From positions 682,001 through 746,000 of the forward strand of contig NZ_CP032099.1 in assembly GCF_003544835.1 (NCBI RefSeq): a DNA stretch of 64,000 nt, read 5' to 3'. Source of the DNA: Aliarcobacter skirrowii CCUG 10374. GTDB taxonomy: Bacteria > Campylobacterota > Campylobacteria > Campylobacterales > Arcobacteraceae. A program made the position numbers and the translations under genes. The notes under the pieces are model-generated. The model did not search any database and was not told the origin of the DNA. It worked only from the letters and a program-made list of their open reading frames with translations. Shown in pieces: positions 1 through 64,000 of the stretch. Position 1 is the first letter of the stretch, and the number at the start of each line of letters is the position of its first letter.

Positions 1-489
1 GATATTTTAGAAAAATCTCCTCAAACAAAAGTTGAGATTTTAATTCCTGATTTTAAAGCAAATGAAGAGAGCTTAAAAAGAGTAATAGATTCAGGAGCTA
101 CAATTATTGGACACAATGTAGAAACTGTTCCTAGCCTTTATAGAATTAGAAGAAATGGAACTTATGAGAGAAGTTTAGAGGTTTTAAGAAAGTTAAAAGA
201 GCTTGGTGGAGATAAAATTAAAACAAAAAGTGCTTTAATGGTTGGACTTGGTGAAACAGAAGATGAGATGATTGCTGTATTTAAAGATTTGTTGAGTGTT
301 GGTTGTAAGTTTTTAAGTATTGGTCAATATTTAGCACCTAGTGGAGATTTTGAAAAAGTTATAGAGTATGTTAAACCTGAACAGTTTAAACGATATGAAC
401 AACTAGCCTATGATTTGGGATTTGAGTTTGTAAAAGCAAGTCCATACGCAAGAAGTTCATATATGGCTCACCAATATCTACAAGAGTAG
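1..489 (+). CDS. lipA: lipoyl synthase, C-terminal part
   Basis: The reading frame is open from base 1 and gives the last 162 residues of lipoyl synthase, the radical-SAM enzyme that inserts two sulfurs into octanoyl groups on lipoyl-dependent enzymes. Family-typical stretches seen in order are VEILIPDF, HNVETVPSLY, YERSLEVL, KSALMVGLGET, IGQYLAPS and the C-terminal RSSYMA, whose serine ligates the auxiliary cluster in known LipA structures. The radical-SAM CxxxCxxC motif lies upstream of the window. The gene converges with the next one across a hairpin. Identification is firm; only the start is missing. Confidence 0.95.
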   Translation, partial: DILEKSPQTKVEILIPDFKANEESLKRVIDSGATIIGHNVETVPSLYRIRRNGTYERSLEVLRKLKELGGDKIKTKSALMVGLGETEDEMIAVFKDLLSVGCKFLSIGQYLAPSGDFEKVIEYVKPEQFKRYEQLAYDLGFEFVKASPYARSSYMAHQYLQE

Positions 490-506
490 TTAAAATTTAA
501 ACTCTA

Positions 507-531
507 TTTATGGAGTAAATTACTCCATAAA
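507..531. terminator. bidirectional terminator between convergent genes
   Basis: A perfect 12-bp inverted repeat (arm TTTATGGAGTAA) with a one-base centre lies between lipA and the aldolase-like gene. It overlaps the last four codons and stop of the minus-strand gene, so the hairpin would form in both transcripts. Confidence 0.7.
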
Positions 532-1491
532 AGATATATTTTTGAAAAACTCTCTATATTTTGTATCGCCTTCATCTCTAGCTTTCATAGCTGCTCTTGG
601 GTGTTCATTTAGCTGACCAGTTATCATATAAGGAATACTATATCCCCAGTCAAGTTTTTTCTCTAAATCAACTATATAGTTTTCAATAAACTCTAAAACA
701 GGCATCTGTTTATATTTTGGATTTTTCAAAAATCCTAATAGAAGTTCAAGTGGACAGTTTCCAGCACCACGTCCTAGACCTGAAACTGTAACATCAAGAA
801 AACTTGCTCCATAAATCATAGCTTCTAAAGTATTTGCATATGCAAGCTGAAGATTGTTATGTGCATGAATTCCAACTTTTTTACCTGATTTTTCTGCAAA
901 ACTTAGATATTTTTCTGTTAAATCTCTTATTTGTTCTGGATAAAATGATCCAAAACTATCAGCTATATAAATTACATCAACATTTGTTTTACTTAAAGCT
1001 TCTAAAACTTCGTCTAGCTCTTTTTCTGATACTTTTGAAATAGCCATAATATTTACAGTTGTTTCATATCCTTTTGCGTGAGCATCTTCTATTAATTCAA
1101 TTGCTGCTGGAATTTGGTGAATATATGTTGCAATTCTAATCATATCAACAACACTCTCATTTTTTGGTCTAAGCTCTTCTTTTAAACTTCTTCCAATATC
1201 ACTCATTACAGCAATTTTTAGATTCGTTTTGTTCTCCCCAACAACTCTTCTAATATCTTCTTCTTTACAGAAATTCCAAGCTCCATACTCTTTTTCACTC
1301 ATTAAAGTTGGAGATACATTTTTACCAATCTCCATATAATCAACACCAGCTTTTACACACATCTCATAGTGAGCTTTTACAAATTCATCACTAAAGTAAA
1401 AATTATTTACAAGTCCACCATCTCTAATAGTGCAATCAAAAACTTTTAAATCTTCTCTAACTGAAAGGATAGTTCCCTTTTTTTCCAACAT
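520..1491 (-). CDS. HMGL-like aldolase-domain protein
   Basis: A 323-residue protein of the HMGL-like TIM-barrel family (DRE-TIM metallolyases such as 4-hydroxy-2-oxovalerate aldolase and isopropylmalate synthase). Visible signatures are FDCTIRDGG near residue 18 (the RDG of the catalytic site), GIHAHNNLQLA around residue 207 (HxH metal ligands) and GLGRGAGNCPLE near residue 240. Length fits a single-domain aldolase without a C-terminal regulatory domain. The substrate cannot be told from the sequence; proteins of this type are commonly annotated only as 'aldolase catalytic domain-containing'. It is a monocistronic minus-strand gene between lipA and a chemoreceptor. Confidence 0.8.
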   Translation of the reverse strand: MLEKKGTILSVREDLKVFDCTIRDGGLVNNFYFSDEFVKAHYEMCVKAGVDYMEIGKNVSPTLMSEKEYGAWNFCKEEDIRRVVGENKTNLKIAVMSDIGRSLKEELRPKNESVVDMIRIATYIHQIPAAIELIEDAHAKGYETTVNIMAISKVSEKELDEVLEALSKTNVDVIYIADSFGSFYPEQIRDLTEKYLSFAEKSGKKVGIHAHNNLQLAYANTLEAMIYGASFLDVTVSGLGRGAGNCPLELLLGFLKNPKYKQMPVLEFIENYIVDLEKKLDWGYSIPYMITGQLNEHPRAAMKARDEGDTKYREFFKNISFME

Positions 1492-1556
1492 ATTATTCCT
1501 TCAAAATTTTAGTCAATTATCTTAGCAAAAGATAATAAAAAGATAAATTAATAAAA

Positions 1557-3515
1557 TTAATTTTCTAGTTTATTTTTATCAATCTCCTCATTTATCTCAT
1601 CATCTTCTTTACTAGAACTCTTTTTAGACTCTTCTGAAACATTTTTTTCTAAAAACTCTTTTTCATTAACATTTTCTAATATTTTCTTTGCCATTAAAGA
1701 TGCTTTTTCTGCAATACTATTAGTGTCTCCAGCAATTTGAGCATTCTCTTGAGTCTTTTTATCAAGCAAACTTATTGCATCATTTATTTGAATAACTGCA
1801 TTTTGTTGCTCTTTTGATGAACTTGCTATATCTTGAATTAAAGAAGTTGTCTGATTTATAGACTCATTTAATCCTTTATACCCTTCAATCATATTTGTAG
1901 CAATACTTTTACCTTCATTTGCTTTTACAGTTGCTCTTTCTACTATCTCTTTTATCTCTTTTGCAGCTTCTGCACTTCTAGTTGCTAGATTTCGCACCTC
2001 TTGAGCTACAACTGCAAAACCTTTTCCAGCCTCTCCAGCAGTTGCTGCTTCAACAGCAGCATTTAATGAAAGAATATTTGTTTGAAATGCAATATTATCT
2101 ATAACCCCAATAGCTTCATTTACTAAATTTACTTGTGTATTTATCTCATCCATTGCAGTTGTTGTTTGATTTGCAAGCTTTTCACCAAGAGATGCTGAAT
2201 TTGTAACATTTGAAGCTATTTGTGACATCTGAGCTATTTTATTATTTGAGTTTGAAATACTTGAAGTTACCTCTTCAAGAGCTGCTGCTGTCTCTTCTAA
2301 AGATGCAGCTGCTTCATTTGAACTTTGATTTAGTTTATCAACATTTTTTAATAACTCGCTAGAAGAGTTATCAAGAGTAATTCCATTCTCTTTATCTTTT
2401 ATAAGCATATCATTGATTGCATTTCTTAGTTCATTTATGTTTTTTATTAAAGTTTCAAAAGCTCCACCTTTTTCAATATTGTCTAGTTTTAACTCTTTTG
2501 TATAGTTATATTTTACATACTCTTCTAAAATATTATTTACACTAATAAAGTTCTGTTTTGTAGCACTTATCATATCATTTATACTATTTTTTAATGTAGA
2601 TAAAGTATCATTTGTTGAGTTCTCTTTTATTAACTGGCTATAGTATCCTTGTTTTACTCTATTTACTACATTGAACACATCATCTAAAAGTTTCTTATCT
2701 TCTAAAGTTGAATTTTCGATTTTTTCTATATTTGAATTTATAAGTTTAGCCATTAATCCAAACTCATCACTATTTTTTATATCTATATACTCTATTTTTG
2801 AACTATTTTTATTTAAAAAATCAAAAAATGAGATAAGACCAGATTTAAATCTATTTAAAGATAGTAAAATATCTCTTGATAGAAGCATTAAAGATAAAAT
2901 AACTATTGTAATAATAAGTAAAGATTCAATAATTATTATATTTTTCAAATCATTCATTTGAGTATGATAGAGTTGAGTTTGAAGATTGTAATCATCTTCT
3001 ATCTCTTTTATAAGTTTGGAAAAGTTTTCTCTACTTTTATTTGCCAAAGGTGTTGCATCTTTTCTATATGCGATATACATATTTGCTCTAACTTCAGGAG
3101 TTCTTTCAATATTTTCCATAGATTTCATTTTTTGATAACCATCTTCAACAAAATCAATAACAGTTTGTTTTACAAGTAAAACTTTCTCTTTTTCCTCTTT
3201 TGTCTCTGTGATATTTACTATTTTTTCAAACAAATCAATAATTTTTGCTTTACTATTTTCAAGATTTTTGATATTTCTCTCATATGCATTTCCTAGCATA
3301 ATATCTCTTGTATTTCTAGCAACAAAATTAAGCTCTTTTTCTACTTCCAAAACATAAAACTTAGCAGCAATCGCTTTATCTTTAAAAGTATCAAAACTTT
3401 TTTCTGCATCTATTAGATTATTAAATTTAAATAATCCTGTAATAAATATAGTAACAAAAATTACAATTGCAAATAAAATCATCTTTTTTGCAATAGTAAA
3501 ATTAAATCCTTGCAT
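1557..3515 (-). CDS. methyl-accepting chemotaxis protein
   Basis: A 652-residue chemoreceptor. It has an N-terminal membrane segment (about residues 11-30), a roughly 160-residue mostly helical periplasmic sensor, a second membrane segment (about 190-212, rich in I/L/V), a long linker and a C-terminal signalling domain. The signalling-tip hairpin is recognisable in [16 protein letters not shown] and [20 protein letters not shown], the sites for CheA/CheW contact and the flanking methylation helices. The tail is acidic and lysine-rich ([10 protein letters not shown]). The ligand is unknown; the helical sensor resembles four-helix-bundle types rather than Cache domains. Divergent from ligA. Confidence 0.93.
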
Positions 3516-3652
3516 AACTCTCTCCTTGAATAAATTAATAGAAGATTAATATAACATAATAAAATAATCTAAGTATTAGAAAATATTTAATTTAGAGCTT
3601 CCTATATTAAAAAATGATACAATACTACTCAAAAATTAAAGAATGAGTTTAG

Positions 3653-5605
<1,953 letters not shown>

Positions 5606-5607
5606 AT

Positions 5608-7212
5608 TTATCTTCTATTAATTTTTGAATCAAAGAGTTTTAAGATGTTTTTATAAGCATCGGCAAACTCTAAACTAATCAGTGACTCTTTACCATCTAT
5701 AATATTTAAAGATTTTTTAATACTATCTTTTGTAAATATATCAACAAATGCATCTTTAAAATCATCAAAGTTTTGATTCTCTTGATAAACTCTTAAAACT
5801 TGTGCAAGTGTGTAGTTAAAATCTTTGTTTGATTGTTCTAAATAAAAAATAGCCTCTTCATACTCTTTTTGTTTTATTAAAATATCAGCTTTGAATTCAC
5901 CTAAAGAGAAATCCTCTTTAAAAATAACTCCAATAAAAGCTCCCATATTTACAGAATCATCAAAGCCACTTAATTCATCAAGAAGCTCATCTAAATCGTA
6001 ACTCTCTTTATTTAAAATAAAATCTCTTATTAGTTTTCCTTGATTTTTGTTGTTATAGATGAGGTCTTCAAGTGGATAAATCTCTGAAAAATTTGGAACT
6101 ATCATTTGACATGAATAAAACCCCAAGTAGTCATACTCTCTTAAATATATAGTTTTATTCTCTTTATCTAAAATATTTTTTAATAGCTCAAATTGTTTAG
6201 AACTATCTTTTTCTTCAAATTTCCAAGGTGTATAATTAAATGATTTATTTTTATTTAAAAATTGAATAGCTACTTTTGCATTTGAATCAACAAAGTGAGA
6301 CTCCAAATTTGAGTTTGAAGATATATCTTCTAAATCAAAACTTGGTTTTTCAAAACTATCAAGTTCATCTATATCTCTTCCTTGTAAAAGCTCTGTAAGT
6401 GTTCTTTCTATTGAAACTTCTAAAATGCTATGGCTTCCAAAAGATAAAAAAAGTGTATTGTTTTTTGGATTTATAAATGCAATTGCTGTAACTGGATATT
6501 TTCCATTTAAAGATGCATCATAAACTTTTAAAATAAATCCATGCTTTTCTAAAGATTCTATATCTTGACTAATTTTAGTAAAAGTTTTTATAAGCTCTTT
6601 TGGAAACTCTGGAAGAGCTAATCCTTCAGCTATAACTTTTAATTTTACATATCTTTCAAAAATCTCACAAAGAGCTTGAACTTTTGCCTCATTTTGTGTG
6701 TTTCCTGTAGATAAACCATTACTTGCATATAGATTTGATAATATACTTGTAGGAAAATATACTTTTTTTTGTGTTGTTTGATTTATAAATGGAAGAGATA
6801 CAATTTTATCAAAATTGTTTGAGTTGAAATCCAAAAAATCATCTTCTTCAAGCCCTTCCATAGTGTAATATTTTTTAATCTCATCATCTAAAAAATCTTC
6901 ATTTTTATTAAACTCTTTTTGATCTAAAAAGAATTTTCTATCTTCTAAATAGAAATCATTAAAATATAGATTTGTTTGAAGTCTTTCTATAAACTCTCCA
7001 TAAGCACTTGCTAAACAAGAGTTTAAAAGGCTTCCTTTACCATTTGAAAAAATAAAATTATTAGCACCTTCAAAACTTAAATTTATTGAAAAGCTATTTT
7101 TTACAGGATTTTTCTCTTTTGATAGTTTGATTTTGTATCCAAAATCATCTATGATTTTTTTCATTTTTGTTAAGCTAACTTCTAGTGGAGCATCTTTTGA
7201 TATAAAGTTCAT
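5608..7212 (-). CDS. ycaO: YcaO-type ATP-dependent accessory protein
   Basis: A 534-residue protein of the YcaO family, close in layout to Escherichia coli YcaO (586 residues), which affects beta-methylthiolation of ribosomal protein S12. The YcaO ATP-binding motifs are visible: STGNTQNEAKVQALCEIFERY near residue 170 and the RTLTELLQGRD region near 270. The C-terminal 150 residues are TPR-like (KEYEEAIFYLEQ), as in the E. coli protein and unlike the RiPP cyclodehydratase YcaOs, and no RiPP genes lie nearby. I therefore favour the ribosomal-methylthiolation type, by inference. Confidence 0.85.
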   Translation of the reverse strand: MNFISKDAPLEVSLTKMKKIIDDFGYKIKLSKEKNPVKNSFSINLSFEGANNFIFSNGKGSLLNSCLASAYGEFIERLQTNLYFNDFYLEDRKFFLDQKEFNKNEDFLDDEIKKYYTMEGLEEDDFLDFNSNNFDKIVSLPFINQTTQKKVYFPTSILSNLYASNGLSTGNTQNEAKVQALCEIFERYVKLKVIAEGLALPEFPKELIKTFTKISQDIESLEKHGFILKVYDASLNGKYPVTAIAFINPKNNTLFLSFGSHSILEVSIERTLTELLQGRDIDELDSFEKPSFDLEDISSNSNLESHFVDSNAKVAIQFLNKNKSFNYTPWKFEEKDSSKQFELLKNILDKENKTIYLREYDYLGFYSCQMIVPNFSEIYPLEDLIYNNKNQGKLIRDFILNKESYDLDELLDELSGFDDSVNMGAFIGVIFKEDFSLGEFKADILIKQKEYEEAIFYLEQSNKDFNYTLAQVLRVYQENQNFDDFKDAFVDIFTKDSIKKSLNIIDGKESLISLEFADAYKNILKLFDSKINRR

Positions 7213-7290
7213 ATATTTGTTTTCTTTTTCTTTCTAAAAAATTTAGGAAGTATAGCTAAAAGAGCTTGTATTTTATTTTTTGATTTAACT

Positions 7291-7308
7291 TAGCAATTAT
7301 TGGATTGT
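7291..7308 (+). promoter_or_regulatory. promoter motif, copy 1
   Basis: One of three copies of TAGCAATTWTTGGATTGT in the window, 53 bp upstream of the MOSC gene. The motif sits where the -35 and spacer would be. Confidence 0.45.
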
Positions 7309-7360
7309 AATTAGAACTATATTTTTCTATACTTTTTACCAAATAATTCAAGGGTTTTAA

Positions 7361-8062
7361 ATGTTTAAAAAAATATCAAATGTATTATATGTAAAAGTTG
7401 GAAATGTAACTGTAACAAAACTTGAAAATCAAAAGAGGCAAGAGTTGATTTCAGGTATCAAAAAATATCCAGTTTCAAAAGCTTATTTAACAAAAACTGG
7501 ATTTGCTGATGATTTTCAAGCAGATTTAGTCCATCATGGTGGAGTTAATAAAGCTTTATTTTTATTTTCAAGTATAACTTATGAAAAAATAAACTCTTAT
7601 TTTGATAATAGTTTTGATATGACAAATATGGCATTTTTTGGAGAAAACTTAATACTTGATAAGATTTGTGAAAAAGATATTTGTGTTGGAGATATCTTAA
7701 AAATTGGTCAAGCAAAAGTACAAATAACACAACCAAGGCAACCTTGTTGGAAACTTAGTGCAAATAGTTTAAAAGACAATATGACGAAATTTATTTTTGA
7801 AACAGGTTTGACTGGATTTTACGCAAAAGTTTTAAAAGAGGGACAAATTTCACAAAATGATGATGTTGTTTTAGAGCAAAGGACAAACCCTAACTTAACT
7901 ATTGAAAAATTAAATCAAATTATTGTTGAGCCAAAAATTGATATAAATCTCACAAAAGAAGCACTGGCTTGTAAAGATTTGGGGCATCAATTTAAAAACT
8001 CTTTAACAAAAAGATATGAGCTAGGAGATGAAGATAATCAATTTAGCTTTTATCATACATAA
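7361..8062 (+). CDS. MOSC domain-containing protein (YiiM-like)
   Basis: A 233-residue protein with the MOSC (MOCO sulfurase C-terminal) fold. It shows DLVHHGGVNKALF near residue 58 and the motif QPRQPCWKLS near residue 125, whose cysteine is the conserved MOSC cysteine. Proteins of the YiiM group reduce N-hydroxylated substrates using molybdenum cofactor in E. coli; whether this one does is inference. It is the first gene of a tight trio with the aminotransferase (12-bp gap) and the FMN-binding protein (8-bp gap). Confidence 0.85.
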   Translation: MFKKISNVLYVKVGNVTVTKLENQKRQELISGIKKYPVSKAYLTKTGFADDFQADLVHHGGVNKALFLFSSITYEKINSYFDNSFDMTNMAFFGENLILDKICEKDICVGDILKIGQAKVQITQPRQPCWKLSANSLKDNMTKFIFETGLTGFYAKVLKEGQISQNDDVVLEQRTNPNLTIEKLNQIIVEPKIDINLTKEALACKDLGHQFKNSLTKRYELGDEDNQFSFYHT

Positions 8063-8074
8063 AAAAGGAAAATT

Positions 8075-9247
8075 ATGAATAAATATATATTACCTTTATA
8101 TAATCGATTAGATATTGCATTTATAAAAGGTAAAAAATCTCTATTATTTGATGAAAATAAAAAAGATTATATAGATTTTGCTTCAGGAGTTGGAGTAAAT
8201 AGTTTAGGTTATGCAAATAAGAAAGTAGTAAAAACAATAGAAAAACAAGCAAAAAAAATTTTACACAGTTCAAATATATATCGAATAAAACCGCAAGAAG
8301 AGTGTGCTAAAAAAATAGTAGAATTAAGTACTTATGATATGCAATGTTTTTTTTGTAATAGTGGAGCAGAAGCAAATGAAACTGCTATAAAACTTGCTAG
8401 AAAATATGGAAATGTGAAATTTAAAACACCTAAATATAAGATTATTACTATTAAAAACTCTTTTCATGGAAGAACAATAGCAACTTTAAAAGCAACAGCA
8501 CAAGAAGATAAACATAAATATTTTGCTCCATATCCTGATGGATTTGTTTATGCAAATGATATAAATGAAGCTATTAATATGATTGATGATACAACAGTTG
8601 GTGTTATGTTAGAGTTGATTCAAGGTGAGGGTGGTATTTTTATACAAGATATTTTTCAAGTGCAAAGACTTGAAAAAATTTTAAAAGAGAAGAAGTTACT
8701 TTTGATAATAGATGAAGTTCAAACAGGAGTTTATAGAAGTGGGAATTTTCTGATTTCTCAATATTTTGGAATAAAACCTGATATTGTAACTTTAGCAAAA
8801 GGTTTGGCAAGTGGTATTCCAATAGGTGTTATGATGACGAGCTTAAAAGATATTTTTACTTTTGGTGATCATGGTTCAACTTTTGGTGGAAATCATCTTT
8901 CAACAACAGTTTGTAAGGCTGTTCTAAAGATTTTAGAGAAATATTCAAATAGTGGAAAACTTGGTGAAAATATAAAATATTTTAATAGTTGTTTACAATA
9001 TTTTACAGATAAATATCCAGATATATTTTTGCAAAAAAATGGTTGGGGATTTATGCAAGGTCTTGTTTTAAAAAATGAAAATGATTTAAGTAATATAGTA
9101 AATTTTGCACTTAAAAATGGTGTTTTAGTTTTAAAATCAGGAAAAAATATCATCAGATTTTTACCACCAATAGTTATTTCAAAAAAAGAGATAAAAGAAG
9201 GTTTTAAAAGATTTGAAGAAGTTCTTATAAACTATCATAAAAAATAA
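8075..9247 (+). CDS. argD: acetylornithine-type aminotransferase
   Basis: A 390-residue class III pyridoxal-phosphate aminotransferase. It has the ArgD-like N-terminus (YIDFASGVGVNSLGY), a PLP phosphate-binding region NSGAEANETAIKLAR, the aromatic-stacking segment FHGRTIATL, the aspartate of LLIIDEVQTGVYR, and the Schiff-base lysine in LAKGLASGIPIG. The C-terminus NIIRFLPPIVI is typical of acetylornithine and succinylornithine aminotransferases. No arginine genes adjoin it, so another omega-amino acid could be the substrate. Co-transcribed with the MOSC gene and the flavin-binding gene by spacing. Confidence 0.75.
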   Translation: MNKYILPLYNRLDIAFIKGKKSLLFDENKKDYIDFASGVGVNSLGYANKKVVKTIEKQAKKILHSSNIYRIKPQEECAKKIVELSTYDMQCFFCNSGAEANETAIKLARKYGNVKFKTPKYKIITIKNSFHGRTIATLKATAQEDKHKYFAPYPDGFVYANDINEAINMIDDTTVGVMLELIQGEGGIFIQDIFQVQRLEKILKEKKLLLIIDEVQTGVYRSGNFLISQYFGIKPDIVTLAKGLASGIPIGVMMTSLKDIFTFGDHGSTFGGNHLSTTVCKAVLKILEKYSNSGKLGENIKYFNSCLQYFTDKYPDIFLQKNGWGFMQGLVLKNENDLSNIVNFALKNGVLVLKSGKNIIRFLPPIVISKKEIKEGFKRFEEVLINYHKK

Positions 9248-9255
9248 GGTAAAAA

Positions 9256-9858
9256 ATGAGAAGAGATGAATTTAATATAAATGATAAAAATAGTATAGAT
9301 GAAATACTACAAGCTTGTGAATATGGAACTTTAAGTCTTATAAGTGAGGGAAAACCTTATGTCGTAGCTTTGAATTTTGTACAATATAAAAACGCAATAT
9401 ATTTTCATGGAGCAAAAGAAGGAAAAAAGATTGAAGCCATAAAATCAAATCCAAATGCAGCTTTTTTAGTAGTAAAACCATACTCATTTATACCTTCATA
9501 TTTTAGTGATACAATGGCAGCTTGTCCTACAACTCAATTTTTTGCTTCTGTATTGCTTGAAGGAAAATTGAGTTTTATAGAAGATAAAGATAAAAAAGCT
9601 GATATTTTAAATGCTTTGATGAAGAAGTTTCAAAACGAAGATAGTTTTGAAGAAATTGCTTATAATAAAGGGATGTACACAAAAATGCTTGATAAAACAG
9701 CAATTATTGAATTAAAAATTGAAACTCAAAGTTGTAAAATAAAAGTAGGGCAAAACTTAAATGAAGAGAGAAAAAATAAATTTTTAGAGAAATTAAAAAA
9801 TAGAAATTCACAAATAGATAATGAGACTATAAAAGTAATGGAAATTTATAAAAAATAG
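9256..9858 (+). CDS. pyridoxamine 5'-phosphate oxidase-like FMN-binding protein
   Basis: A 200-residue split-barrel flavin-binding protein of the PNPOx-like/NimA group. The core is visible as YGTLSLISEGKPYVVALNF (residues 23-41), IYFHGAKEGKKIEAIKSNP and NAAFLVV, followed by an ASVLLEGKLSFIED strand. The family contains nitroimidazole reductases and other FMN or haem binders, so substrate is open. Last gene of the trio and followed by a strong hairpin. Confidence 0.8.
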   Translation: MRRDEFNINDKNSIDEILQACEYGTLSLISEGKPYVVALNFVQYKNAIYFHGAKEGKKIEAIKSNPNAAFLVVKPYSFIPSYFSDTMAACPTTQFFASVLLEGKLSFIEDKDKKADILNALMKKFQNEDSFEEIAYNKGMYTKMLDKTAIIELKIETQSCKIKVGQNLNEERKNKFLEKLKNRNSQIDNETIKVMEIYKK

Positions 9859-9866
9859 TTTATGTA

Positions 9867-9906
9867 AATATCCAAAATATAAATATTTATATTTTTGGAT
9901 ATTTTT
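9867..9906. terminator. bidirectional terminator
   Basis: A nearly perfect inverted repeat (arm AAATATCCAAAA, mirrored by TTTTGGATATTT) followed by T-rich sequence on both strands, placed between the convergent FMN-binding and BenE genes. Confidence 0.7.
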
Positions 9907-9913
9907 ATATCTT

Positions 9914-11083
9914 CTACTTATTTGATAATTTCCAATTTAATACAAAGTATGAAATTAGACCTAAAACTAATCCCCAAAACGCACCGCCAATTCCAAATAA
10001 ATTTATATTTGCTGCTGTTGCTAAAAATGTTATAACTGCGGCTTCTCTACTATTTAAATCACTCATTGCATTTGTAAGACTTGTTGCTATTGTACTTAAT
10101 AGAGCAAGTCCAGCTAAAGAGCTAATAAATGTTGCTGGAAAAGCAGCAAATAAACTTGCAAGAGTAACTCCAAAAATACCAACTAAGATATAAAATATTC
10201 CTGCTGCAATACCAGCTATGTATCTTTTTTTAGGATTTTCATGAGACTCTTTTCCTGTACAAATTGCAGAGGTTATTGAAGATAAACAAAAAGCATGAGA
10301 ACCAAAAGGAGCCATTAAAATAGAACCAAATCCAGTAACTGCTAAAATAGGTTTTGCTTCTGTTTTGAAACCATCATTTTTAAGTATTAAAAGTCCAGGC
10401 ATATATTGTCCAGTTAATGTTATTAAAAATAGTGGTAAAGCAATACTTAGTGTTGAATTGAGTGAAAAGGTAGGTTCTGTAAAGATAGGATATGCTAGTT
10501 TTAATTCAAGATTAGAAAAGTTAATTTGGGATTGTATAGTTAATATTATAAATCCAAATATTAACGCAGTAACAATAGCATATCTAGCAGAAAATCTTTT
10601 TGTAATAAGATAAATAAAAAATAGTGAAATTGCTAAAACAGGGCTAATTGTCATATTTGTAAAAGCAGAAATTCCAAATTGTAGTAATATTCCAGCTAAT
10701 AAACCAGATGCAATTCCAGATGGAATGAGACGAATTAATTTTCCAAAATATCCAGACAAACCTAAAATAAAAAAAGCAAAAGCAGATAATATATATGCTG
10801 CTATAGCTTCAGAATAAGAAACAGTTGCAATAGCAGTTACTAAAAATGCAGCTGCTGGAGTACTCCAAGCAGTTATTATTGGTTCTTTTGTGTACCAACT
10901 TAACATTATTCCAGTAATTCCAACACCAATAGAAATAGACCAAACCCAAGAAGCAGTTTGTTCAGGGCTAAGACCTGCCATTTGTGCTGCTTGAAATATT
11001 AAAATAAAAGTTCCACCGTAATTAACAATAACTGAGATTAATCCAGCTATTATTGGAGGAATTGCCGATATTTTACTGTTCAT
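9914..11083 (-). CDS. BenE-family benzoate/proton symporter-like transporter
   Basis: A 389-residue inner-membrane protein with about 12 hydrophobic segments and little soluble sequence. The BenE family is indicated by the N-terminal IIAGLISVIVNYGGTFIL, the AWSTPAAAFLV stretch near residue 72, and the conserved ILMAPFGSHAFCLSSITSAIC and IAGIAAGIFYILVG segments. BenE proteins belong to the nucleobase/ascorbate-like fold and import aromatic acids with protons; the substrate here is not shown by context because no aromatic catabolism genes are near. Confidence 0.85.
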   Translation of the reverse strand: MNSKISAIPPIIAGLISVIVNYGGTFILIFQAAQMAGLSPEQTASWVWSISIGVGITGIMLSWYTKEPIITAWSTPAAAFLVTAIATVSYSEAIAAYILSAFAFFILGLSGYFGKLIRLIPSGIASGLLAGILLQFGISAFTNMTISPVLAISLFFIYLITKRFSARYAIVTALIFGFIILTIQSQINFSNLELKLAYPIFTEPTFSLNSTLSIALPLFLITLTGQYMPGLLILKNDGFKTEAKPILAVTGFGSILMAPFGSHAFCLSSITSAICTGKESHENPKKRYIAGIAAGIFYILVGIFGVTLASLFAAFPATFISSLAGLALLSTIATSLTNAMSDLNSREAAVITFLATAANINLFGIGGAFWGLVLGLISYFVLNWKLSNK

Positions 11084-11189
11084 TTTATACTCCTTAATTA
11101 TAAAAAATGTTAAGGAAGTATAAGTGTATTAAACAGGTTTTACAATCTGTTTATTGCTAATATTTAATTTTGCTAATAATCCCTAAAAT

Positions 11190-11207
11190 TAGCAATTTTT
11201 GGATTGT
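11190..11207 (+). promoter_or_regulatory. promoter motif, copy 2
   Basis: Second copy of TAGCAATTWTTGGATTGT. Here TTAGCA is spaced 17 bp from a TATACT -10-like hexamer and reads toward an interval holding only a 12-codon ORF at 11265. Confidence 0.45.
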
Positions 11208-11264
11208 GGAATATACTATTTTCTTTTATACTTAAAGTGATTTTTACTAAAAAAAGAGATAGGA

Positions 11265-11303
11265 ATGCGACATCAAAAAAAAAGACATTTATTGACAAAA
11301 TAG
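11265..11303 (+). CDS. possible 12-residue basic peptide ORF
   Basis: An ATG preceded by AGATAGGA encodes MRHQKKRHLLTK and stops. It lies about 60 bp downstream of a promoter-like motif in the otherwise empty 270-bp gap between benE and the AraC-MGMT gene. It could be a small protein, a leader peptide or chance; the transcript might simply be a small RNA. Confidence 0.25.
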   Translation: MRHQKKRHLLTK

Positions 11304-11354
11304 CAAATATATGAATTGCTTTTAAAAGCTGAGATAGTATTATTGTAAAAATTG

Positions 11355-12185
11355 TTATTCATCTTTATTTGTTTCAAAATCTAGTAGATTTTTCTTTCTC
11401 TCAATTCCCCATCTATATCCACTCATCGCACCACTTTTTGCTATTACTCTGTGGCAAGGAATTAGATATCCAATATGATTTTTTCCAATAGCACTTGCAA
11501 CTGCTCTTATTGATTTTGGTTTATCTACAATATTTGCAATATCGCTATAAGTTGCAATTTCTCCATTTGGAATATTTATTAATGCTTTCCAAACATTTAT
11601 TTGTAGGTTTGTTCCTTTTACAAAAAGAGGATACTTTTTATTTTTTATAAAGATATTTTCCAAATACTCATTTGCTAATTTTTCATTAAAAACTAAGTTT
11701 GCATTTTCCCAAAGTTCATTAAATCTTTGAAAAATATCTTTTTTATTGTTATCACAAAAACCTAAATAGCATATCCCTTTAGATGTAAATCCTATTAAAG
11801 CTTCACCAAAAGGAGTTTGCCCAAAGCCATAAGTTATCTCTACATCTTTACCTTTTTCTTTCCACTCTTTTGGAGTAACTCCAATTAAGTTTACAAAAAG
11901 TTCGTGAAGACGGCTAGAACTTGATAGTCCAATATCTAAACTACTATCAAGAATAGATTTGGACTCTTTTATATGCTCTTTTGCATAGTTTAAAGTAACA
12001 CTGTGCAAAAACTGTTGAGGAGTAAGACCAACATAATCTTTAAAAACTCTTATAAAATGGTACTTACTCATTCCAACATTTTTTGCAATCTCATCAACAC
12101 TTGGATGAGATTTGAAGTTCTCATCTATGTATTTGATGGCTTTTTCTATTTGATTATAAGTAGAACTATTTTTTTCTATTTCCAC
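11355..12185 (-). CDS. AraC-type regulator fused to O6-methylguanine-DNA methyltransferase
   Basis: A 276-residue fusion. Residues 1-100 are an AraC/XylS double helix-turn-helix (YIDENFKSHPSVDEIAKNVGMS, HFIRVFKDYVGLTPQQFL). Residues about 170-276 are a methylated-DNA-[protein]-cysteine methyltransferase with the acceptor cysteine in LIPCHRVIAKSG. It resembles the C-terminal two-thirds of Ada but lacks the N-terminal zinc/methylphosphotriester domain, so it probably repairs alkylated guanine and may bind DNA without the Ada phosphotriester switch. It starts 13 bp after glyA and is likely co-transcribed. Confidence 0.88.
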   Translation of the reverse strand: MEIEKNSSTYNQIEKAIKYIDENFKSHPSVDEIAKNVGMSKYHFIRVFKDYVGLTPQQFLHSVTLNYAKEHIKESKSILDSSLDIGLSSSSRLHELFVNLIGVTPKEWKEKGKDVEITYGFGQTPFGEALIGFTSKGICYLGFCDNNKKDIFQRFNELWENANLVFNEKLANEYLENIFIKNKKYPLFVKGTNLQINVWKALINIPNGEIATYSDIANIVDKPKSIRAVASAIGKNHIGYLIPCHRVIAKSGAMSGYRWGIERKKNLLDFETNKDE

Positions 12186-12198
12186 TTTTTTCTCTTTA

Positions 12199-13461
12199 TT
12201 AATACGTCGAACTACTGTAAATCACAAATTTACTAGCTAACTCTTCAAGCTCTTTGTTTATTTTTTTATGTAACTCTTTATCTTCAATATTATCTAATAC
12301 ATCACAAATTTTATTTGCAATAAATTCAAACTCTTTCTCTTTCATTCCTCTTGCTGTTAGTGCAGGGCTTCCTATTCTAATACCTGAAGTTACAAATGGG
12401 CTTCTTGTCTCTCCAGGAACTGTGTTTTTATTTACAGTAATTCCTGCATCTCCAAGTGCTGCATCTGCATCTTTTCCTGAGAATGGTTTATTTAAGAAAG
12501 ATACTAATACTAGATGATTATCTGTTCCACCACTTACAATATCATAACCTCTACTTACTAGAACTTTACCTAATACTTTTGCATTAGCTTTTACCTGTTT
12601 TGCGTAATCTTTCCATTTAGGATCAAGTATCTCTTTAAATGCAACAGCTTTAGCAGCAATTACATGAACTAAAGGTCCTCCTTGAAGTCCTGGGAAAATT
12701 GCACTATTTATTTTTTTAGCAATCTCTTCATCATTTGTCATAATCATACCACCTCTTGGACCTCTTAAAGTCTTATGAGTAGTTGTTGTTACAACATCAG
12801 CATAAGGAAATGGACTCATATGTTCACCAGCAGCAACAAGTCCTGCAATATGAGCAATATCAGCAAATAATATAGCACCAACAGAGTCTGCTATCTCTTT
12901 AAATCTTTTAAAGTCAATCTCTCTAGCATATGCACTTGCACCACAAACAATGATTTTTGGTTGAACAATTTTTGCAATCTCTTCTACTTTATCATAATTT
13001 ATTCTTCCATCAAGTTCAACACCATAGTAAAATGCAGAGTAGTTTTGCCCTGAGAAGCTTGGTTTACTTCCATGAGTTAAATGTCCACCATGAGATAGAT
13101 CCATACCTAAGATTTTATCACCAGCTTTAAGTAGTGCTGCATAAACTGCACCATTTGCTTGGCTTCCACTATGAGGTTGAACATTTGCATATTTACATCC
13201 AAAGATTTTACAAGCTCTATCAATAGCTAGTTGTTCTACTTTATCAGCTTGTTCACATCCACCATAATATCTTTTATATGGATAACCTTCAGCATATTTA
13301 TTTGTAAATACACTTCCCATTGCTTGCATAACTGCTGGAGATGTAAAGTTCTCACTTGCAATCATCTCAAGATGATTTGTTTGTCTTTTTAGTTCTGCTT
13401 CAACTATTTCAAATACTTCAATATCTGCTACTTCTAAATTATCGTTTGTTATGTAGTTCAT
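12199..13461 (-). CDS. glyA: serine hydroxymethyltransferase
   Basis: A 420-residue PLP enzyme interconverting serine and glycine with tetrahydrofolate. Family landmarks include [21 protein letters not shown], the [16 protein letters not shown] segment, [10 protein letters not shown], the Schiff-base lysine in [16 protein letters not shown] (about residue 228), and [17 protein letters not shown]. Full length. Upstream lies a promoter motif shared with two other genes here. Confidence 0.97.
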
Positions 13462-13512
13462 ATTTTTCCTTTATGAAATTTTTTAAAATTCTAACAAAAT
13501 TGTATTTTATAA

Positions 13513-13530
13513 ACAATCCAAAAATTGCTA
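13513..13530 (-). promoter_or_regulatory. promoter motif, copy 3
   Basis: Third copy of TAGCAATTWTTGGATTGT, on the minus strand 52 bp upstream of glyA, followed 2 bp later by TAAAAT as a possible -10. Confidence 0.45.
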
Positions 13531-13534
13531 TAAA

Positions 13535-13849
13535 TTAATCCTCTAAAAGTTGATCATCGTTTGATGATTTTTTCTCTTTAAAAACTGCTTTTGCAACAAT
13601 TTCAAGATAAAAACTATCATAATTCTCTTTTTGTGCAAAATCAATTGATTTTATAACATCAGCAAAATTTATCTCTTTTGCACTATCTTGTGATTCTCCA
13701 AATTTACAATCAAAAAACCAAGAGTTAAAGCCTTCTGGTAGTTTTTTACTCTTCTCTCTTTTTATATATTTTCTAACTTCATTTTTTATAGAGTCAACTT
13801 GTCTATCTCTTGTTTTGTTTTCAACATTTATATTAAATATTTTTTTCAT
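13535..13849 (-). CDS. DUF6172-like conserved hypothetical protein
   Basis: A 104-residue soluble protein. The segment DSIKNEVRKYIKREKSKKLPEGFNSWFFDCKFG and the following KEINFADVIKSID, SFYLEIVAKA match my memory of the DUF6172 family, which is small, conserved and of unknown function. It lies just upstream of glyA on the same strand but glyA appears to have its own promoter motif in the gap. Confidence 0.6.
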   Translation of the reverse strand: MKKIFNINVENKTRDRQVDSIKNEVRKYIKREKSKKLPEGFNSWFFDCKFGESQDSAKEINFADVIKSIDFAQKENYDSFYLEIVAKAVFKEKKSSNDDQLLED

Positions 13850-13956
13850 CTAAATCCTTTTTAAAAAAGAGATTATATCAAGTTTACAAGATAAACAAAA
13901 TAAAATATAAAAAAATAATGATACAAAGCTAGTTAATAAACTTTTAGTTTAAAATA

Positions 13957-13973
13957 GGGACAAAATCAGGGAC
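13957..13973 (+). repeat. 17-bp direct repeat, left copy
   Basis: GGGACAAAATCAGGGAC; 16 of 17 bases are repeated at 15337-15353, bracketing the two-gene nuclease insert. The 13850-14335 gap otherwise shows only AT-rich non-coding sequence. Confidence 0.6.
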
Positions 13974-14335
13974 AATATTTGAAATTTGTTTAATTCTATC
14001 ATTACTATTTATTTGTACACTTTATTTTTTTATAATACCCCAAGCACATTTAACAAATTTTTCTATATTCAACAAAACATATTTCTAAATAGAGTTAAAA
14101 ATATGAGAATTTTTATTTTTAACTTTTTTAGATATAATAGAAAATTTTAATTTTAAGCCAAATACAGTTAGTTATTGAAGAAAAAGAGGAACTACTCCAT
14201 ATGAAAATATAATATAAATTTCACAAAATGATAATATTTCACTAGATTATATATTTTATGGAAAACAGATTAAATATTTTATTATCTTATGGAAGCAGAA
14301 AAAATAAAAATTAATTAAACGGGGGAATTAATGAA

Positions 14336-14995
14336 ATGGAAATTTTATTTGTTATAGTTTTTATAATTGCAATAGTTTTAAAAGCATCTGTTAAAAATGA
14401 AAGAAAAAGAAGTTATAAAAATAGTGATTATGAATTTGTTTTTAATAGAAAAAATGACAAAAATCATTTTAGTAATAAAAAATATAATAGCAGCTACTTC
14501 AATAATAGAAAACATAATATAAATCAGGGATTAGAAAAAGATATTGTTGAGATAAATAAAAACCAAAAAACAAGATATAAACAATACACAGATGAAGAAA
14601 AAAAATCTTATGGAAAAAGAATGAAGGAGTTAAGAGAAAAAGGGAAAGAATATGAAGAGTTTGTAGCTGGTTATTTTAAAATAGATGGATATGAAATTGA
14701 ACTACATGGAATTAAAAATGGTGTTAAAGATAAGGGAATAGATATTATTTGTAAAAAAGATAATGAACTTATTTTAATTCAATGTAAAAACTGGAGAGCT
14801 GATACCAAGTATAAAATAAATCACGAAAAATTAAAAGCATTTGTTGGTAGTTGTACAGAATATATAAATCAAAATAGACTTTTTGATAAAAATATAAAAC
14901 TTAAATTTGTTACATCAAATTATATTTTAGATAAATCTGCTGAAATGTTTTTAAAAGAGAGTAAAACATTACAATATCACATAATAGAATACTAA
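14336..14995 (+). CDS. membrane-anchored Mrr-like restriction endonuclease-fold protein
   Basis: A 219-residue protein with one N-terminal membrane segment (residues 2-17), a charged linker, and a C-terminal PD-(D/E)XK nuclease domain of the Mrr_cat type. Catalytic positions visible are D136 in GIDIICKK and Q149-C-K151 in ILIQCKNW, the QxK variant normal for Mrr-like enzymes. The upstream ATG at 14331 is out of frame; GGGGG ten bases ahead supports 14336. Mrr-domain proteins with a membrane anchor occur widely and several are suspected or known defence nucleases; the target is unknown. Confidence 0.75.
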   Translation: MEILFVIVFIIAIVLKASVKNERKRSYKNSDYEFVFNRKNDKNHFSNKKYNSSYFNNRKHNINQGLEKDIVEINKNQKTRYKQYTDEEKKSYGKRMKELREKGKEYEEFVAGYFKIDGYEIELHGIKNGVKDKGIDIICKKDNELILIQCKNWRADTKYKINHEKLKAFVGSCTEYINQNRLFDKNIKLKFVTSNYILDKSAEMFLKESKTLQYHIIEY

Positions 14996-15007
14996 AAAGG
15001 GGATAAA

Positions 15008-15334
15008 ATGAAAAAAAGATTAATTTTGAGTTTAATGAGTTTAAATATATTATTTGCAAACAATGTAAATATGAATATAAAAAGAGCTGCAGAACCTGTT
15101 AAAAATTATCAAATGCAAAACAATAATATAAAAAAGAAAAATTCAATAAAAATTGATGGAGTAATTATTAATATAAGAGATTATAGAGATTACTATCAAT
15201 ACACAATCAAAGATAAAAATCATGGTTATATACATATACAATTAAATCATAATATATACCAGGTGGATAGAAAAGTAAGAGGATATTGTCAAGATAAAAA
15301 ATATTCAGAATATATAGAGTGTAATATATATTAA
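15008..15334 (+). CDS. small exported hypothetical protein
   Basis: A 108-residue protein with a cleavable-looking signal peptide (residues 1-16, ending LFAN). The mature part is lysine/asparagine-rich with a VIINIRDYRDYYQYTIKD strand-like segment and two C-terminal cysteines (GYCQDKKYSEYIECNIY). It follows the nuclease gene by 12 bp with its own GGGG Shine-Dalgarno and is probably in the same operon. No family recognised. Confidence 0.6.
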   Translation: MKKRLILSLMSLNILFANNVNMNIKRAAEPVKNYQMQNNNIKKKNSIKIDGVIINIRDYRDYYQYTIKDKNHGYIHIQLNHNIYQVDRKVRGYCQDKKYSEYIECNIY

Positions 15335-15336
15335 AA

Positions 15337-15353
15337 GGGACAAAATAAGGGAC
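15337..15353 (+). repeat. 17-bp direct repeat, right copy
   Basis: GGGACAAAATAAGGGAC, one base different from the copy at 13957. It starts three bases after the stop of the 108-residue gene. Confidence 0.6.
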
Positions 15354-15499
15354 CAAAAAACAAATGAAACAAGGTAATATAAGAATTTATTTAAAATTAA
15401 AAAAATAGATTTCTTAGTTTTACCGTATTAATAAGAAATTCTTAGTTTATAAGATAAATTTGATATAATCTAATCTATTTTTTAATTAAAGAGAAAATA

Positions 15500-16639
15500 T
15501 TGAACATAAAAATACCAGAATATATAAGAAATTTAGAGACCAAAGAGATAGAAAAAAATCTCTTTCACTACTCATACGATAGCAAAAACTTAAAATCACT
15601 TATAAAAAATGAAATTTCAAAAGATGACTTATCTTATATTACAGCTTATAGTAGTTTTAAAGGTGAGATTTATGAAAATATTATTTATGAGTTATTGTTA
15701 AATTATGCTTTAAATAGTGAAGATATAAAAAGTTTTGTATTAAAAGGTCCATATCAAGATATGGAGAATAAATTTATAAAAAGTGGACTTCTAATAGATA
15801 GAACTTCACAAATTGTTTTTAAATCAGCTTACAAGGATATAAGTGAGTTTGATGCAATGTTTTTTACAGATGGTTGTTTATATTTTGTAGAGATGAGTAC
15901 ATCAAAGAAAACTGCAAGTTTAAATAAAAGATTAGCAAAAAAATATGCACTTTTGAAGATGATTTTTCCACATTTAGAGATTAAATCTTTAATAGTTTTA
16001 ACAAAAGGTTCAACAGGACTTAAAAATTTTCCACCTTATGCAACTATTTGGATAACAAATGATTTAGAGGATAAAGAGTTAATAGAAAAAATAATTTTTG
16101 CTAAAAAAGTAAAAAATGATTTACAAACTCTAAAAGCCCCAGAAAATAGCAAGTTTGTAGAGGCATACAGCTTGAAATACAAAAGATTTGCATATTTTCC
16201 AACTTTAGAGTGGATTTTAAATAGTGCAAGATCTAACCCAAAATTTAGTGTTGATTTAAGCTTTTTTTCAAGTTATAAAATGAGTCTATATTTTGATATT
16301 TATACTAAATTGTATATTGGATATATCTCAAGTGAAGAGTTTAAAAATTTGTATCCAGATTTTAATATGAATGTAGTTTTTGATAAAGTTATTGTTACAA
16401 TAGAAAAAATTACACAAAAAGATCTTGATATTGTATATTATGCAAAACTGACAAATAAAAAATTGTATAGAATAAAATTAGAAAATAGTGATGTTTCAAT
16501 CAAAGAGAAGGAGCCAGATGGTTTTACAAATGCAGAAGTTAGATTTTTTATGAAAGTTTTAAATGATAAACATATTTTACATTCTAAAGATATAAAACAT
16601 ATTCTAAAAAACATCTCAATAATCGAGTTTAAAAAATGA
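15500..16639 (+). CDS. conserved hypothetical protein, possible nuclease-like fold
   Basis: A 379-residue soluble protein starting at TTG (AAAGAGAAA ahead of it). No family recognised. The segment EFDAMFFTDGCLYFVEMSTSKK (residues 114-135) has the spacing of a D...ExK-type core but ends E-M-S, so nuclease activity is only a guess. Its stop overlaps the start of the CNNM-like gene by four bases, which suggests translational coupling with the membrane-protein genes downstream. Confidence 0.6.
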   Translation: MNIKIPEYIRNLETKEIEKNLFHYSYDSKNLKSLIKNEISKDDLSYITAYSSFKGEIYENIIYELLLNYALNSEDIKSFVLKGPYQDMENKFIKSGLLIDRTSQIVFKSAYKDISEFDAMFFTDGCLYFVEMSTSKKTASLNKRLAKKYALLKMIFPHLEIKSLIVLTKGSTGLKNFPPYATIWITNDLEDKELIEKIIFAKKVKNDLQTLKAPENSKFVEAYSLKYKRFAYFPTLEWILNSARSNPKFSVDLSFFSSYKMSLYFDIYTKLYIGYISSEEFKNLYPDFNMNVVFDKVIVTIEKITQKDLDIVYYAKLTNKKLYRIKLENSDVSIKEKEPDGFTNAEVRFFMKVLNDKHILHSKDIKHILKNISIIEFKK

Positions 16640-17673
16640 CACTACTTATTACATATTTACTTTTAACACTTATTTTATCATTTATGTGTTCACTACTGGA
16701 AGCTACACTTTTATCTTCAACATCTTCATATATTGAGAGTTTAGATAAAAAAGGTTATAGCTCAAAAACTGTTGATTTAGCAAAGGATGTAAAACAAAAT
16801 ATTGATAAATCAATATCTTCAATTCTTACATTAAATACTTTTGCAAATACTATGGGAGCAGCTGGTGTTGGTGCGCAAGCTGCTATTATTTTTGGTTCAA
16901 ATTGGCAAGCTGTGATTGCTTTTACTTTAACTTTGATGGTGCTTTTTATATCTGAGATATTTCCAAAAACTCTTGGTGCTATTTATTGGAGAAAGTTTAT
17001 AGTTCCAGCTGTTTATATAATATCATTTATGGTTAAAATTACTTACCCTTTTATTTTTCTTGCTACTTTTATAACAAATGCTTTACAAAAAGGTAGAAAA
17101 AATGAGGCAAACTTCTCAAAAGATGAGATTATTACAATAGTAGATATGAGTGAGAAAGAGGGTGTTTTACAGGCAAAAGAGAGTGTTTTAATAAAAAATT
17201 TATTCAAACTAAAAAATATTAAAGCAAAAGATATTATGACACCAAGAACTGTTGTTTTTGCTTTGGATTCTAAAACAAGCGTAAAAGAGGCACTTTTAAA
17301 TGATAATCTATATGTTTATTCAAGAATACCTGTATATAATGAATCAATAGATGATATAGTAGGAGTTGTTTTTAAACAAACTATTTTAGAAAAAAGAGTT
17401 AAAAAGAAGAAAAAGACTCTTTTAAAAGATATTATGGTTCCTGTTCATAAGGTTCCAGAAAATCTATCTGTATCTATTTTGTTTGATATGTTTATTAGAA
17501 TGAAAATGCATCTTTTTATTGTTCAAGATGAGTATGGGCAAACAAGTGGAGTTGTAACACTTGAAGATGCTTTAGAGACAATGCTTGGAATTGAGATTGT
17601 AGATGAGATGGATCAAGTTACAGATATGCAAGAGTTTGCAAAAGATGAGAGTAAGAGATTACAAAGAGTATAA
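16636..17673 (+). CDS. CNNM/CorC-type membrane protein with CBS pair
   Basis: A 345-residue protein. The N-terminal half is a CNNM (DUF21) transmembrane domain with the typical start ending in CSLLEATLLSS, NTFANTMGAAGVGAQ and ISEIFPKTLGA. After it come FSKDEIITIVDMSEKEGVL and a CBS pair from KDIMTPRTVVFAL to TSGVVTLEDALETMLG. The usual C-terminal CorC_HlyC domain is missing, which is the short form of the family. Family members are linked to magnesium/cobalt efflux. Confidence 0.9.
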   Translation: MTLLITYLLLTLILSFMCSLLEATLLSSTSSYIESLDKKGYSSKTVDLAKDVKQNIDKSISSILTLNTFANTMGAAGVGAQAAIIFGSNWQAVIAFTLTLMVLFISEIFPKTLGAIYWRKFIVPAVYIISFMVKITYPFIFLATFITNALQKGRKNEANFSKDEIITIVDMSEKEGVLQAKESVLIKNLFKLKNIKAKDIMTPRTVVFALDSKTSVKEALLNDNLYVYSRIPVYNESIDDIVGVVFKQTILEKRVKKKKKTLLKDIMVPVHKVPENLSVSILFDMFIRMKMHLFIVQDEYGQTSGVVTLEDALETMLGIEIVDEMDQVTDMQEFAKDESKRLQRV

Positions 17674-17693
17674 ACTATAAAAAAAGGGTAGAT

Positions 17694-18761
17694 ATGGATA
17701 GCTTAAACAAAGAGATAAATTTTGCAAGAGCATTCTATTTTTTAGCCTTTACATTTCTGATTTTTTACTCTTTTAATAGCTTAAGCAATATTTTAACACC
17801 AATTGCAATTGCATTTTTTATATGGTTTTTAATTAATGGTTTAGCAAATGAGATTAAAAAAATACCATATATAAATAAAAAAGTTTTAAACTATACAGCT
17901 ACTCCTTTATCCTTGGTCATAATAATTTATCTAATGATAAACATAGGTACATTTATAACTTCAAGTATGTTAGAGTTGGGTTCTGTTGTATCTCAGTTGG
18001 ATTCAAAAATAAATATTGTAATAGATAAAATATCCTCTTTGCTTTCAATGGATTTAAAAGAGCCTTTACAAAAGTTTTTTAAAGAGTTTAATATTTCAAG
18101 TGTTATAAATAAGATATTTATGGCATTTAGTTCAATTTTGAGCAATACAATGCAGATTTTTTTATATGTACTTTTTTTATTAATAGACCAAAGATTTTTT
18201 AATTCAAAATTAAATGCACTTTTTAAAAAAGATGAGAACAGACAAAAAGCAAAAAAAGTTTTAACATCTATTTCAAGTGGAATTAGAACATATATTTTAA
18301 TTACAACTCTTGTAAGCTTTGCAACAGGATTTTTAACATTTTTGATTTGTCACTATTTTGGTTTACAAGCAGCAGTTTTGTGGGGATTTATTGCTTTTAT
18401 TTTAAATTTTATTCCTACAATTGGATCAATAATTGCAGTTTTAATTCCAACTGTTTTTGCTCTTATTCAGTTTACAGATTTAAGCTCTATCATCTCAATA
18501 TTTGCAGCTTTATGTGTAGTTCAATTTGTAATTGGAAATGTAATATATCCAAAACTAATGGGAAATAGTTTAAATATGTCACAATTTGTTGTTATATTAT
18601 CATTGGTTATTTGGGGTGCTATGTGGGGAACAATTGGTATGTTTTTGGCAGTTCCTTTGATGATGATTTTACTTATAATTTTATCACAATTTGAAAGCAC
18701 TAAAAGCTTGGCAATACTAATTTCTGAAGATGGAAATATTTTGAGAAACAATGAAAATTAG
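17694..18761 (+). CDS. AI-2E family transporter (UPF0118)
   Basis: A 355-residue inner-membrane protein with about seven to eight hydrophobic segments. Family-typical stretches are the N-terminal LTPIAIAFFIWFLI, the extracytoplasmic helical part around residues 95-150, and AVLWGFIAFILNFIPTIGSIIAVLIP with PKLMGNSLNMSQFVVILSL. The family has been tied to AI-2 export (TqsA) and to sodium/proton antiport; the role here is open. Twenty bp after the CBS protein. Confidence 0.9.
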   Translation: MDSLNKEINFARAFYFLAFTFLIFYSFNSLSNILTPIAIAFFIWFLINGLANEIKKIPYINKKVLNYTATPLSLVIIIYLMINIGTFITSSMLELGSVVSQLDSKINIVIDKISSLLSMDLKEPLQKFFKEFNISSVINKIFMAFSSILSNTMQIFLYVLFLLIDQRFFNSKLNALFKKDENRQKAKKVLTSISSGIRTYILITTLVSFATGFLTFLICHYFGLQAAVLWGFIAFILNFIPTIGSIIAVLIPTVFALIQFTDLSSIISIFAALCVVQFVIGNVIYPKLMGNSLNMSQFVVILSLVIWGAMWGTIGMFLAVPLMMILLIILSQFESTKSLAILISEDGNILRNNEN

Positions 18762-19371
18762 ACTATTTGCAATAATTTTTTTACTTCTTTTTGCCTCTTA
18801 TGAATCAAAAAAATTTATAGAAAAGAGTCAAGATGATTTAGTTCCTGAAAAGATAAAGGAGCAAATTATTGTAAAAACTGGAGATATTATTTTAAAAAAA
18901 GAGGATAATCTTTTTAGTGATTTCTTCTCAATTGTAGATAATTCAAAATTTAGTGATATTGGAGTTGTTTTAAAAATAGATAATAAATTTTATGTAGCAC
19001 ACTATGATTTTGATATTGAAAATAGTGAGTTTTTACAAATAGAGCCTTTTAAATCTTATGTATATTTTGCAAATAGATTAGCAGTTTTAAGATATGAAAA
19101 GGATATTGATAGTTCAAAACTTTTTGATTATTTAGAAACTATAAAAAATAGTAAAATATCTTTTGATTATAGTTTTAATTTAAATACAACAGGCTTTTAT
19201 AATAGTAAGTTTGTAAATAGTGTTTATAAAGAGCTTTTTGGGGAAGATATATATAGTTATAGTTATGATTTTTTTGGAAGAGATTTTATATCTATAAATA
19301 GTATTTTACAAAATCCAAAGTTTAGAAAGCAGTTTGATTTGGACTTTACAACAGATTCAAAACCATTTTAA
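18751..19371 (+). CDS. YiiX-like permuted NlpC/P60 protein, probably inactive
   Basis: A 206-residue protein with an N-terminal signal or anchor (residues 1-17). The TGDIILKK and SDIGVVLKI segments, then YVAHYDFD and the FYNSKFV segment follow the layout of YiiX/YebB-type permuted NlpC/P60 hydrolases. In active members the two key positions read SH(I/V)G and YCSE; here they read SDIG and YNSK, so both the histidine and cysteine appear lost. Overlaps the AI-2E gene by 11 bp. Family assignment is by motif only. Confidence 0.6.
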   Translation: MKIRLFAIIFLLLFASYESKKFIEKSQDDLVPEKIKEQIIVKTGDIILKKEDNLFSDFFSIVDNSKFSDIGVVLKIDNKFYVAHYDFDIENSEFLQIEPFKSYVYFANRLAVLRYEKDIDSSKLFDYLETIKNSKISFDYSFNLNTTGFYNSKFVNSVYKELFGEDIYSYSYDFFGRDFISINSILQNPKFRKQFDLDFTTDSKPF

Positions 19372-19871
19372 GAGTGAGTGTTTAAATACTCTCTTAAAGC
19401 GTTTCTTGAAGCTTTATCAACAAGATTAAATATATCATCAATCTCATCTTTAAGAGATTTTTTCTTATGCCCTTTTACTTTTATAAAAGTTAAATTTAAT
19501 CTCTCTTTTTTATCAAAAAACTCTTTATATAAATCATGGTTTTTTATAAGTTTACCATTTAGTGAATAGTAGTTGTTTGTTTTTAATCTATCTTCTCTAT
19601 TGCTTAAAGATATAATATTTTGACAATCTGTATAAACTTCAATAGAAAAATCTATCTCTTTGTTTTCATAAAAAATCTCATCAAGTGCCCAAAGTAGAGT
19701 TTGAAGCTCTAGTTTTGTAGAACTACTATTTTCAAATTTTTTTGTTTTTACTCTATTTTTTAAAATTTTTAAATCTATATTTAAATCTTCTATTTTCAAA
19801 TAAGATGCAAAGCCTATTTTACTCTGTGGATTTACACTTGAATCTGTAAATAATCTTATGGTTTTGTTCAT
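19368..19871 (-). CDS. ribonuclease HI-like protein
   Basis: A 167-residue RNase H fold. Acidic catalytic positions can be followed: D10 in LFTDSSV, E in TKLELQTLLWALDEI, D in IEVYTDCQNI, and D in NLVDKASRNAL near the C-terminus, with the FIKVKGHKK segment before it. It diverges from canonical RnhA (no basic protrusion recognisable), so it may be an accessory RNase H. It converges with and overlaps the YiiX-like gene by four bases, and is the last chromosomal gene before the tRNA fragment. Confidence 0.75.
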   Translation of the reverse strand: MNKTIRLFTDSSVNPQSKIGFASYLKIEDLNIDLKILKNRVKTKKFENSSSTKLELQTLLWALDEIFYENKEIDFSIEVYTDCQNIISLSNREDRLKTNNYYSLNGKLIKNHDLYKEFFDKKERLNLTFIKVKGHKKKSLKDEIDDIFNLVDKASRNALREYLNTHS

Positions 19872-19931
19872 CTATTTTCTTTGTTTTAAGTTTTAAAAGT
19901 AATTTTGAAGTGTGTTGAAAGTTTTATAAAG

Positions 19932-19982
19932 TGGTGGGTCGTGAAGGACTCGAACCTTCGACCACTCGGTTATGAGCCGATT
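19932..19982 (-). other. 3' half of tRNA (anticodon CAU), likely attL
   Basis: Read on the minus strand, this is the 3' part of a tRNA: anticodon loop CTCATAA, the 3' anticodon strand CCGA, a variable loop, T-arm GAAGG-TTCGAGT-CCTTC, acceptor strand ACGACCC and ACCA. The 5' half (acceptor, D-arm) is absent; sequence upstream of the anticodon stem is unrelated. An integrase gene begins 170 bp away. This is the usual duplicated tRNA end left by tRNA-targeting tyrosine integrases; the intact tRNA-Met or tRNA-Ile2 gene should sit at the other island border. Confidence 0.8.
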
Positions 19983-20150
19983 TCAATATATTTCATAGTA
20001 AACCTTTAATAAACAATTTAAACATAAATAAGCCTTGAAAAGCCTTAAAATAAGCATTTTTAAATAATTCATAAATTTTAATAAACATTAATAGACATTG
20101 CTATAAACTGTTAAAAATATTACAAGGGTATAAATAGGGTAGAAAAAAGA

Positions 20151-21236
20151 ATGACAAAAACAAGATTAACTGGAATATATTTTAGGGAAATTATTACTAA
20201 TGATAAAACTGATAAAGTTTATTATATCACATACAAAGATGAAAATAATAAAAAGATATGGATAAAGATTGGTAAATATAGTGAAGGTATTAGGGAAACA
20301 TATTGTAATCAAAAAAGAAATGAGATTTTAACAAAACAAAGAAATGGAGAAGAGGCACCCGTAATAGCAGCTAGAAAAAAGAAACAAATTTTATCAATAG
20401 AATATTTAGCAGAAAGTTATTTCAAAGAGAAAAATATATCTGGTTCAACTTTAAATCACTATAAAGTCCATGTTTTGCCTTATTTCAAAAACTATGATAT
20501 AGATTTATTAGATAAAAAAGATATTGAAAAATATAAACATTTTTTAAACCAAAAAATAACTATTAATACTAAAAAGCCTTTAGCACCTAAAACAATCAAT
20601 AACATATTAAATATTTTAAAAACAATTGGTAAATACTCTTTGAAAAATGATTTACTGAAAAATGATTTCACAAAATATATTACTACTTGTAATATAGATA
20701 ATGCAAGAGAGAGATTTTTAACAAAAGATGAGATACAAATTTTATATAATGAAACAAAAGAAGATAATATCATTTATTTATTTTTTAAATTGGCTTTAAA
20801 TACTGGAGCTAGACTTGCAACTATTTTGAATATACATAAAAAAGATATAGATTTTGCTCATAATCTTATTACTTTAAAGGATTTTAAAAACAATTCAACC
20901 TATAAGTCATTTTTAACAGATGATTTAAAGCATTTGCTAGAGCTTAGAACAGCAAATTTATCTTTAAATGATAAAATCTTTACAACTAATCCAGAAAAGA
21001 GATTAAGAGCAATTTTAGATGAACTTTTTAATGAAGGCATTGATAATAGTGATAGAAAAAACAAAGTTGTAATCCATACATTAAGACACACATTCGCAAG
21101 TCACTTAGCTATTAATGGAACACCAATATTTACTATTCAAAAACTAATGAACCATAAAGATATAAAAATGACTATGAGATATGCAAAACTAGCTCCTGAT
21201 AGTGGAAGAGAAGCAGTTATTAATTTAGGATTATAA
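20151..21236 (+). CDS. tyrosine-type site-specific integrase
   Basis: A 361-residue tyrosine recombinase. Order of parts: N-terminal arm-binding DUF4102-like region, core-binding SAM-like domain (ISGSTLNHYKVHVLPYF), catalytic domain with the first arginine in TGARLATILNIHKKDI, the H-x-x-R box HTLRHTFASHLAING, and the nucleophile in MTMRYAKLAP. It is the size and layout of island/phage integrases rather than of integron IntI. Its position next to the tRNA fragment makes it the likely integrase of the island. Confidence 0.93.
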   Translation: MTKTRLTGIYFREIITNDKTDKVYYITYKDENNKKIWIKIGKYSEGIRETYCNQKRNEILTKQRNGEEAPVIAARKKKQILSIEYLAESYFKEKNISGSTLNHYKVHVLPYFKNYDIDLLDKKDIEKYKHFLNQKITINTKKPLAPKTINNILNILKTIGKYSLKNDLLKNDFTKYITTCNIDNARERFLTKDEIQILYNETKEDNIIYLFFKLALNTGARLATILNIHKKDIDFAHNLITLKDFKNNSTYKSFLTDDLKHLLELRTANLSLNDKIFTTNPEKRLRAILDELFNEGIDNSDRKNKVVIHTLRHTFASHLAINGTPIFTIQKLMNHKDIKMTMRYAKLAPDSGREAVINLGL

Positions 21237-21301
21237 TAAAAAAATTTATTATATATTGACTTTGTAGCACATAGGCTACAATAAACAAAAAGGATTTAAA
21301 A

Positions 21302-21535
21302 ATGATGGATTCAACAGTTAGAGCTAGAGTTGATAGTGATTGAAAACAAGAAGCTGAAGCTATTTTTAAAAAATTAGGACTTAGTACATCTCAAGCAATA
21401 GTGATATTTTTAAATATGGTAAAACTTAATAATGGTATTCCATTTGAGGTAAAAATTCCAAATAAAGATACTCTAAAAGCTATGCAAGAAGCTAAAGAGT
21501 TTAAGGGTGAAGAAATCACTTTAAAAGATTTATAA
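21302..21535 (+). pseudogene. RelB/DinJ-like antitoxin with in-frame stop
   Basis: The frame reads MMDSTVRARVDSD, then TGA at 21341, then KQEAEAIFKKLGLSTSQAI and on to TLKDL. Ignoring the stop it is a normal 77-residue RelB/DinJ ribbon-helix-helix antitoxin. One base change has probably killed it. It sits directly upstream of a truncated RelE/YafQ-like toxin. Confidence 0.75.
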
Positions 21536-21538
21536 AAT

Positions 21539-21697
21539 ATGTATAAACTATTTAGAACAAAACAGTTTATAAAAGATTATGGTAAAACAAAGCTGTCTGA
21601 TAAACACTATGAAAAATATATAAAGTTTGTTAGTTTATTATTGGAAAATAAGAAACTACCATCAGAAGCTTTAGATCATGAACTTGTTGGAAATTAA
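21539..21697 (+). pseudogene. truncated RelE/YafQ-like toxin
   Basis: Encodes 52 residues (MYKLFRTKQFIKDY ... EALDHELVGN) then TAA. YafQ-type toxins are about 90 residues and continue after the DH.L.G segment with the catalytic half; that half is missing. The sequence beyond switches to an unrelated frame, so a deletion or insertion joined two genes. Confidence 0.7.
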
Positions 21698-21882
21698 AAG
21701 AGTTTTTATTTGAAGAGAATAAAGCTCTTAGAATGAATCTGGGAAATCTTCAAAGAAGACTTGAAGCTCTTTTATCAGAAATGATAGATGAAGTTGAAAG
21801 TGTTTTTGAAATGTATTCAACACCATTAGAAGAATTTGCTAGATTTAGCAATGGAGAAACTATATATAAAACTGTTGCCTAA
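21691..21882 (+). pseudogene. C-terminal gene remnant
   Basis: An open frame in a different phase from the toxin gives KLKEFLFEENKALRMNLGN ... FSNGETIYKTVA and stops. It has no start codon or ribosome site of its own except an internal methionine. It looks like the end of another gene fused to the broken toxin. Family not recognised. Confidence 0.35.
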
Positions 21883-21964
21883 GAGGGTAGATTTTATCCT
21901 CTTAGGATAATAGTGATTACACTCTTGGCTAATCTAGCCTTTTGGCTTTATAGTTGGAGAAAGA

Positions 21965-22201
21965 ATGAATTTTTTAATAGACTATTTTTTAAATCTAGCA
22001 CTTTTTATTTTTTATAAATATAAAGAAAAAGCTAATTTATATGTTACAAGTAGAATGTTTGAAGGAATAGCAATAGGAACTTATGCTGTTATAATAGATA
22101 GACTTGTTGATGAAGGCTTTACATTTGATTTGACAATCAGATTTCTAATAGCTATAATTTTCACATATGTTGGAATCTATTTAGATAAAAAGGAGAAATG
22201 A
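21965..22201 (+). CDS. small two-TM membrane protein
   Basis: A 78-residue protein with membrane segments at about residues 3-18 and 53-72 and a GGAGAAAG ribosome site. No family recognised. Its stop overlaps the start of the next tiny membrane-protein gene (ATGA), so the two are coupled. Confidence 0.55.
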   Translation: MNFLIDYFLNLALFIFYKYKEKANLYVTSRMFEGIAIGTYAVIIDRLVDEGFTFDLTIRFLIAIIFTYVGIYLDKKEK

Positions 22202-22305
22202 TGGAAGCAAATATTATATTAGGCTTAATTGCTCTTTTTGGTATAACTTTAGTTGCTGGGAAAAAACGAGCAGAAAAACTACAAAATAAAAAAACTACAA
22301 AGTAA
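22198..22305 (+). CDS. 35-residue single-TM protein
   Basis: MMEANIILGLIALFGITLVA followed by a very basic tail (GKKRAEKLQNKKTTK). GGAG precedes the ATG. Acidic start, hydrophobic core and basic end is the plan of filamentous-phage coat proteins, and similar tiny proteins lie at 44.1-44.3 kb; that comparison is inference. Confidence 0.5.
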   Translation: MMEANIILGLIALFGITLVAGKKRAEKLQNKKTTK

Positions 22306-22323
22306 AACAACACCTTAATAGGG

Positions 22324-22375
22324 GAGTATGAATAACATTTCCGTATGGGGTTTGTTGTTTGTTATTCAAATACTC
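22324..22375. terminator. long hairpin between convergent genes
   Basis: Arms GAGTATGAATAACA and TGTTATTC-AA-ATACTC pair over 14 bp with a two-base bulge and a 22-base loop. Placed between the 35-residue gene and the convergent 505-residue gene. Confidence 0.5.
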
Positions 22376-22422
22376 TTACTTTTTAAAACTCTCAAAAAAT
22401 CAAATTTTGAATGCTTACATTA

Positions 22423-23940
22423 TTAATCTATAAAAATATTAATATTAAATAGTGTTTTAAACGCATTTAAATACTCTAAAACGAACGAAACAGGATAATC
22501 TAATACCAAAGTACTATTTGTACCTTTTAAAGCTTTTATGAGCTTATTTTGCTCATTTACCATTGTAATAAAGAAATAAATCATTAACTCATAGTTTAAG
22601 TAATACAAGTTATTTGATTTAACAAACATTGGTATCTCGGCATTACCAACCAAAACTTTAATTAAATTATTTGAAATTAAAATTTCAATTATTTTTAATA
22701 GATTCTCTTTAGATAATTGGTTTATTTCAATTTTTAAAGATTCTAAATCATTTGCATTTTTAAAAAATCTGTAAAATGAAACAAGCTCTCCATTTTTTGA
22801 AAATAGATAGTTATTTTTATTTGGCACAATCAAGTAATCTTTTTCTTCTAAATTAACTTTTGGTTTCTCGTTCTCTTTAACTTCACTTTTAACTAAAGCT
22901 TCTTTTTTATCTTCACTAGTTAATTTAACATCTTCTTCAATTACTCCCTTAGCAAGTTTATTTTTTTCTTTATTTTTTTGTTGTTCCTTTTCTAGTTCTA
23001 TCTTCTGTCTATCTTCTATTGTTTTCACATCAATAATTTCCCAAGGGCCTTTCTTTTTTAATTGAAGTCCATTTGAATAAATTATTTCAGTCACACCATC
23101 TTCAAGACTAGTTACTTTATTTTCTCTTTTAAATTCTTCTGTCATTTCTCTAAAAGTATTTGTTAAATCTCTTTCTTCTGAGCTACTTATTCCCAAAGCT
23201 CTCTTAGATTCTAATTCATCTTCTTCTTTAAATTCTTCAAGAGTAACTTTAATTTTATTATCTTTAATCATATTCTCTTCGGCTTCTAAATCAATAACAA
23301 TCTTTTCATTTTTCCTTGTTAAGAATTGAAAGAAAATTGAGTTATCTGAAATTCTATCTAGTCCAAAGTTTTTTGCATTTTTCATAATAAAAAATAATCT
23401 CTTTGCATCTATCTCAATCTCTTTATTTAAATTAATTAAATTAGATTTTATTTGCTCAACTTTTTGCTTAGTTTGAACATCGTAAACTTTTTCTAACAAA
23501 GTTTTAATTCCAAAAGAGTGAACATAATAATTTCCATTCTCGCTTATTGAAATTTGCTCAGATGAATCTTCTAATAAAAAAAACATCTCTATAACATTTA
23601 AATGAATATATTTATTTTCTTCAAACTCTTTTTTTAATTCTTTTATTCTTTTAATTGCTCTTGCTTGATCTTCCCAAATGTTTATCCCTAAAAATTTTAA
23701 CTCATTGAGATTTACTTCATCTTTGTAAACATCCCAATCAAACATTTCATTTCGTTTATAAATAACTTCTTTGTTTTCTTTTAAAAAAAGATGTTCTTTT
23801 TCTTTTCTGATATGTTTTGGTTTTGCATGTCGCTTGTTATAAAAATAAACAATTAATAAAAAAACAATTGTAATTGATAGCAATATTAAATACAACAAAT
23901 ATTCAAAATTACTCATAATATTTATACATTTAAAAATCAA
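22423..23940 (-). CDS. membrane-anchored hypothetical protein, coiled-coil rich
   Basis: A 505-residue protein with one N-terminal membrane helix (about residues 12-33) and a long lysine/glutamate-rich cytoplasmic part with probable coiled coil between residues 290 and 380. The C-terminal 130 residues, from DYLIVPNKNNYLFSKNGELV on, look like a compact domain. No Walker motif or relaxase histidine cluster is visible, so it is not a Zot or a typical mobilisation ATPase. With the 270-residue gene it forms a minus-strand pair separated by three AT-rich repeats. Confidence 0.55.
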   Translation of the reverse strand: MIFKCINIMSNFEYLLYLILLSITIVFLLIVYFYNKRHAKPKHIRKEKEHLFLKENKEVIYKRNEMFDWDVYKDEVNLNELKFLGINIWEDQARAIKRIKELKKEFEENKYIHLNVIEMFFLLEDSSEQISISENGNYYVHSFGIKTLLEKVYDVQTKQKVEQIKSNLINLNKEIEIDAKRLFFIMKNAKNFGLDRISDNSIFFQFLTRKNEKIVIDLEAEENMIKDNKIKVTLEEFKEEDELESKRALGISSSEERDLTNTFREMTEEFKRENKVTSLEDGVTEIIYSNGLQLKKKGPWEIIDVKTIEDRQKIELEKEQQKNKEKNKLAKGVIEEDVKLTSEDKKEALVKSEVKENEKPKVNLEEKDYLIVPNKNNYLFSKNGELVSFYRFFKNANDLESLKIEINQLSKENLLKIIEILISNNLIKVLVGNAEIPMFVKSNNLYYLNYELMIYFFITMVNEQNKLIKALKGTNSTLVLDYPVSFVLEYLNAFKTLFNINIFID

Positions 23941-23958
23941 ATTTTCTACTACTAACAG

Positions 23959-24112
23959 TATTAAATATATATATAGTAAAAATCTTCAGTCAGATGAAAA
24001 AAGACTATTTATATATTAAATATATATATAGGCGAAAATAGATACTCCTTGTTCATGTGAAAAGGGTAAAAAAGCCTTATTTTGTTATATATATTATTAA
24101 ATATATATATAG
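23959..24112. repeat. three exact 18-bp AT-rich repeats
   Basis: TATTAAATATATATATAG occurs at 23959, 24014 and 24095 in the same orientation, with unrelated sequence between. They fill the 177-bp gap upstream of the 505-residue gene and downstream of the 270-residue gene. They could be operators or replication iterons; nothing else shows function. Confidence 0.65.
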
Positions 24113-24117
24113 GCAAA

Positions 24118-24930
24118 TTAATCTTCATCACTTACACTATCCTCTTGAGTTGCTATTTTTGGAATATTAATACGATTTAAGTCTTCAAGATAATTAATTC
24201 TTGAAATTTCATCGTACTTAATATACCTACCAGATTCTTTAATTTTTACAGTATTAATTATAAAATAGTTGAACTTTTTAACATCATTTTCTTTCAAAAA
24301 AGCATCAATGTTTCTATGTAAAAAAGCTACTTGTTTCATATTATTTTCATCAAAATTCTGCTTAAATCTTTCTCTAAAAGCAACCCATTTTTCTTGTCCA
24401 ACATACAAAGGAATACCAAATAAATTACTAGTAATGTTAAATGTACCTTGCATAGAAACTGCTTTATATTGAAAATAATTACCTTTAAATTCATACAAAA
24501 TAGCAGTAGAATTTTGAATAGTAGTAGTCTTATTATTCTGATTGTTGCAACTAAATAATCCAGTAACATACTCCAACAAAAAGATTAAATATGCTCTTCT
24601 TCTTTGCTTAAAAACATTGTTATCATTCTTGCCAACTCTAATACCAAATATGTTTAAAATGCTTAAATAAATATCAAATTTAACATTAGAAGAAGCAAAA
24701 TATTTAGCAATACAATGTACTAAGAAGTTGTAATCAGTTTGATACACAAAACCCTTGTCACTATATATAATTGGATATGGAATTTGATTACCATCCTTAT
24801 CGATTTCATTAGCAAATAATGTAGCTTCATCCATAAAAAAATTAAGAAACTTTTTTATGTGTTCTTCGCTACTAAAAGCTCTAGTTATATCTAAAGCATA
24901 TTTGTATCTTAGCTCTTCATTTAATGACAT
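24118..24930 (-). CDS. hypothetical protein
   Basis: A 270-residue soluble protein with no recognised family. It starts MSLNEELRYKYALDITRAF, has a basic segment FKQRRRAYLIFLLEYV near residue 107 and an acidic C-terminus (ATQEDSVSDED). Its place next to direct repeats would fit a DNA-binding or replication role, but no motif proves it. Confidence 0.5.
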   Translation of the reverse strand: MSLNEELRYKYALDITRAFSSEEHIKKFLNFFMDEATLFANEIDKDGNQIPYPIIYSDKGFVYQTDYNFLVHCIAKYFASSNVKFDIYLSILNIFGIRVGKNDNNVFKQRRRAYLIFLLEYVTGLFSCNNQNNKTTTIQNSTAILYEFKGNYFQYKAVSMQGTFNITSNLFGIPLYVGQEKWVAFRERFKQNFDENNMKQVAFLHRNIDAFLKENDVKKFNYFIINTVKIKESGRYIKYDEISRINYLEDLNRINIPKIATQEDSVSDED

Positions 24931-25057
24931 TATTCAACCTCTTTTGCATTATTTTCAATAGTTAAATTATTAATATTCTCTATACTATATTCTATAATGC
25001 CACTAAATATTAAGACAATATATTAGATTAATTAATTCCTAAAAAGATAAAATATTT

Positions 25058-25210
25058 GAATATATAGAAATGTTTTATAACTCAAAAAAAAGACATAGTT
25101 TTTTAGATTTTATAAGTCCAAATGAATTTGAGAAAAGATACAATGATAGTGTTACTCAACCCAAGGTGTTAACTGAATAAAAAAGTGTCTACCATCTTGG
25201 GGTCATTCCA
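25058..25210 (+). mobile_element. IS3-family transposase C-terminus and right end (remnant 1)
   Basis: The frame EYIEMFYNSKKRHSFLDFIS then PNEFEKRYNDSV is the C-terminus of an IS3-group OrfB integrase, ending at TAA 25178. Directly after it TGTCTACC...GGGGTCATTCCA (25186-25210) looks like the terminal repeat. Everything upstream of 25058 is lost. Three more copies of this right end occur at 28166, 40239 and 44588. The 24931-25057 stretch before it holds nothing I recognise. Confidence 0.75.
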
Positions 25211-25425
25211 GTCTGATAGAATTTGTAATTCTAAATGATTGAAAAATGCATCTTTAAACTTATGACTTAAAAGTGATTTTTGTTGTTCAAAAAGTCTTAA
25301 GGGTTTGAGAGAATCAATAAATTCTACTTCTTGAACACTTTTTGGAACAAATTACATCTCTTAAAAAGGCTATTAGGCTAATAAGTTAGATTTTCTAATT
25401 TTGCTCCAAAAGTAAGAGGTTGAGG
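25205..25425 (-). pseudogene. gene remnant and degenerate X-type repeat
   Basis: On the minus strand a frame VEFIDSLKPLRLFEQQKSLL ... LQILSDWNDP runs into the IS3 end, so it is a truncated gene end whose stop is supplied by the IS. Upstream of it (25335-25425) lies a degenerate copy of the approximately 95-bp X repeat (see 40129), with its TTTTGG and CCAAAAG arms still recognisable. Confidence 0.4.
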
Positions 25426-25554
25426 AACGACCAAACTGAAGGACAAGTGGTGAAACGACTTGATAGTTTGGTCTTTAAATTTTATTTATACGAGATTTAA
25501 AAGCTCGATATTTTCGCACTTATAACTTGTTCTTCTTCCTGTGTTTTGTTATCA
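25422..25554 (-). repeat. attC-like recombination site 4
   Basis: Read on the minus strand: TGATAAC core, variable region, and GTTCCTC core, with an internal hairpin (arms GACCAAACT and AGTTTGGTC, plus CAAGT/ACTTG, 25429-25473). The stop codon TGA of the 116-residue gene lies inside the first core, as in sites 2 and 3. Outer cores fit the integron consensus RYYYAAC / GTTRRRY only partly. Confidence 0.5.
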
Positions 25555-25902
25555 TATCTTATTTGTAATACAAGTACCGTCTTTTGATAAAAGTTTAAAC
25601 CATCTAATTAATTTATCCTCTTTTGTTGCAAAGTTTCCCTCCGCTAAAGCAAAGAGAAGATATTCCATATCATAAATATCATGTCTAATTCTTTCTTTGG
25701 CTTTTTTTGAAGTTTTAATAACTTCAATTGATTCATATCTGTTTGCTAAATCTATAGCAAATAAATTTAATATTTGTATCCATTTATATGAAAAATATTC
25801 AGAATTAAAATTTGTAATATTATTATCATTTTTATAATATTTTAATAATGCAATATACTGTAGTTTTGGAACTTTTAACCAAAACTTAAAGTCGTGTTTC
25901 AA
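25552..25902 (-). CDS. cassette-borne hypothetical protein
   Basis: A 116-residue soluble protein, no family recognised. The N-terminal 14 residues (MKHDFKFWLKVPKL) are encoded in a repeat also found at 28095-28137, so the true start may lie further in or the gene may have captured it. The rest has KKAKERIRHDIYDMEYLLFA, helical. Its stop codon is within attC-like site 4, the classical arrangement of a gene cassette. Confidence 0.45.
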   Translation of the reverse strand: MKHDFKFWLKVPKLQYIALLKYYKNDNNITNFNSEYFSYKWIQILNLFAIDLANRYESIEVIKTSKKAKERIRHDIYDMEYLLFALAEGNFATKEDKLIRWFKLLSKDGTCITNKI

Positions 25903-25907
25903 ATATA

Positions 25908-26040
25908 AGAGGTTAAGGGAAGAGATGGTCTATAGTTTTGTGTTCTCATTACTGTATCCCTATCAGCTATCACAAAAACTTCTTCTGCCACTGCCTCAAG
26001 AGATTTAAAAGAGTTACTTTGTTCAAAAAGAGGGAACTAA
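25908..26040 (-). pseudogene. short ORF remnant
   Basis: Minus-strand frame FPLFEQSNSFKSLEAVAEEV ... ADRDTVMRTQNYRPSLP with no start. Probably the broken end of an earlier cassette gene. The segment joins X-type repeat sequence (25866-25917). Confidence 0.3.
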
Positions 26041-26110
26041 AGCACCTAATATTAGTTATATACTCACTCTTTGATATATTGGAAAATGATACTAGCCTTC
26101 TTTTTTAGGC

Positions 26111-26166
26111 GTTACTCTTGCTCTTGAAAAGCTTTGTTATTTTTGATATACTTTTCAAAGCGTAAC
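26111..26166. promoter_or_regulatory. nested hairpin upstream of 537-residue gene
   Basis: GTTAC...GTAAC enclose TTGAAAAG...CTTTTCAA, with a further CGTAACTGTTAC near-palindrome and a third CGTAAC just downstream, all ending about 20 bp before the start codon. Could be an operator or an altered recombination site. Confidence 0.35.
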
Positions 26167-26204
26167 TGTTACATCTAACGTAACATGAATAACAAAGGAC
26201 CACT

Positions 26205-27818
26205 ATGAGCGAAAAAGAAACTACTTCTACAACACGTATTTTTAAGTCATGCCTAGATATTGTTAAGGGATTTTCAAAACAGAACAATATCAGTGACTCT
26301 CAACAAATTAGTATTATTGTTGAAACATACAAACACTTGGCACCAGCTAATACACGTATGGACGGATTTATCTATGACCATTTTATTAAAGAAGACCAAG
26401 AAGAGAAGCGTTTTACTTATGAAACACTTTATAATCTATACAAGTACGCTATTAATAAAAATTCAAATCTAAAAGATTACTACTATTTTTCAGCAACATT
26501 GAGCAAAATATTTATTGTTACTCAATATGTTGAAACCCATATGGAAATAGATGACGATTATGATGGTGGTCCAAGGGTTGTAAGCAGTAAAGAGACTATA
26601 CGTTTTTTAACGGGTGAAAAATATGAAGAGTTTAGCACTATAGGTGAGGAACTGATTAAAAGTGCAAAAGCTGCATACAAAAACGATATTTATGGTAAAA
26701 ATTTAGATGACCATATTTACATGATATGTGCAACTAATCAAAAACTACAAATACTTTTCATGGATGAGTTTATTATAAACAGAGAACAATCACTCTACGA
26801 ATGTTTAAAAAATATGTCTGATGATTTTCCAAGACAAGGCAGTTGTCCATATGCATCCTTTACAGACCACTTTGGAGTAAAAGATAGAATAAAAGTGGTA
26901 CTTATGGATTATTATCAAAATCCAAATAGCTTTTTAATTTCCAACTCAATTACAGAGTCTTTTATATGCGATCTTCTTGATATACTACATATTCAAGTTG
27001 GGAATAGTAAAAAAGAGGTCTACTCAAAGTCTGTCGTCTCTGCACTAAAAATTGCAAAAGAAGTAGCAAAGCTTGAAAAGTTTAAAGAATCATATACTGG
27101 ATATTTTAAAAGTAAACTAGAGTCAAAAAACAGTAACTTACTCGATGCCATTCAAGAAGATATAGAGATGTTTGATAAAGATGTAGTTAGCAATCATACA
27201 CTTGCAGAGTTTTCACTAAGAGTTCCTAAGCAACTTTGCTATCAAACATTAGCCAATAATTGTAATTTTCTTGAATTCTCCAATATACGCCAGGTTGTCA
27301 ACTCAGATTTTCTTAATATCTTTTGGCCCGCCCTAAAATATATTATTGAAAAGGATAAACTCCCCTTGCTTTTAAATCCAAATTCAATTATTGAATATGG
27401 AGGAAATAAGAATTTCATTAGTGAGTACGACTTCTTTACCGGTTGCTATATTGAAGAGAAAGATAACCCTTTTGTAATTAAAATTACAGAACAAAATAGG
27501 GCACGACTTCAATGCTCGATTTCTTACAAAAAGGATAACACTGATATAGATTTTGATATAGATTTTGAAATATTAGATAAACTTCAGTCAATAATCACCT
27601 CAAACCAGAATAGTTTTGGAAATATATTTAACTCATCAACGGGTTCTTCTATTAAAATAGCAAATAATGGGAGTATGTGCTTTTACAGCAAAGCTCTATC
27701 TATTTGCATAGATAAAAATATTGCTCATAAGTTTTATGAGGTAATAGACATACTTAAAAAAAGTAAACAATACGAAGATATACTTATTGTAAATAGATTG
27801 CACCATGGGCAAATATAA
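26205..27818 (+). CDS. large hypothetical protein in cassette region
   Basis: A 537-residue soluble protein with AAAGGA eight bases ahead of ATG. No family recognised and no Walker, nuclease or membrane motif found. It is mostly helical, with LLDILHIQVGNSKKEVYSKS near residue 260 and a C-terminal part (from residue 440) that alternates strand-like repeats (DIDFDIDFEIL). It is one of only two large genes in the 25-40 kb block on the plus strand, opposite to the cassette direction. Neighbours suggest a defence or stress cargo, by association only. Confidence 0.55.
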   Translation: MSEKETTSTTRIFKSCLDIVKGFSKQNNISDSQQISIIVETYKHLAPANTRMDGFIYDHFIKEDQEEKRFTYETLYNLYKYAINKNSNLKDYYYFSATLSKIFIVTQYVETHMEIDDDYDGGPRVVSSKETIRFLTGEKYEEFSTIGEELIKSAKAAYKNDIYGKNLDDHIYMICATNQKLQILFMDEFIINREQSLYECLKNMSDDFPRQGSCPYASFTDHFGVKDRIKVVLMDYYQNPNSFLISNSITESFICDLLDILHIQVGNSKKEVYSKSVVSALKIAKEVAKLEKFKESYTGYFKSKLESKNSNLLDAIQEDIEMFDKDVVSNHTLAEFSLRVPKQLCYQTLANNCNFLEFSNIRQVVNSDFLNIFWPALKYIIEKDKLPLLLNPNSIIEYGGNKNFISEYDFFTGCYIEEKDNPFVIKITEQNRARLQCSISYKKDNTDIDFDIDFEILDKLQSIITSNQNSFGNIFNSSTGSSIKIANNGSMCFYSKALSICIDKNIAHKFYEVIDILKKSKQYEDILIVNRLHHGQI

Positions 27819-28007
27819 GAGTTTATAGACATACTTAAGAGATACTCTATATGAGATATCTCTTTAACTCTTAGTATTTGTATCTACTGTCTTCTTTTAA
27901 ATAAAAATCAAAGATTTTTTGAATAGTACAATATTTATCTTCACTTAACTAAGATCCTATATTTATCTTGATTAAAATATACCAGTGAATGTCATTTTTA
28001 TTCAAAT

Positions 28008-28143
28008 CAATTAATTGTACCTTTTTGAGTATGTTCAAAAATTCAACTCTTTTTAGAACAAGTTTTCCATTCGTAAAAACTACTCCAAAAGTAAGTAGTT
28101 TTGGAACTTTTAACCAAAACTTAAAGTCGTGTTTCAAATATAA
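28008..28143 (-). repeat. X-type repeat (copy c) with attached Z block
   Basis: A degenerate copy of the X repeat fused to a block shared with 25861-25911. On the minus strand it reads as a short ORF with MKHDFKFWLKVPKL followed by sequence similar to other X copies; I treat this as repeat, not gene. The 27819-28302 gap also holds an IS3 end. Confidence 0.5.
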
Positions 28144-28165
28144 GAGTTTTTTGAATAAATAAAAC

Positions 28166-28192
28166 TGTCTACTTTATAGGGGGGACATTCCA
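28166..28192 (+). mobile_element. IS3-like right end (remnant 2)
   Basis: TGTCTACTTTATAGGGG then GGACATTCCA matches the terminal sequence seen after the IS3 OrfB remnant at 25186. No transposase frame remains. Confidence 0.5.
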
Positions 28193-28302
28193 ATATAAAG
28201 TTCATCAAATCTATAGTGAACATTTCAATTAGAACATTTTTTTTGTTAATAAACACAGGTTTTAAATAGATGTATACTATACTTTCGTAGATAAGGAGAT
28301 TT

Positions 28303-31300
28303 ATGATTTCTACAGATAATGCTACATATACATATAGAGGATTTAGGCTACAGGCTTTATATGCTTTATATAAAATATTTACATCTTCTCATTCATATAC
28401 TTTCCAGCCTGAAGGAGCTGAAGATCTTGCTATATTTGATAATAATAAAAAACTTATTGAAGCCATACAAGTAAAAAGTGGTAATAACTCTCTTTCATTA
28501 AGTGATTTTAAAAACTCTTTCTTTGAACGACTTGTTCACCTTCAATCAACTAACCCAGATATCTGTATTTATATTGTTAAATTTGGACCTATTGGAATAG
28601 AACTAAAAAATGCTTGTAATAAAGATGGGGTCGAACGACAAAATGTCATTAATAAGCTATTGAGTAAAGAGAATTTCAAATGTAATAAAAATCAACTAGA
28701 AAATCTTTTTAATTCAATGAAAACGATGGTAGTAATAGAAAAAGAGATATATCAAAATATAGATGATGTTTTAAAGGACTCATTACTCGGAATAAATAAA
28801 GACCATGCATTTGACTTACTAACTAAATGGATATATGACTTCTCTGAAGAACAAGGGATGATAAACCAAAGTATATTGAAAGATAAAATCATAAATATTA
28901 GTAAGTTTTTAAAAGGAAGAGAGTCTTATCACAAAAAATGGTTTTCAGTAATACAACCTATAGAATTTTTAGAAATTAATGAAAAACAAAAAGAGTCACT
29001 AGCCATCTCATATTATCAAGGTGAATCAGCAAAAATATCACATATCCATTTAAATCTTGATGTCAAACGTTTAAGTAAACTCACTTGGATGCAAAAGCTA
29101 CATTCTGAACAAAATATACTTTTTATTCATGGTGCTTCAGGACAGGGAAAAAGTACATTAGCCTACAGATATATACATGAGTTTTATCCTGAATCATGGT
29201 GTTTTGAAATAAAATTAACAGAGAATAGAACTGATGCACTTGAGAGTGCTTTAGCTATTTCAGAACATGCAAATGCTTTAGATACTTCAATTCTTGTATA
29301 TATGGATGTTTCTCCACACGATAGTGGTTGGGAAGAGCTTGTACAATCTTTGTCAAACTATTCAAATATTAAAGTTTTAATTACAATTAGAGAAGAAGAC
29401 TGGAAAAAATCTTATATAACTGGGGTAGACTTTTCATTTAATGATATTGACTTAAAATTTGATGAAGAAGAAGCTACAGAAATTTTCAAAATTTTATTTC
29501 ATAAACAATCAATAAAGCATTATCTTAATTTTACAGATGCATGGAATGCATTTGGAAGCAAAGGTTCTCTACTTGAATTTGTTTATCTTATTACTCAAGG
29601 TGGAAGACTTAAAGAGCGTTTACAATCTCAAATTGATAGATTAATAGATGAAAATAATAATCATATAATCTCTATATTGCGATGCATAGCAGTTGCCACT
29701 GCATCTGGTGCTAGAATAAATGTGAAAAAGACAATTCAGCACTTTCAAATTGTTCCAGAAATACTATTTAAAAGACTTGAATCTGAATATTTTCTTAGAA
29801 TTGATGATTCAAAACAATGGATAGAAGCTTATCATCCTCTACGTTCAGTAATATTAGAAGAGATATTAATTGATGAAGGATATGCCCCTTGGATAGAGCA
29901 GTTTCAAATAATATGGCCGTTGATACATGATGAAGATGTTGGCATAATTTTGCTTCATGCATTTATAAATCATTTTGACAAAAGAGAAGAAATTTTTTCT
30001 ACTGTTTTATTATCTAATCCAAATAATTGGATTTCCATTGAAAAAATTATTCAGGCTTTAATTTGGCTTTCAGTCAAAGAATTCGTTGAAGAACATTTAG
30101 ACTATATTAAAGAAATTTTTAATACAGCAGAAGGACATTTTATTCTTACTTTAGGAGCTGATATAGCCAATGTTATCAATGATTCATGGAAGGATTTAAT
30201 TAGTTTACCAATACCAGAAGAAAGACGCTTAAAATGGATTGAAATACGCAATCATCTTGAAATAGCTAATTTCAAACTTAACTATTTAACACAATATTTG
30301 CAAGACCTTCCACAAGAACTTTTTACACCAAAAAAAGATGAAGAATGGTATGCTCTATCTAAAACGATGTTATGGCTTTGTAAATGTAGTATTATAAATG
30401 ATGTATCTTTTATAGACAAAAATACACTTGAACAAGCAGAAATAAAATCTATAAAAATAGCTAGTCATTTTGCTACATCCTTATATCTTGCATATCCAAA
30501 ATCATTTTTAAAATGGCAAAGTTTAAATAGAAAAATAATTTTAGAACGTTTATGTAAAAAAGAGAATGTAATTGGTATTGAAGAGACGGAAGAAAATATT
30601 AAAGCTCATTTTTTAACTTTTGATTTAACCATAGACCAAGACAATAAACATTCTGATGATGAAGAAAATATTGTTCATGCTAAAACAATGGCAGTTATTG
30701 ACATCTTACATAAATTATTTCCAGAAAAAAAAGTTATATCATCTCAAGGATATGGACATCTACTTTCTGAAATGATTAATCATGATGAAAGTGTAAAAAG
30801 TATTCCTGTTGAAAATCTTCATACTAAAGAATTTGTAGAAGTAAATGCAATGTTTCGCAGAATAACTAATAATTTTTTTAGACCAGAAACTTGGAATGAT
30901 TACGTTGAAGATGTAATGATGTTACGTCAGAAAATTTTAGAATATTTAAAAATAACCATAAGTCTACTAGAACAATATTTTCATAATAAACAAGCAATCG
31001 ATCCACTACGTAAATCAGGAGCCATAGAGAAATGGAACGAATTAGATTCTACTTTAAAACAGCAAATACTTTTACCAATCACAGCAGTGGATAAATGGGG
31101 ATTTTTTGATGAAGATTCAATCTTCATCAAAGGATCTATTGAAATCAATAATATTAATCTTTCAATCAAAAGATATGCTTCAATTCAAAAAGTACTTAGA
31201 GACTATAAAACAAATTTAGGAAATTTCTTTTTACAAGCTGCTTCAGTATTTGATATTAATGCTTTCACGGGAAAACTATCATCAGAAGAACGTAATAATT

Positions 31301-32400
31301 TAATTCAAAAATTTGAAATGCAAAATTTTCCAGTTAATCATTTACATCTATCATGGATTAACTTACTAGAAAGTATTAACAATATTCCAGTTTTACAAAA
31401 AGAATTCGATAACATTTTTTCTGAACTAACTGAATATAAACTCAATAAAGATTTAAAGAATCAAGAGAAGTTAACAATTGAACGACTCGGACAATTATGG
31501 TATTTTTTTGCTCACAACCCTAACATCAAAACAAAGAGAGCTCAAAAAGAGTTAACAAAACGATTTGAAGACCGAAAAAAGAACTTATTAAATGAAGTAC
31601 TTCTATTGTTAAATACAAATGAGACAAGAACAAAATTTTCTTTTTTAGAAAAAGATCCTGATAAACAAAACAACCATATCCTATATATTAAAGTTGAAAA
31701 TGATTCTGCTTTACAAGCTTGGTACATTTGTTTTGAATCTATAATGAAGACTAGTAAATATATACATAATTTAACTCCATTTGCCAAAACTGTTTTGGAA
31801 TGGTACTGGAAAAGAATTTTATTTATACCAATTGCAAATACTTATACTGTTAATAATTTTATCATTCCAATGCCAACAAATCACTTCTTGCTATCTAGTA
31901 ATGAAGAAGAAATTAATCCTCTTCAACATATACCAAAAAAACTATCTAAAAGTGAATGTGAGTTATTGAAACTATCTCAGTTCTCTTCATCTACAGCAAC
32001 CATGATAAATGAAATTTTTGATTTGACTTCAAAATTATTTAGATATGTTTCTCATATCAAAGACTTAAAGAATCTTCCAGATAATTTAAACTATGGGAAA
32101 AAAGTGTTAACTAGTTATGTAAAAAATATCAATATAGTTATTAATGATTCGATTAACGTTGTAATCGAGAAATTAACTGTTTTACAAGAATATATTAAAG
32201 AAAAATCAGAAAATGAGAATGATATTTATCTTGATGTAGTTTCTGAATTAAGTAATTTTTGGACTCACCTCTATCCTGATTCTATATTCGAAGATAAAGA
32301 TGAATTAAATATGAAGGAACTACAAATTTGGAGTGATGAGTTACAGCAAGCGATAGGTAGTTTGATGTCTCTTTATCCATTAGTTATGGATTTAGACTAA
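28303..32400 (+). CDS. STAND-type NTPase with N-terminal nuclease domain, candidate antiphage protein
   Basis: A 1365-residue protein. Residues 10-60 (YRGFRLQALYALYKIF ... FQPEGAEDLAIF ... IQVKSG) form a PD-(D/E)XK core with D41 and Q56-V-K58, in the style of the Cap4/dsDNA-nuclease domain. A P-loop follows at residues 277-284 (GASGQGKST), a Walker B-like ILVYMDVSP about 50 residues later, and a VLITIREEDW sensor-like strand. The remaining 900 residues look like helical repeats. Nuclease plus STAND NTPase plus sensor is the plan of AVAST (Avs) immune proteins; the exact type is not assigned. AAGGAG precedes ATG. It lies reversed within the cassette block. Confidence 0.7.
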   Translation: MISTDNATYTYRGFRLQALYALYKIFTSSHSYTFQPEGAEDLAIFDNNKKLIEAIQVKSGNNSLSLSDFKNSFFERLVHLQSTNPDICIYIVKFGPIGIELKNACNKDGVERQNVINKLLSKENFKCNKNQLENLFNSMKTMVVIEKEIYQNIDDVLKDSLLGINKDHAFDLLTKWIYDFSEEQGMINQSILKDKIINISKFLKGRESYHKKWFSVIQPIEFLEINEKQKESLAISYYQGESAKISHIHLNLDVKRLSKLTWMQKLHSEQNILFIHGASGQGKSTLAYRYIHEFYPESWCFEIKLTENRTDALESALAISEHANALDTSILVYMDVSPHDSGWEELVQSLSNYSNIKVLITIREEDWKKSYITGVDFSFNDIDLKFDEEEATEIFKILFHKQSIKHYLNFTDAWNAFGSKGSLLEFVYLITQGGRLKERLQSQIDRLIDENNNHIISILRCIAVATASGARINVKKTIQHFQIVPEILFKRLESEYFLRIDDSKQWIEAYHPLRSVILEEILIDEGYAPWIEQFQIIWPLIHDEDVGIILLHAFINHFDKREEIFSTVLLSNPNNWISIEKIIQALIWLSVKEFVEEHLDYIKEIFNTAEGHFILTLGADIANVINDSWKDLISLPIPEERRLKWIEIRNHLEIANFKLNYLTQYLQDLPQELFTPKKDEEWYALSKTMLWLCKCSIINDVSFIDKNTLEQAEIKSIKIASHFATSLYLAYPKSFLKWQSLNRKIILERLCKKENVIGIEETEENIKAHFLTFDLTIDQDNKHSDDEENIVHAKTMAVIDILHKLFPEKKVISSQGYGHLLSEMINHDESVKSIPVENLHTKEFVEVNAMFRRITNNFFRPETWNDYVEDVMMLRQKILEYLKITISLLEQYFHNKQAIDPLRKSGAIEKWNELDSTLKQQILLPITAVDKWGFFDEDSIFIKGSIEINNINLSIKRYASIQKVLRDYKTNLGNFFLQAASVFDINAFTGKLSSEERNNLIQKFEMQNFPVNHLHLSWINLLESINNIPVLQKEFDNIFSELTEYKLNKDLKNQEKLTIERLGQLWYFFAHNPNIKTKRAQKELTKRFEDRKKNLLNEVLLLLNTNETRTKFSFLEKDPDKQNNHILYIKVENDSALQAWYICFESIMKTSKYIHNLTPFAKTVLEWYWKRILFIPIANTYTVNNFIIPMPTNHFLLSSNEEEINPLQHIPKKLSKSECELLKLSQFSSSTATMINEIFDLTSKLFRYVSHIKDLKNLPDNLNYGKKVLTSYVKNINIVINDSINVVIEKLTVLQEYIKEKSENENDIYLDVVSELSNFWTHLYPDSIFEDKDELNMKELQIWSDELQQAIGSLMSLYPLVMDLD

Positions 32401-32474
32401 TAAATATTTTCATACAAAGAAGCTTATAAAAAATGGTGAAATGTATGACTTTCAGAAGTAATATTAAGTTATAT

Positions 32475-32570
32475 CTTAAACTGTACCTTTTGGAGTATGT
32501 TCAAAAATTCAGCTCTTTTTGGGACAAGCTTTCCCTTCATAAAAACTGTTCCAAAAATAAGAGGTTTAGT
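32475..32570 (-). repeat. X-type attC-like repeat, copy d
   Basis: Minus strand: ACTAAAC core, CTCTTA spacer, TTTTGGAAC arm, variable middle, CTCCAAAAG arm, then GTTTAAG core. The end cores are partly complementary to one another and differ from those of copies e and f in a compensating way. It abuts attC-like site 1. Confidence 0.5.
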
Positions 32571-32571
32571 A

Positions 32572-32640
32572 AATTAACGTTTAAAATGAGCCGATGAATT
32601 GCCCGCAGGGTAATTTATTGGCTCCTCTGATTTGTTATAT
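32572..32640 (-). repeat. attC-like recombination site 1
   Basis: Minus strand: ATATAAC core, CAAATCAGAG, then an imperfect hairpin with arms GAGCC(A)AT(A)AATT(A)CCC and its complement around a 3-base loop (32588-32624), then ATTTTAAAC and GTTA. This is the layout of integron attC sites and is 90 percent like site 2. It follows the stop of the 341-residue gene by four bases. Confidence 0.65.
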
Positions 32641-32643
32641 GGG

Positions 32644-33669
32644 TTAGGCATGCTCATCCATTTTAAAGTTGTATTTCTTTTCTACAAATAAAATAAATTC
32701 CTCTATTCCTTTTTCAATTGTTTCTAACATATGAACGTACCCTTCTTTTGTTAAAGAACGATCAATAGCAAAATGGTGAATGATGCCATGTCTATATTCA
32801 ATGATTTCAGAAATACGATTTTCCAAAAAAGTTACAGATCTTCCTATTTTTTTCTTTTTGTAGAGGATGTTTCTAACATCGATACCTAGCCACTCTTTAT
32901 AGGCCTTGTTTAGCTGATTAAGATTTTGAAATGTATAATTTCGAGCAATAATATTTTCAATAGTTGCATCTTTTTTCTCTACTTCTAATAATGTTTCAAA
33001 GTCTAGTTTTTGCCTATGTTCTCCACGTTTTTTAAGTGCTACTGGATCATATTTTATTAGCACCTGAAATGCTTGTGAGAAAAAAAACTCAAACATTGAA
33101 ACAGCAAAAGGTACAAGCCCATTGTAGATAACTCTACTAGGATCAAGAGTTTGGGTATATTCTATAAAGTCATCAATTTTCCCATCTGCAGGCTTTAGTT
33201 GTTGTATGGATGGTTCAGGTAATGCAAATTTGACAGCCGAAATTTCTTGCCTTACATGGCTATATATTGCTGTAATTCCTCTACTTATTGGTGTGCTTTT
33301 ATCATCCCATAACTGAGCATATCGATTAGCTCCATAATCACCTTGCAACGTACCACCGAAAAGCTTTCTTGCTCCTCTTAGGACATTATTAAACATCTTA
33401 ACATCGTGCCAACTTGCACTGTAAAGATTACGAACGTGAAGAGCCCACTCATTACCGGTGATACTCAATTCATCATCTGACACAGGAAATATATCTGCAG
33501 AAACACCATCTATAGATTTAAAATCTTCATAGTCAAACCATGAATAATTAATGGTTCCTTTGGGCCAATCCCAAAAGTGTCCACACTTTTCAAAACCTAA
33601 ATCTTCAAGATATTTTTTAAGTTCATCTCTTGTAGCTTTTTTGGGGTATAAAGTTACATCCCTTCCCAT
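32644..33669 (-). CDS. HEPN-like cassette protein
   Basis: A 341-residue soluble protein. The N-terminus (MGRDVTLYPKKATRDELKKY) and a FEKCGHFWDWPKGTINYSWF segment look like a distinct domain; the C-terminal 150 residues are helical and carry R293-x4-H298 in YRHGIIHHF, the RxxxxH signature of HEPN ribonucleases. No partner nucleotidyltransferase is adjacent. It is the second gene of a two-gene cassette (21-bp gap after the 320-residue gene) bounded by attC-like sites 1 and 2. Ribonuclease activity is inference. Confidence 0.55.
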   Translation of the reverse strand: MGRDVTLYPKKATRDELKKYLEDLGFEKCGHFWDWPKGTINYSWFDYEDFKSIDGVSADIFPVSDDELSITGNEWALHVRNLYSASWHDVKMFNNVLRGARKLFGGTLQGDYGANRYAQLWDDKSTPISRGITAIYSHVRQEISAVKFALPEPSIQQLKPADGKIDDFIEYTQTLDPSRVIYNGLVPFAVSMFEFFFSQAFQVLIKYDPVALKKRGEHRQKLDFETLLEVEKKDATIENIIARNYTFQNLNQLNKAYKEWLGIDVRNILYKKKKIGRSVTFLENRISEIIEYRHGIIHHFAIDRSLTKEGYVHMLETIEKGIEEFILFVEKKYNFKMDEHA

Positions 33670-33690
33670 TTATATTAATCCTTAGTGTAT

Positions 33691-34653
33691 TTATTTCTCT
33701 CCACTGTTGTTAGATATTAGTTCAACACTATCACCTTGAATCATTATTGTATCAGCATTCTCACACATAAGATTATATTCAGAGAACATATCTCCTGTAA
33801 TTGTTGTATCACTTGTAACTAATGTTAACAGATTACCAAGCTTATAACTATAGCCAGTGAAATTATCATTATATAATCCATCATTTGTTTTAGGGTAGTC
33901 TTTATATTTTATTTTGTTATAATCACTATTTAATATTGAAATAAATGCTTTTTCTGCATCTGATATTAGTCTAGTATAATTTAAACTATTATCAATAGTA
34001 TTATTAACTATTTGTATTCTAAAAGGTTCTATTTTAAAAAATAATAACATTATCTCGTCTGTTAATCTAGTATTTTTATCAAAAGTATTTTCGTTAGATA
34101 ATATTCTAAGTCTTTTATCATGTGGTTTTACGACCAGTCTTGAAAAGCTATCCTGTGATTTGGAAATTCCTATATAGTGAAGATAATATCTATTTAATTT
34201 TATAAAATTTGTAAAGTTCACAAATAAACTATCAAATCCATAAGATTTCAATGCTAAAACCATTTTTGGTGTCATTGTCTCAATAATTCTAATTTCCTCA
34301 TTCGTCTCTATTTCAAGTTCCGAAAAGATGATTGTGGACTTATTGAAAGCAAAAGATATTTTACTTTTTTCAAGATTGACATCATATAAATTTGCAAACT
34401 CACGTAAATTTATTTCGAAACTACTTTCAATGTTGTCAACTACAATTTTTAATTTTAAAGTAAATGATTTAGAGATACTATCAAATAATTCATCTTCATT
34501 GTAAATAAAAAAACTTTCATAGCATTGTACAATCATATAAAGATTACTACTACTTAATGCTTCTTTCCAAGATTTGTCATCTTTGAGTCTTTCAGCATCA
34601 TAATTTGTTATTGGAGGAGCTATTAGTCTCAATATATTTATTTGTGTTTTCAA
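33691..34653 (-). CDS. cassette-borne hypothetical protein
   Basis: A 320-residue soluble protein, no family recognised. Around residue 150 the sequence NRYYLHYIGISKSQDSFSRL resembles the start of a GIY-YIG-type nuclease (YIG box then an arginine), and KPHDKRLRILSNEN follows; this is only a suggestion. Start is 15 bp after the end of attC-like site 2, as expected for the first gene of a cassette. Confidence 0.5.
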   Translation of the reverse strand: MKTQINILRLIAPPITNYDAERLKDDKSWKEALSSSNLYMIVQCYESFFIYNEDELFDSISKSFTLKLKIVVDNIESSFEINLREFANLYDVNLEKSKISFAFNKSTIIFSELEIETNEEIRIIETMTPKMVLALKSYGFDSLFVNFTNFIKLNRYYLHYIGISKSQDSFSRLVVKPHDKRLRILSNENTFDKNTRLTDEIMLLFFKIEPFRIQIVNNTIDNSLNYTRLISDAEKAFISILNSDYNKIKYKDYPKTNDGLYNDNFTGYSYKLGNLLTLVTSDTTITGDMFSEYNLMCENADTIMIQGDSVELISNNSGEK

Positions 34654-34668
34654 TTTCAGTTCCTATAT

Positions 34669-34737
34669 ATCTAACGTTTAAAATGAGCCGATGAATTGCC
34701 CGTAGGGTAATTTATTGGCTCCACTGTTTTGTTATGT
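34669..34737 (-). repeat. attC-like recombination site 2
   Basis: Minus strand: ACATAAC core, CAAAACAGTG, hairpin arms GAGCC...CCC / GGG...GGCTC, ATTTTAAAC, and GTTAGAT, which fits GTTRRRY exactly. The stop codon of the 215-residue gene lies inside the first core. Best consensus match of the four sites. Confidence 0.7.
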
Positions 34738-35379
34738 ATTTTCAGCATTGAGAAACGCTTTTATATTATCAATAAATGGACGCAATCTTCTGTATGCAAG
34801 TTTTGATTGTTCAATTTCATACTCAATGTTTTTTTTGGCTGCAGCTTCAATATGTATACTATTTCTTAGTGTGTAAAAACTTTTTATTTCATCTGCATAA
34901 ATTTCATTAACAAAGCCTATATCTACAGAAGCATCAACTTTATCATGGAAAGGGATTGAAGTCCAAGGAGTTTTTGTTTCTTTTTTTAGACATGTAAAGA
35001 TTTTGTTACCTTCATATGTAATCTTAGTTAATCCTGAAAGAGCTGCAATTTCTCTAAGACTTATATGTGTTGATATTTTCTTTACATTCTCATCTTCTTT
35101 AAAATTATTTAATAGTAAATAGTTGATTACAGCTTCATAGATTGAAGCATATTGAATAATTTGAAACTTCAAATGTGCATGTAGTTCAAAGTCTTCTAAA
35201 AATAATGCTTCCATTAATTTATAAATGTATCTGGCTGTATAAAATTCTCTTGCAAGAGATTCTTGTAAAGCTTGATCTTTAATAAAGTCAAACTCATGAA
35301 TATACCAATCATGTTCTTGTGGCAAATCTCTTTTACAATAGTTTAAGACTTCATCTATAGTTTTAGTTTCTAATGGCAT
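34732..35379 (-). CDS. HEPN-like cassette protein
   Basis: A 215-residue, almost wholly helical protein. FYTLRNSIHIEA gives R172-N173-x2-H176, an RN..H signature like that of HEPN-domain proteins (MAE_28990-like). Ribonuclease or antitoxin-paired function is inference. Follows the beta-flower gene by 21 bp, and ends in attC-like site 2. Confidence 0.5.
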   Translation of the reverse strand: MPLETKTIDEVLNYCKRDLPQEHDWYIHEFDFIKDQALQESLAREFYTARYIYKLMEALFLEDFELHAHLKFQIIQYASIYEAVINYLLLNNFKEDENVKKISTHISLREIAALSGLTKITYEGNKIFTCLKKETKTPWTSIPFHDKVDASVDIGFVNEIYADEIKSFYTLRNSIHIEAAAKKNIEYEIEQSKLAYRRLRPFIDNIKAFLNAENT

Positions 35380-35400
35380 TTATGTCTCTTCAATGTTTTG

Positions 35401-35757
35401 TTAAGTATTGAAATAATTAGCCAAATCATTTGATGACCAACCACTTCTTCCTGGCTTTCCAGGTGTACCCGACAAACCAGGTCTCCCTGGACGACCAGAA
35501 AACCCTGGCATACCTGGAGTACCACTCATTCCAGGACGACTCGGTAAATACCCTGTTGAGTTTCGCAAAAAGCCCAAAGCTTTGTTTTGATTATCATAGA
35601 GAACTCCATCTTCAAACCAACCGATATGTCGTCCTTGAAGTGAATACATATTGTCGTTATATATCCAAGCTATTACTTGACCATTACGATTTCTAAAACA
35701 ATCATTGTCATGAATTAATGTTGATTGTCCATTGCGGTTAAATACCCAATCTGCCAT
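35401..35757 (-). CDS. beta-flower protein with collagen-like tail
   Basis: A 118-residue protein. Residues 1-70 contain four short repeats of the pattern W/F-x-x-x-G/N-x (VFNRNGQ, CFRNRNGQVIAWI, MYSLQGRHIGWF, LYDNQNKALGFL), typical of the '4-fold beta flower' domain. Residues 73-108 are a G-x-P-rich collagen-like stretch (RPGMSGTPGMPGFSGRPG and on). Such proteins have no firm function. The ribosome site is GGAG. The gene is upstream of the HEPN-like gene in the same cassette. Confidence 0.65.
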   Translation of the reverse strand: MADWVFNRNGQSTLIHDNDCFRNRNGQVIAWIYNDNMYSLQGRHIGWFEDGVLYDNQNKALGFLRNSTGYLPSRPGMSGTPGMPGFSGRPGRPGLSGTPGKPGRSGWSSNDLANYFNT

Positions 35758-36108
35758 TTATTCTCCTTTTATACATAACTATTTATTAAATATACATTAT
35801 ATATAAAATACCCTAAAAATGAACAAATAACATACATAAAAGTGTTGTATATCAAAATGCCTACAAACAACATAAATAAAGTATTTTTCTAAATATTACT
35901 ATAAAAAACATTGGAAACTGAGATACTTCTTAAATAAATTTTAAGTTTATGATATGCTTTTTATGTATGATTATTGTAGATATTTAGATGATAATAGTAC
36001 ATAATGTATATATCTTAAGGTGATATCGTAATAAAACTGCAAAATGTTAAATATATTATGAGGAGTAGAAACAGAAAATTGCTACAAAGATGAGTTATAA
36101 AACAAGTT

Positions 36109-36205
36109 CAACAACCTGTTCTTTTTGGAGTATGTTTCAAATTTTAACTCTTTTTGGAAGAAGCTTACCATTAGTAAAAACTGCTTAAGAAGTAAGAGGT
36201 TGTGG
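36109..36205 (-). repeat. X-type attC-like repeat, copy e
   Basis: Minus strand: CCACAAC core, CTCTTAC spacer, variable middle, CTCCAAAAAG arm, then GTTGTTG. Inner left arm has decayed (TTCTTAAGC for TTTTGGAAC). Abuts site 3. The 35758-36108 interval upstream of the beta-flower gene is AT-rich with no gene seen. Confidence 0.5.
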
Positions 36206-36271
36206 AACGTTTAAAATGAATAATCAGTAACCAGCATAAGTTTTTTGATTGGCTCCTCTAATTTGTTATGT
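36202..36271 (-). repeat. attC-like recombination site 3 (variant)
   Basis: Minus strand: ACATAAC core, CAAATTAGAGGAGCCAATCA and ATTTTAAAC are the same as in sites 1 and 2, but the centre differs and pairs poorly. The stop codon of the HNH remnant lies in the first core. Confidence 0.55.
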
Positions 36272-36450
36272 GTTTTCTCTTGCATCTTTAATATATCTCT
36301 TTACTTTTTCAATTGAAATAGTTTTTCGTCCCCTGTGAATCATTGCATGACAGTTAAGACACACTGGAATAAGATCTGTGATTAGGGTTCAGAATATTCT
36401 TTTTTTATTTCATTCAAGGGTACTAAGTGGTGCACAGGATATCACTTTGT
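36266..36450 (-). pseudogene. HNH endonuclease remnant with frameshift
   Basis: Two frames join to the C-terminal half of an HNH nuclease: VHHLVPLNEIKKEYSEP, then after a one-base shift LITDLIPVCLNCHAMIHRGR and KTISIEKVKRYIKDARENT. The HH, and CxxC/H residues are those of the HNH/zinc site. The N-terminus is missing. Stop lies in attC-like site 3, so this was a gene cassette. Confidence 0.7.
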
Positions 36451-36569
36451 TCCCTTTTGTAAAAAAGCCCTTTAAAATGGTACTTTTAGAGTGCGAAAAA
36501 TATCTATATACAATTTTTTATACACCCTAAGAGCCATATGTTTATATTTGATAATCATTTACCATTTTA

Positions 36570-36599
36570 ATATCATAGTCCTAATTAAATTTATGATAT
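36570..36599. terminator. hairpin downstream of HNH gene
   Basis: ATATCATA and TATGATAT pair around a 14-base loop shortly after the stop of the 282-residue gene. No long T-run, so weak. Confidence 0.35.
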
Positions 36600-36606
36600 A
36601 ACTTTT

Positions 36607-37455
36607 TTAATCAAAGCAAGTAAAATCGAAATTACTAAATACATAATCAAAGTTTACAGGCTTTTTAAAACTATATTCTTTCATATAAAACCAAAAATTA
36701 GACTCTGAATTAGGGAAAATTATAAAAAACATTTTTTCATCATCATCGTAAGTTATAAAATAATTCCGTATAAGTTCATCAAGTATAGAATTATAGTCAT
36801 TTTGCTCTATTCTTATGGTTCTAAATAACTCTTCATAGCAGAAATAAATTAGCATATCACCATGTCCCCATTCTAATTTACTTTTATCTGTAGAAGCTCT
36901 CTCAAAAGCTATTTTAAAAAGATTGACTGCATCAGGAGACATTTTTATAAATTTTTTTATTTCTCTATTAAAAATTGTTACATCAACTAATATTTCATTA
37001 TTGTTTCTGTAATCTTGACCATCAATAGTAGTATAAAGATTTGATAAAGAAGTTACATCTTTAGAAATTGTAGTTTTCGTAACATCTTCAAAAGAATTAT
37101 ACATATTTTTTATAGCACTATCCATCCATTTCCAAGATAATTGTTCGTGATCTTGTTTTATTTTTTTCATAACATTTACTGGATATTTATGAACATTGTT
37201 AGTTTCAATATGACAAGAATAACATAAAAGAAGTAGATTATCGTAATGCCTTCTTTGCTCATTTGTCATATGAGGATTAAATCTCTCTCCACCTTCTGAT
37301 GCTGCTTCAATGTGACATACTTGTCCTACAAAATTTCCATTCATATCAAACATCATATTGAAACAATTAGGAAATGCACATTGGTTACCTGAAAGGGTAT
37401 AGAGTTGTCTCAATGTATCATATGTTGGTGCTAATCTTTTAACTTCCTCTTTCAT
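36607..37455 (-). CDS. HNH endonuclease with unknown C-terminal domain
   Basis: A 282-residue protein. Residues 20-110 are an HNH domain with zinc cysteines: GNQCAFPNC, GQVCHIEAASEGGERFNP, and NLLLLCYSCHIE. The C-terminal 150 residues (from about EDVTKTTISK) are unassigned and may be a winged-helix-like domain. HNH proteins of this kind occur next to restriction systems and may be a separate defence nuclease. It starts 59 bp after the restriction gene. Confidence 0.8.
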   Translation of the reverse strand: MKEEVKRLAPTYDTLRQLYTLSGNQCAFPNCFNMMFDMNGNFVGQVCHIEAASEGGERFNPHMTNEQRRHYDNLLLLCYSCHIETNNVHKYPVNVMKKIKQDHEQLSWKWMDSAIKNMYNSFEDVTKTTISKDVTSLSNLYTTIDGQDYRNNNEILVDVTIFNREIKKFIKMSPDAVNLFKIAFERASTDKSKLEWGHGDMLIYFCYEELFRTIRIEQNDYNSILDELIRNYFITYDDDEKMFFIIFPNSESNFWFYMKEYSFKKPVNFDYVFSNFDFTCFD

Positions 37456-37514
37456 AGTGTATTTATTCCTCTCAAAATGAATTGAAAATATTATATTTTT
37501 ATATTTTTATATTT

Positions 37515-38465
37515 TTAATGTGGTCCCATAAATCTATCACCATTAAAGTGGATCATATGGTCTGGTTCACTTGAGATCCAAACTTCCGTCTCCCAAGCAA
37601 TTTCTGCAATATATTTTCTAAAAGTTGGTCTATCTGGAAATGCTGTTACATATACATTGCCAGATGAACAGTTCTCAAACATTTTTTCTAGGTCAATAAT
37701 TCTCTTTTGATCTATCGGGCCGTGAGTTGTAACTGCTTCAATAAGATATAACCAATTTTTAGTTTCATCATATAAAACTACATCTGGTAGCTGCAGCTTA
37801 TCATTTTCAGATATTGGAATACCAAGCTCTTCTAACTTTTCTTTATTTACATAGATATATTTATTTTCAGTATCTCCAACATAGAGTAATTTAGATCCGT
37901 GAGCAAACCTTGAAGCAAAATCCTCAATTATACTTACTTGTAACTCATTATGTGTTCCAGAGGATAAAGTAAACTCTTCTCCATCGATAACTAAAGGTAT
38001 TCTATGTAGGTCTCTCTTTTTCGCATATTGTTCTTTTAACGAAGTATGTGTTTTAAAAAACTGTTCAACTTTTTTATCAAATTGTTTAGTTTGATATTTT
38101 TTTACAATATCTAAAGCTTCATCAGCCACTTGATAAACAGTTTTTCCACTATTGGTAGGTCTTGTTAGATCATCAGGATTTCTTTCAATTAATGCTGATT
38201 GTTCTAGCACTCTTATTACTCTTTTTCTAACTGTTTCTCTGCTATTTTCTGCATAGTTAATATCAAATACATCACTGATATTTTTCAAAATATCATGTAT
38301 TCTCATCATTCTACTACTTGCAGCACTATACTTTTTATCACTATCGAGTGTTAAAAGAGAGAGAAAGCTTAAAGCCATTAAATCAGTTAGATAAAGCTCT
38401 GGTATATTGAATTTTCTCAGTAGTTCTTTCGTATCTTGTATTCTCTGTTTTGTGTTTTCTTGCAC
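37515..38465 (-). CDS. BsuBI/PstI-type restriction endonuclease
   Basis: A 316-residue type II restriction enzyme. The C-terminal catalytic part shows FTLSSGTHNELQVSIIEDFA, LPDVVLYDETKNWLYLIEAV and THGPIDQKRI, which I recognise from the BsuBI_PstI_RE family (known members cut CTGCAG). The N-terminal 130 residues are a helical, wHTH-like recognition domain. It overlaps the methyltransferase gene by 83 bp in another frame. Specificity is inferred from family. Confidence 0.88.
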   Translation of the reverse strand: MQENTKQRIQDTKELLRKFNIPELYLTDLMALSFLSLLTLDSDKKYSAASSRMMRIHDILKNISDVFDINYAENSRETVRKRVIRVLEQSALIERNPDDLTRPTNSGKTVYQVADEALDIVKKYQTKQFDKKVEQFFKTHTSLKEQYAKKRDLHRIPLVIDGEEFTLSSGTHNELQVSIIEDFASRFAHGSKLLYVGDTENKYIYVNKEKLEELGIPISENDKLQLPDVVLYDETKNWLYLIEAVTTHGPIDQKRIIDLEKMFENCSSGNVYVTAFPDRPTFRKYIAEIAWETEVWISSEPDHMIHFNGDRFMGPH

Positions 38466-39867
38466 TTATTAGCTCCTTATATATGTCATCTGGTATCGGT
38501 AAGTTCATTAGCTCCGTTGCATTAACTTGAGTATTACCATTTGAGATTCTAAAATATTTGTCTGTTAGTTCTGAGTCTAAAAAATCTCCAAGTATCATTA
38601 GCTCTTTTTTACTCATTTCATCATCTTTTCTATAAAGATAGTTTAAATGATTTTCTAATCCAATTTGGGTATATTCAATTTTATCTTTAAATATGTAACC
38701 TATATTTATTCTCTTTTTTTGCTCTTTAGAACTAAATCTTTTAATAATAATATAGTTTGATTTATCTATTAAGAGACTTGGATTATCTGTGCTAATATAC
38801 TGCTCTTTACCAAAGTCTAAAGGATGCACTAATTGTTTATTTTTAAAGTTATTCATCCAAATTAATGGTACAGTGTTTTTGGTGTGCTCATTAGTAATCA
38901 ATTCTTTAGATCTAAAAGTTACCACTTTCCCAGTTGAAACAACATAACCAAGAGACTGTAAAGTTTGAGTTGAACGATGGAATGTTTTTAAAATATCAAC
39001 ATCGTACTGATTAAGAGGTAGTTTAATAACACATTCTGGTTCGTGTGCATCAACGATTAGCTCATTTTCAACTTTCATTTCATTGTAGTCACTGAAACTT
39101 GAGTCCTCAGATGATGAAATTATTACTTTATCTATTTGTTTTTTTACAATTTTTGTAATTATCGTTTCTTGTAATATAGACTCACTTTTAAAGTGTTTTG
39201 TTCTTGTATTGAAAATATGGATTTGTTCAAAATGTGCATTATTCAAAAAGAAACATCGAAAAGCTTTAAAATAGCTTCCAGATGTAAAGCTTCTTGGAGT
39301 AATAAATATCATCTCTCCTGTATCTTTTAATAGTTCAATACTTTTGGCCATAAAAAGCATATAAATATTAGGCTGTCCATGTACAACATAATTCATCTTT
39401 ACCGCTTCGTTAGAGGCTTTATTTAATTTGAAATATGGCGGATTGGATATTATAAAGTCAAACTTTTGATTAATATCTTTGAGTATAAAGTTTTCTTGGT
39501 ATATTGTGAAAGATAGATCTACATTCTTTAAATGGCTTTGGAGCATCTCTATATTGCTTTTTAAACTATATATGATGTCTTGGTCTATCTCGTATAAATG
39601 TAATTTTACATTTAATGAAAGGTTTAAAGTGTCTAATCTTTGTAATAAGGAGATAGCTAAAATACCGTTCCCAGAACCACAATCTAATATATTTATTTCG
39701 TGTTGCTTTATATTGACATTTGCTAAAGAAGCCATAAACTTAGCGATATTAATATCTGTAAAAAATTGGCCAAGGTTCTTTTTGTGTTCATTACCTTTTA
39801 GTTCATTATATGAAATAGATTGCTCTTGTATTTGTTCTAAAAAAGGTAATTGAGGTACTTTCGTCAT
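38383..39867 (-). CDS. adenine-specific DNA methyltransferase (M.PstI/Eco57I type)
   Basis: A 494-residue N6-adenine methyltransferase paired with the PstI-type nuclease. Motif I LDCGSGNGILAISL (about residues 60-73) binds SAM; motif IV is FIISNPPYFKL near residue 138. A LGQFFTD segment precedes it, typical of Eco57I-like enzymes. The C-terminal half is the target-recognition region (ISNGNTQVNATELMNLPIP). Confidence 0.9.
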   Translation of the reverse strand: MTKVPQLPFLEQIQEQSISYNELKGNEHKKNLGQFFTDINIAKFMASLANVNIKQHEINILDCGSGNGILAISLLQRLDTLNLSLNVKLHLYEIDQDIIYSLKSNIEMLQSHLKNVDLSFTIYQENFILKDINQKFDFIISNPPYFKLNKASNEAVKMNYVVHGQPNIYMLFMAKSIELLKDTGEMIFITPRSFTSGSYFKAFRCFFLNNAHFEQIHIFNTRTKHFKSESILQETIITKIVKKQIDKVIISSSEDSSFSDYNEMKVENELIVDAHEPECVIKLPLNQYDVDILKTFHRSTQTLQSLGYVVSTGKVVTFRSKELITNEHTKNTVPLIWMNNFKNKQLVHPLDFGKEQYISTDNPSLLIDKSNYIIIKRFSSKEQKKRINIGYIFKDKIEYTQIGLENHLNYLYRKDDEMSKKELMILGDFLDSELTDKYFRISNGNTQVNATELMNLPIPDDIYKELISARKHKTENTRYERTTEKIQYTRALSN

Positions 39868-39909
39868 ATATATTCTACAATCTCCTATTAATTTGTATTA
39901 TTATACTTA

Positions 39910-39926
39910 AATCTCACATAGAGATT
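39910..39926. promoter_or_regulatory. inverted repeat upstream of R-M genes
   Basis: AATCTC-ACATA-GAGATT, 43 bp before the methyltransferase start; operator-like. The rest of 39868-40128 is AT-rich with nothing else recognised. Confidence 0.35.
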
Positions 39927-40128
39927 AATTATATTGTAAATTGTAATTTTTTTCCTTGAAAATCTTATATGGTAATATTATTCTTGAATTATCAGAAAAT
40001 GAGAAATTTTTTAAAATATAGATTGATTACATTATTTTTTAATTTCAATTTACTAAAAATAAAAAAGCTTAGTATTAACATGAATTCACACTTAGAATTT
40101 AAAAGTATCTAGTTTAAAATAACAAGTT

Positions 40129-40225
40129 CAACAACCTGTACCTTTTGGAGTATGTTCCACAATTCAAGTCTTTTTGGGACAGGCTATTTTTTACTAAAAA
40201 CTGTTCCAAAAGTGAGAGGTTGTTG
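40129..40225 (-). repeat. X-type attC-like repeat, copy f (best preserved)
   Basis: Ends CAACAAC and GTTGTTG are perfectly complementary; after a 4-6 base unpaired spacer, CTTTTGGA and TCCAAAAG pair. That is the two-box, bulged-stem layout of an attC site. Related copies are at 25335, 25866, 28008, 32475, 36109 and 41010. Confidence 0.55.
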
Positions 40226-40238
40226 CTTGATTAATAAT

Positions 40239-40263
40239 TGTCTAGTTTATAGGGGACATTCCA
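40239..40263 (+). mobile_element. IS3-like right end (remnant 3)
   Basis: TGTCTAGTTTATAGGGG then ACATTCCA, matching the ends at 25186 and 28166; no coding sequence left. Confidence 0.5.
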
Positions 40264-40430
40264 GATAAACTGTTTTCTATATTTAGGATGATCTGTCAAC
40301 AAAAAATAGGACACGAAAAGATGAATTATTAAAACAAGTTCAACAACCTGTTCATTTAGGAAAATAGATATTACTTTACATTCCTTCCAATATATGAGAT
40401 AAATAGTAAGTTCAATACAAAGGATTTATT

Positions 40431-40994
40431 ATGAATGTAGGTTATGCAAGAGTTTCAACTTCAAGCCAAAATCTTGAGAATCAAATTGATCAACTCAAGA
40501 GTGCAGGCTGTGAAAAGATATTTTCAGAAAAAAGATCAGGAAAGAATGAAGCAAATCGTGAACAGTTTAAAATTATGATGGGTTTCGTAAGAGAAGGTGA
40601 TGTACTTTATATTACAAAACTAGATAGATTAGCAAGGTCCGTAATAGACCTTCATAATACTGCAAAGTTTTTACAAAATAAAGATGTAAATCTTAAAGTA
40701 TTACATCAAAACATTGATACAACATCTCCAGCAGGTAGACTATTATTCACAATGTTAGGTGCTATTGCAGAGTTTGAACGTGATTTAATAAATGAACGTG
40801 TGAGAGAAGGGATTGAAGCTGCAAAGAAAAAAGGTGTTCAGTTTGGCAGAAAAGCTATTCTGGATACTAAAGAGAAAATTGTTATATACAAGCAGCATGA
40901 AAAAGGAAAGTCTGTTGAATGGTTATCTAAGTTTTTTCATGTAGCTCGTAATACAATCTATAGAGCAATTAAAGATGTAGCTAAGAAGAAGTAG
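40431..40994 (+). CDS. serine recombinase (resolvase/invertase)
   Basis: A 187-residue small serine recombinase. Catalytic S9 is in GYARVSTSSQN, with the arginines of KLDRLARS (about residues 64-71), GAIAEFERDLINERVREG, and a C-terminal helix-turn-helix (VEWLSKFFHVARNTIYRAI). It is full length and preceded by AAAGGA. Resolvases of this type act in Tn3-like resolution, inversion or plasmid maintenance. No res-like repeats could be confirmed by eye. Confidence 0.93.
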   Translation: MNVGYARVSTSSQNLENQIDQLKSAGCEKIFSEKRSGKNEANREQFKIMMGFVREGDVLYITKLDRLARSVIDLHNTAKFLQNKDVNLKVLHQNIDTTSPAGRLLFTMLGAIAEFERDLINERVREGIEAAKKKGVQFGRKAILDTKEKIVIYKQHEKGKSVEWLSKFFHVARNTIYRAIKDVAKKK

Positions 40995-41009
40995 TCAATT
41001 TGACTACTT

Positions 41010-41086
41010 CATATGTTCAAGAATTCAACTCTTTTGGGGAAAAGCTTTTCATCAGTAAAAACTGTACCAGAAGTAAGAGATTCAGG
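41010..41086 (-). repeat. X-type repeat, copy g (degenerate)
   Basis: Resembles copy f over about 75 bp but its left part is interrupted by the resolvase; the missing part (CAACAACCTGTTC) lies at 40332-40344. The resolvase therefore seems to have entered an X repeat. Confidence 0.4.
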
Positions 41087-41205
41087 GAGAGACTGTTCAA
41101 AATTTTGTGTCCTATATTCTGTTGACAGATCAAACATTTTATACCATGTTTACTTGATATAGCCAAAAATATATATGTCAAACCTCATTAATATTTTCGT
41201 TATTT

Positions 41206-41352
41206 TTAATAATACTCTGATGGATCTATTTCTATTTTTTCTATTTTTTTTGAAATATCATTTATATTTTCTACTATATTTTCAAGTTCTTTTTTCGCAT
41301 CTTTTAATTCTTTACATATAGTATTTATTTTAATTATAGATTCGTCTAACAT
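41206..41352 (-). CDS. small coiled-coil protein
   Basis: Encodes 48 residues, MLDESIIKINTICKELKDAK then KELENIVENINDISKKIEKI, with regular heptad hydrophobics and no membrane segment. AAAGG precedes the ATG at 41352; an earlier ATG at 41379 has no ribosome site. Divergent from the HTH gene at 41495. Function unknown. Confidence 0.5.
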   Translation of the reverse strand: MLDESIIKINTICKELKDAKKELENIVENINDISKKIEKIEIDPSEYY

Positions 41353-41439
41353 AGTTTTACCTTTTTTCTCAAATAACATAAATAATTTTATATTAATTAA
41401 ATCTTAACATAAATAGTGTATTTAGTCAAATTAAAATAC

Positions 41440-41472
41440 ATTTATTATTTCATTTTAGTTAAAATAATAAAT
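41440..41472. promoter_or_regulatory. 11-bp inverted repeat in divergent promoter
   Basis: ATTTATTATTT and AAATAATAAAT around an 11-base centre, between the coiled-coil gene and the first HTH gene. Likely operator. Confidence 0.45.
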
Positions 41473-41494
41473 ATTTAATGTGAAAAAGGTAAAA

Positions 41495-41707
41495 ATGATT
41501 TATAAAGAGTTTGAACATTTACTTGAACTATCTGGTTTATCAAAAAAAGAATTCTCAACTATTGTAGATATGAATTATACAAGTATTACAAACTGGAGTA
41601 AATCAAATAAAGTACCAATTTGGGTAAAATCATGGTTAGAAAACTATATAAAAGCAAAAAGTTATGAAGATATAAAAAATAAAATATTTGAAATAGAAAA
41701 ATTGTAA
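41495..41707 (+). CDS. small XRE-like HTH protein A
   Basis: A 70-residue DNA-binding protein (start chosen at ATG 41495 because AAAAGG lies six bases ahead; the GTG at 41480 is possible). The helix-turn-helix runs LSGLSKKEFSTIVDMNYTSI, then NWSKSNKVPIWVKSWLENYI. It is a clear paralogue of the 72-residue gene at 42351 in the order and spacing of these elements. Likely a phage-type regulator. Confidence 0.75.
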   Translation: MIYKEFEHLLELSGLSKKEFSTIVDMNYTSITNWSKSNKVPIWVKSWLENYIKAKSYEDIKNKIFEIEKL

Positions 41708-41879
41708 GAAATATATCTAATCAATTAGAAATAATAGTTTTAAATCTTTCAGAATATTTTTAATATTTGACAAAACTATTCACCTGTACACATTTGTCAA
41801 ATTATCTAATGAATAATTATTATTATGCTAATGGTACTTAGCTTATAATAAAATGTTTGGTAATTCTAAAGATAAAGCT

Positions 41880-41981
41880 TTACTTAAAGATTCTTCTAAC
41901 AATGTTGATGGCACTATAAAAAATCCACATGACAACCCAAATAATGCCGCCCAACATCAAGCTAGTCAAAATAGTTCCCAT
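41880..41981 (-). CDS. 33-residue single-TM protein
   Basis: MGTILTSLMLGGIIWVVMWI followed by FYSAINIVRRIFK: one hydrophobic helix and a basic end. AAGGAGG, a near-perfect Shine-Dalgarno, is six bases ahead of the ATG. The opposite strand has a 59-codon ORF without ribosome site, which I rejected. Part of the small-membrane-protein module. Confidence 0.55.
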   Translation of the reverse strand: MGTILTSLMLGGIIWVVMWIFYSAINIVRRIFK

Positions 41982-42012
41982 AATAGTCCTCCTTATAAAT
42001 TAACTTGTGTTT

Positions 42013-42078
42013 ACACTACATTTGTAGCTTGATAAAGAATTATTACACAACTATACTTAAACACTTCAAATGTAGTGT
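42013..42078. promoter_or_regulatory. 12-bp perfect inverted repeat (operator pair)
   Basis: ACACTACATTTG at 42013 and CAAATGTAGTGT at 42067 flank the space between the divergent 33-residue gene and HTH gene B. The first arm is itself nearly palindromic (CTACATTTGTAG). A binding site for the adjacent XRE protein is the simple reading. Confidence 0.6.
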
Positions 42079-42084
42079 AGGTAA

Positions 42085-42333
42085 ATGAGTAAAGATATAA
42101 ATAAATTAAGTACTGATGAACTTTATAGATTAATTGGTAAAAATGTTGCTAAGTATAGAACTAAAGCTAATATGAGCCAATTAGAATTATCTTTAGAGAT
42201 GGGCAATAAATCTTCTAGTTTAGTGTCTGCTGCTGAACTATATGCTAATAAAAGAAAGTTTAATATAGCTCAACTACATAAAATTGCAAAAATATTAAAT
42301 ATTGATATTTGTGAGTTCTTTAAAGGTAAGTAA
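42085..42333 (+). CDS. XRE-family regulator B
   Basis: An 82-residue Cro/C1-type HTH protein: NVAKYRTKANMSQLELSLEM is the first two helices, NKSSSLVSAAELYANKRKFN the recognition part, and AQLHKIAKILNIDICEFFKG the last. The operator pair immediately upstream suggests autoregulation. Confidence 0.85.
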   Translation: MSKDINKLSTDELYRLIGKNVAKYRTKANMSQLELSLEMGNKSSSLVSAAELYANKRKFNIAQLHKIAKILNIDICEFFKGK

Positions 42334-42350
42334 TATAAATTTACTTAATC

Positions 42351-42569
42351 TTATAAAACTTCCTTTGAATCTAATATCATCTTCTTAATTGCATCATACT
42401 TCTTTGCTTTTTCATAATGCTCTATAAATGGTCCTACCCATTTTGGAACTTGAATATCATGAAATCCCCAATTGTTTAGTGTAGAGTAGGGTACATGTGT
42501 TATCTCTGAAAACTCTTTTTGTGTAAGATTAATATCCTTTAATCTTTTACAAAAATCTTCTTTTGTCAT
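42351..42569 (-). CDS. small XRE-like HTH protein C
   Basis: A 72-residue paralogue of the protein at 41495: LTQKEFSEITHVPYSTLNNW, then VPKWVGPFIEHYEKAKKYDA. Divergent from the small-membrane-protein operon, so a candidate controller of it. Confidence 0.75.
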   Translation of the reverse strand: MTKEDFCKRLKDINLTQKEFSEITHVPYSTLNNWGFHDIQVPKWVGPFIEHYEKAKKYDAIKKMILDSKEVL

Positions 42570-42639
42570 AAATTATCCTATTTATTATCTAATATAGTTT
42601 TAATTGTATCATAAATTTATCTATTATAGGTTATATTTC

Positions 42640-42668
42640 TTGACATATTATCCTTAATAGAATATAAT
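42640..42668 (+). promoter_or_regulatory. sigma-70 promoter of small-membrane-protein operon
   Basis: TTGACA, a 17-base spacer, and TATAAT: both consensus hexamers exact, 42 bp before the first start codon. Confidence 0.75.
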
Positions 42669-42709
42669 ATATAAAATAATATCTATTTTAGATAATACAA
42701 GGAGACAAA

Positions 42710-42991
42710 ATGGAAACAGAAATTGATTGTAAAAAAGAGAAAGAACTGTTTTTCTCATATATGTGGATTTTTGCTGTTGGTGCAATATTCCTACTATTTA
42801 TATGGTGGTTATACTATGATAATAAATCTGATAAAAAAAAGATTGAAGATGCATTTAAAAATAATCAAGAATTAATATGCAAGAACAATATTGTTTCAAA
42901 AGAACTAGGTTATGAATTTGATAAAAAAAGAACTTATCAAATAACTAATGGTGTAAATATATTTACAATCTATAATTGTGATATTAAATAA
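42710..42991 (+). CDS. small membrane protein 1
   Basis: A 93-residue protein with one membrane helix (residues 16-36, rich in F/I/W) and a C-terminal soluble part with two cysteines (NNQELICKNN ... YNCDIK). AAGGAG precedes the ATG. It is a paralogue of the protein at 43285 (helix, then NN.ELIC, then a terminal C-x-I-K). First gene of an eight-gene run. Confidence 0.65.
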   Translation: METEIDCKKEKELFFSYMWIFAVGAIFLLFIWWLYYDNKSDKKKIEDAFKNNQELICKNNIVSKELGYEFDKKRTYQITNGVNIFTIYNCDIK

Positions 42992-43003
42992 AGGAGAGAT
43001 AGC

Positions 43004-43282
43004 ATGTATAATTTTTATAAAATAGGTAATAAAATGATTTGTAGACTTGGAGAATTTCTTTTTGTAATATCTATTTTAGTTTTATTAGGTTCACTTTTAT
43101 TTGTTATGGTTTATGCACTTTTCTTTAATAATGAATATGAATATTTTGATTTTAATAATGGACTTTTATATATTGTTTTTTGGATTGTATTATTAGCTAT
43201 TGGAGTAAAAATTGTTGATAGAAGTCCTAATAGCTTTTTAAAATCAGATAGTAAAGATGATATAACTAAGAAAGAAGAATAA
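43004..43282 (+). CDS. small membrane protein 2
   Basis: A 92-residue protein with two membrane helices (about 17-40 and 52-68) and a charged C-terminus. Ribosome site GGAGAG; 12 bp after the previous gene. No family recognised. Confidence 0.6.
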   Translation: MYNFYKIGNKMICRLGEFLFVISILVLLGSLLFVMVYALFFNNEYEYFDFNNGLLYIVFWIVLLAIGVKIVDRSPNSFLKSDSKDDITKKEE

Positions 43283-43284
43283 CC

Positions 43285-43569
43285 ATGAATGAAAAGAGAT
43301 TAAAAAAATATGAATATCTATCAAGTAAAATAAGAACACAATTTTTTATAATATTAGTTCTATTTTCATTACCATTTATAGTTTTATATTTTCATCTAAA
43401 TGAAAGAGCTAATTTAATAGATGACTTTAATAACAATAAAGAGCTTATTTGTAATATAGGTTCTTTAAAAATTGATGTTTCAAAAGCTGATAACTGGAGT
43501 GTAGATAAAAATAGTTTTTTTAAAGGTTCAACTAATATTCCAGTTACAAAATGTGAAATAAAGGATTAA
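43285..43569 (+). CDS. small membrane protein 3
   Basis: A 94-residue protein with one membrane helix (residues 19-37) and the motif NNNKELICNIG, ending KCEIKD. Paralogous to protein 1, which suggests an old duplication of a two-gene unit (1+2, 3+4). Confidence 0.65.
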   Translation: MNEKRLKKYEYLSSKIRTQFFIILVLFSLPFIVLYFHLNERANLIDDFNNNKELICNIGSLKIDVSKADNWSVDKNSFFKGSTNIPVTKCEIKD

Positions 43570-43571
43570 AA

Positions 43572-43844
43572 ATGTTACCAATAAATAGTTTAGATAAATT
43601 TTTATTTATTTGTTTATATAACTTTGCAAATATAGGTAAATTACATATTTATATTTTAGCTATCTATATTGCAATAAGTATATATTTTGGAGTAAATGAT
43701 GGACAAATAGCTATAGCTTTTGTATTGTGGTTGATTATGTTAATACTTCTAGCAATAGACATAAATGATAAATTTAAACGAGAGTTTAAAAGATATAAAC
43801 AATATCTAAAATTAAAAAGAATAAGATCATATAAAGGAAGATAA
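43572..43844 (+). CDS. small membrane protein 4
   Basis: A 90-residue protein with two membrane helices (about 22-38 and 47-62) and a very basic end (KREFKRYKQYLKLKRIRSYK). Two bases after gene 3. Position matches gene 2 of the first pair. Confidence 0.6.
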   Translation: MLPINSLDKFLFICLYNFANIGKLHIYILAIYIAISIYFGVNDGQIAIAFVLWLIMLILLAIDINDKFKREFKRYKQYLKLKRIRSYKGR

Positions 43845-43845
43845 A

Positions 43846-43977
43846 ATGGAATTTCCAATTAATCCAGGATCAATAATTATGATGATAATTTTAACATTTG
43901 CAATATTTCTTGCTTATGGAAAATATTCATATGAAAAAGATTTAAAAGATAAAAATGAAAATAGTAAAAAGGATTAA
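43846..43977 (+). CDS. small membrane protein 5
   Basis: A 43-residue protein: MEFPINPGSIIMMIILTFAI, then FLAYGKYSYEKDLKDKNENS. One membrane helix, charged tail. GGAAG ahead of the ATG. Same plan as the next gene. Confidence 0.6.
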   Translation: MEFPINPGSIIMMIILTFAIFLAYGKYSYEKDLKDKNENSKKD

Positions 43978-43978
43978 T

Positions 43979-44098
43979 ATGCAACAAAACTTAATAAATC
44001 CAGGTTCAATTTTAATGACAGTTATTGTATTAATAGATATATTATTGCTTATCGGTAAATATTCATATGAAAAAGATTTAAAGGATAAAAATGATTAA
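43979..44098 (+). CDS. small membrane protein 6
   Basis: A 39-residue paralogue of protein 5: both have NPGSI, then a helix, then GKYSYEKDLKDKN. The conserved ends with a variable helix show a tandem duplication. Confidence 0.6.
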   Translation: MQQNLINPGSILMTVIVLIDILLLIGKYSYEKDLKDKND

Positions 44099-44207
44099 TG
44101 AAACTCAAGGACTAATAGCATTAGGAACATTTACTACAATTGTAGCTTTAATTCCAATATTAATGAATATCTTTATGAAAGCTCCAAAGAAAAAGGAGAA
44201 AAAATGA
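44091..44207 (+). CDS. small membrane protein 7
   Basis: A 38-residue protein, MINETQGLIALGTFTTIVAL then IPILMNIFMKAPKKKEKK: acidic N-terminus, one helix, strongly basic C-terminus. This matches the charge plan of leaderless filamentous-phage coat proteins such as Pf3. Overlaps genes on both sides. Confidence 0.6.
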   Translation: MINETQGLIALGTFTTIVALIPILMNIFMKAPKKKEKK

Positions 44208-44296
44208 TAAGCTCTGCTATTGGATTATTTTTACCAGTTGTGTTAGCCTTAGTAGGTATCATTTACCTAACAATGAAAGAAAATAAAAGAAAATAA
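44204..44296 (+). CDS. small membrane protein 8
   Basis: A 30-residue protein, MISSAIGLFLPVVLALVGII then YLTMKENKRK. AAAAGGAG ahead of the ATG. Last gene of the run; a TTGCTA-AATC-TAGCAA hairpin (44301-44316) follows as a likely terminator. Confidence 0.6.
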   Translation: MISSAIGLFLPVVLALVGIIYLTMKENKRK

Positions 44297-44338
44297 AAAA
44301 TCTTGCTAAATCTAGCAAACTAATCACAATAATTTATT

Positions 44339-44565
44339 GTGTGCGACTTGTTTAATAGTGAAAAGCTATTCTGCCAATAGGTCATTAAATATATTGGCAA
44401 ACTAATTTTTCGATAAGTGGAATGACGGAGTAATGCACTGAAACGCTTACACTGATACTACGGATAGCATTTTTTATATCGTAAATATAAACTGTTATAA
44501 GACCGTTGAAGTCGGCTAATAACTACCCTAACATAAGAGTTGTCTTGATGAGGCAATGCGAACCA
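44339..44565 (+). mobile_element. truncated group II intron, 5' part only
   Basis: Begins GTGTGCGACTTG and follows the full intron at 46712 for 227 bases with few changes (part of the domain I ribozyme), then stops abruptly at an IS3-like end. The 17 bases upstream, AATCACAATAATTTATT, equal those before the full intron, so both used the same target sequence. Confidence 0.85.
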
Positions 44566-44611
44566 AGGTGTTAGCTGAATAAAAAAGTGACTAATAACTT
44601 GGGTCATTCCA
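44566..44611 (+). mobile_element. IS3-like right end (remnant 4)
   Basis: AAGGTGTTAGCTGAATAAA and TGACTA...GGGTCATTCCA repeat the sequence after the OrfB remnant at 25163-25210. It marks the break of the truncated intron. Confidence 0.6.
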
Positions 44612-44842
44612 GTGATAATTCTACCTCTTTAATCAAGGAGATTCAAAATCTATTAAAAATTGAATAGCTTGAAATTTATGCTAAATACTGACAAGAGTTA
44701 AAAGGCTCTTCTTGGATTAAAATAATTTGAAAAATTAATATTGTTAAAGTTAAAGCACTATCTATTTTCTATTTGACTAAGAGGATATGCTAAATCTTTT
44801 GCTTGAAAAAGCTAGAAAGGATGATGGTGCGATGATAGGTCA

Positions 44843-44948
44843 AGTCTTATTGATTTGCTGTTGCTATACTTAGTATTTACGAAAGTATATTAAGATAAAG
44901 ACTTAGTTAGTAGAAGTAGCAGCTTCTACTAACTTAATCAATAAGACT
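44843..44948. other. three-way-junction-like structured DNA/RNA
   Basis: Outer 13-bp arms (AGTCTTATTGATT and AATCAATAAGACT) enclose two hairpins: TATACTT/AAGTATA (44865-44889) and a perfect 12-bp stem AGTTAGTAGAAG/CTTCTACTAACT with a 6-base loop (44905-44934). No ORF fits. The rest of 44612-45213 shows no convincing gene. Confidence 0.6.
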
Positions 44949-45213
44949 AAAAATCATCAAAATTTTAACAAATATTATAAATTATGTCAATTTCAATAAT
45001 AATTAAAAAACCTAACTATTAAAAATCTAAATTTATCTTTTCCCCATACAAAAAGTGTTGAAACAAATCCTGCAAGTAATAATATTGAAGTAGAAAAAGT
45101 AGGGTTTTGTTTTTTCCCTTACAAAGCCATTAAGTAAAAATTGATATATTGCAGTATTAACAATTTTATATTATAATGTAATATTGAATATTACAAATGT
45201 GAAGGAGTCTAAT

Positions 45214-45468
45214 ATGAGTATTAATGAATATGCACCAATGCTGTTATCTACTGTTAATAACTCTATTGGCGATAAAAACTCACATTTTACAGTTGATAAA
45301 CTTTTAGACCTATTTAATAAAGAGTGTAATAAATTTACAGAACTAGAAAAATATGCTGTTGATACTATTCAAACAGAAGCAACTAGTTACGAACTTGATA
45401 GTTTTAAAAACTATTATCATATAAAGTCTAAAAATATAGACTATTTATTATCTTGCCAACCTTACTAG
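45214..45468 (+). CDS. putative antitoxin of zeta-type toxin
   Basis: An 84-residue acidic protein (MSINEYAPMLLSTVNNSIGD ...). GAAGGAG seven bases ahead of the ATG decides this start over the upstream TTG. It directly precedes a zeta toxin gene (71-bp gap), the normal place of the antitoxin; no sequence similarity to known epsilon antitoxins is visible to me. Confidence 0.55.
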   Translation: MSINEYAPMLLSTVNNSIGDKNSHFTVDKLLDLFNKECNKFTELEKYAVDTIQTEATSYELDSFKNYYHIKSKNIDYLLSCQPY

Positions 45469-45539
45469 AATCTATAATTTTAAATTTTATAATAAAACAT
45501 TATAATTAAATCAATCAATAAAAGGTAAAGATTTAAATT

Positions 45540-46193
45540 ATGAATAAAACAGAAGAGCAGGCTTTAAAATATTTAAAAGAAAACAAAAAAGATTTTTTAG
45601 AAAAATATTTATGTGGTTATGAAGTTCACGATATAAAAACTGCAATTTTTACAGCAGGTGCAAGCGGAGCAGGTAAAACAGAATATGCAATAAGTAGAAA
45701 AGAGAAAGAACCTTTTTTATTACACATGGATATTGATTATATTAGAGAGTTCTTCTCACCTATTGGATATAATGGCACAAATTCAAGTGATTATCAAAAA
45801 CCAGCTTCAAAAGGTGTAAATTGGTTATTTGATAGAGCAACTAAAAAAGGGTATTCTTTTATATTAGATTCAAATTTTGCTGAAGCTACTATTGCTCAAA
45901 GTAATATTCAAAGACTTTTAGACAAAGGTTATGTAGTTGAAATAAACTATATTTTTAGAGATATTCAAAAAAGTTTTGAATTTGCTAAACAAAGAGAATC
46001 AATTACAAAAAGGAAAGTTCCTTTAGATGTTGTCAAAAGTAGCTTTAAAAATTCATTCGATACAACATTACTTATTAAATCTATTTTTCAAGATGCTATC
46101 ATTTTAAATATTTTTGATAGAGAAAATGATATAATTCACGAAGATGTAGATGAAAAACAATTTTATATTTTATTGGCAGGAGAAATTTTATGA
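45540..46193 (+). CDS. zeta toxin family protein
   Basis: A 217-residue P-loop kinase-like protein. Walker A GASGAGKT is at residues 40-47, followed by HMDIDYIREFF, the substrate-binding aspartate region of zeta toxins, and VNWLFDRATKKGYSFILDSN. Zeta/PezT enzymes phosphorylate UDP-N-acetylglucosamine and poison wall synthesis; other members modify different targets. Its stop overlaps the next gene. Confidence 0.85.
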   Translation: MNKTEEQALKYLKENKKDFLEKYLCGYEVHDIKTAIFTAGASGAGKTEYAISRKEKEPFLLHMDIDYIREFFSPIGYNGTNSSDYQKPASKGVNWLFDRATKKGYSFILDSNFAEATIAQSNIQRLLDKGYVVEINYIFRDIQKSFEFAKQRESITKRKVPLDVVKSSFKNSFDTTLLIKSIFQDAIILNIFDRENDIIHEDVDEKQFYILLAGEIL

Positions 46194-46408
46194 GTTTAGA
46201 AGATTATTTAAAACAAAATATTAAACCAGATATATTAAAAAAAGTATCTGAATTTAAGAATTCTTCAAATTATCAAGCTATTAAAACTTATACTGCATCT
46301 GATAAATATCTAGCTGCAAAAATATCTCTAAAGAATAGAGATAGAAGTGTTCATAAAACTACACTAGCAGACATTGAAAGACTTCAGAATAAAATCTTAG
46401 CAGTTTAA
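46190..46408 (+). CDS. small partner gene of zeta operon
   Basis: A 72-residue soluble protein (MSLEDYLKQNIKPDILKKVS ...; SVHKTTLADIERLQNKIL). ATGA overlap with the toxin gene implies coupled translation. Unknown family; could be a second antitoxin or cofactor. Confidence 0.55.
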   Translation: MSLEDYLKQNIKPDILKKVSEFKNSSNYQAIKTYTASDKYLAAKISLKNRDRSVHKTTLADIERLQNKILAV

Positions 46409-46534
46409 TTTTTCATTGAATAGATTTTATAAAGTAGTCAGAATTAATTTGCTATTTTTTAGTAAAAAACCAACAAACAACATTATACAATTTTCAATTT
46501 TATAAGAAAAATCGCTCAAAAATATTTATAATTT

Positions 46535-46699
46535 TTATTCTATTAAAATTTTAATAGGTTTTATTCTTTCAATAATATTCATTCCTTTTGTTAAAAATGT
46601 GCCATATGTATCAAATTTACTTCTATCTGGAAAAGTAATACTAACTTTTGGAAGATAGATTGTTGTGTTTGATTTTTTCTCTTTTAAATAGAAGAATCA
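46535..46699 (-). pseudogene. gene 3' remnant beside intron
   Basis: Minus-strand frame FYLKEKKSNTTIYLPKVSIT, FPDRSKFDTYGTFLTKGMNI and IERIKPIKILIE, then stop, with no start. It ends at the intron insertion point, and no matching 5' part is found beyond the intron. Family unknown. The 46409-46534 gap is AT-rich and empty. Confidence 0.4.
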
Positions 46700-46711
46700 C
46701 AATAATTTATT

Positions 46712-49440
46712 GTGTGCGACTTGTTGAATAGTGAAAAGCTATTCTGCCAATAGGTCATTAAATATATTGGCAAACTAATTTTTCGATAAGTGGAATGATG
46801 GAGTAACGCCCTGAAACGCTTACACTGATACTACGGATAGCATTTTGTATCGCTAAATATAAAATGTTATAAGCCCGTTGAAGTCGGCTAAGAGCTACCC
46901 TAACATAAGATGTATCTTGATGAGGCAATGCGAACCAGAGGTGGTCGAGTAGTGATAGGTCGGGTGTCTATAAAATATCTATGATGAGAATGTGCATAAG
47001 CACTGACAAATTTCCGAATGTACGGGTCTAGAAATTAAATATGCAGAAATGTATATACTACAAATGTAGGGTATGTATGGTAAAGTAAGAATGCAATATA
47101 TGAAATTCCATATAGTGTTACAGGCACTATCCAATATACAGGCTCAAAGGAAACATCTAAGGATATATGTAAAGATAGAAGAATTGGAACAAGGTAAACT
47201 AGAGATATGGAGACTTAGTGGTCTATGAAATATTAAGATATATAAATTCGCAAGATATTAAAATCTTTTAACTCTAGTGAAAGCGAAGCCATTACCGTTA
47301 TATTATACTGACAATATAATATTGAATGAAATCTGTAATGGATTTATTAGGAAAAGGCTTTAGTCAAATGTTATTAAACGAATAAAACTAAATACAAATC
47401 AAAAGTTCGAGTAAGATTAAGAGAGAATTTCCTATAAGGAGTTCGATTTTGAAAAATCAAATGAATCTCAAAAGACAAAAACTAAGAAACAATGAATACT
47501 ACCAAATGCAAGATATTCAAGATAAATTATATATGCAAAGTTCAAAAGATACAAAGTTCACTCATTTGATGGAAATCATTACAAGTGAGAAGAATATCTT
47601 ACTAGCATATAGAAACATCAAGAAAAACAGCGGTAGCCACACAAAAGGTGTAGATGGTAAAAATATTAGTCATTTGGCTAATCTTGAACCAGAAACACTT
47701 ATAAAATTAGTTCAAAACAAAATGAAAAATTACTTCCCTAATAAGGTGCGAAGAGTAGAAATACCAAAACCTGATGGCAAATTGCGTCCATTAGGAATAC
47801 CAACCATTATGGATAGACTAATACAACAATGCATATTGCAAGTGTTAGAACCTATTTGTGAAGCAAAATTTTACAAACATAGTTATGGATTTCGCCCTTT
47901 AAGAAGTACAAAACACGCAATTAGTAGAGCATACTTTCTTGCCCAACAAAATAATCTACACTATGTTGTAGATGTTGATATAAAAGGGTTCTTTGATAAT
48001 ATAAATCACGGAAAACTTCTTAAACAACTATGGACATTGGGAATAAGAGATAAATCTCTAATCGCAGTAATTTCAAAAATGCTCAAAGCCCAAATCGAGA
48101 ATATAGGAATACCTGATAAAGGAACTCCTCAAGGTGGAATATTATCCCCACTTTTAGCGAATGTTGTTCTGAGTGAATTTGATTGGTGGATTGTCTCCCA
48201 GTGGGAAAAAATACCAACACAATATAACTACACACAAAATAATAACAAATGTGCCTCTCTTAAAAAAACAACAAAACTAAAAGAAGTATATATAGTAAGA
48301 TATGCAGATGATTTCAAACTCTTTTGCAGAAACCATCAAGACGCAGTAAAACTATTTGAAGCTTCCAAACAGTGGCTAAAAAATAGACTACATCTTGAAG
48401 TAAGCAAAGAAAAATCAAAAATAGTAAACTTACGAAAAAATTACTCTTATTTTCTAGGTATAAAATTAAAAGTACATAGAAAAGGCAAAAAGGGTAATAA
48501 AGATACTAAATGGACAATAAAATCACATATTCAAGAAAAAGCTTTGAGTAAAATAAAAGAAAGTGTTAGAAAACATATCAAACATATACAAAAACCAAAG
48601 GTAAATTTAAACCTAGCAATAGATTTATACAACTCCTTTGTCATAGGTGTTCATAATTATTACAATTGTGCCACTAACTGTAATATTGATATGTCAAAAC
48701 TCTCACATCAAACAAGAATTAAAATCTTTGTTAGACTTAAAAGTAGAAGAGTAAATAAATCAGATAAATTACCAGACTACATTAAAAAAGTATACGGTAA
48801 AAGTCAAATGTTAAGAATGTTGGGCAATAAACCTTTATTGCCACTTCCCCATATCCAACACTCAAAACTAATGAACTTTAGTCAAACAAATATCTACAAT
48901 CCAATAGATAGAGACAAAATCCACAATACTCAAAAAGTTACGGATTACAAGACTATCAAATATCTAATTGAAAATCCTATTCAAGGACAATCAATAGAAT
49001 ATAACGATAATCGTATATCTTTATATATTGGTCAATTAGGTAAATGTGCTATAACTAAAGAAGAATTAGAAATTGGAAATATGGAATGTCATCACATTCA
49101 ACCAAGAAGTCAAGGTGGATTAGATAATTATAACAATTTGGTACTAATTACTAAAGAAGTTCATAAGCTTATCCATTCAACACAAACGGAAACAATTAAC
49201 AAATATCTGAAATATGTACCTACTAATAAGATTATCCTTGAAAAACTAAATAAATTTAGAACTAAAGCTGGTAATCTTGAAATTTGTCTATAAAGATTTA
49301 ATTGATTTAAGTATTTAAGTATAAAGTTGAATAAACTTTGATGGAACGCCGTGTGCGGTGAAAGTCGCACGCACGGTGTGAAGCGGGGGAAAAGTTGGAG
49401 ATAGTAGCTCTCATGAGTTGTGTATCAAATTCTTACCTAT
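46712..49440 (+). mobile_element. group II intron with reverse transcriptase gene
   Basis: 5' end GTGTGCGACTTG; a structured 740-base domain I-IV part; the LtrA-type ORF; domain V at about 49347-49377 (CCGTGTGCGG-TGAAAGT-CGCACGCACGG hairpin with a GAAA-type loop); domain VI and 3' end near CTTACCTAT at 49440 (the exact end is uncertain by a few bases). The upstream 17-base target equals that of the truncated copy. It looks complete and possibly active. Confidence 0.85.
47449..49293 (+). CDS. ltrA: group II intron reverse transcriptase/maturase with HNH domain
   Basis: A 614-residue LtrA-type protein: RT fingers-palm (IPKPDGKLRPLGIPTIMDRL, HYVVDVDIKGFFDNINH, active site YADD in IVRYADDFKLFC), maturase domain X, and a C-terminal HNH endonuclease (GKCAITKEELEIGNMECHHI ... 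LVLITKEVHKLIH). It supports splicing and retrohoming. TTG start is chosen because AAGGAG lies seven bases ahead; the ATG four codons on is too far. Confidence 0.93.
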   Translation: MKNQMNLKRQKLRNNEYYQMQDIQDKLYMQSSKDTKFTHLMEIITSEKNILLAYRNIKKNSGSHTKGVDGKNISHLANLEPETLIKLVQNKMKNYFPNKVRRVEIPKPDGKLRPLGIPTIMDRLIQQCILQVLEPICEAKFYKHSYGFRPLRSTKHAISRAYFLAQQNNLHYVVDVDIKGFFDNINHGKLLKQLWTLGIRDKSLIAVISKMLKAQIENIGIPDKGTPQGGILSPLLANVVLSEFDWWIVSQWEKIPTQYNYTQNNNKCASLKKTTKLKEVYIVRYADDFKLFCRNHQDAVKLFEASKQWLKNRLHLEVSKEKSKIVNLRKNYSYFLGIKLKVHRKGKKGNKDTKWTIKSHIQEKALSKIKESVRKHIKHIQKPKVNLNLAIDLYNSFVIGVHNYYNCATNCNIDMSKLSHQTRIKIFVRLKSRRVNKSDKLPDYIKKVYGKSQMLRMLGNKPLLPLPHIQHSKLMNFSQTNIYNPIDRDKIHNTQKVTDYKTIKYLIENPIQGQSIEYNDNRISLYIGQLGKCAITKEELEIGNMECHHIQPRSQGGLDNYNNLVLITKEVHKLIHSTQTETINKYLKYVPTNKIILEKLNKFRTKAGNLEICL

Positions 49441-49600
49441 CGCTATTTAAATTAGTTTCCAGTTGATTCTGTAGGATTCTTTATTGTCTACTGTTGCTCT
49501 TTTTACTATTTATGCTAAACACCAAAAAGAGTGTAAAAACTCTTCTTCAATTAAGTTTATTTAAAAAAATATATCTATTAAGTACAAATGATATAATAAT

Positions 49601-49660
49601 ATCAATTAGTATAATATATTTGCATTTTTATATATCAATTGATATAATAGTATCAATTAA
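49601..49660. promoter_or_regulatory. operator repeats of AbiE-like operon
   Basis: TATCAATTA occurs at 49601 and 49652, and between them TATATCAATTGATATA (49632-49647) is a perfect 16-bp palindrome. Likely binding sites for the HTH antitoxin encoded next. Confidence 0.6.
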
Positions 49661-49682
49661 AATAAATACTTAAGGTATGCAG

Positions 49683-50246
49683 ATGCTAAATAAAAATTTA
49701 GATAAATTGATTGCTTTATCAAAAGTAAAAATAAGAGCAGAAAGAATTGCTTTAGACTTAACTCAAGAAGAGTTTGCTGATTTTGTTGATATAAAATATG
49801 CAACTTATAAAACTTTTGAGCAAAGTGGAAAAATATCTTTTGAAAATTATCTGAAAATATTAATTAAACTAAATAAAGATGATCAATTTCTAAAGTTTTT
49901 AAATAGTTTTGAATTTGATGAGCAAAAACAAAGAACAAGTAAAAAAACAGATGAAAAATATTTACAAAATGATTTAATAAAACCAATTATTGAAGTATCT
50001 CAAAAACAGATTGTTTTAGATAAAAAGATTTTTGGAGAAGAGTTGTTTTATAGTGTAGAAAATGGTCACATTTACGACATACCAAATTTTATAAATATTG
50101 TTTTATCATCATGGAATGATAAGAGATTAATGCTTCTTATTAAATATTTTGGAGAAGATAGATTAAAGCCTTATATTATTAAACAAAAAGATATCAAACT
50201 CTTAAAATCATTTAATACCCATTTAAAATATATAAGGAAAATATAG
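49683..50246 (+). CDS. HTH antitoxin of AbiE-like system
   Basis: A 187-residue protein; TAAGG seven bases ahead supports ATG 49683 over 49677. The N-terminus is an XRE-like HTH (RIALDLTQEEFADFVDIKYA, TYKTFEQSGKISFENYLKIL). It lies directly before the AbiEii-type gene with no gap, as antitoxin regulators of AbiE systems do. Confidence 0.75.
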   Translation: MLNKNLDKLIALSKVKIRAERIALDLTQEEFADFVDIKYATYKTFEQSGKISFENYLKILIKLNKDDQFLKFLNSFEFDEQKQRTSKKTDEKYLQNDLIKPIIEVSQKQIVLDKKIFGEELFYSVENGHIYDIPNFINIVLSSWNDKRLMLLIKYFGEDRLKPYIIKQKDIKLLKSFNTHLKYIRKI

Positions 50247-51014
50247 ATGCTAGAAAAAACAAAAGAAGTTTTAGAGATTATTTGTAATGATGATTTATTT
50301 AAAAACTTTGATATTAGATTTGTTGGTGGAACAGCATTAAGTTATAGAATAAATCATAGATTATCTGAGGATTTAGATTTTGCAACTTTAAATTTATCTC
50401 CAAAAGAGATTAGTAATATGATTTTTAAATATGGTGGAAAAATAATAGATCATGATAAAACAATGGAAGATTATGTTTCAAATGATGGTGCAGATATAAA
50501 TTATAGCTATATGAAATTTTTGTTAAATGGTGTAAAAGTTGAATTTTTTACACCACCATTTAATCTATTTGAAGAAGAAATTTGGAAAAATGACAAATTT
50601 ACATATTATGAAAATAGTGACTTAAAAGTTTCTTCTCTTGAAACTCTTGTCTATATGAAAACAATGGCTTTTTGGAATAGAAAAAAGTATAGAGATTTAT
50701 TTGATATTTATTATGTTTTAGAAAAAGCACTTATTACTCCTAAAAAATTTGTAAATGATTATTTAAAAAACCATATAACATCAAATACAGAGCATCTTTA
50801 TAGAAATATACAATCAAAAGATCTATTTTATGAAAAAGATAATGATGAGGGAATAAATACTTTAGTTAAAAATCCAAAACCGTATGATTGGTATAGAAAT
50901 GAAATTGAAAAATTTATTCATAAAGTTTTATTGGATGAGATTTATGAAAAAGATGAAGAACTAAAATCTTGGATAGATTTTGAAGATGATATAAATGATT
51001 GTTGTATAAAATAG
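50247..51014 (+). CDS. AbiEii/AbiGii-type nucleotidyltransferase toxin
   Basis: A 255-residue DUF1814-type nucleotidyltransferase. FVGGTALSYRINHRLSEDLD carries the GG and D-x-D catalytic pattern of AbiEii/MenT-like toxins; KVEFFTPPF and MKTMAFWNRKKYRDLFDIYY follow, as in the family. Such toxins can modify tRNA acceptor ends (MenT). One-base junction with the antitoxin. Confidence 0.85.
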   Translation: MLEKTKEVLEIICNDDLFKNFDIRFVGGTALSYRINHRLSEDLDFATLNLSPKEISNMIFKYGGKIIDHDKTMEDYVSNDGADINYSYMKFLLNGVKVEFFTPPFNLFEEEIWKNDKFTYYENSDLKVSSLETLVYMKTMAFWNRKKYRDLFDIYYVLEKALITPKKFVNDYLKNHITSNTEHLYRNIQSKDLFYEKDNDEGINTLVKNPKPYDWYRNEIEKFIHKVLLDEIYEKDEELKSWIDFEDDINDCCIK

Positions 51015-51035
51015 AAGTTTAAATATTTTAATTAT

Positions 51036-51221
51036 TTAAAAGAAATCATCAACTATTTTTTTAATAATTGGATGATCTTGTTTCCAAATAACAAATATAG
51101 ATGCCATTCCAGTAAAAAGAATAATTAGTACATCAGTTTGAGCATTTTCATAATCAGCATGAAATATACCAACAGCTAAAAGATTTGTAAAAATCATAAT
51201 AGTTAAATATCCAATTTTCAT
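51036..51221 (-). CDS. small two-TM membrane protein
   Basis: A 61-residue protein with membrane segments at about 2-18 and 30-46, then a charged tail (KQDHPIIKKIVDDFF). AAGGA precedes the ATG. No family recognised. Confidence 0.5.
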   Translation of the reverse strand: MKIGYLTIMIFTNLLAVGIFHADYENAQTDVLIILFTGMASIFVIWKQDHPIIKKIVDDFF

Positions 51222-51383
51222 TTTTATATCCTTGTGTAAGTTTTAAAGAATTATACAAGTGATATTTGATTTTGGCAAGGTTTATAAAGCTATTTATAAT
51301 AAGTAAATATATAAAAAACAATAAAATGGGACTGTTAGAAATTCCGTGTCAATCTGATAAAATACAAATTTTAAGGGTTGACA

Positions 51384-51690
51384 ATGCAAGAAGAAAAACA
51401 AATAGATTTTGATTTTCTCGAAGAGAGTGCAAGCACAAGAATGAAATATTAAATCAATTTAGAAGCGGAAAAAGATTAACAGGTATGGACTTTTAGCTCC
51501 ACTTGTTAAACAACTAACAGAAGCTGCTTTAGAAGCAGAAGTAGAATCTCATATTGCTAATGATGTTTTAAATGGTAGAGCAAATAGAAGAAATGGCTTC
51601 AATAGTAAAACTATTAAAGGTACTTCAGATAGTAGCTTTGAACTTGATACACCAAGAGATAGAAATGGAACATTTGAACCTCAAATAGTA
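51384..51690 (+). pseudogene. IS256 transposase N-terminal fragment
   Basis: Reads MQEEKQIDFDFLEESAST, then after a frameshift ILNQFRSGKRLTG, then LLAPLVKQLTEAALEAEVES and on to TPRDRNGTFEPQIV, where it is joined to istB. About 75 percent like the intact copy. Confidence 0.8.
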
Positions 51691-51935
51691 AATAAAAAAT
51701 ATGAACTTGGTTCAATAATTATTACTTCAAATTTATCTTTTACAAAATGGAAGGAGGTATTAAATAATGATGAAGCATTAACAGCTGCAATTCTAGATAG
51801 ACTCATTCACTATTCACATATAATAAATGTAACTGGTGAAAGCTATAGATTAAAACAAAAAAGAGAAGCTGGCTTGTTAGATATTTCTAACAAATAGGTG
51901 TTACAAAGTGGTACATTTTTCGACTGCACTTGACA
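51691..51935 (+). pseudogene. IS21-family istB C-terminal fragment with right end
   Basis: NKKYELGSIIITSNLSFTKW, AAILDRLIHYSHIINVTGES and YRLKQKREAG are the C-terminus of the IstB ATPase; stop at 51895. TGTTACAAAGTGGTACATTT ... CTTGACA then closes the IS21 end. The rest of IS21 is gone. Confidence 0.85.
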
Positions 51936-52379
51936 ATTAGAAACTCAATACGCTATGTGGCTTCAAAGAACCATAAAGAGTTTATGTCTGATTTAAAGCC
52001 TGTCTATCAAGCCGTATCCAAAGAATTAGCTGAAGATGAACTGTTAAAGCTTGAAGATAAATGGGGTAAAAAGTATCCAATAGTTTTACAATCTTGGCAA
52101 AATAAATGGGAAAACCTATCGGTGTATTTTAAATATCCTCCAGAGATAAGAAAAGTGATTTATACTACAAATATTATTGAATCAGTTCATAGACAATTTA
52201 GGAAACTTACTAAAACCAAAGGAGCTTTCTCTAATGAAAATTCACTTTTAAAATTGCTTTATATGGGTATTCAAAATGCTACTAAAAAATGGAATATGCC
52301 AATGTGGAATTGGAATTTAACCCTTTCACAATTGGCAATATTTTTCGAGGGCAGATTGAACAAGGAGCTTAAAATCTAA
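51936..52379 (+). pseudogene. IS256 transposase C-terminal fragment
   Basis: About 145 codons nearly identical to the end of the transposase at 57689 (NSIRYVASKNHKEFMSDLKP to GRLNKELKI). It lacks the start and two of the three catalytic acidic residues. Confidence 0.85.
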
Positions 52380-52434
52380 GTTTGGGTGTGATAGGATTTC
52401 TCCTATCAGAATTTTACTTGACACGGAATTTTAA

Positions 52435-53739
52435 ATGGTCTCGGTTTCTACGATAACAGATATTTTTAATACGAGGGAAATTGTAATTGCTATACTTTTC
52501 TTTTCTCTTATAATTTTTGCTTTATATAAAAGTAGTAAAGATATTATTGATTCATTTAAAAGTGTATTAGAAATTTTTTTTAGCAAAAAGATTATTACGC
52601 CAATTTTAATAATGTTTTTTTATTCTCTTATATTAATATATATTTTAAATATTGTAGGATTATGGGAAAATCATCAAATAAAAAACTATATTTATTGGTT
52701 AATAGGGGTTGGTGTTATTACTCATTTTAAACAAAATTCTTTTAGTATAAAGTCAGTGTTAAAAGATACTTTATCCTTAATTGTAATTTTCCAATTTATA
52801 CTTACTTTTTACACATTTAACTTATTTTTTGAATTAATATTTATATCAATTGTTTCTTTCCTATCAATGGCGAAAGTTGTTATTGATAAAGAAGATACAA
52901 AAGCATTAAATTCTTTTATTGATATTTTACTTTCTATATTTGGTTTTATATTAATTTTTCTTACAGCTAAAGAGTATTTGAATAATTTTAATGAGTTTGC
53001 AAATTCAAAAACACTTTATGATTTTTTTGTACCAACTTTTTTATCTATAATGGCTATTCCATATTTTTACTTATTTTTTACGATTGTTACATATGAAAGT
53101 AGTTTTGTATCTTTAAATTATGCTGTAAAAGATAAAAATTTATTACGATATGCTAAGCTAAAAGGAATATTTGCTTTTAATTTTGATAGTAAAAGTTTTC
53201 AAAAATGGTCTCATAATTTATTTTCATATGATATTAGTAAAGATTCAATAAAAAAATCTATTCAAGATATAAAAAAACTAAATCAGTTGAAAAAAAATAT
53301 TTATGAAGTTGATATAAAAAAAGGTTGGCATCCTTTTATAGCAAATTCATTTTTAATAGATAGTAATGTAGAAATTAAAGATTATCGCAGATCATATTCT
53401 GATACGTGGAGTGGTACATCTAACTATCTAAGAATATCAGAAGAATTTAGCCATATTTTTTATAGAATAGAAGGAAAAGTAGAATATGTAAATAAACTGG
53501 AACTACAATTATTCTTTTATAAGAAAGATAAACTTAAAATTGAAAAATCATATAACTTATTTGTAAATATGTGTAATGATTTAACAATTAAATCACTTAA
53601 AAATGAGCTACCAAAAGATGTATTAAATTCACTTATTGGGGATAATGATTTAACCAAAGAATATTATAATAAAAAGTTTGTAGTTAGCCATCAAAGTTTT
53701 GAAACAAGTGCTTATCAAGTAATATTTACAATACATTAA
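52435..53739 (+). CDS. multi-spanning membrane protein, start inside IS end
   Basis: A 434-residue protein with about six membrane segments between residues 16 and 220, then a 200-residue cytoplasmic part (KWSHNLFSYDISKDSIKKSI ...). The first codon lies in the terminal repeat of the broken IS256; the FNTREI stretch at residues 11-16 looks like the real N-terminal region, so little or nothing is lost. Family unknown to me. First of four same-strand genes between two IS256 copies. Confidence 0.65.
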   Translation: MVSVSTITDIFNTREIVIAILFFSLIIFALYKSSKDIIDSFKSVLEIFFSKKIITPILIMFFYSLILIYILNIVGLWENHQIKNYIYWLIGVGVITHFKQNSFSIKSVLKDTLSLIVIFQFILTFYTFNLFFELIFISIVSFLSMAKVVIDKEDTKALNSFIDILLSIFGFILIFLTAKEYLNNFNEFANSKTLYDFFVPTFLSIMAIPYFYLFFTIVTYESSFVSLNYAVKDKNLLRYAKLKGIFAFNFDSKSFQKWSHNLFSYDISKDSIKKSIQDIKKLNQLKKNIYEVDIKKGWHPFIANSFLIDSNVEIKDYRRSYSDTWSGTSNYLRISEEFSHIFYRIEGKVEYVNKLELQLFFYKKDKLKIEKSYNLFVNMCNDLTIKSLKNELPKDVLNSLIGDNDLTKEYYNKKFVVSHQSFETSAYQVIFTIH

Positions 53740-53761
53740 AATTTAACTAAAGGAAGTCGTT

Positions 53762-56116
53762 ATGATTTATAAAATGCCAAAGCTAAAAGATCCTTTTAAA
53801 GAACAAATTGAAAAAGTAAAAAAAGAAATTAAGAAACAAAATTTACCAACAGAAAATATTGAAGAACAACAAGAAAGATTTAAAAAACTTGAACAAGAAC
53901 ATTTACCAAAATTAGAAAGTGATATTGTAAAACTAATAGAGAATATTAAACAAGACCTTTTAAGTTGTAATCCACAACAAACATTAGATTATTTTTCTCT
54001 TATTTATAGTATCACTACTTCTGATAAAGTGATTGAAAATGCTGGTAAATTAAATAATAGTTATCTAGACTATTTATTAAGTATTATGACATCAGTAGAT
54101 ATACAAAACTACAATTTAGGTAATGTATCAACTGAAGAGGTTTTATCAAAAATACAATCTAATATAGAGGAACTTCATCAGCAGTTAATTTACTATTTTA
54201 TGATTACTTCTATGGATAGAGACAAAACACCTGATGATATGAAATTTTTACAAGCTTTAGGTTATTTAACTATCAAAGGTGACTCATACCCAAAACATAA
54301 AATTCAATTGTGCAGAGAACTTTTTTCAAAATATGATGAATTATTAATGAATAATTATAAGATTAATTCAAAACAGCTGATTGATGAACTAGTACAAATT
54401 GCTAATACTCCATTATCAAATATGGAGATTCAAAAAAAATATATGTTAGAAATGAAAAGAGCACATGAAGAGTTTGTTAAAAAAAGTGAACTAGCTAAAA
54501 AAGAAGGGAAATTAAAGGAATTTTTTGATGATTATAAAAAATCAGCAGAACTCAAACAAATTCATGAAAATCTAAAGCAAATTGAAGAAGATACAAAAAT
54601 CTCTATACATGATTCTATTTTCAAAATACATGAAACACTACTTTCAAATGAAATATTAGAACAATTAAGTCTTACTCTTGGAAGTAATGATATCTTTCAA
54701 AATGGGAAAATTGAATATTTCCCAATGAATGAATCATTAATTTATAAAAAGCCTTTAGTGAAAATTGATGAAGATTTTTTTTGTTTTAATTCTCCTACAA
54801 TGAATTATAATCTTGACTTGATAATTGAGAATCTTATTTTAGATTTGATACCTCAAAATAAACAAAGTAAACAATATTATAGTAAAAAAGGAGACTATTT
54901 AGAAGATATATCTTTAGAACTATTTCAATCTATTTTACCAAATGCTCAAGCATACAAAGGTTTAAAATATAATATTGATGATGAAGTTGATGGAATAATT
55001 ACTTACGATAATAATATATTTATTATAGAAGCAAAAAGTAATAACCTTACTATTGGGGCTAAAAAAGGGAATACTGATAAAATAAAAAGAAATACAAAAG
55101 ATATTGTTGAAAAGGCATATCAACAAGCTATAAGAGCAAAAAGTTATATTGAATCAAATGATTTTTCTAATTTTAGAGATAAAAATAAAAAAGTAATACT
55201 TACAATAGATAAATCAAAAATAAATAATATTTATATGATTAATACAACATTAGAACCATTAATGCATATTACAGCAAATTTAAACTCATTAAAAAGATTT
55301 GGTTTTGTGCAAGGAAAAGATTGGATTTGGTCTGTATATATTAATGATTTGCGAATCATATCTGAAATAATAGATTCTCCAGCAGAGTTTTTGTTATATT
55401 TAGAAAGAAGAATTAAGTTTAATGATTATCCACAAATTAGAACACTGGAAGAAATCGATATTTTTGGACATTTTTTACATAATGGTATGTATTATGATGA
55501 TATTGATTTTCCAGAGCAACACTATATGATGGTTACTGATGGTTTTAGTCAACCTATTGATGAGTATTATTTATCAATGGATGGAAGATTATATAAAGAG
55601 ATACAAAAGCCAAGCTTTTTGAATAAATGTAAAACAAAAAAGATAATAGAAAAAATTGAAACTACTAATAAAGAAAACTCTTCTATTTTGGCAAAACTTT
55701 TAATGAGCTACGATGAACAACATCAATTAGAAATTGAAAAACAGATTACTAATATTTTAAATAAAAAAAGAAAAAACTTTTCAATGTCTTTAAATAGTGA
55801 GAATAAGGGTTTTACTTTTATACATGATAGTTATGAAAACAAAAAAGATATGGAATTTTATTGTAAAGTAATGTCATATGAGCATAAAATTAATAATTGG
55901 TTTTTAATTTTTGTTGATAGGCTTACACTTGATAATTTAAAATTAGATTTTAAATATTTTTATTTTGATAATGAATATGATGAGCTTTTAGAAAAAGAAG
56001 TTTGTGAATTAAGAGAAAGACGCTTACTACAGACTGCAACAATTGTTAAAAAAGTAGGTAGAAATGATTCTTGTCCTTGTGGAAGTGGTAAGAAGTATAA
56101 GAAATGTTGTATGTAA
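53762..56116 (+). CDS. nuclease-like protein with C-terminal SEC-C motif
   Basis: A 784-residue soluble protein. The N-terminal 250 residues are helical; around residues 405-430 EVDGIITYDNNIFIIEAKSN has the D...E-x-K of a PD-(D/E)XK nuclease. The last 15 residues, DSCPCGSGKKYKKCC, are a SEC-C zinc motif, found on SecA and on many nuclease-like proteins. AGGAAG precedes ATG. Role in defence is inference from domain type and IS-bounded context. Confidence 0.75.
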   Translation: MIYKMPKLKDPFKEQIEKVKKEIKKQNLPTENIEEQQERFKKLEQEHLPKLESDIVKLIENIKQDLLSCNPQQTLDYFSLIYSITTSDKVIENAGKLNNSYLDYLLSIMTSVDIQNYNLGNVSTEEVLSKIQSNIEELHQQLIYYFMITSMDRDKTPDDMKFLQALGYLTIKGDSYPKHKIQLCRELFSKYDELLMNNYKINSKQLIDELVQIANTPLSNMEIQKKYMLEMKRAHEEFVKKSELAKKEGKLKEFFDDYKKSAELKQIHENLKQIEEDTKISIHDSIFKIHETLLSNEILEQLSLTLGSNDIFQNGKIEYFPMNESLIYKKPLVKIDEDFFCFNSPTMNYNLDLIIENLILDLIPQNKQSKQYYSKKGDYLEDISLELFQSILPNAQAYKGLKYNIDDEVDGIITYDNNIFIIEAKSNNLTIGAKKGNTDKIKRNTKDIVEKAYQQAIRAKSYIESNDFSNFRDKNKKVILTIDKSKINNIYMINTTLEPLMHITANLNSLKRFGFVQGKDWIWSVYINDLRIISEIIDSPAEFLLYLERRIKFNDYPQIRTLEEIDIFGHFLHNGMYYDDIDFPEQHYMMVTDGFSQPIDEYYLSMDGRLYKEIQKPSFLNKCKTKKIIEKIETTNKENSSILAKLLMSYDEQHQLEIEKQITNILNKKRKNFSMSLNSENKGFTFIHDSYENKKDMEFYCKVMSYEHKINNWFLIFVDRLTLDNLKLDFKYFYFDNEYDELLEKEVCELRERRLLQTATIVKKVGRNDSCPCGSGKKYKKCCM

Positions 56117-56188
56117 TTAAGTATTTATTATGTTATATTTTGAATAACTTTTGTAAAATAATAGATTATATCAAAGAGGAGAAAATAA

Positions 56189-56428
56189 GTGAAAAATAGT
56201 AAAATAGCAGAATTAATACAAAAAAAATATGAATTCTTGAATAAACCAACAGAAAGTGAAGTTAAAAAAATACTTTCTAAAATAAATAACTCAACTAGTG
56301 AAGAAGAGTTTGATCAAATTGTTTCTGATATTATCTCTGATACTACATGTTATTGTAATGAATCAGCAGATATGAGCGATACAATAAATATTTTAGACCA
56401 AATAAAAAAAGTATTAGATGGTAAATAA
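56189..56428 (+). CDS. small acidic hypothetical protein
   Basis: A 79-residue protein starting at GTG, with GAGGAG ahead. Acidic, helical, no membrane segment. Its stop overlaps the next ATG by one base, so it is coupled to the 403-residue gene. Confidence 0.6.
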   Translation: MKNSKIAELIQKKYEFLNKPTESEVKKILSKINNSTSEEEFDQIVSDIISDTTCYCNESADMSDTINILDQIKKVLDGK

Positions 56429-57639
56429 TGAATAATGAAAGATTTGATTCAATTCAAGATGATTATTTAAATGCGAAAAAAGTTTTTGATGATAATTTAG
56501 AAAAACTTTTATCTGAACAACCAACTTTTTTATCAACTACTATTAATGAAGTAGTTTCTAGTGCTTCAAGTTTTTATACAAAATTTGAAGCATTTTTAAC
56601 CAATATTTCATCTGAACATCAAGATTTATCTAAAACTCAAATTAATGATGTTTTAACAAGTATAGAAAATATATTAGAAGCTTCAATAAAATATTGGGAT
56701 ACAATAGGAAGGCTTTCTGAAAAAGTATTGGGAAATAAAATTAAACCTCAAAAAAACTTTTTAAAAACTGCTCAATCTATCCTAAGAACATATAATAAAA
56801 ATAAAGCACTAAGTATTAAAAATGAATTTGTAAAAAATAATATACCAATTGAAGGTTTTGAATCAAAGGAGAAATATAAATTGAATAGTACAAAAATTGA
56901 GTGGACTTCATTAATAATTGGCATTATATTTTTAATTATATCAGCTATTATAATTTTTTTAGATTCTATAAATACTGGTATGCAGTATTGGTTAATTAGG
57001 ATTTTTACAAGTTTAGGAGTTGCATTGTTAATTACGGGGATTTTTAAAAAATCTATACAAGCAAAAATCAATATTCCAGGAGTTGTGATTACTGCAACTG
57101 GTGGTTTTGCAGTATTCTTTATACTATATTTTTTTAATCCTGCAAAAGAACCTGAGTATAAAAAATCAGAAACCCCAAATAATACAATACAAAATTCTAA
57201 TAATAGTATATTACAAACAGGAAATAATAATACAATTATTGTTAATACAAATCAAAAATCTGAATTTATAAAACCTTTTTTAATTGAAAAAGAATTAAAT
57301 TTACCATTATTGATTTTTTTTGCTGAAATGAATACTGGTTCTGGTAATGATTTACAAAAACTTAGTTACAATCCTAAATATTTAAGTCTTGATTTTATTA
57401 ACTCAATTAATTTTTATCAAGAAATTCCAAATAAAGATACTATAAAACAATTAATAGAGTTGAAAAATATTTTAAAAAATATAAATACAAAAATAGAAAA
57501 TTTAAATAATGCACAAAAAGCAATGTTAACTGGAGACTTAACAAGTTTACAATCAGCAATTATTGATTTTCTTTTGGTTGTTACAGATAGTTCACAAAGA
57601 GCTATATATTTATATAATGAGATTAGTAAGTCTTTTTAG
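56428..57639 (+). CDS. membrane protein with helical cytoplasmic domain
   Basis: A 403-residue protein: a helical N-terminal 150 residues, three membrane segments (about 155-177, 187-206 and 214-233), an Asn/Gln/Thr-rich linker and a helical C-terminus. No family recognised. The stop is one base from the left end of IS256, so the C-terminus could have been altered by the insertion. Confidence 0.6.
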   Translation: MNNERFDSIQDDYLNAKKVFDDNLEKLLSEQPTFLSTTINEVVSSASSFYTKFEAFLTNISSEHQDLSKTQINDVLTSIENILEASIKYWDTIGRLSEKVLGNKIKPQKNFLKTAQSILRTYNKNKALSIKNEFVKNNIPIEGFESKEKYKLNSTKIEWTSLIIGIIFLIISAIIIFLDSINTGMQYWLIRIFTSLGVALLITGIFKKSIQAKINIPGVVITATGGFAVFFILYFFNPAKEPEYKKSETPNNTIQNSNNSILQTGNNNTIIVNTNQKSEFIKPFLIEKELNLPLLIFFAEMNTGSGNDLQKLSYNPKYLSLDFINSINFYQEIPNKDTIKQLIELKNILKNINTKIENLNNAQKAMLTGDLTSLQSAIIDFLLVVTDSSQRAIYLYNEISKSF

Positions 57640-57640
57640 T

Positions 57641-58972
57641 GACTGTTAGAAATTCCGTGTCAATCTGATAAAATATGAATATCAAGGATTGACAATGGAA
57701 GAACAATTTGAGTTTGACTTTAATGAAGTCTTAAATGAATTTAAAAATGGAAAAAGATTAACAGGTAAAGATGGACTTTTAGCTCCACTTATAAAACAGC
57801 TTACTCAAGCAGCACTTGAAGCAGAAGTAGAATCACATATTGCTCAAGATGTTTTAAATGGTACTCGTAATAGAAGAAATGGTGTCAATAGAAAAACCAT
57901 CAAAGGAACTTCAGATGGAAGTTTTGAACTTGAAACTCCAAGAGATAGAAATGGAACCTTTGAACCTCAAATAGTAAAGAAACATCAAACCACCTTATCG
58001 GATGAAATAGAAGAGAAGATACTTTCAATGTATGGTTTGGGTATGAGTTATACGGATATATCCAAACATATTGAAGAGATATATCAAGTATCCATTTCAA
58101 CAGCAACCATCAGTGCAATAACAGATAAAATCATTGACAAAGTAAAACAGTGGCAAAGTAGACCACTTGATAGTATGTATCCCTTTGTATGGCTGGATGC
58201 CATACATTATAAAATCAAAGATGGTGGGAAATATGTGAGTAAAGCAGTTTATACTGTTTTAGGTGTCAATATGGAAGGTAAAAAAGATATACTTGGACTT
58301 TACCTTTCAGAATCAGAAGGTGCAAATTTTTGGTTGAGTGTTTTAACTGATTTAAATAATAGAGGTGTAAAAGATATACTTATTGCTTGCGTTGATGGTT
58401 TAAAAGGATTTCCAGAAGCTATAAAAGCAATATTTCCTAAAAGTGAAGTACAACTTTGTATTATTCACCAAATTAGAAACTCTTTAAGATATGTAGCTTC
58501 TAAAGACCAAAAAGAGTTTATGAAAGATCTAAGATTAGTTTATGAAGCAAGTACAAAAGAATTAGCTGAAGATGAACTGTTAAAGCTTGAAGATAAATGG
58601 GGGAAACTTTATCCTATAGTTTTACAATCTTGGCAAAATAAATGGGAAAACCTATCGGTGTATTTTAAATATCCTCCAGAGATAAGAAAAGTGATTTATA
58701 CTACAAATATTATTGAATCAGTTCATAGACAATTTAGGAAACTTACTAAAACCAAAGGAGCTTTCTCTAATGAAAATTCACTTTTAAAATTGCTTTATAT
58801 GGGTATTCAAAATGCTACTAAAAAATGGAATATGCCAATGTGGAATTGGAATTTAACCCTTTCACAATTGGCAATATTTTTCGAGGGCAGATTGGACACG
58901 GAGCTTAAAATCTAAGTTTGGGTGGATTTCTCCTATCAGAATTTTACTAGACACGGAATTTTAAATGGTCTC
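57641..58972 (+). mobile_element. intact IS256-family insertion sequence
   Basis: Inverted ends share AATTCCGTGTC (GACTGTTAGAAATTCCGTGT left, and the complement of ACACGGAATTTTAAATGGTC right). One complete transposase gene inside. No 8-9 bp target duplication is visible, so its surroundings have been rearranged. Confidence 0.9.
57689..58915 (+). CDS. IS256-family transposase
   Basis: A 408-residue Mutator-type DDE transposase. N-terminus LLAPLIKQLTQAALEAEVES and NRRNGVNRKTIKG; catalytic D in PFVWLDAIHYKIKDGG, D in ILIACVDGLKGFPEAI with the CIIHQIRNSLRYV box, and E in TTNIIESVHRQFRKLTK. Complete. Confidence 0.95.
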   Translation: MTMEEQFEFDFNEVLNEFKNGKRLTGKDGLLAPLIKQLTQAALEAEVESHIAQDVLNGTRNRRNGVNRKTIKGTSDGSFELETPRDRNGTFEPQIVKKHQTTLSDEIEEKILSMYGLGMSYTDISKHIEEIYQVSISTATISAITDKIIDKVKQWQSRPLDSMYPFVWLDAIHYKIKDGGKYVSKAVYTVLGVNMEGKKDILGLYLSESEGANFWLSVLTDLNNRGVKDILIACVDGLKGFPEAIKAIFPKSEVQLCIIHQIRNSLRYVASKDQKEFMKDLRLVYEASTKELAEDELLKLEDKWGKLYPIVLQSWQNKWENLSVYFKYPPEIRKVIYTTNIIESVHRQFRKLTKTKGAFSNENSLLKLLYMGIQNATKKWNMPMWNWNLTLSQLAIFFEGRLDTELKI

Positions 58973-58975
58973 AAA

Positions 58976-59036
58976 GAATATGAAATAAAACTATTTATGA
59001 ATAGTAATAATAGTGTAAAAATGTAAATATTTTCAA
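58976..59036 (-). pseudogene. fragment of duplicated 85-residue gene
   Basis: Matches the first 20 codons of the gene at 60963-61220 except for one T lost from a T-run, and is cut by the IS256 right end. It shows that the effector unit was duplicated before the IS arrived. Confidence 0.75.
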
Positions 59037-59395
59037 TTGTTTTTCTTATATTTATCTTTATACTCTTTATATTTTTTCCAAAATGATTTGTTTTGTTTTT
59101 CTTCTATAGTTTCTACTTTAACTAAAGGAGAAAAATATACAATTAAATAGTTTAAAAGTATTGGAATAAGTATTGTTAAAAAAATAATTGCACTAAAAGA
59201 TAGTTTAATATTAAAAATTTCAAATAATTCTCCAATTAATGCAGCTAAAATTATAAATCCTCCAAATAAATATATAAAGTTCAAAATAGTTTTAGGAATA
59301 TATATATAATAAGGTAATCTATACTCTTTATTATCAATAATAGTATAATTTTGAAAAATTAAATCAAAGTGATTTTTAAATGTTTTTTTTATCAT
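59033..59395 (-). CDS. candidate T6SS immunity protein, copy 2
   Basis: A 120-residue membrane protein with two hydrophobic segments (about 36-62 and 67-90) and a lysine-rich tail. It resembles the 106-residue protein at 61230 in layout (YR[L/V] before the first helix, then a [Y/F]S-[Y]F[A/S]PL near the end of the last). It starts one base after the effector gene. Immunity role is inference from position and topology. Confidence 0.6.
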   Translation of the reverse strand: MIKKTFKNHFDLIFQNYTIIDNKEYRLPYYIYIPKTILNFIYLFGGFIILAALIGELFEIFNIKLSFSAIIFLTILIPILLNYLIVYFSPLVKVETIEEKQNKSFWKKYKEYKDKYKKNN

Positions 59396-59396
59396 T

Positions 59397-60260
59397 TTAT
59401 TGTCCTATTATAATAGCTCTTGCGAAATCATCTATTTCTTTGGTTGAAAAGGTAAGGTCTCCCCATAATGCAGGAAATGTTATACCTGCAAAACCAACTG
59501 GAACCTTGATTTTTGGTTGAACAAAAGCACTTAATCCTATTCCTGTTAGAAATCTACTAATTACATATGTTGGATTTTCTTTTATATACTTTTCTACAGA
59601 ATTAAAAAAAATCTTTCTTGACCCATTTTCATCTGAAATAATATACTTTATAAGTTTTAATATATATTTTGTTTCTAATGAAGCTTTGTTTTTTTCTTCA
59701 TTGTTTTCATTGTCTAATTGCCAATCTCTAAAACCTGAAAGTCTACTTGCCCAATCTCCAAAGCCATATAATCCTGCATATATAGAGCCTGAACCTGCTA
59801 AAATTGGATGTTTTCCTTCCAATGCTTGTGTTACTGGATTTATATTATTAAGTTTATATTTTTCAATATCTTTTTTTGTTAATAGATGAACTTTATTATT
59901 ACTTGGATTATGCATAAGTCCTATGAAAACATCTTTTACAATTTCAAGTATAACTTCTTCTTTATCTATACATATTTTTTTATCATTATTTGCATCTATC
60001 CAACCTTTTATATAAAAAACATTTTTTTCATTAATCTTTAGTTCTTTTATTATATCTCTTGGAATAAATGGATATTTAGCAAAGTTTTCATTTTTATATT
60101 TTTTAACTGTTGTTGTATCATTTACCATTTTATTATCAAAACTATTTTTATTTATATCTAAAGGAGTTAGTCCAATATTTACCGTTGTATTTTCTGGAAC
60201 ATTTATTGTTTTTATATAAAAATCAACAATATCATCCAGATTAAACTTTTGCATTTTCAA
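59397..60260 (-). CDS. candidate T6SS effector, copy 2
   Basis: A 287-residue protein whose first about 240 residues equal those of the protein at 61540 (including NPVTQALEGKHPILAGSGSI and YAGLYGFGDWASRLSGFRDW), while the last 45 differ (GLSAFVQPKIKVPVGFAGIT...). No enzymatic motif is seen. The Gly/Ala-rich hydrophobic C-terminus with a membrane partner gene suggests a membrane-acting toxin, by inference. Overlaps the VgrG-like C-terminal gene by 20 bases. Confidence 0.6.
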   Translation of the reverse strand: MKMQKFNLDDIVDFYIKTINVPENTTVNIGLTPLDINKNSFDNKMVNDTTTVKKYKNENFAKYPFIPRDIIKELKINEKNVFYIKGWIDANNDKKICIDKEEVILEIVKDVFIGLMHNPSNNKVHLLTKKDIEKYKLNNINPVTQALEGKHPILAGSGSIYAGLYGFGDWASRLSGFRDWQLDNENNEEKNKASLETKYILKLIKYIISDENGSRKIFFNSVEKYIKENPTYVISRFLTGIGLSAFVQPKIKVPVGFAGITFPALWGDLTFSTKEIDDFARAIIIGQ

Positions 60261-60933
60261 ATCCTATTTCACTAATTCTCATCTTCTCTTCATCAAACAC
60301 AGCAGAAGTATTAGCACTAGATTCAATAGATTGATTATCTTTTATATATGCATTAAACATTGTTTTATATACTTTCTCATCTTTTATATTATGTTGTATT
60401 TTAGTTTTTCCATTATAAGCTAATATATCTTTAGAGTTTATATTCCATACAATTTGTTCTAACTCTTCTTGTGTAGCTTCATCTACATTTAAAATAGCTT
60501 CAAGTTCTACTTCTTCATTTGAAATATAGTTTAGTTTTATATCATCTACTTTTATATCTCTTTTTAATTCTACTAAACTATATCCTTCTAATAAATAATC
60601 ATCTACATAACAAAATATATGAGCATATTTACATCTATTTGATTTTGAGATATCAAGTTTTAGTTCAAATTCATTTATAGCTATAACATTGTCACTTATC
60701 TCATCTTGTACAATATCTTTATCTTCTTTATCATTGTTTGTTACAACTACCCATCTTATTTGATTTAATTCAAACTCAGATAAACTATTTGTTGCTTCCC
60801 AGTTTTCATCTTTATATTTCTCTACACTTGCTTTAAAAATTAATTGCTCTTCTATACTGTTTTGTTTTAATATATTTGATTCTAATTCTTTTACTCTTAG
60901 CTTCTCATATTTTGGTTTATCAATAATAGGCAT
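60241..60933 (-). CDS. orphan copy of VgrG C-terminal domain
   Basis: A 230-residue protein identical to the last 230 residues of the VgrG at 62387 (from MPIIDKPKYEKLRVKELESN on). Beta-rich, Ig-like repeats (LNQIRWVVV..., LEQIVWNINSKDILAYNGKT). It has an ATG and a weak TAGAG ahead, so it may be translated as a free adaptor for effector copy 2. Confidence 0.65.
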   Translation of the reverse strand: MPIIDKPKYEKLRVKELESNILKQNSIEEQLIFKASVEKYKDENWEATNSLSEFELNQIRWVVVTNNDKEDKDIVQDEISDNVIAINEFELKLDISKSNRCKYAHIFCYVDDYLLEGYSLVELKRDIKVDDIKLNYISNEEVELEAILNVDEATQEELEQIVWNINSKDILAYNGKTKIQHNIKDEKVYKTMFNAYIKDNQSIESSANTSAVFDEEKMRISEIGFENAKV

Positions 60934-60962
60934 CTCTATATAAATTTTATTATTTACAATAA

Positions 60963-61220
60963 TTATTTAATTTGAATATTCTGAATAATAGTAAGAATAT
61001 TACCAATTAGGCTTATGAAAATTATAATAGATGAGAAGAAAAGAACTTTTAGCATACTTTTTTTATTTCTAGAGTCTTTAAAAATATAAAAAAGTCCCAT
61101 AAGTAATAAAGGTATAGCATAAACATTTCCTAACATATACATAAAAGAACCTGATAAAGAATATGAAATAAAACTATTTATGAATAGTAATAATAGTGTA
61201 AAAAATGTAAATATTTTCAA
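60963..61220 (-). CDS. small three-TM membrane protein
   Basis: An 85-residue protein starting at TTG, with three hydrophobic segments (3-22, 26-46, 57-80). Follows the candidate immunity gene by nine bases. Its truncated twin lies at 58976. Function unknown; may be a second immunity factor. Confidence 0.5.
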   Translation of the reverse strand: MKIFTFFTLLLLFINSFISYSLSGSFMYMLGNVYAIPLLLMGLFYIFKDSRNKKSMLKVLFFSSIIIFISLIGNILTIIQNIQIK

Positions 61221-61229
61221 TTGTTTTCC

Positions 61230-61550
61230 TTATATCTCTTTTTTTAATGGTGCAAAATATGAAAAAATAAAAAGTATCACATATACTAAAATATATAAAG
61301 ACACAAGAGTTATAGTAGTTGATAATAAAATTGAATTATTTGAATTTTCTAAAATAATACCAAACATAAATAACCCAAAAATAGGATAAAGTGTAAATCC
61401 AAACAATCCTTGAATAGTCCAAAATAAGATTACATAAAAGAGTTTAACTCTATATGAAATACCATTTAGAATTAATACTTTATTACTTGAATATAAGCAA
61501 GGCATTATTTTAAGTAAATTTTTAATTGAGTTTTTAATATTAGTTCCCAA
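61230..61550 (-). CDS. candidate T6SS immunity protein, copy 1
   Basis: A 106-residue membrane protein with two long hydrophobic segments (about 34-67 and 76-98). Overlaps the effector gene by 11 bases. Distant resemblance to the 120-residue protein at 59033 fits an immunity protein diverging together with its effector. Confidence 0.6.
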   Translation of the reverse strand: MGTNIKNSIKNLLKIMPCLYSSNKVLILNGISYRVKLFYVILFWTIQGLFGFTLYPIFGLFMFGIILENSNNSILLSTTITLVSLYILVYVILFIFSYFAPLKKEI

Positions 61551-62406
61551 GAACTATACCTTTTGCAAAATCATCTATTTCTTTTGCAGTAAAAGTTATA
61601 TCTCCTAAGATTGCAGGAGATGAAATACTTATGAGCCCAACTGGAACTTTATTATTTTTAGGTTGTACTATAATACCCATTCCAATACCAGTCAATAATC
61701 TACTAGTTACATATGTTGGATTTTCTTTTATATACTTTTCTACAGAATTAAAAAAAATCTTTCTTGACCCATTTTCATCTGAAATAATATACTTTATAAG
61801 TTTTAATATATATTTTGTTTCTAATGAAGCTTTGTTTTTTTCTTCATTGTTTTCATTGTCTAATTGCCAATCTCTAAAACCTGAAAGTCTACTTGCCCAA
61901 TCTCCAAAGCCATATAATCCTGCATATATAGAGCCTGAACCTGCTAAAATTGGATGTTTTCCTTCCAATGCTTGTGTTACTGGATTTATATTATTAAGTT
62001 TATATTTTTCAATATCTTTTTTTGTTAATAGATGAACTTTATTATTACTTGGATTATGCATAAGTCCTATGAAAACATCTTTTACAATTTCAAGTATAAC
62101 TTCTTCTTTATCTATACATATTTTTTTATCATTATTTGCATCTATCCAACCTTTTATATAAAAAACATTTTTTTCATTAATCTTTAGTTCTTTTATTATA
62201 TCTCTTGGAATAAATGGATATTTAGCAAAGTTTTCATTTTTATATTTTTTAACTGTTGTTGTATCATTTACCATTTTATTATCAAAACTATTTTTATTTA
62301 TATCTAAAGGAGTTAGTCCAATATTTACCGTTGTATTTTCTGGAACATTTATTGTTTTTATATAAAAATCAACAATATCATCCAGATTAAACTTTTGCAT
62401 TTTCAA
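61540..62406 (-). CDS. candidate T6SS effector, copy 1
   Basis: A 288-residue protein with no recognised domain, same N-terminal 240 residues as copy 2 and a divergent end (GMGIIVQPKNNKVPVGLISI...). Starts inside the last 20 bases of the VgrG gene, which is common for VgrG cargo. No catalytic motif is visible. Confidence 0.6.
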   Translation of the reverse strand: MKMQKFNLDDIVDFYIKTINVPENTTVNIGLTPLDINKNSFDNKMVNDTTTVKKYKNENFAKYPFIPRDIIKELKINEKNVFYIKGWIDANNDKKICIDKEEVILEIVKDVFIGLMHNPSNNKVHLLTKKDIEKYKLNNINPVTQALEGKHPILAGSGSIYAGLYGFGDWASRLSGFRDWQLDNENNEEKNKASLETKYILKLIKYIISDENGSRKIFFNSVEKYIKENPTYVTSRLLTGIGMGIIVQPKNNKVPVGLISISSPAILGDITFTAKEIDDFAKGIVLGN

Positions 62407-64000
62407 ATCCTATTTCACTAATTCTCATCTTCTCTTCATCAAACACAGCAGAAGTATTAGCACTAGATTCAATAGATTGATTATCTTTTATATATGCATT
62501 AAACATTGTTTTATATACTTTCTCATCTTTTATATTATGTTGTATTTTAGTTTTTCCATTATAAGCTAATATATCTTTAGAGTTTATATTCCATACAATT
62601 TGTTCTAACTCTTCTTGTGTAGCTTCATCTACATTTAAAATAGCTTCAAGTTCTACTTCTTCATTTGAAATATAGTTTAGTTTTATATCATCTACTTTTA
62701 TATCTCTTTTTAATTCTACTAAACTATATCCTTCTAATAAATAATCATCTACATAACAAAATATATGAGCATATTTACATCTATTTGATTTTGAGATATC
62801 AAGTTTTAGTTCAAATTCATTTATAGCTATAACATTGTCACTTATCTCATCTTGTACAATATCTTTATCTTCTTTATCATTGTTTGTTACAACTACCCAT
62901 CTTATTTGATTTAATTCAAACTCAGATAAACTATTTGTTGCTTCCCAGTTTTCATCTTTATATTTCTCTACACTTGCTTTAAAAATTAATTGCTCTTCTA
63001 TACTGTTTTGTTTTAATATATTTGATTCTAATTCTTTTACTCTTAGCTTCTCATATTTTGGTTTATCAATAATAGGCATCTCAACATCAATTGCATTTAC
63101 ACCCTCTAAAGAAGATTGAGTATTTATACTTGCAGAGTTTAAATGAATACCACTTCCATCTACTGTTATACTATTTGCTCCACTTCTTATTGTGATTCCA
63201 TTATTCGCTATTAGTTCTATTATATTCGCCTCTTGTTTTATTGAACTTGATTTTATATGGTAAGAGCCTTTTACATCTAGTCTAAAATCTTTATCAACTT
63301 GTGTAAATAGATTATTTAGATATCTTAGCTTCACATCTTTTTCTACATACTCTATTTTACTTCCTTTTATACTCTCTATAAAATCCTTTTCTATTATATA
63401 CTTTAAATTTTCTACTATATTCACATTTATATTTTTATTTACATTAATATCAAGATTCTCTAAAACATTTATATGTTTATTATTTATTACATTCTCTATT
63501 AAATCTTTTTGTACATTTATCTCATAATTATCTTTTACATTTAGTTTTGAGTTCTTATTTATACTCTCTTCTTTATCTCCTCTTATTATTACTCTTTGAT
63601 CTTTATCTACTCTTTTATTCTCATTATTCAATACTTCTGTATTTAAATCTCTTTGAGCTCTTATATTTATCTCTTCTCTTCCTTGGTAATCTTCAAACAT
63701 TAGTTCATTATAACCTATACTATCACTATATTGTGGTGTTGTATATGTCCTTATATAGCTCTTTGTTTTATTATTTGGCAAGGAATATGCTAGTTTATTC
63801 TCTCCATTATGCAAAGTCCCTATTATTATTGGGCAATCTGGATCTCCATTTACAAAGCTTACTATTACTTCACTATTTACTCTTGGTATAAACATTGTCC
63901 CATAGTTATCTCCACTTGACATATTTGACACTCTTAAGTAGCATGATGCTATTTTATTTCTTTCAAAGAAAAAAAGTACTCTTACTCTCCCTTCTTCATC
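62387..64000 (-). CDS. vgrG: type VI secretion VgrG spike protein, C-terminal part
   Basis: The frame is open to the window end; about 537 residues are visible. The gp5-like OB fold shows DEEGRVRVLFFFERN, NYGTMFIPRVNSEVIVSFVN and GDPDCPIIIGTLHNG; then a long beta-helix of short repeats (NVKDNYEINVQKD, NINVNIVENLKYIIE). The last 230 residues are an added beta-rich domain, probably the cargo-binding adaptor. The gp27-like N-terminus lies beyond the window. Confidence 0.92.
   Translation of the reverse strand, partial: DEEGRVRVLFFFERNKIASCYLRVSNMSSGDNYGTMFIPRVNSEVIVSFVNGDPDCPIIIGTLHNGENKLAYSLPNNKTKSYIRTYTTPQYSDSIGYNELMFEDYQGREEINIRAQRDLNTEVLNNENKRVDKDQRVIIRGDKEESINKNSKLNVKDNYEINVQKDLIENVINNKHINVLENLDINVNKNINVNIVENLKYIIEKDFIESIKGSKIEYVEKDVKLRYLNNLFTQVDKDFRLDVKGSYHIKSSSIKQEANIIELIANNGITIRSGANSITVDGSGIHLNSASINTQSSLEGVNAIDVEMPIIDKPKYEKLRVKELESNILKQNSIEEQLIFKASVEKYKDENWEATNSLSEFELNQIRWVVVTNNDKEDKDIVQDEISDNVIAINEFELKLDISKSNRCKYAHIFCYVDDYLLEGYSLVELKRDIKVDDIKLNYISNEEVELEAILNVDEATQEELEQIVWNINSKDILAYNGKTKIQHNIKDEKVYKTMFNAYIKDNQSIESSANTSAVFDEEKMRISEIGFENAKV

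Follow-up and report, generated by a model that had tools for sequence, protein, structure and literature searches.

A putative Avs-like nuclease-STAND receptor gene in a D1-repeat array of Aliarcobacter skirrowii CCUG 10374

In Lamassu, the nuclease LmuA partners with the SMC-like LmuB, and the Cap4 nuclease of CBASS is gated by a SAVED domain. Avs1-Avs4 are nuclease-bearing STAND proteins that are activated by the terminase, the portal or another phage protein, which leads to altruistic cell death, and Avs5 carries a Sir2 NADase effector (PMC12931631). The effector of Avs3 is termed a cap4 domain, and in the DUF4297-HerA system, whose ATPase is a separate HerA hexamer, mutation of the D40/Q53/K55 motif reduced nuclease activity and eliminated defence (PMC11291478).

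Here we describe a gene of Aliarcobacter skirrowii CCUG 10374 that probably encodes a single-protein, Avs-like antiphage sensor of Arcobacteraceae, whose nuclease would cut DNA upon phage infection. The protein combines nuclease and STAND NTPase domains with intact and conserved catalytic motifs, its fold matches those of Avs3, Avs4 and Avs5, the gene is under purifying selection, and the array around it is rich in defence genes. The window analysed is a 64,000-nucleotide stretch (positions 682001-746000) of a genome consisting of a single 1.97-Mb contig, and all coordinates below are those of the window unless a locus is named. The gene and its parts are as follows:

28250..28299, plus strand: upstream signals, consisting of a promoter-like TAAACA-17-TATACT (28250-28278) and the ribosome site AAGGAGA (28293-28299)
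28303..32400, plus strand: coding sequence of the 1365-aa nuclease-STAND NTPase-helical protein (open reading frame, homologues, alignment, dN/dS)
28303..28917, plus strand: Cap4/DUF4297/LmuA-type PD-(D/E)XK nuclease domain, aa 1-205 (Pfam, VIA-align, invariant residues)
28423-28425, 28468-28470 and 28474-28476, plus strand: nuclease catalytic codons D41, Q56 and K58
29008..29862, plus strand: STAND NTPase with winged-helix-like region, aa 236-520 (PF25199; Foldseek and VIA-align to Avs3, Avs4 and Avs5)
29131-29154, plus strand: P-loop GASGQGKS, residues 277-284
29863..32397, plus strand: C-terminal mainly helical region, putative sensor, aa 521-1365 (low-confidence model, dN/dS)

Domains and relatives of the 1365-residue protein

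The open reading frame begins with ATG downstream of its own AAGGAGA ribosome site, and promoter-like matches, TAAACA-17-TATACT included, are no more frequent than in shuffles. A chance reading frame is ruled out because 1365 codons at 27% GC are kept at 85% amino acid identity elsewhere, in Arcobacter sp. NORP36, with a dN/dS of 0.28. This nearest homologue, from the same family, is 85% identical over nearly the whole length, and at the DNA level its similarity to the window sets in just past the start codon and ends near the stop codon, as for a unit that moved. The gene is under purifying selection with the C-terminus changing fastest: dN/dS, averaged over the whole branch to NORP36, is 0.16 for residues 1-206, 0.18 for residues 207-520 and 0.35-0.40 past residue 520. 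More distant, nearly full-length relatives are found on plasmids of Pseudanabaena (31% identity) and Deinococcus (25% identity), and further ones in two more Arcobacteraceae genomes and on viral contigs, where a profile search found two relatives and a scan with the single protein found none.

At the N-terminus, Pfam PF14130 (Cap4_nuclease) matches aa 10-157 with an E-value of 8e-5, slightly below its own cut-off, while VIA-align superimposes residues 3-205 on LmuA (9nxx; Z 12.8, rmsd 4.0, 193 residues) and the nuclease part on HerA-DUF4297 (9c1m; Z 12.2). Residues G13, Q17, E40, D41, E53, Q56 and K58 are invariant in an alignment of seven members, the distant ones of which are 21-30% identical, and D41, Q56 and K58 correspond to D40, Q53 and K55 of DUF4297-HerA. 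In fold and in the conserved D...Q-x-K residues, this domain is thus a PD-(D/E)XK nuclease of the Cap4/DUF4297 type. Unlike the DUF4297-HerA nuclease with its separate ATPase, and unlike LmuA and Cap4, which share the N-terminal nuclease fold, it is fused to a STAND NTPase within one 1365-aa chain.

The NTPase part has a P-loop core, a STAND-type profile and a winged-helix-like part, as expected of a STAND NTPase. Pfam PF25199 (nSTAND_NTPase5) matches it at its own cut-off (E 3e-8) and also matches six of the seven relatives; in the seven-member alignment, S279, G280, G282 and K283 of the P-loop are invariant, followed by T361, R363 and D366. A PDB sequence search returned no Avs or nuclease match, and the profile gave almost only P-loops. 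With an AlphaFold2 model of residues 1-606, made with four sequences and of moderate confidence (pLDDT 65.8), Foldseek against the PDB placed Avs3 (8dgc) first (E 2.5e-8), EfAvs5 (9jap) third and Avs4 (8dgf) fourth, and the list also holds LmuA, Cap4 and HerA-DUF4297 for the nuclease. The best VIA-align match of the STAND and following region, residues 211-590, is EfAvs5 (Z 14.3, rmsd 6.6, 359 residues), although AAA+ proteins reach Z 12-13 with the NTPase core, so a match of that core alone is not specific.

Like Avs3 and Avs4, the protein has an N-terminal nuclease, a STAND NTPase and a long C-terminal region, but it shares 12% identity with them in the fold alignment and is shorter, with 1365 residues against 2004 in Avs3 and 1541 in Avs4. 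Of the Avs1-Avs4 plan, in which one chain joins a nuclease effector, a STAND NTPase and a C-terminal repeat sensor, the nuclease and the STAND NTPase are present, whereas the helical C-terminus is seen only in the model of residues 533-1365, which is mainly helical and poor (pLDDT 44.1). Avs5, in spite of giving the highest Z, has a Sir2 effector where this protein has a nuclease.

None of the PADLOC models (E up to 1) or NCBIfam models (E up to 0.1), libraries that were run without an Avs positive control, matches the 1365-aa protein, and when PADLOC was applied to the seven aligned members, two distant ones matched the LmuA model (best E 3.6e-10). Because no such model recognises the sequence, the protein is a relative of Avs in plan and not a demonstrated member of Avs1-5. 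We regard it with good confidence as an Avs-like nuclease-STAND receptor of a family missed by the catalogues searched. The claim is that it works like an Avs, not that it is an Avs; this kind of protein is already known, and it is the branch that the curated defence catalogues searched have missed.

The original prediction, a 1365-residue protein that has its own ribosome site and joins a PD-(D/E)XK domain (D41, Q56-x-K58), a P-loop at 277-284 and a long helical sensor on the plan of Avs proteins, agrees with these results for the intact reading frame, the ribosome site, the nuclease and the P-loop. The structural comparison with Avs and Cap4 that it proposed found a nuclease core and STAND subdomains in residues 1-606. 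Its Avs plan holds for the Cap4/LmuA-type nuclease, the STAND NTPase and the fold matches to Avs3, Avs5 and Avs4, and does not extend to Avs1-5 membership; its helical sensor is mainly helical in a low-confidence model, with the sensor role assigned by analogy because the C-terminal model is poor and that of residues 1-606 moderate.

Predicted function and competing explanations

Based on work on Avs and DUF4297, we propose that the helical C-terminus most probably binds a conserved phage protein and that ATP binding by the STAND domain would lead to oligomerisation, which would bring the N-terminal Cap4/LmuA-type nuclease domains together for DNA cleavage and so abort the infection. The catalytic and P-loop residues are invariant across the relatives, including those from plasmids and viral contigs, and defence models recognise a PstI-type restriction-modification pair and an HNH protein among the neighbours of the gene. 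The protein adds to known defence proteins a nuclease-STAND receptor family that the searched catalogues missed. Its relatives extend across Cyanobacteriota, Deinococcota and viral contigs, which makes a direct search for its phage trigger feasible.

The occurrence of two nearly full-length relatives on plasmids and of others on viral contigs makes a role in competition between mobile elements possible, and the protein might then be a STAND-type conflict protein directed against plasmids or other mobile DNA instead of a sensor of phage proteins. Its nuclease fold is closest to LmuA of Lamassu, which PMC10586767 describes as an anti-plasmid/phage defence. We consider this unlikely, though the strongest of the alternatives, as the overall plan and the best fold matches are those of Avs, whose known ligands are phage proteins.

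Somewhat less probable is that the gene is half of a two-gene system, silent or altered in this copy after its partner was lost. A partner may be missing because in NORP36 a gene for a 461-aa MauJ-domain protein (L017:6616-8001), which is absent in the window, overlaps the start of the homologue. However, the Pseudanabaena and Deinococcus plasmid relatives have no such neighbour in their annotation, and the present copy is intact and selection on it is purifying, though this was measured over the whole branch to NORP36. The single-protein, Avs-like sensor is the preferred reading.

The integron remnant and the D1 array

Integron arrays have already been reported to store defence genes (Darracq et al. 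2025 and Kieffer et al. 2025, both cited in PMC12409362). The gene described here likewise lies among defence genes in an array with attC sites, but it differs from integron cassettes with defence systems in lying past the last attC, in a genome without intI, with borders made of D1, a repeat of about 100 nt. Features of the array are as follows:

28013..28113, plus strand: D1 repeat, left border of the 28303-32400 unit
32478..32589, plus strand: D1 repeat that closes the unit on the right and abuts an attC
32575..32641, minus strand: attC (32570-32645 by the covariance model), the last of the array in cassette direction, with a hairpin that the terminator scan also picks up, downstream of 28303-32400
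34672..34738, minus strand: attC (34667-34742 by the covariance model; also by alignment)
35758..35861, minus strand: attI/Pc-like segment, resembling the sequence that separates intI from the first cassette in Arcobacteraceae integrons, here without intI
36096..36220, plus strand: D1 repeat
36200..36276, minus strand: degenerate attC-like site adjoining the D1 at 36096-36220 (covariance model, weak: 32.3 bits, E 2.6e-4)
40115..40240, plus strand: D1 repeat
40289..41132, plus strand: small serine recombinase gene (40431-40994) that interrupts a D1 copy (40330-40361 / 41012-41085), with imperfect inverted repeats of 37 nt on either side

The attC sites belong to a family of which 14 copies from Arcobacteraceae integrons were aligned, with R boxes TAACG/TGTTA flanking the stem. 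In two other genomes (G055 and G085), these sites come after cassette genes next to an intact intI. Over the whole genome, the covariance model found no attC beyond the three in the array (one of them weak), mirror hits aside, and no match scored above the cut-off of the intI models NF011946 or TIGR02249, which rules out a complete integron. Since the segment at 35758-35861 resembles the region upstream of intI, the cassettes run leftward on the minus strand, and the gene at 28303-32400, past the last attC, faces the opposite way. Beside the attI-like segment, 35401-35757 encodes a 118-aa protein that ends in glycine/proline-rich, collagen-like repeats. Similar attI/Pc-like segments recur ahead of D1-unit genes at L062, L063, L066 and L067, in genomes that like this one have no full intI, as if whole integron bodies had been strung together.

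It is improbable that IntI inserted the gene in reverse as an ordinary, very large integron cassette, since the attC on its right, of a family that adjoins intact intI genes elsewhere, has no counterpart on the left or anywhere in the genome outside this array, the genome lacks intI and both borders are D1 repeats. The covariance model found no attC on the 28-kb side, only that near 32.6 kb, and for this reason the gene is not an attC-to-attC cassette. Instead, it forms a unit that is reversed and carries start signals of its own, in a D1-delimited array at the distal end of an integron remnant without integrase.

D1 is multi-copy in many Arcobacteraceae, where it divides arrays, and its copies in the window, at 28013, 32478, 36096, 40115 and 41011, all lie on one strand. 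The following counts cover the window and nine other loci with at least two copies, and they are descriptive because these loci were chosen for holding D1. All 27 neighbouring D1 pairs are in direct orientation, 53 of the 63 open reading frames of at least 120 aa are oriented against D1, and neighbouring copies are spaced 0.2-10.2 kb apart (median 2.9 kb). An attC directly follows many D1 copies, and several units have an attI/Pc-like segment in front of their genes, at a distance of a few hundred bases from D1. Folded as a single strand, D1 scored unevenly for attC-like structure (z-scores from -0.2 to -4.3). The NORP36 homologue also sits in a D1-type array and on the strand of D1, as does a gene in the same region for a 1301-aa SMEK-domain protein (L017:2302-6207).

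The original prediction had placed the gene, reversed, in a cassette-like array and called 4 kb unusually large for a cassette. The array does contain attC sites and the gene is flanked by D1 repeats, but it lies outside the attC-bounded cassettes. The reversed orientation holds because the neighbours at 32644-35757 and 36607-39867 are on the minus strand; the adjoining 26205-27818, a 537-aa open reading frame to the left of the unit with no family match, is also on the plus strand. As the gene belongs to a D1-bounded unit and not to an attC cassette, its size is to be compared with other D1 units, among which 4.5 kb is ordinary. By the yardstick of D1 arrays, then, the reversed orientation is real and the size is not unusual.

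Run on 77 proteins of D1 arrays, the window's included, PADLOC reported 90 families (families, not proteins), including type II restriction-modification, Lit, SduA, Tmn, PD-T7-5 and several candidate systems. D1 copies at loci L062-L072 also divide defence-rich arrays. Further P-loop or STAND-like proteins of very large size (1243-1510 aa) are encoded in D1 units, and the D1 array offers a practical route to more, as large unannotated STAND-like proteins recur in such units.

Tentatively, D1 could mark an Arcobacteraceae cassette system distinct from integrons, in which the site of about 100 nt would end units of up to 10 kb. These units, often equipped with a terminal attC and an attI/Pc-like leader of their own, would contain entire defence operons and be exchanged by a recombinase, and the Avs-like gene would be a reversed member. 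That recombinase might be the 187-aa serine recombinase encoded at 40431-40994, which adjoins D1 in at least five other genomes and has copies, 85-99% identical, in 15 of the 104 family genomes besides the source genome; alternatively, it may be an element that inserted into D1. As for the tyrosine integrase at 20151-21236, the role of a shared D1 recombinase was rejected: among the compared loci near D1 arrays, only L071 has a moderate match (38%), and the tyrosine integrases found there are not one family.

D1 also resembles TIMEs and TIME-COMPs, Tn3-derived miniature elements, in that a short repeat, possibly with a res-type site, flanks cargo and in that a resolvase-type gene with terminal inverted repeats lies within a D1 copy; composite elements bounded by TIMEs span from 1 to over 10 kb (PMC13367494). 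The D1 copies beside 28303-32400 differ in having no demonstrated transposase or terminal inverted repeats, and D1 is direct throughout, which is said to make res-bearing TIMEs unstable (PMC13367494).

About 170 nt within 25100-25460, a segment whose start resembles the end of D1, match L031, and L030 immediately beyond its last attC, at 86-87% identity. Within 59397-63931, the final part of a VgrG-like gene and the gene that follows it are present as near-duplicates (59397-60933 and 61540-63931).
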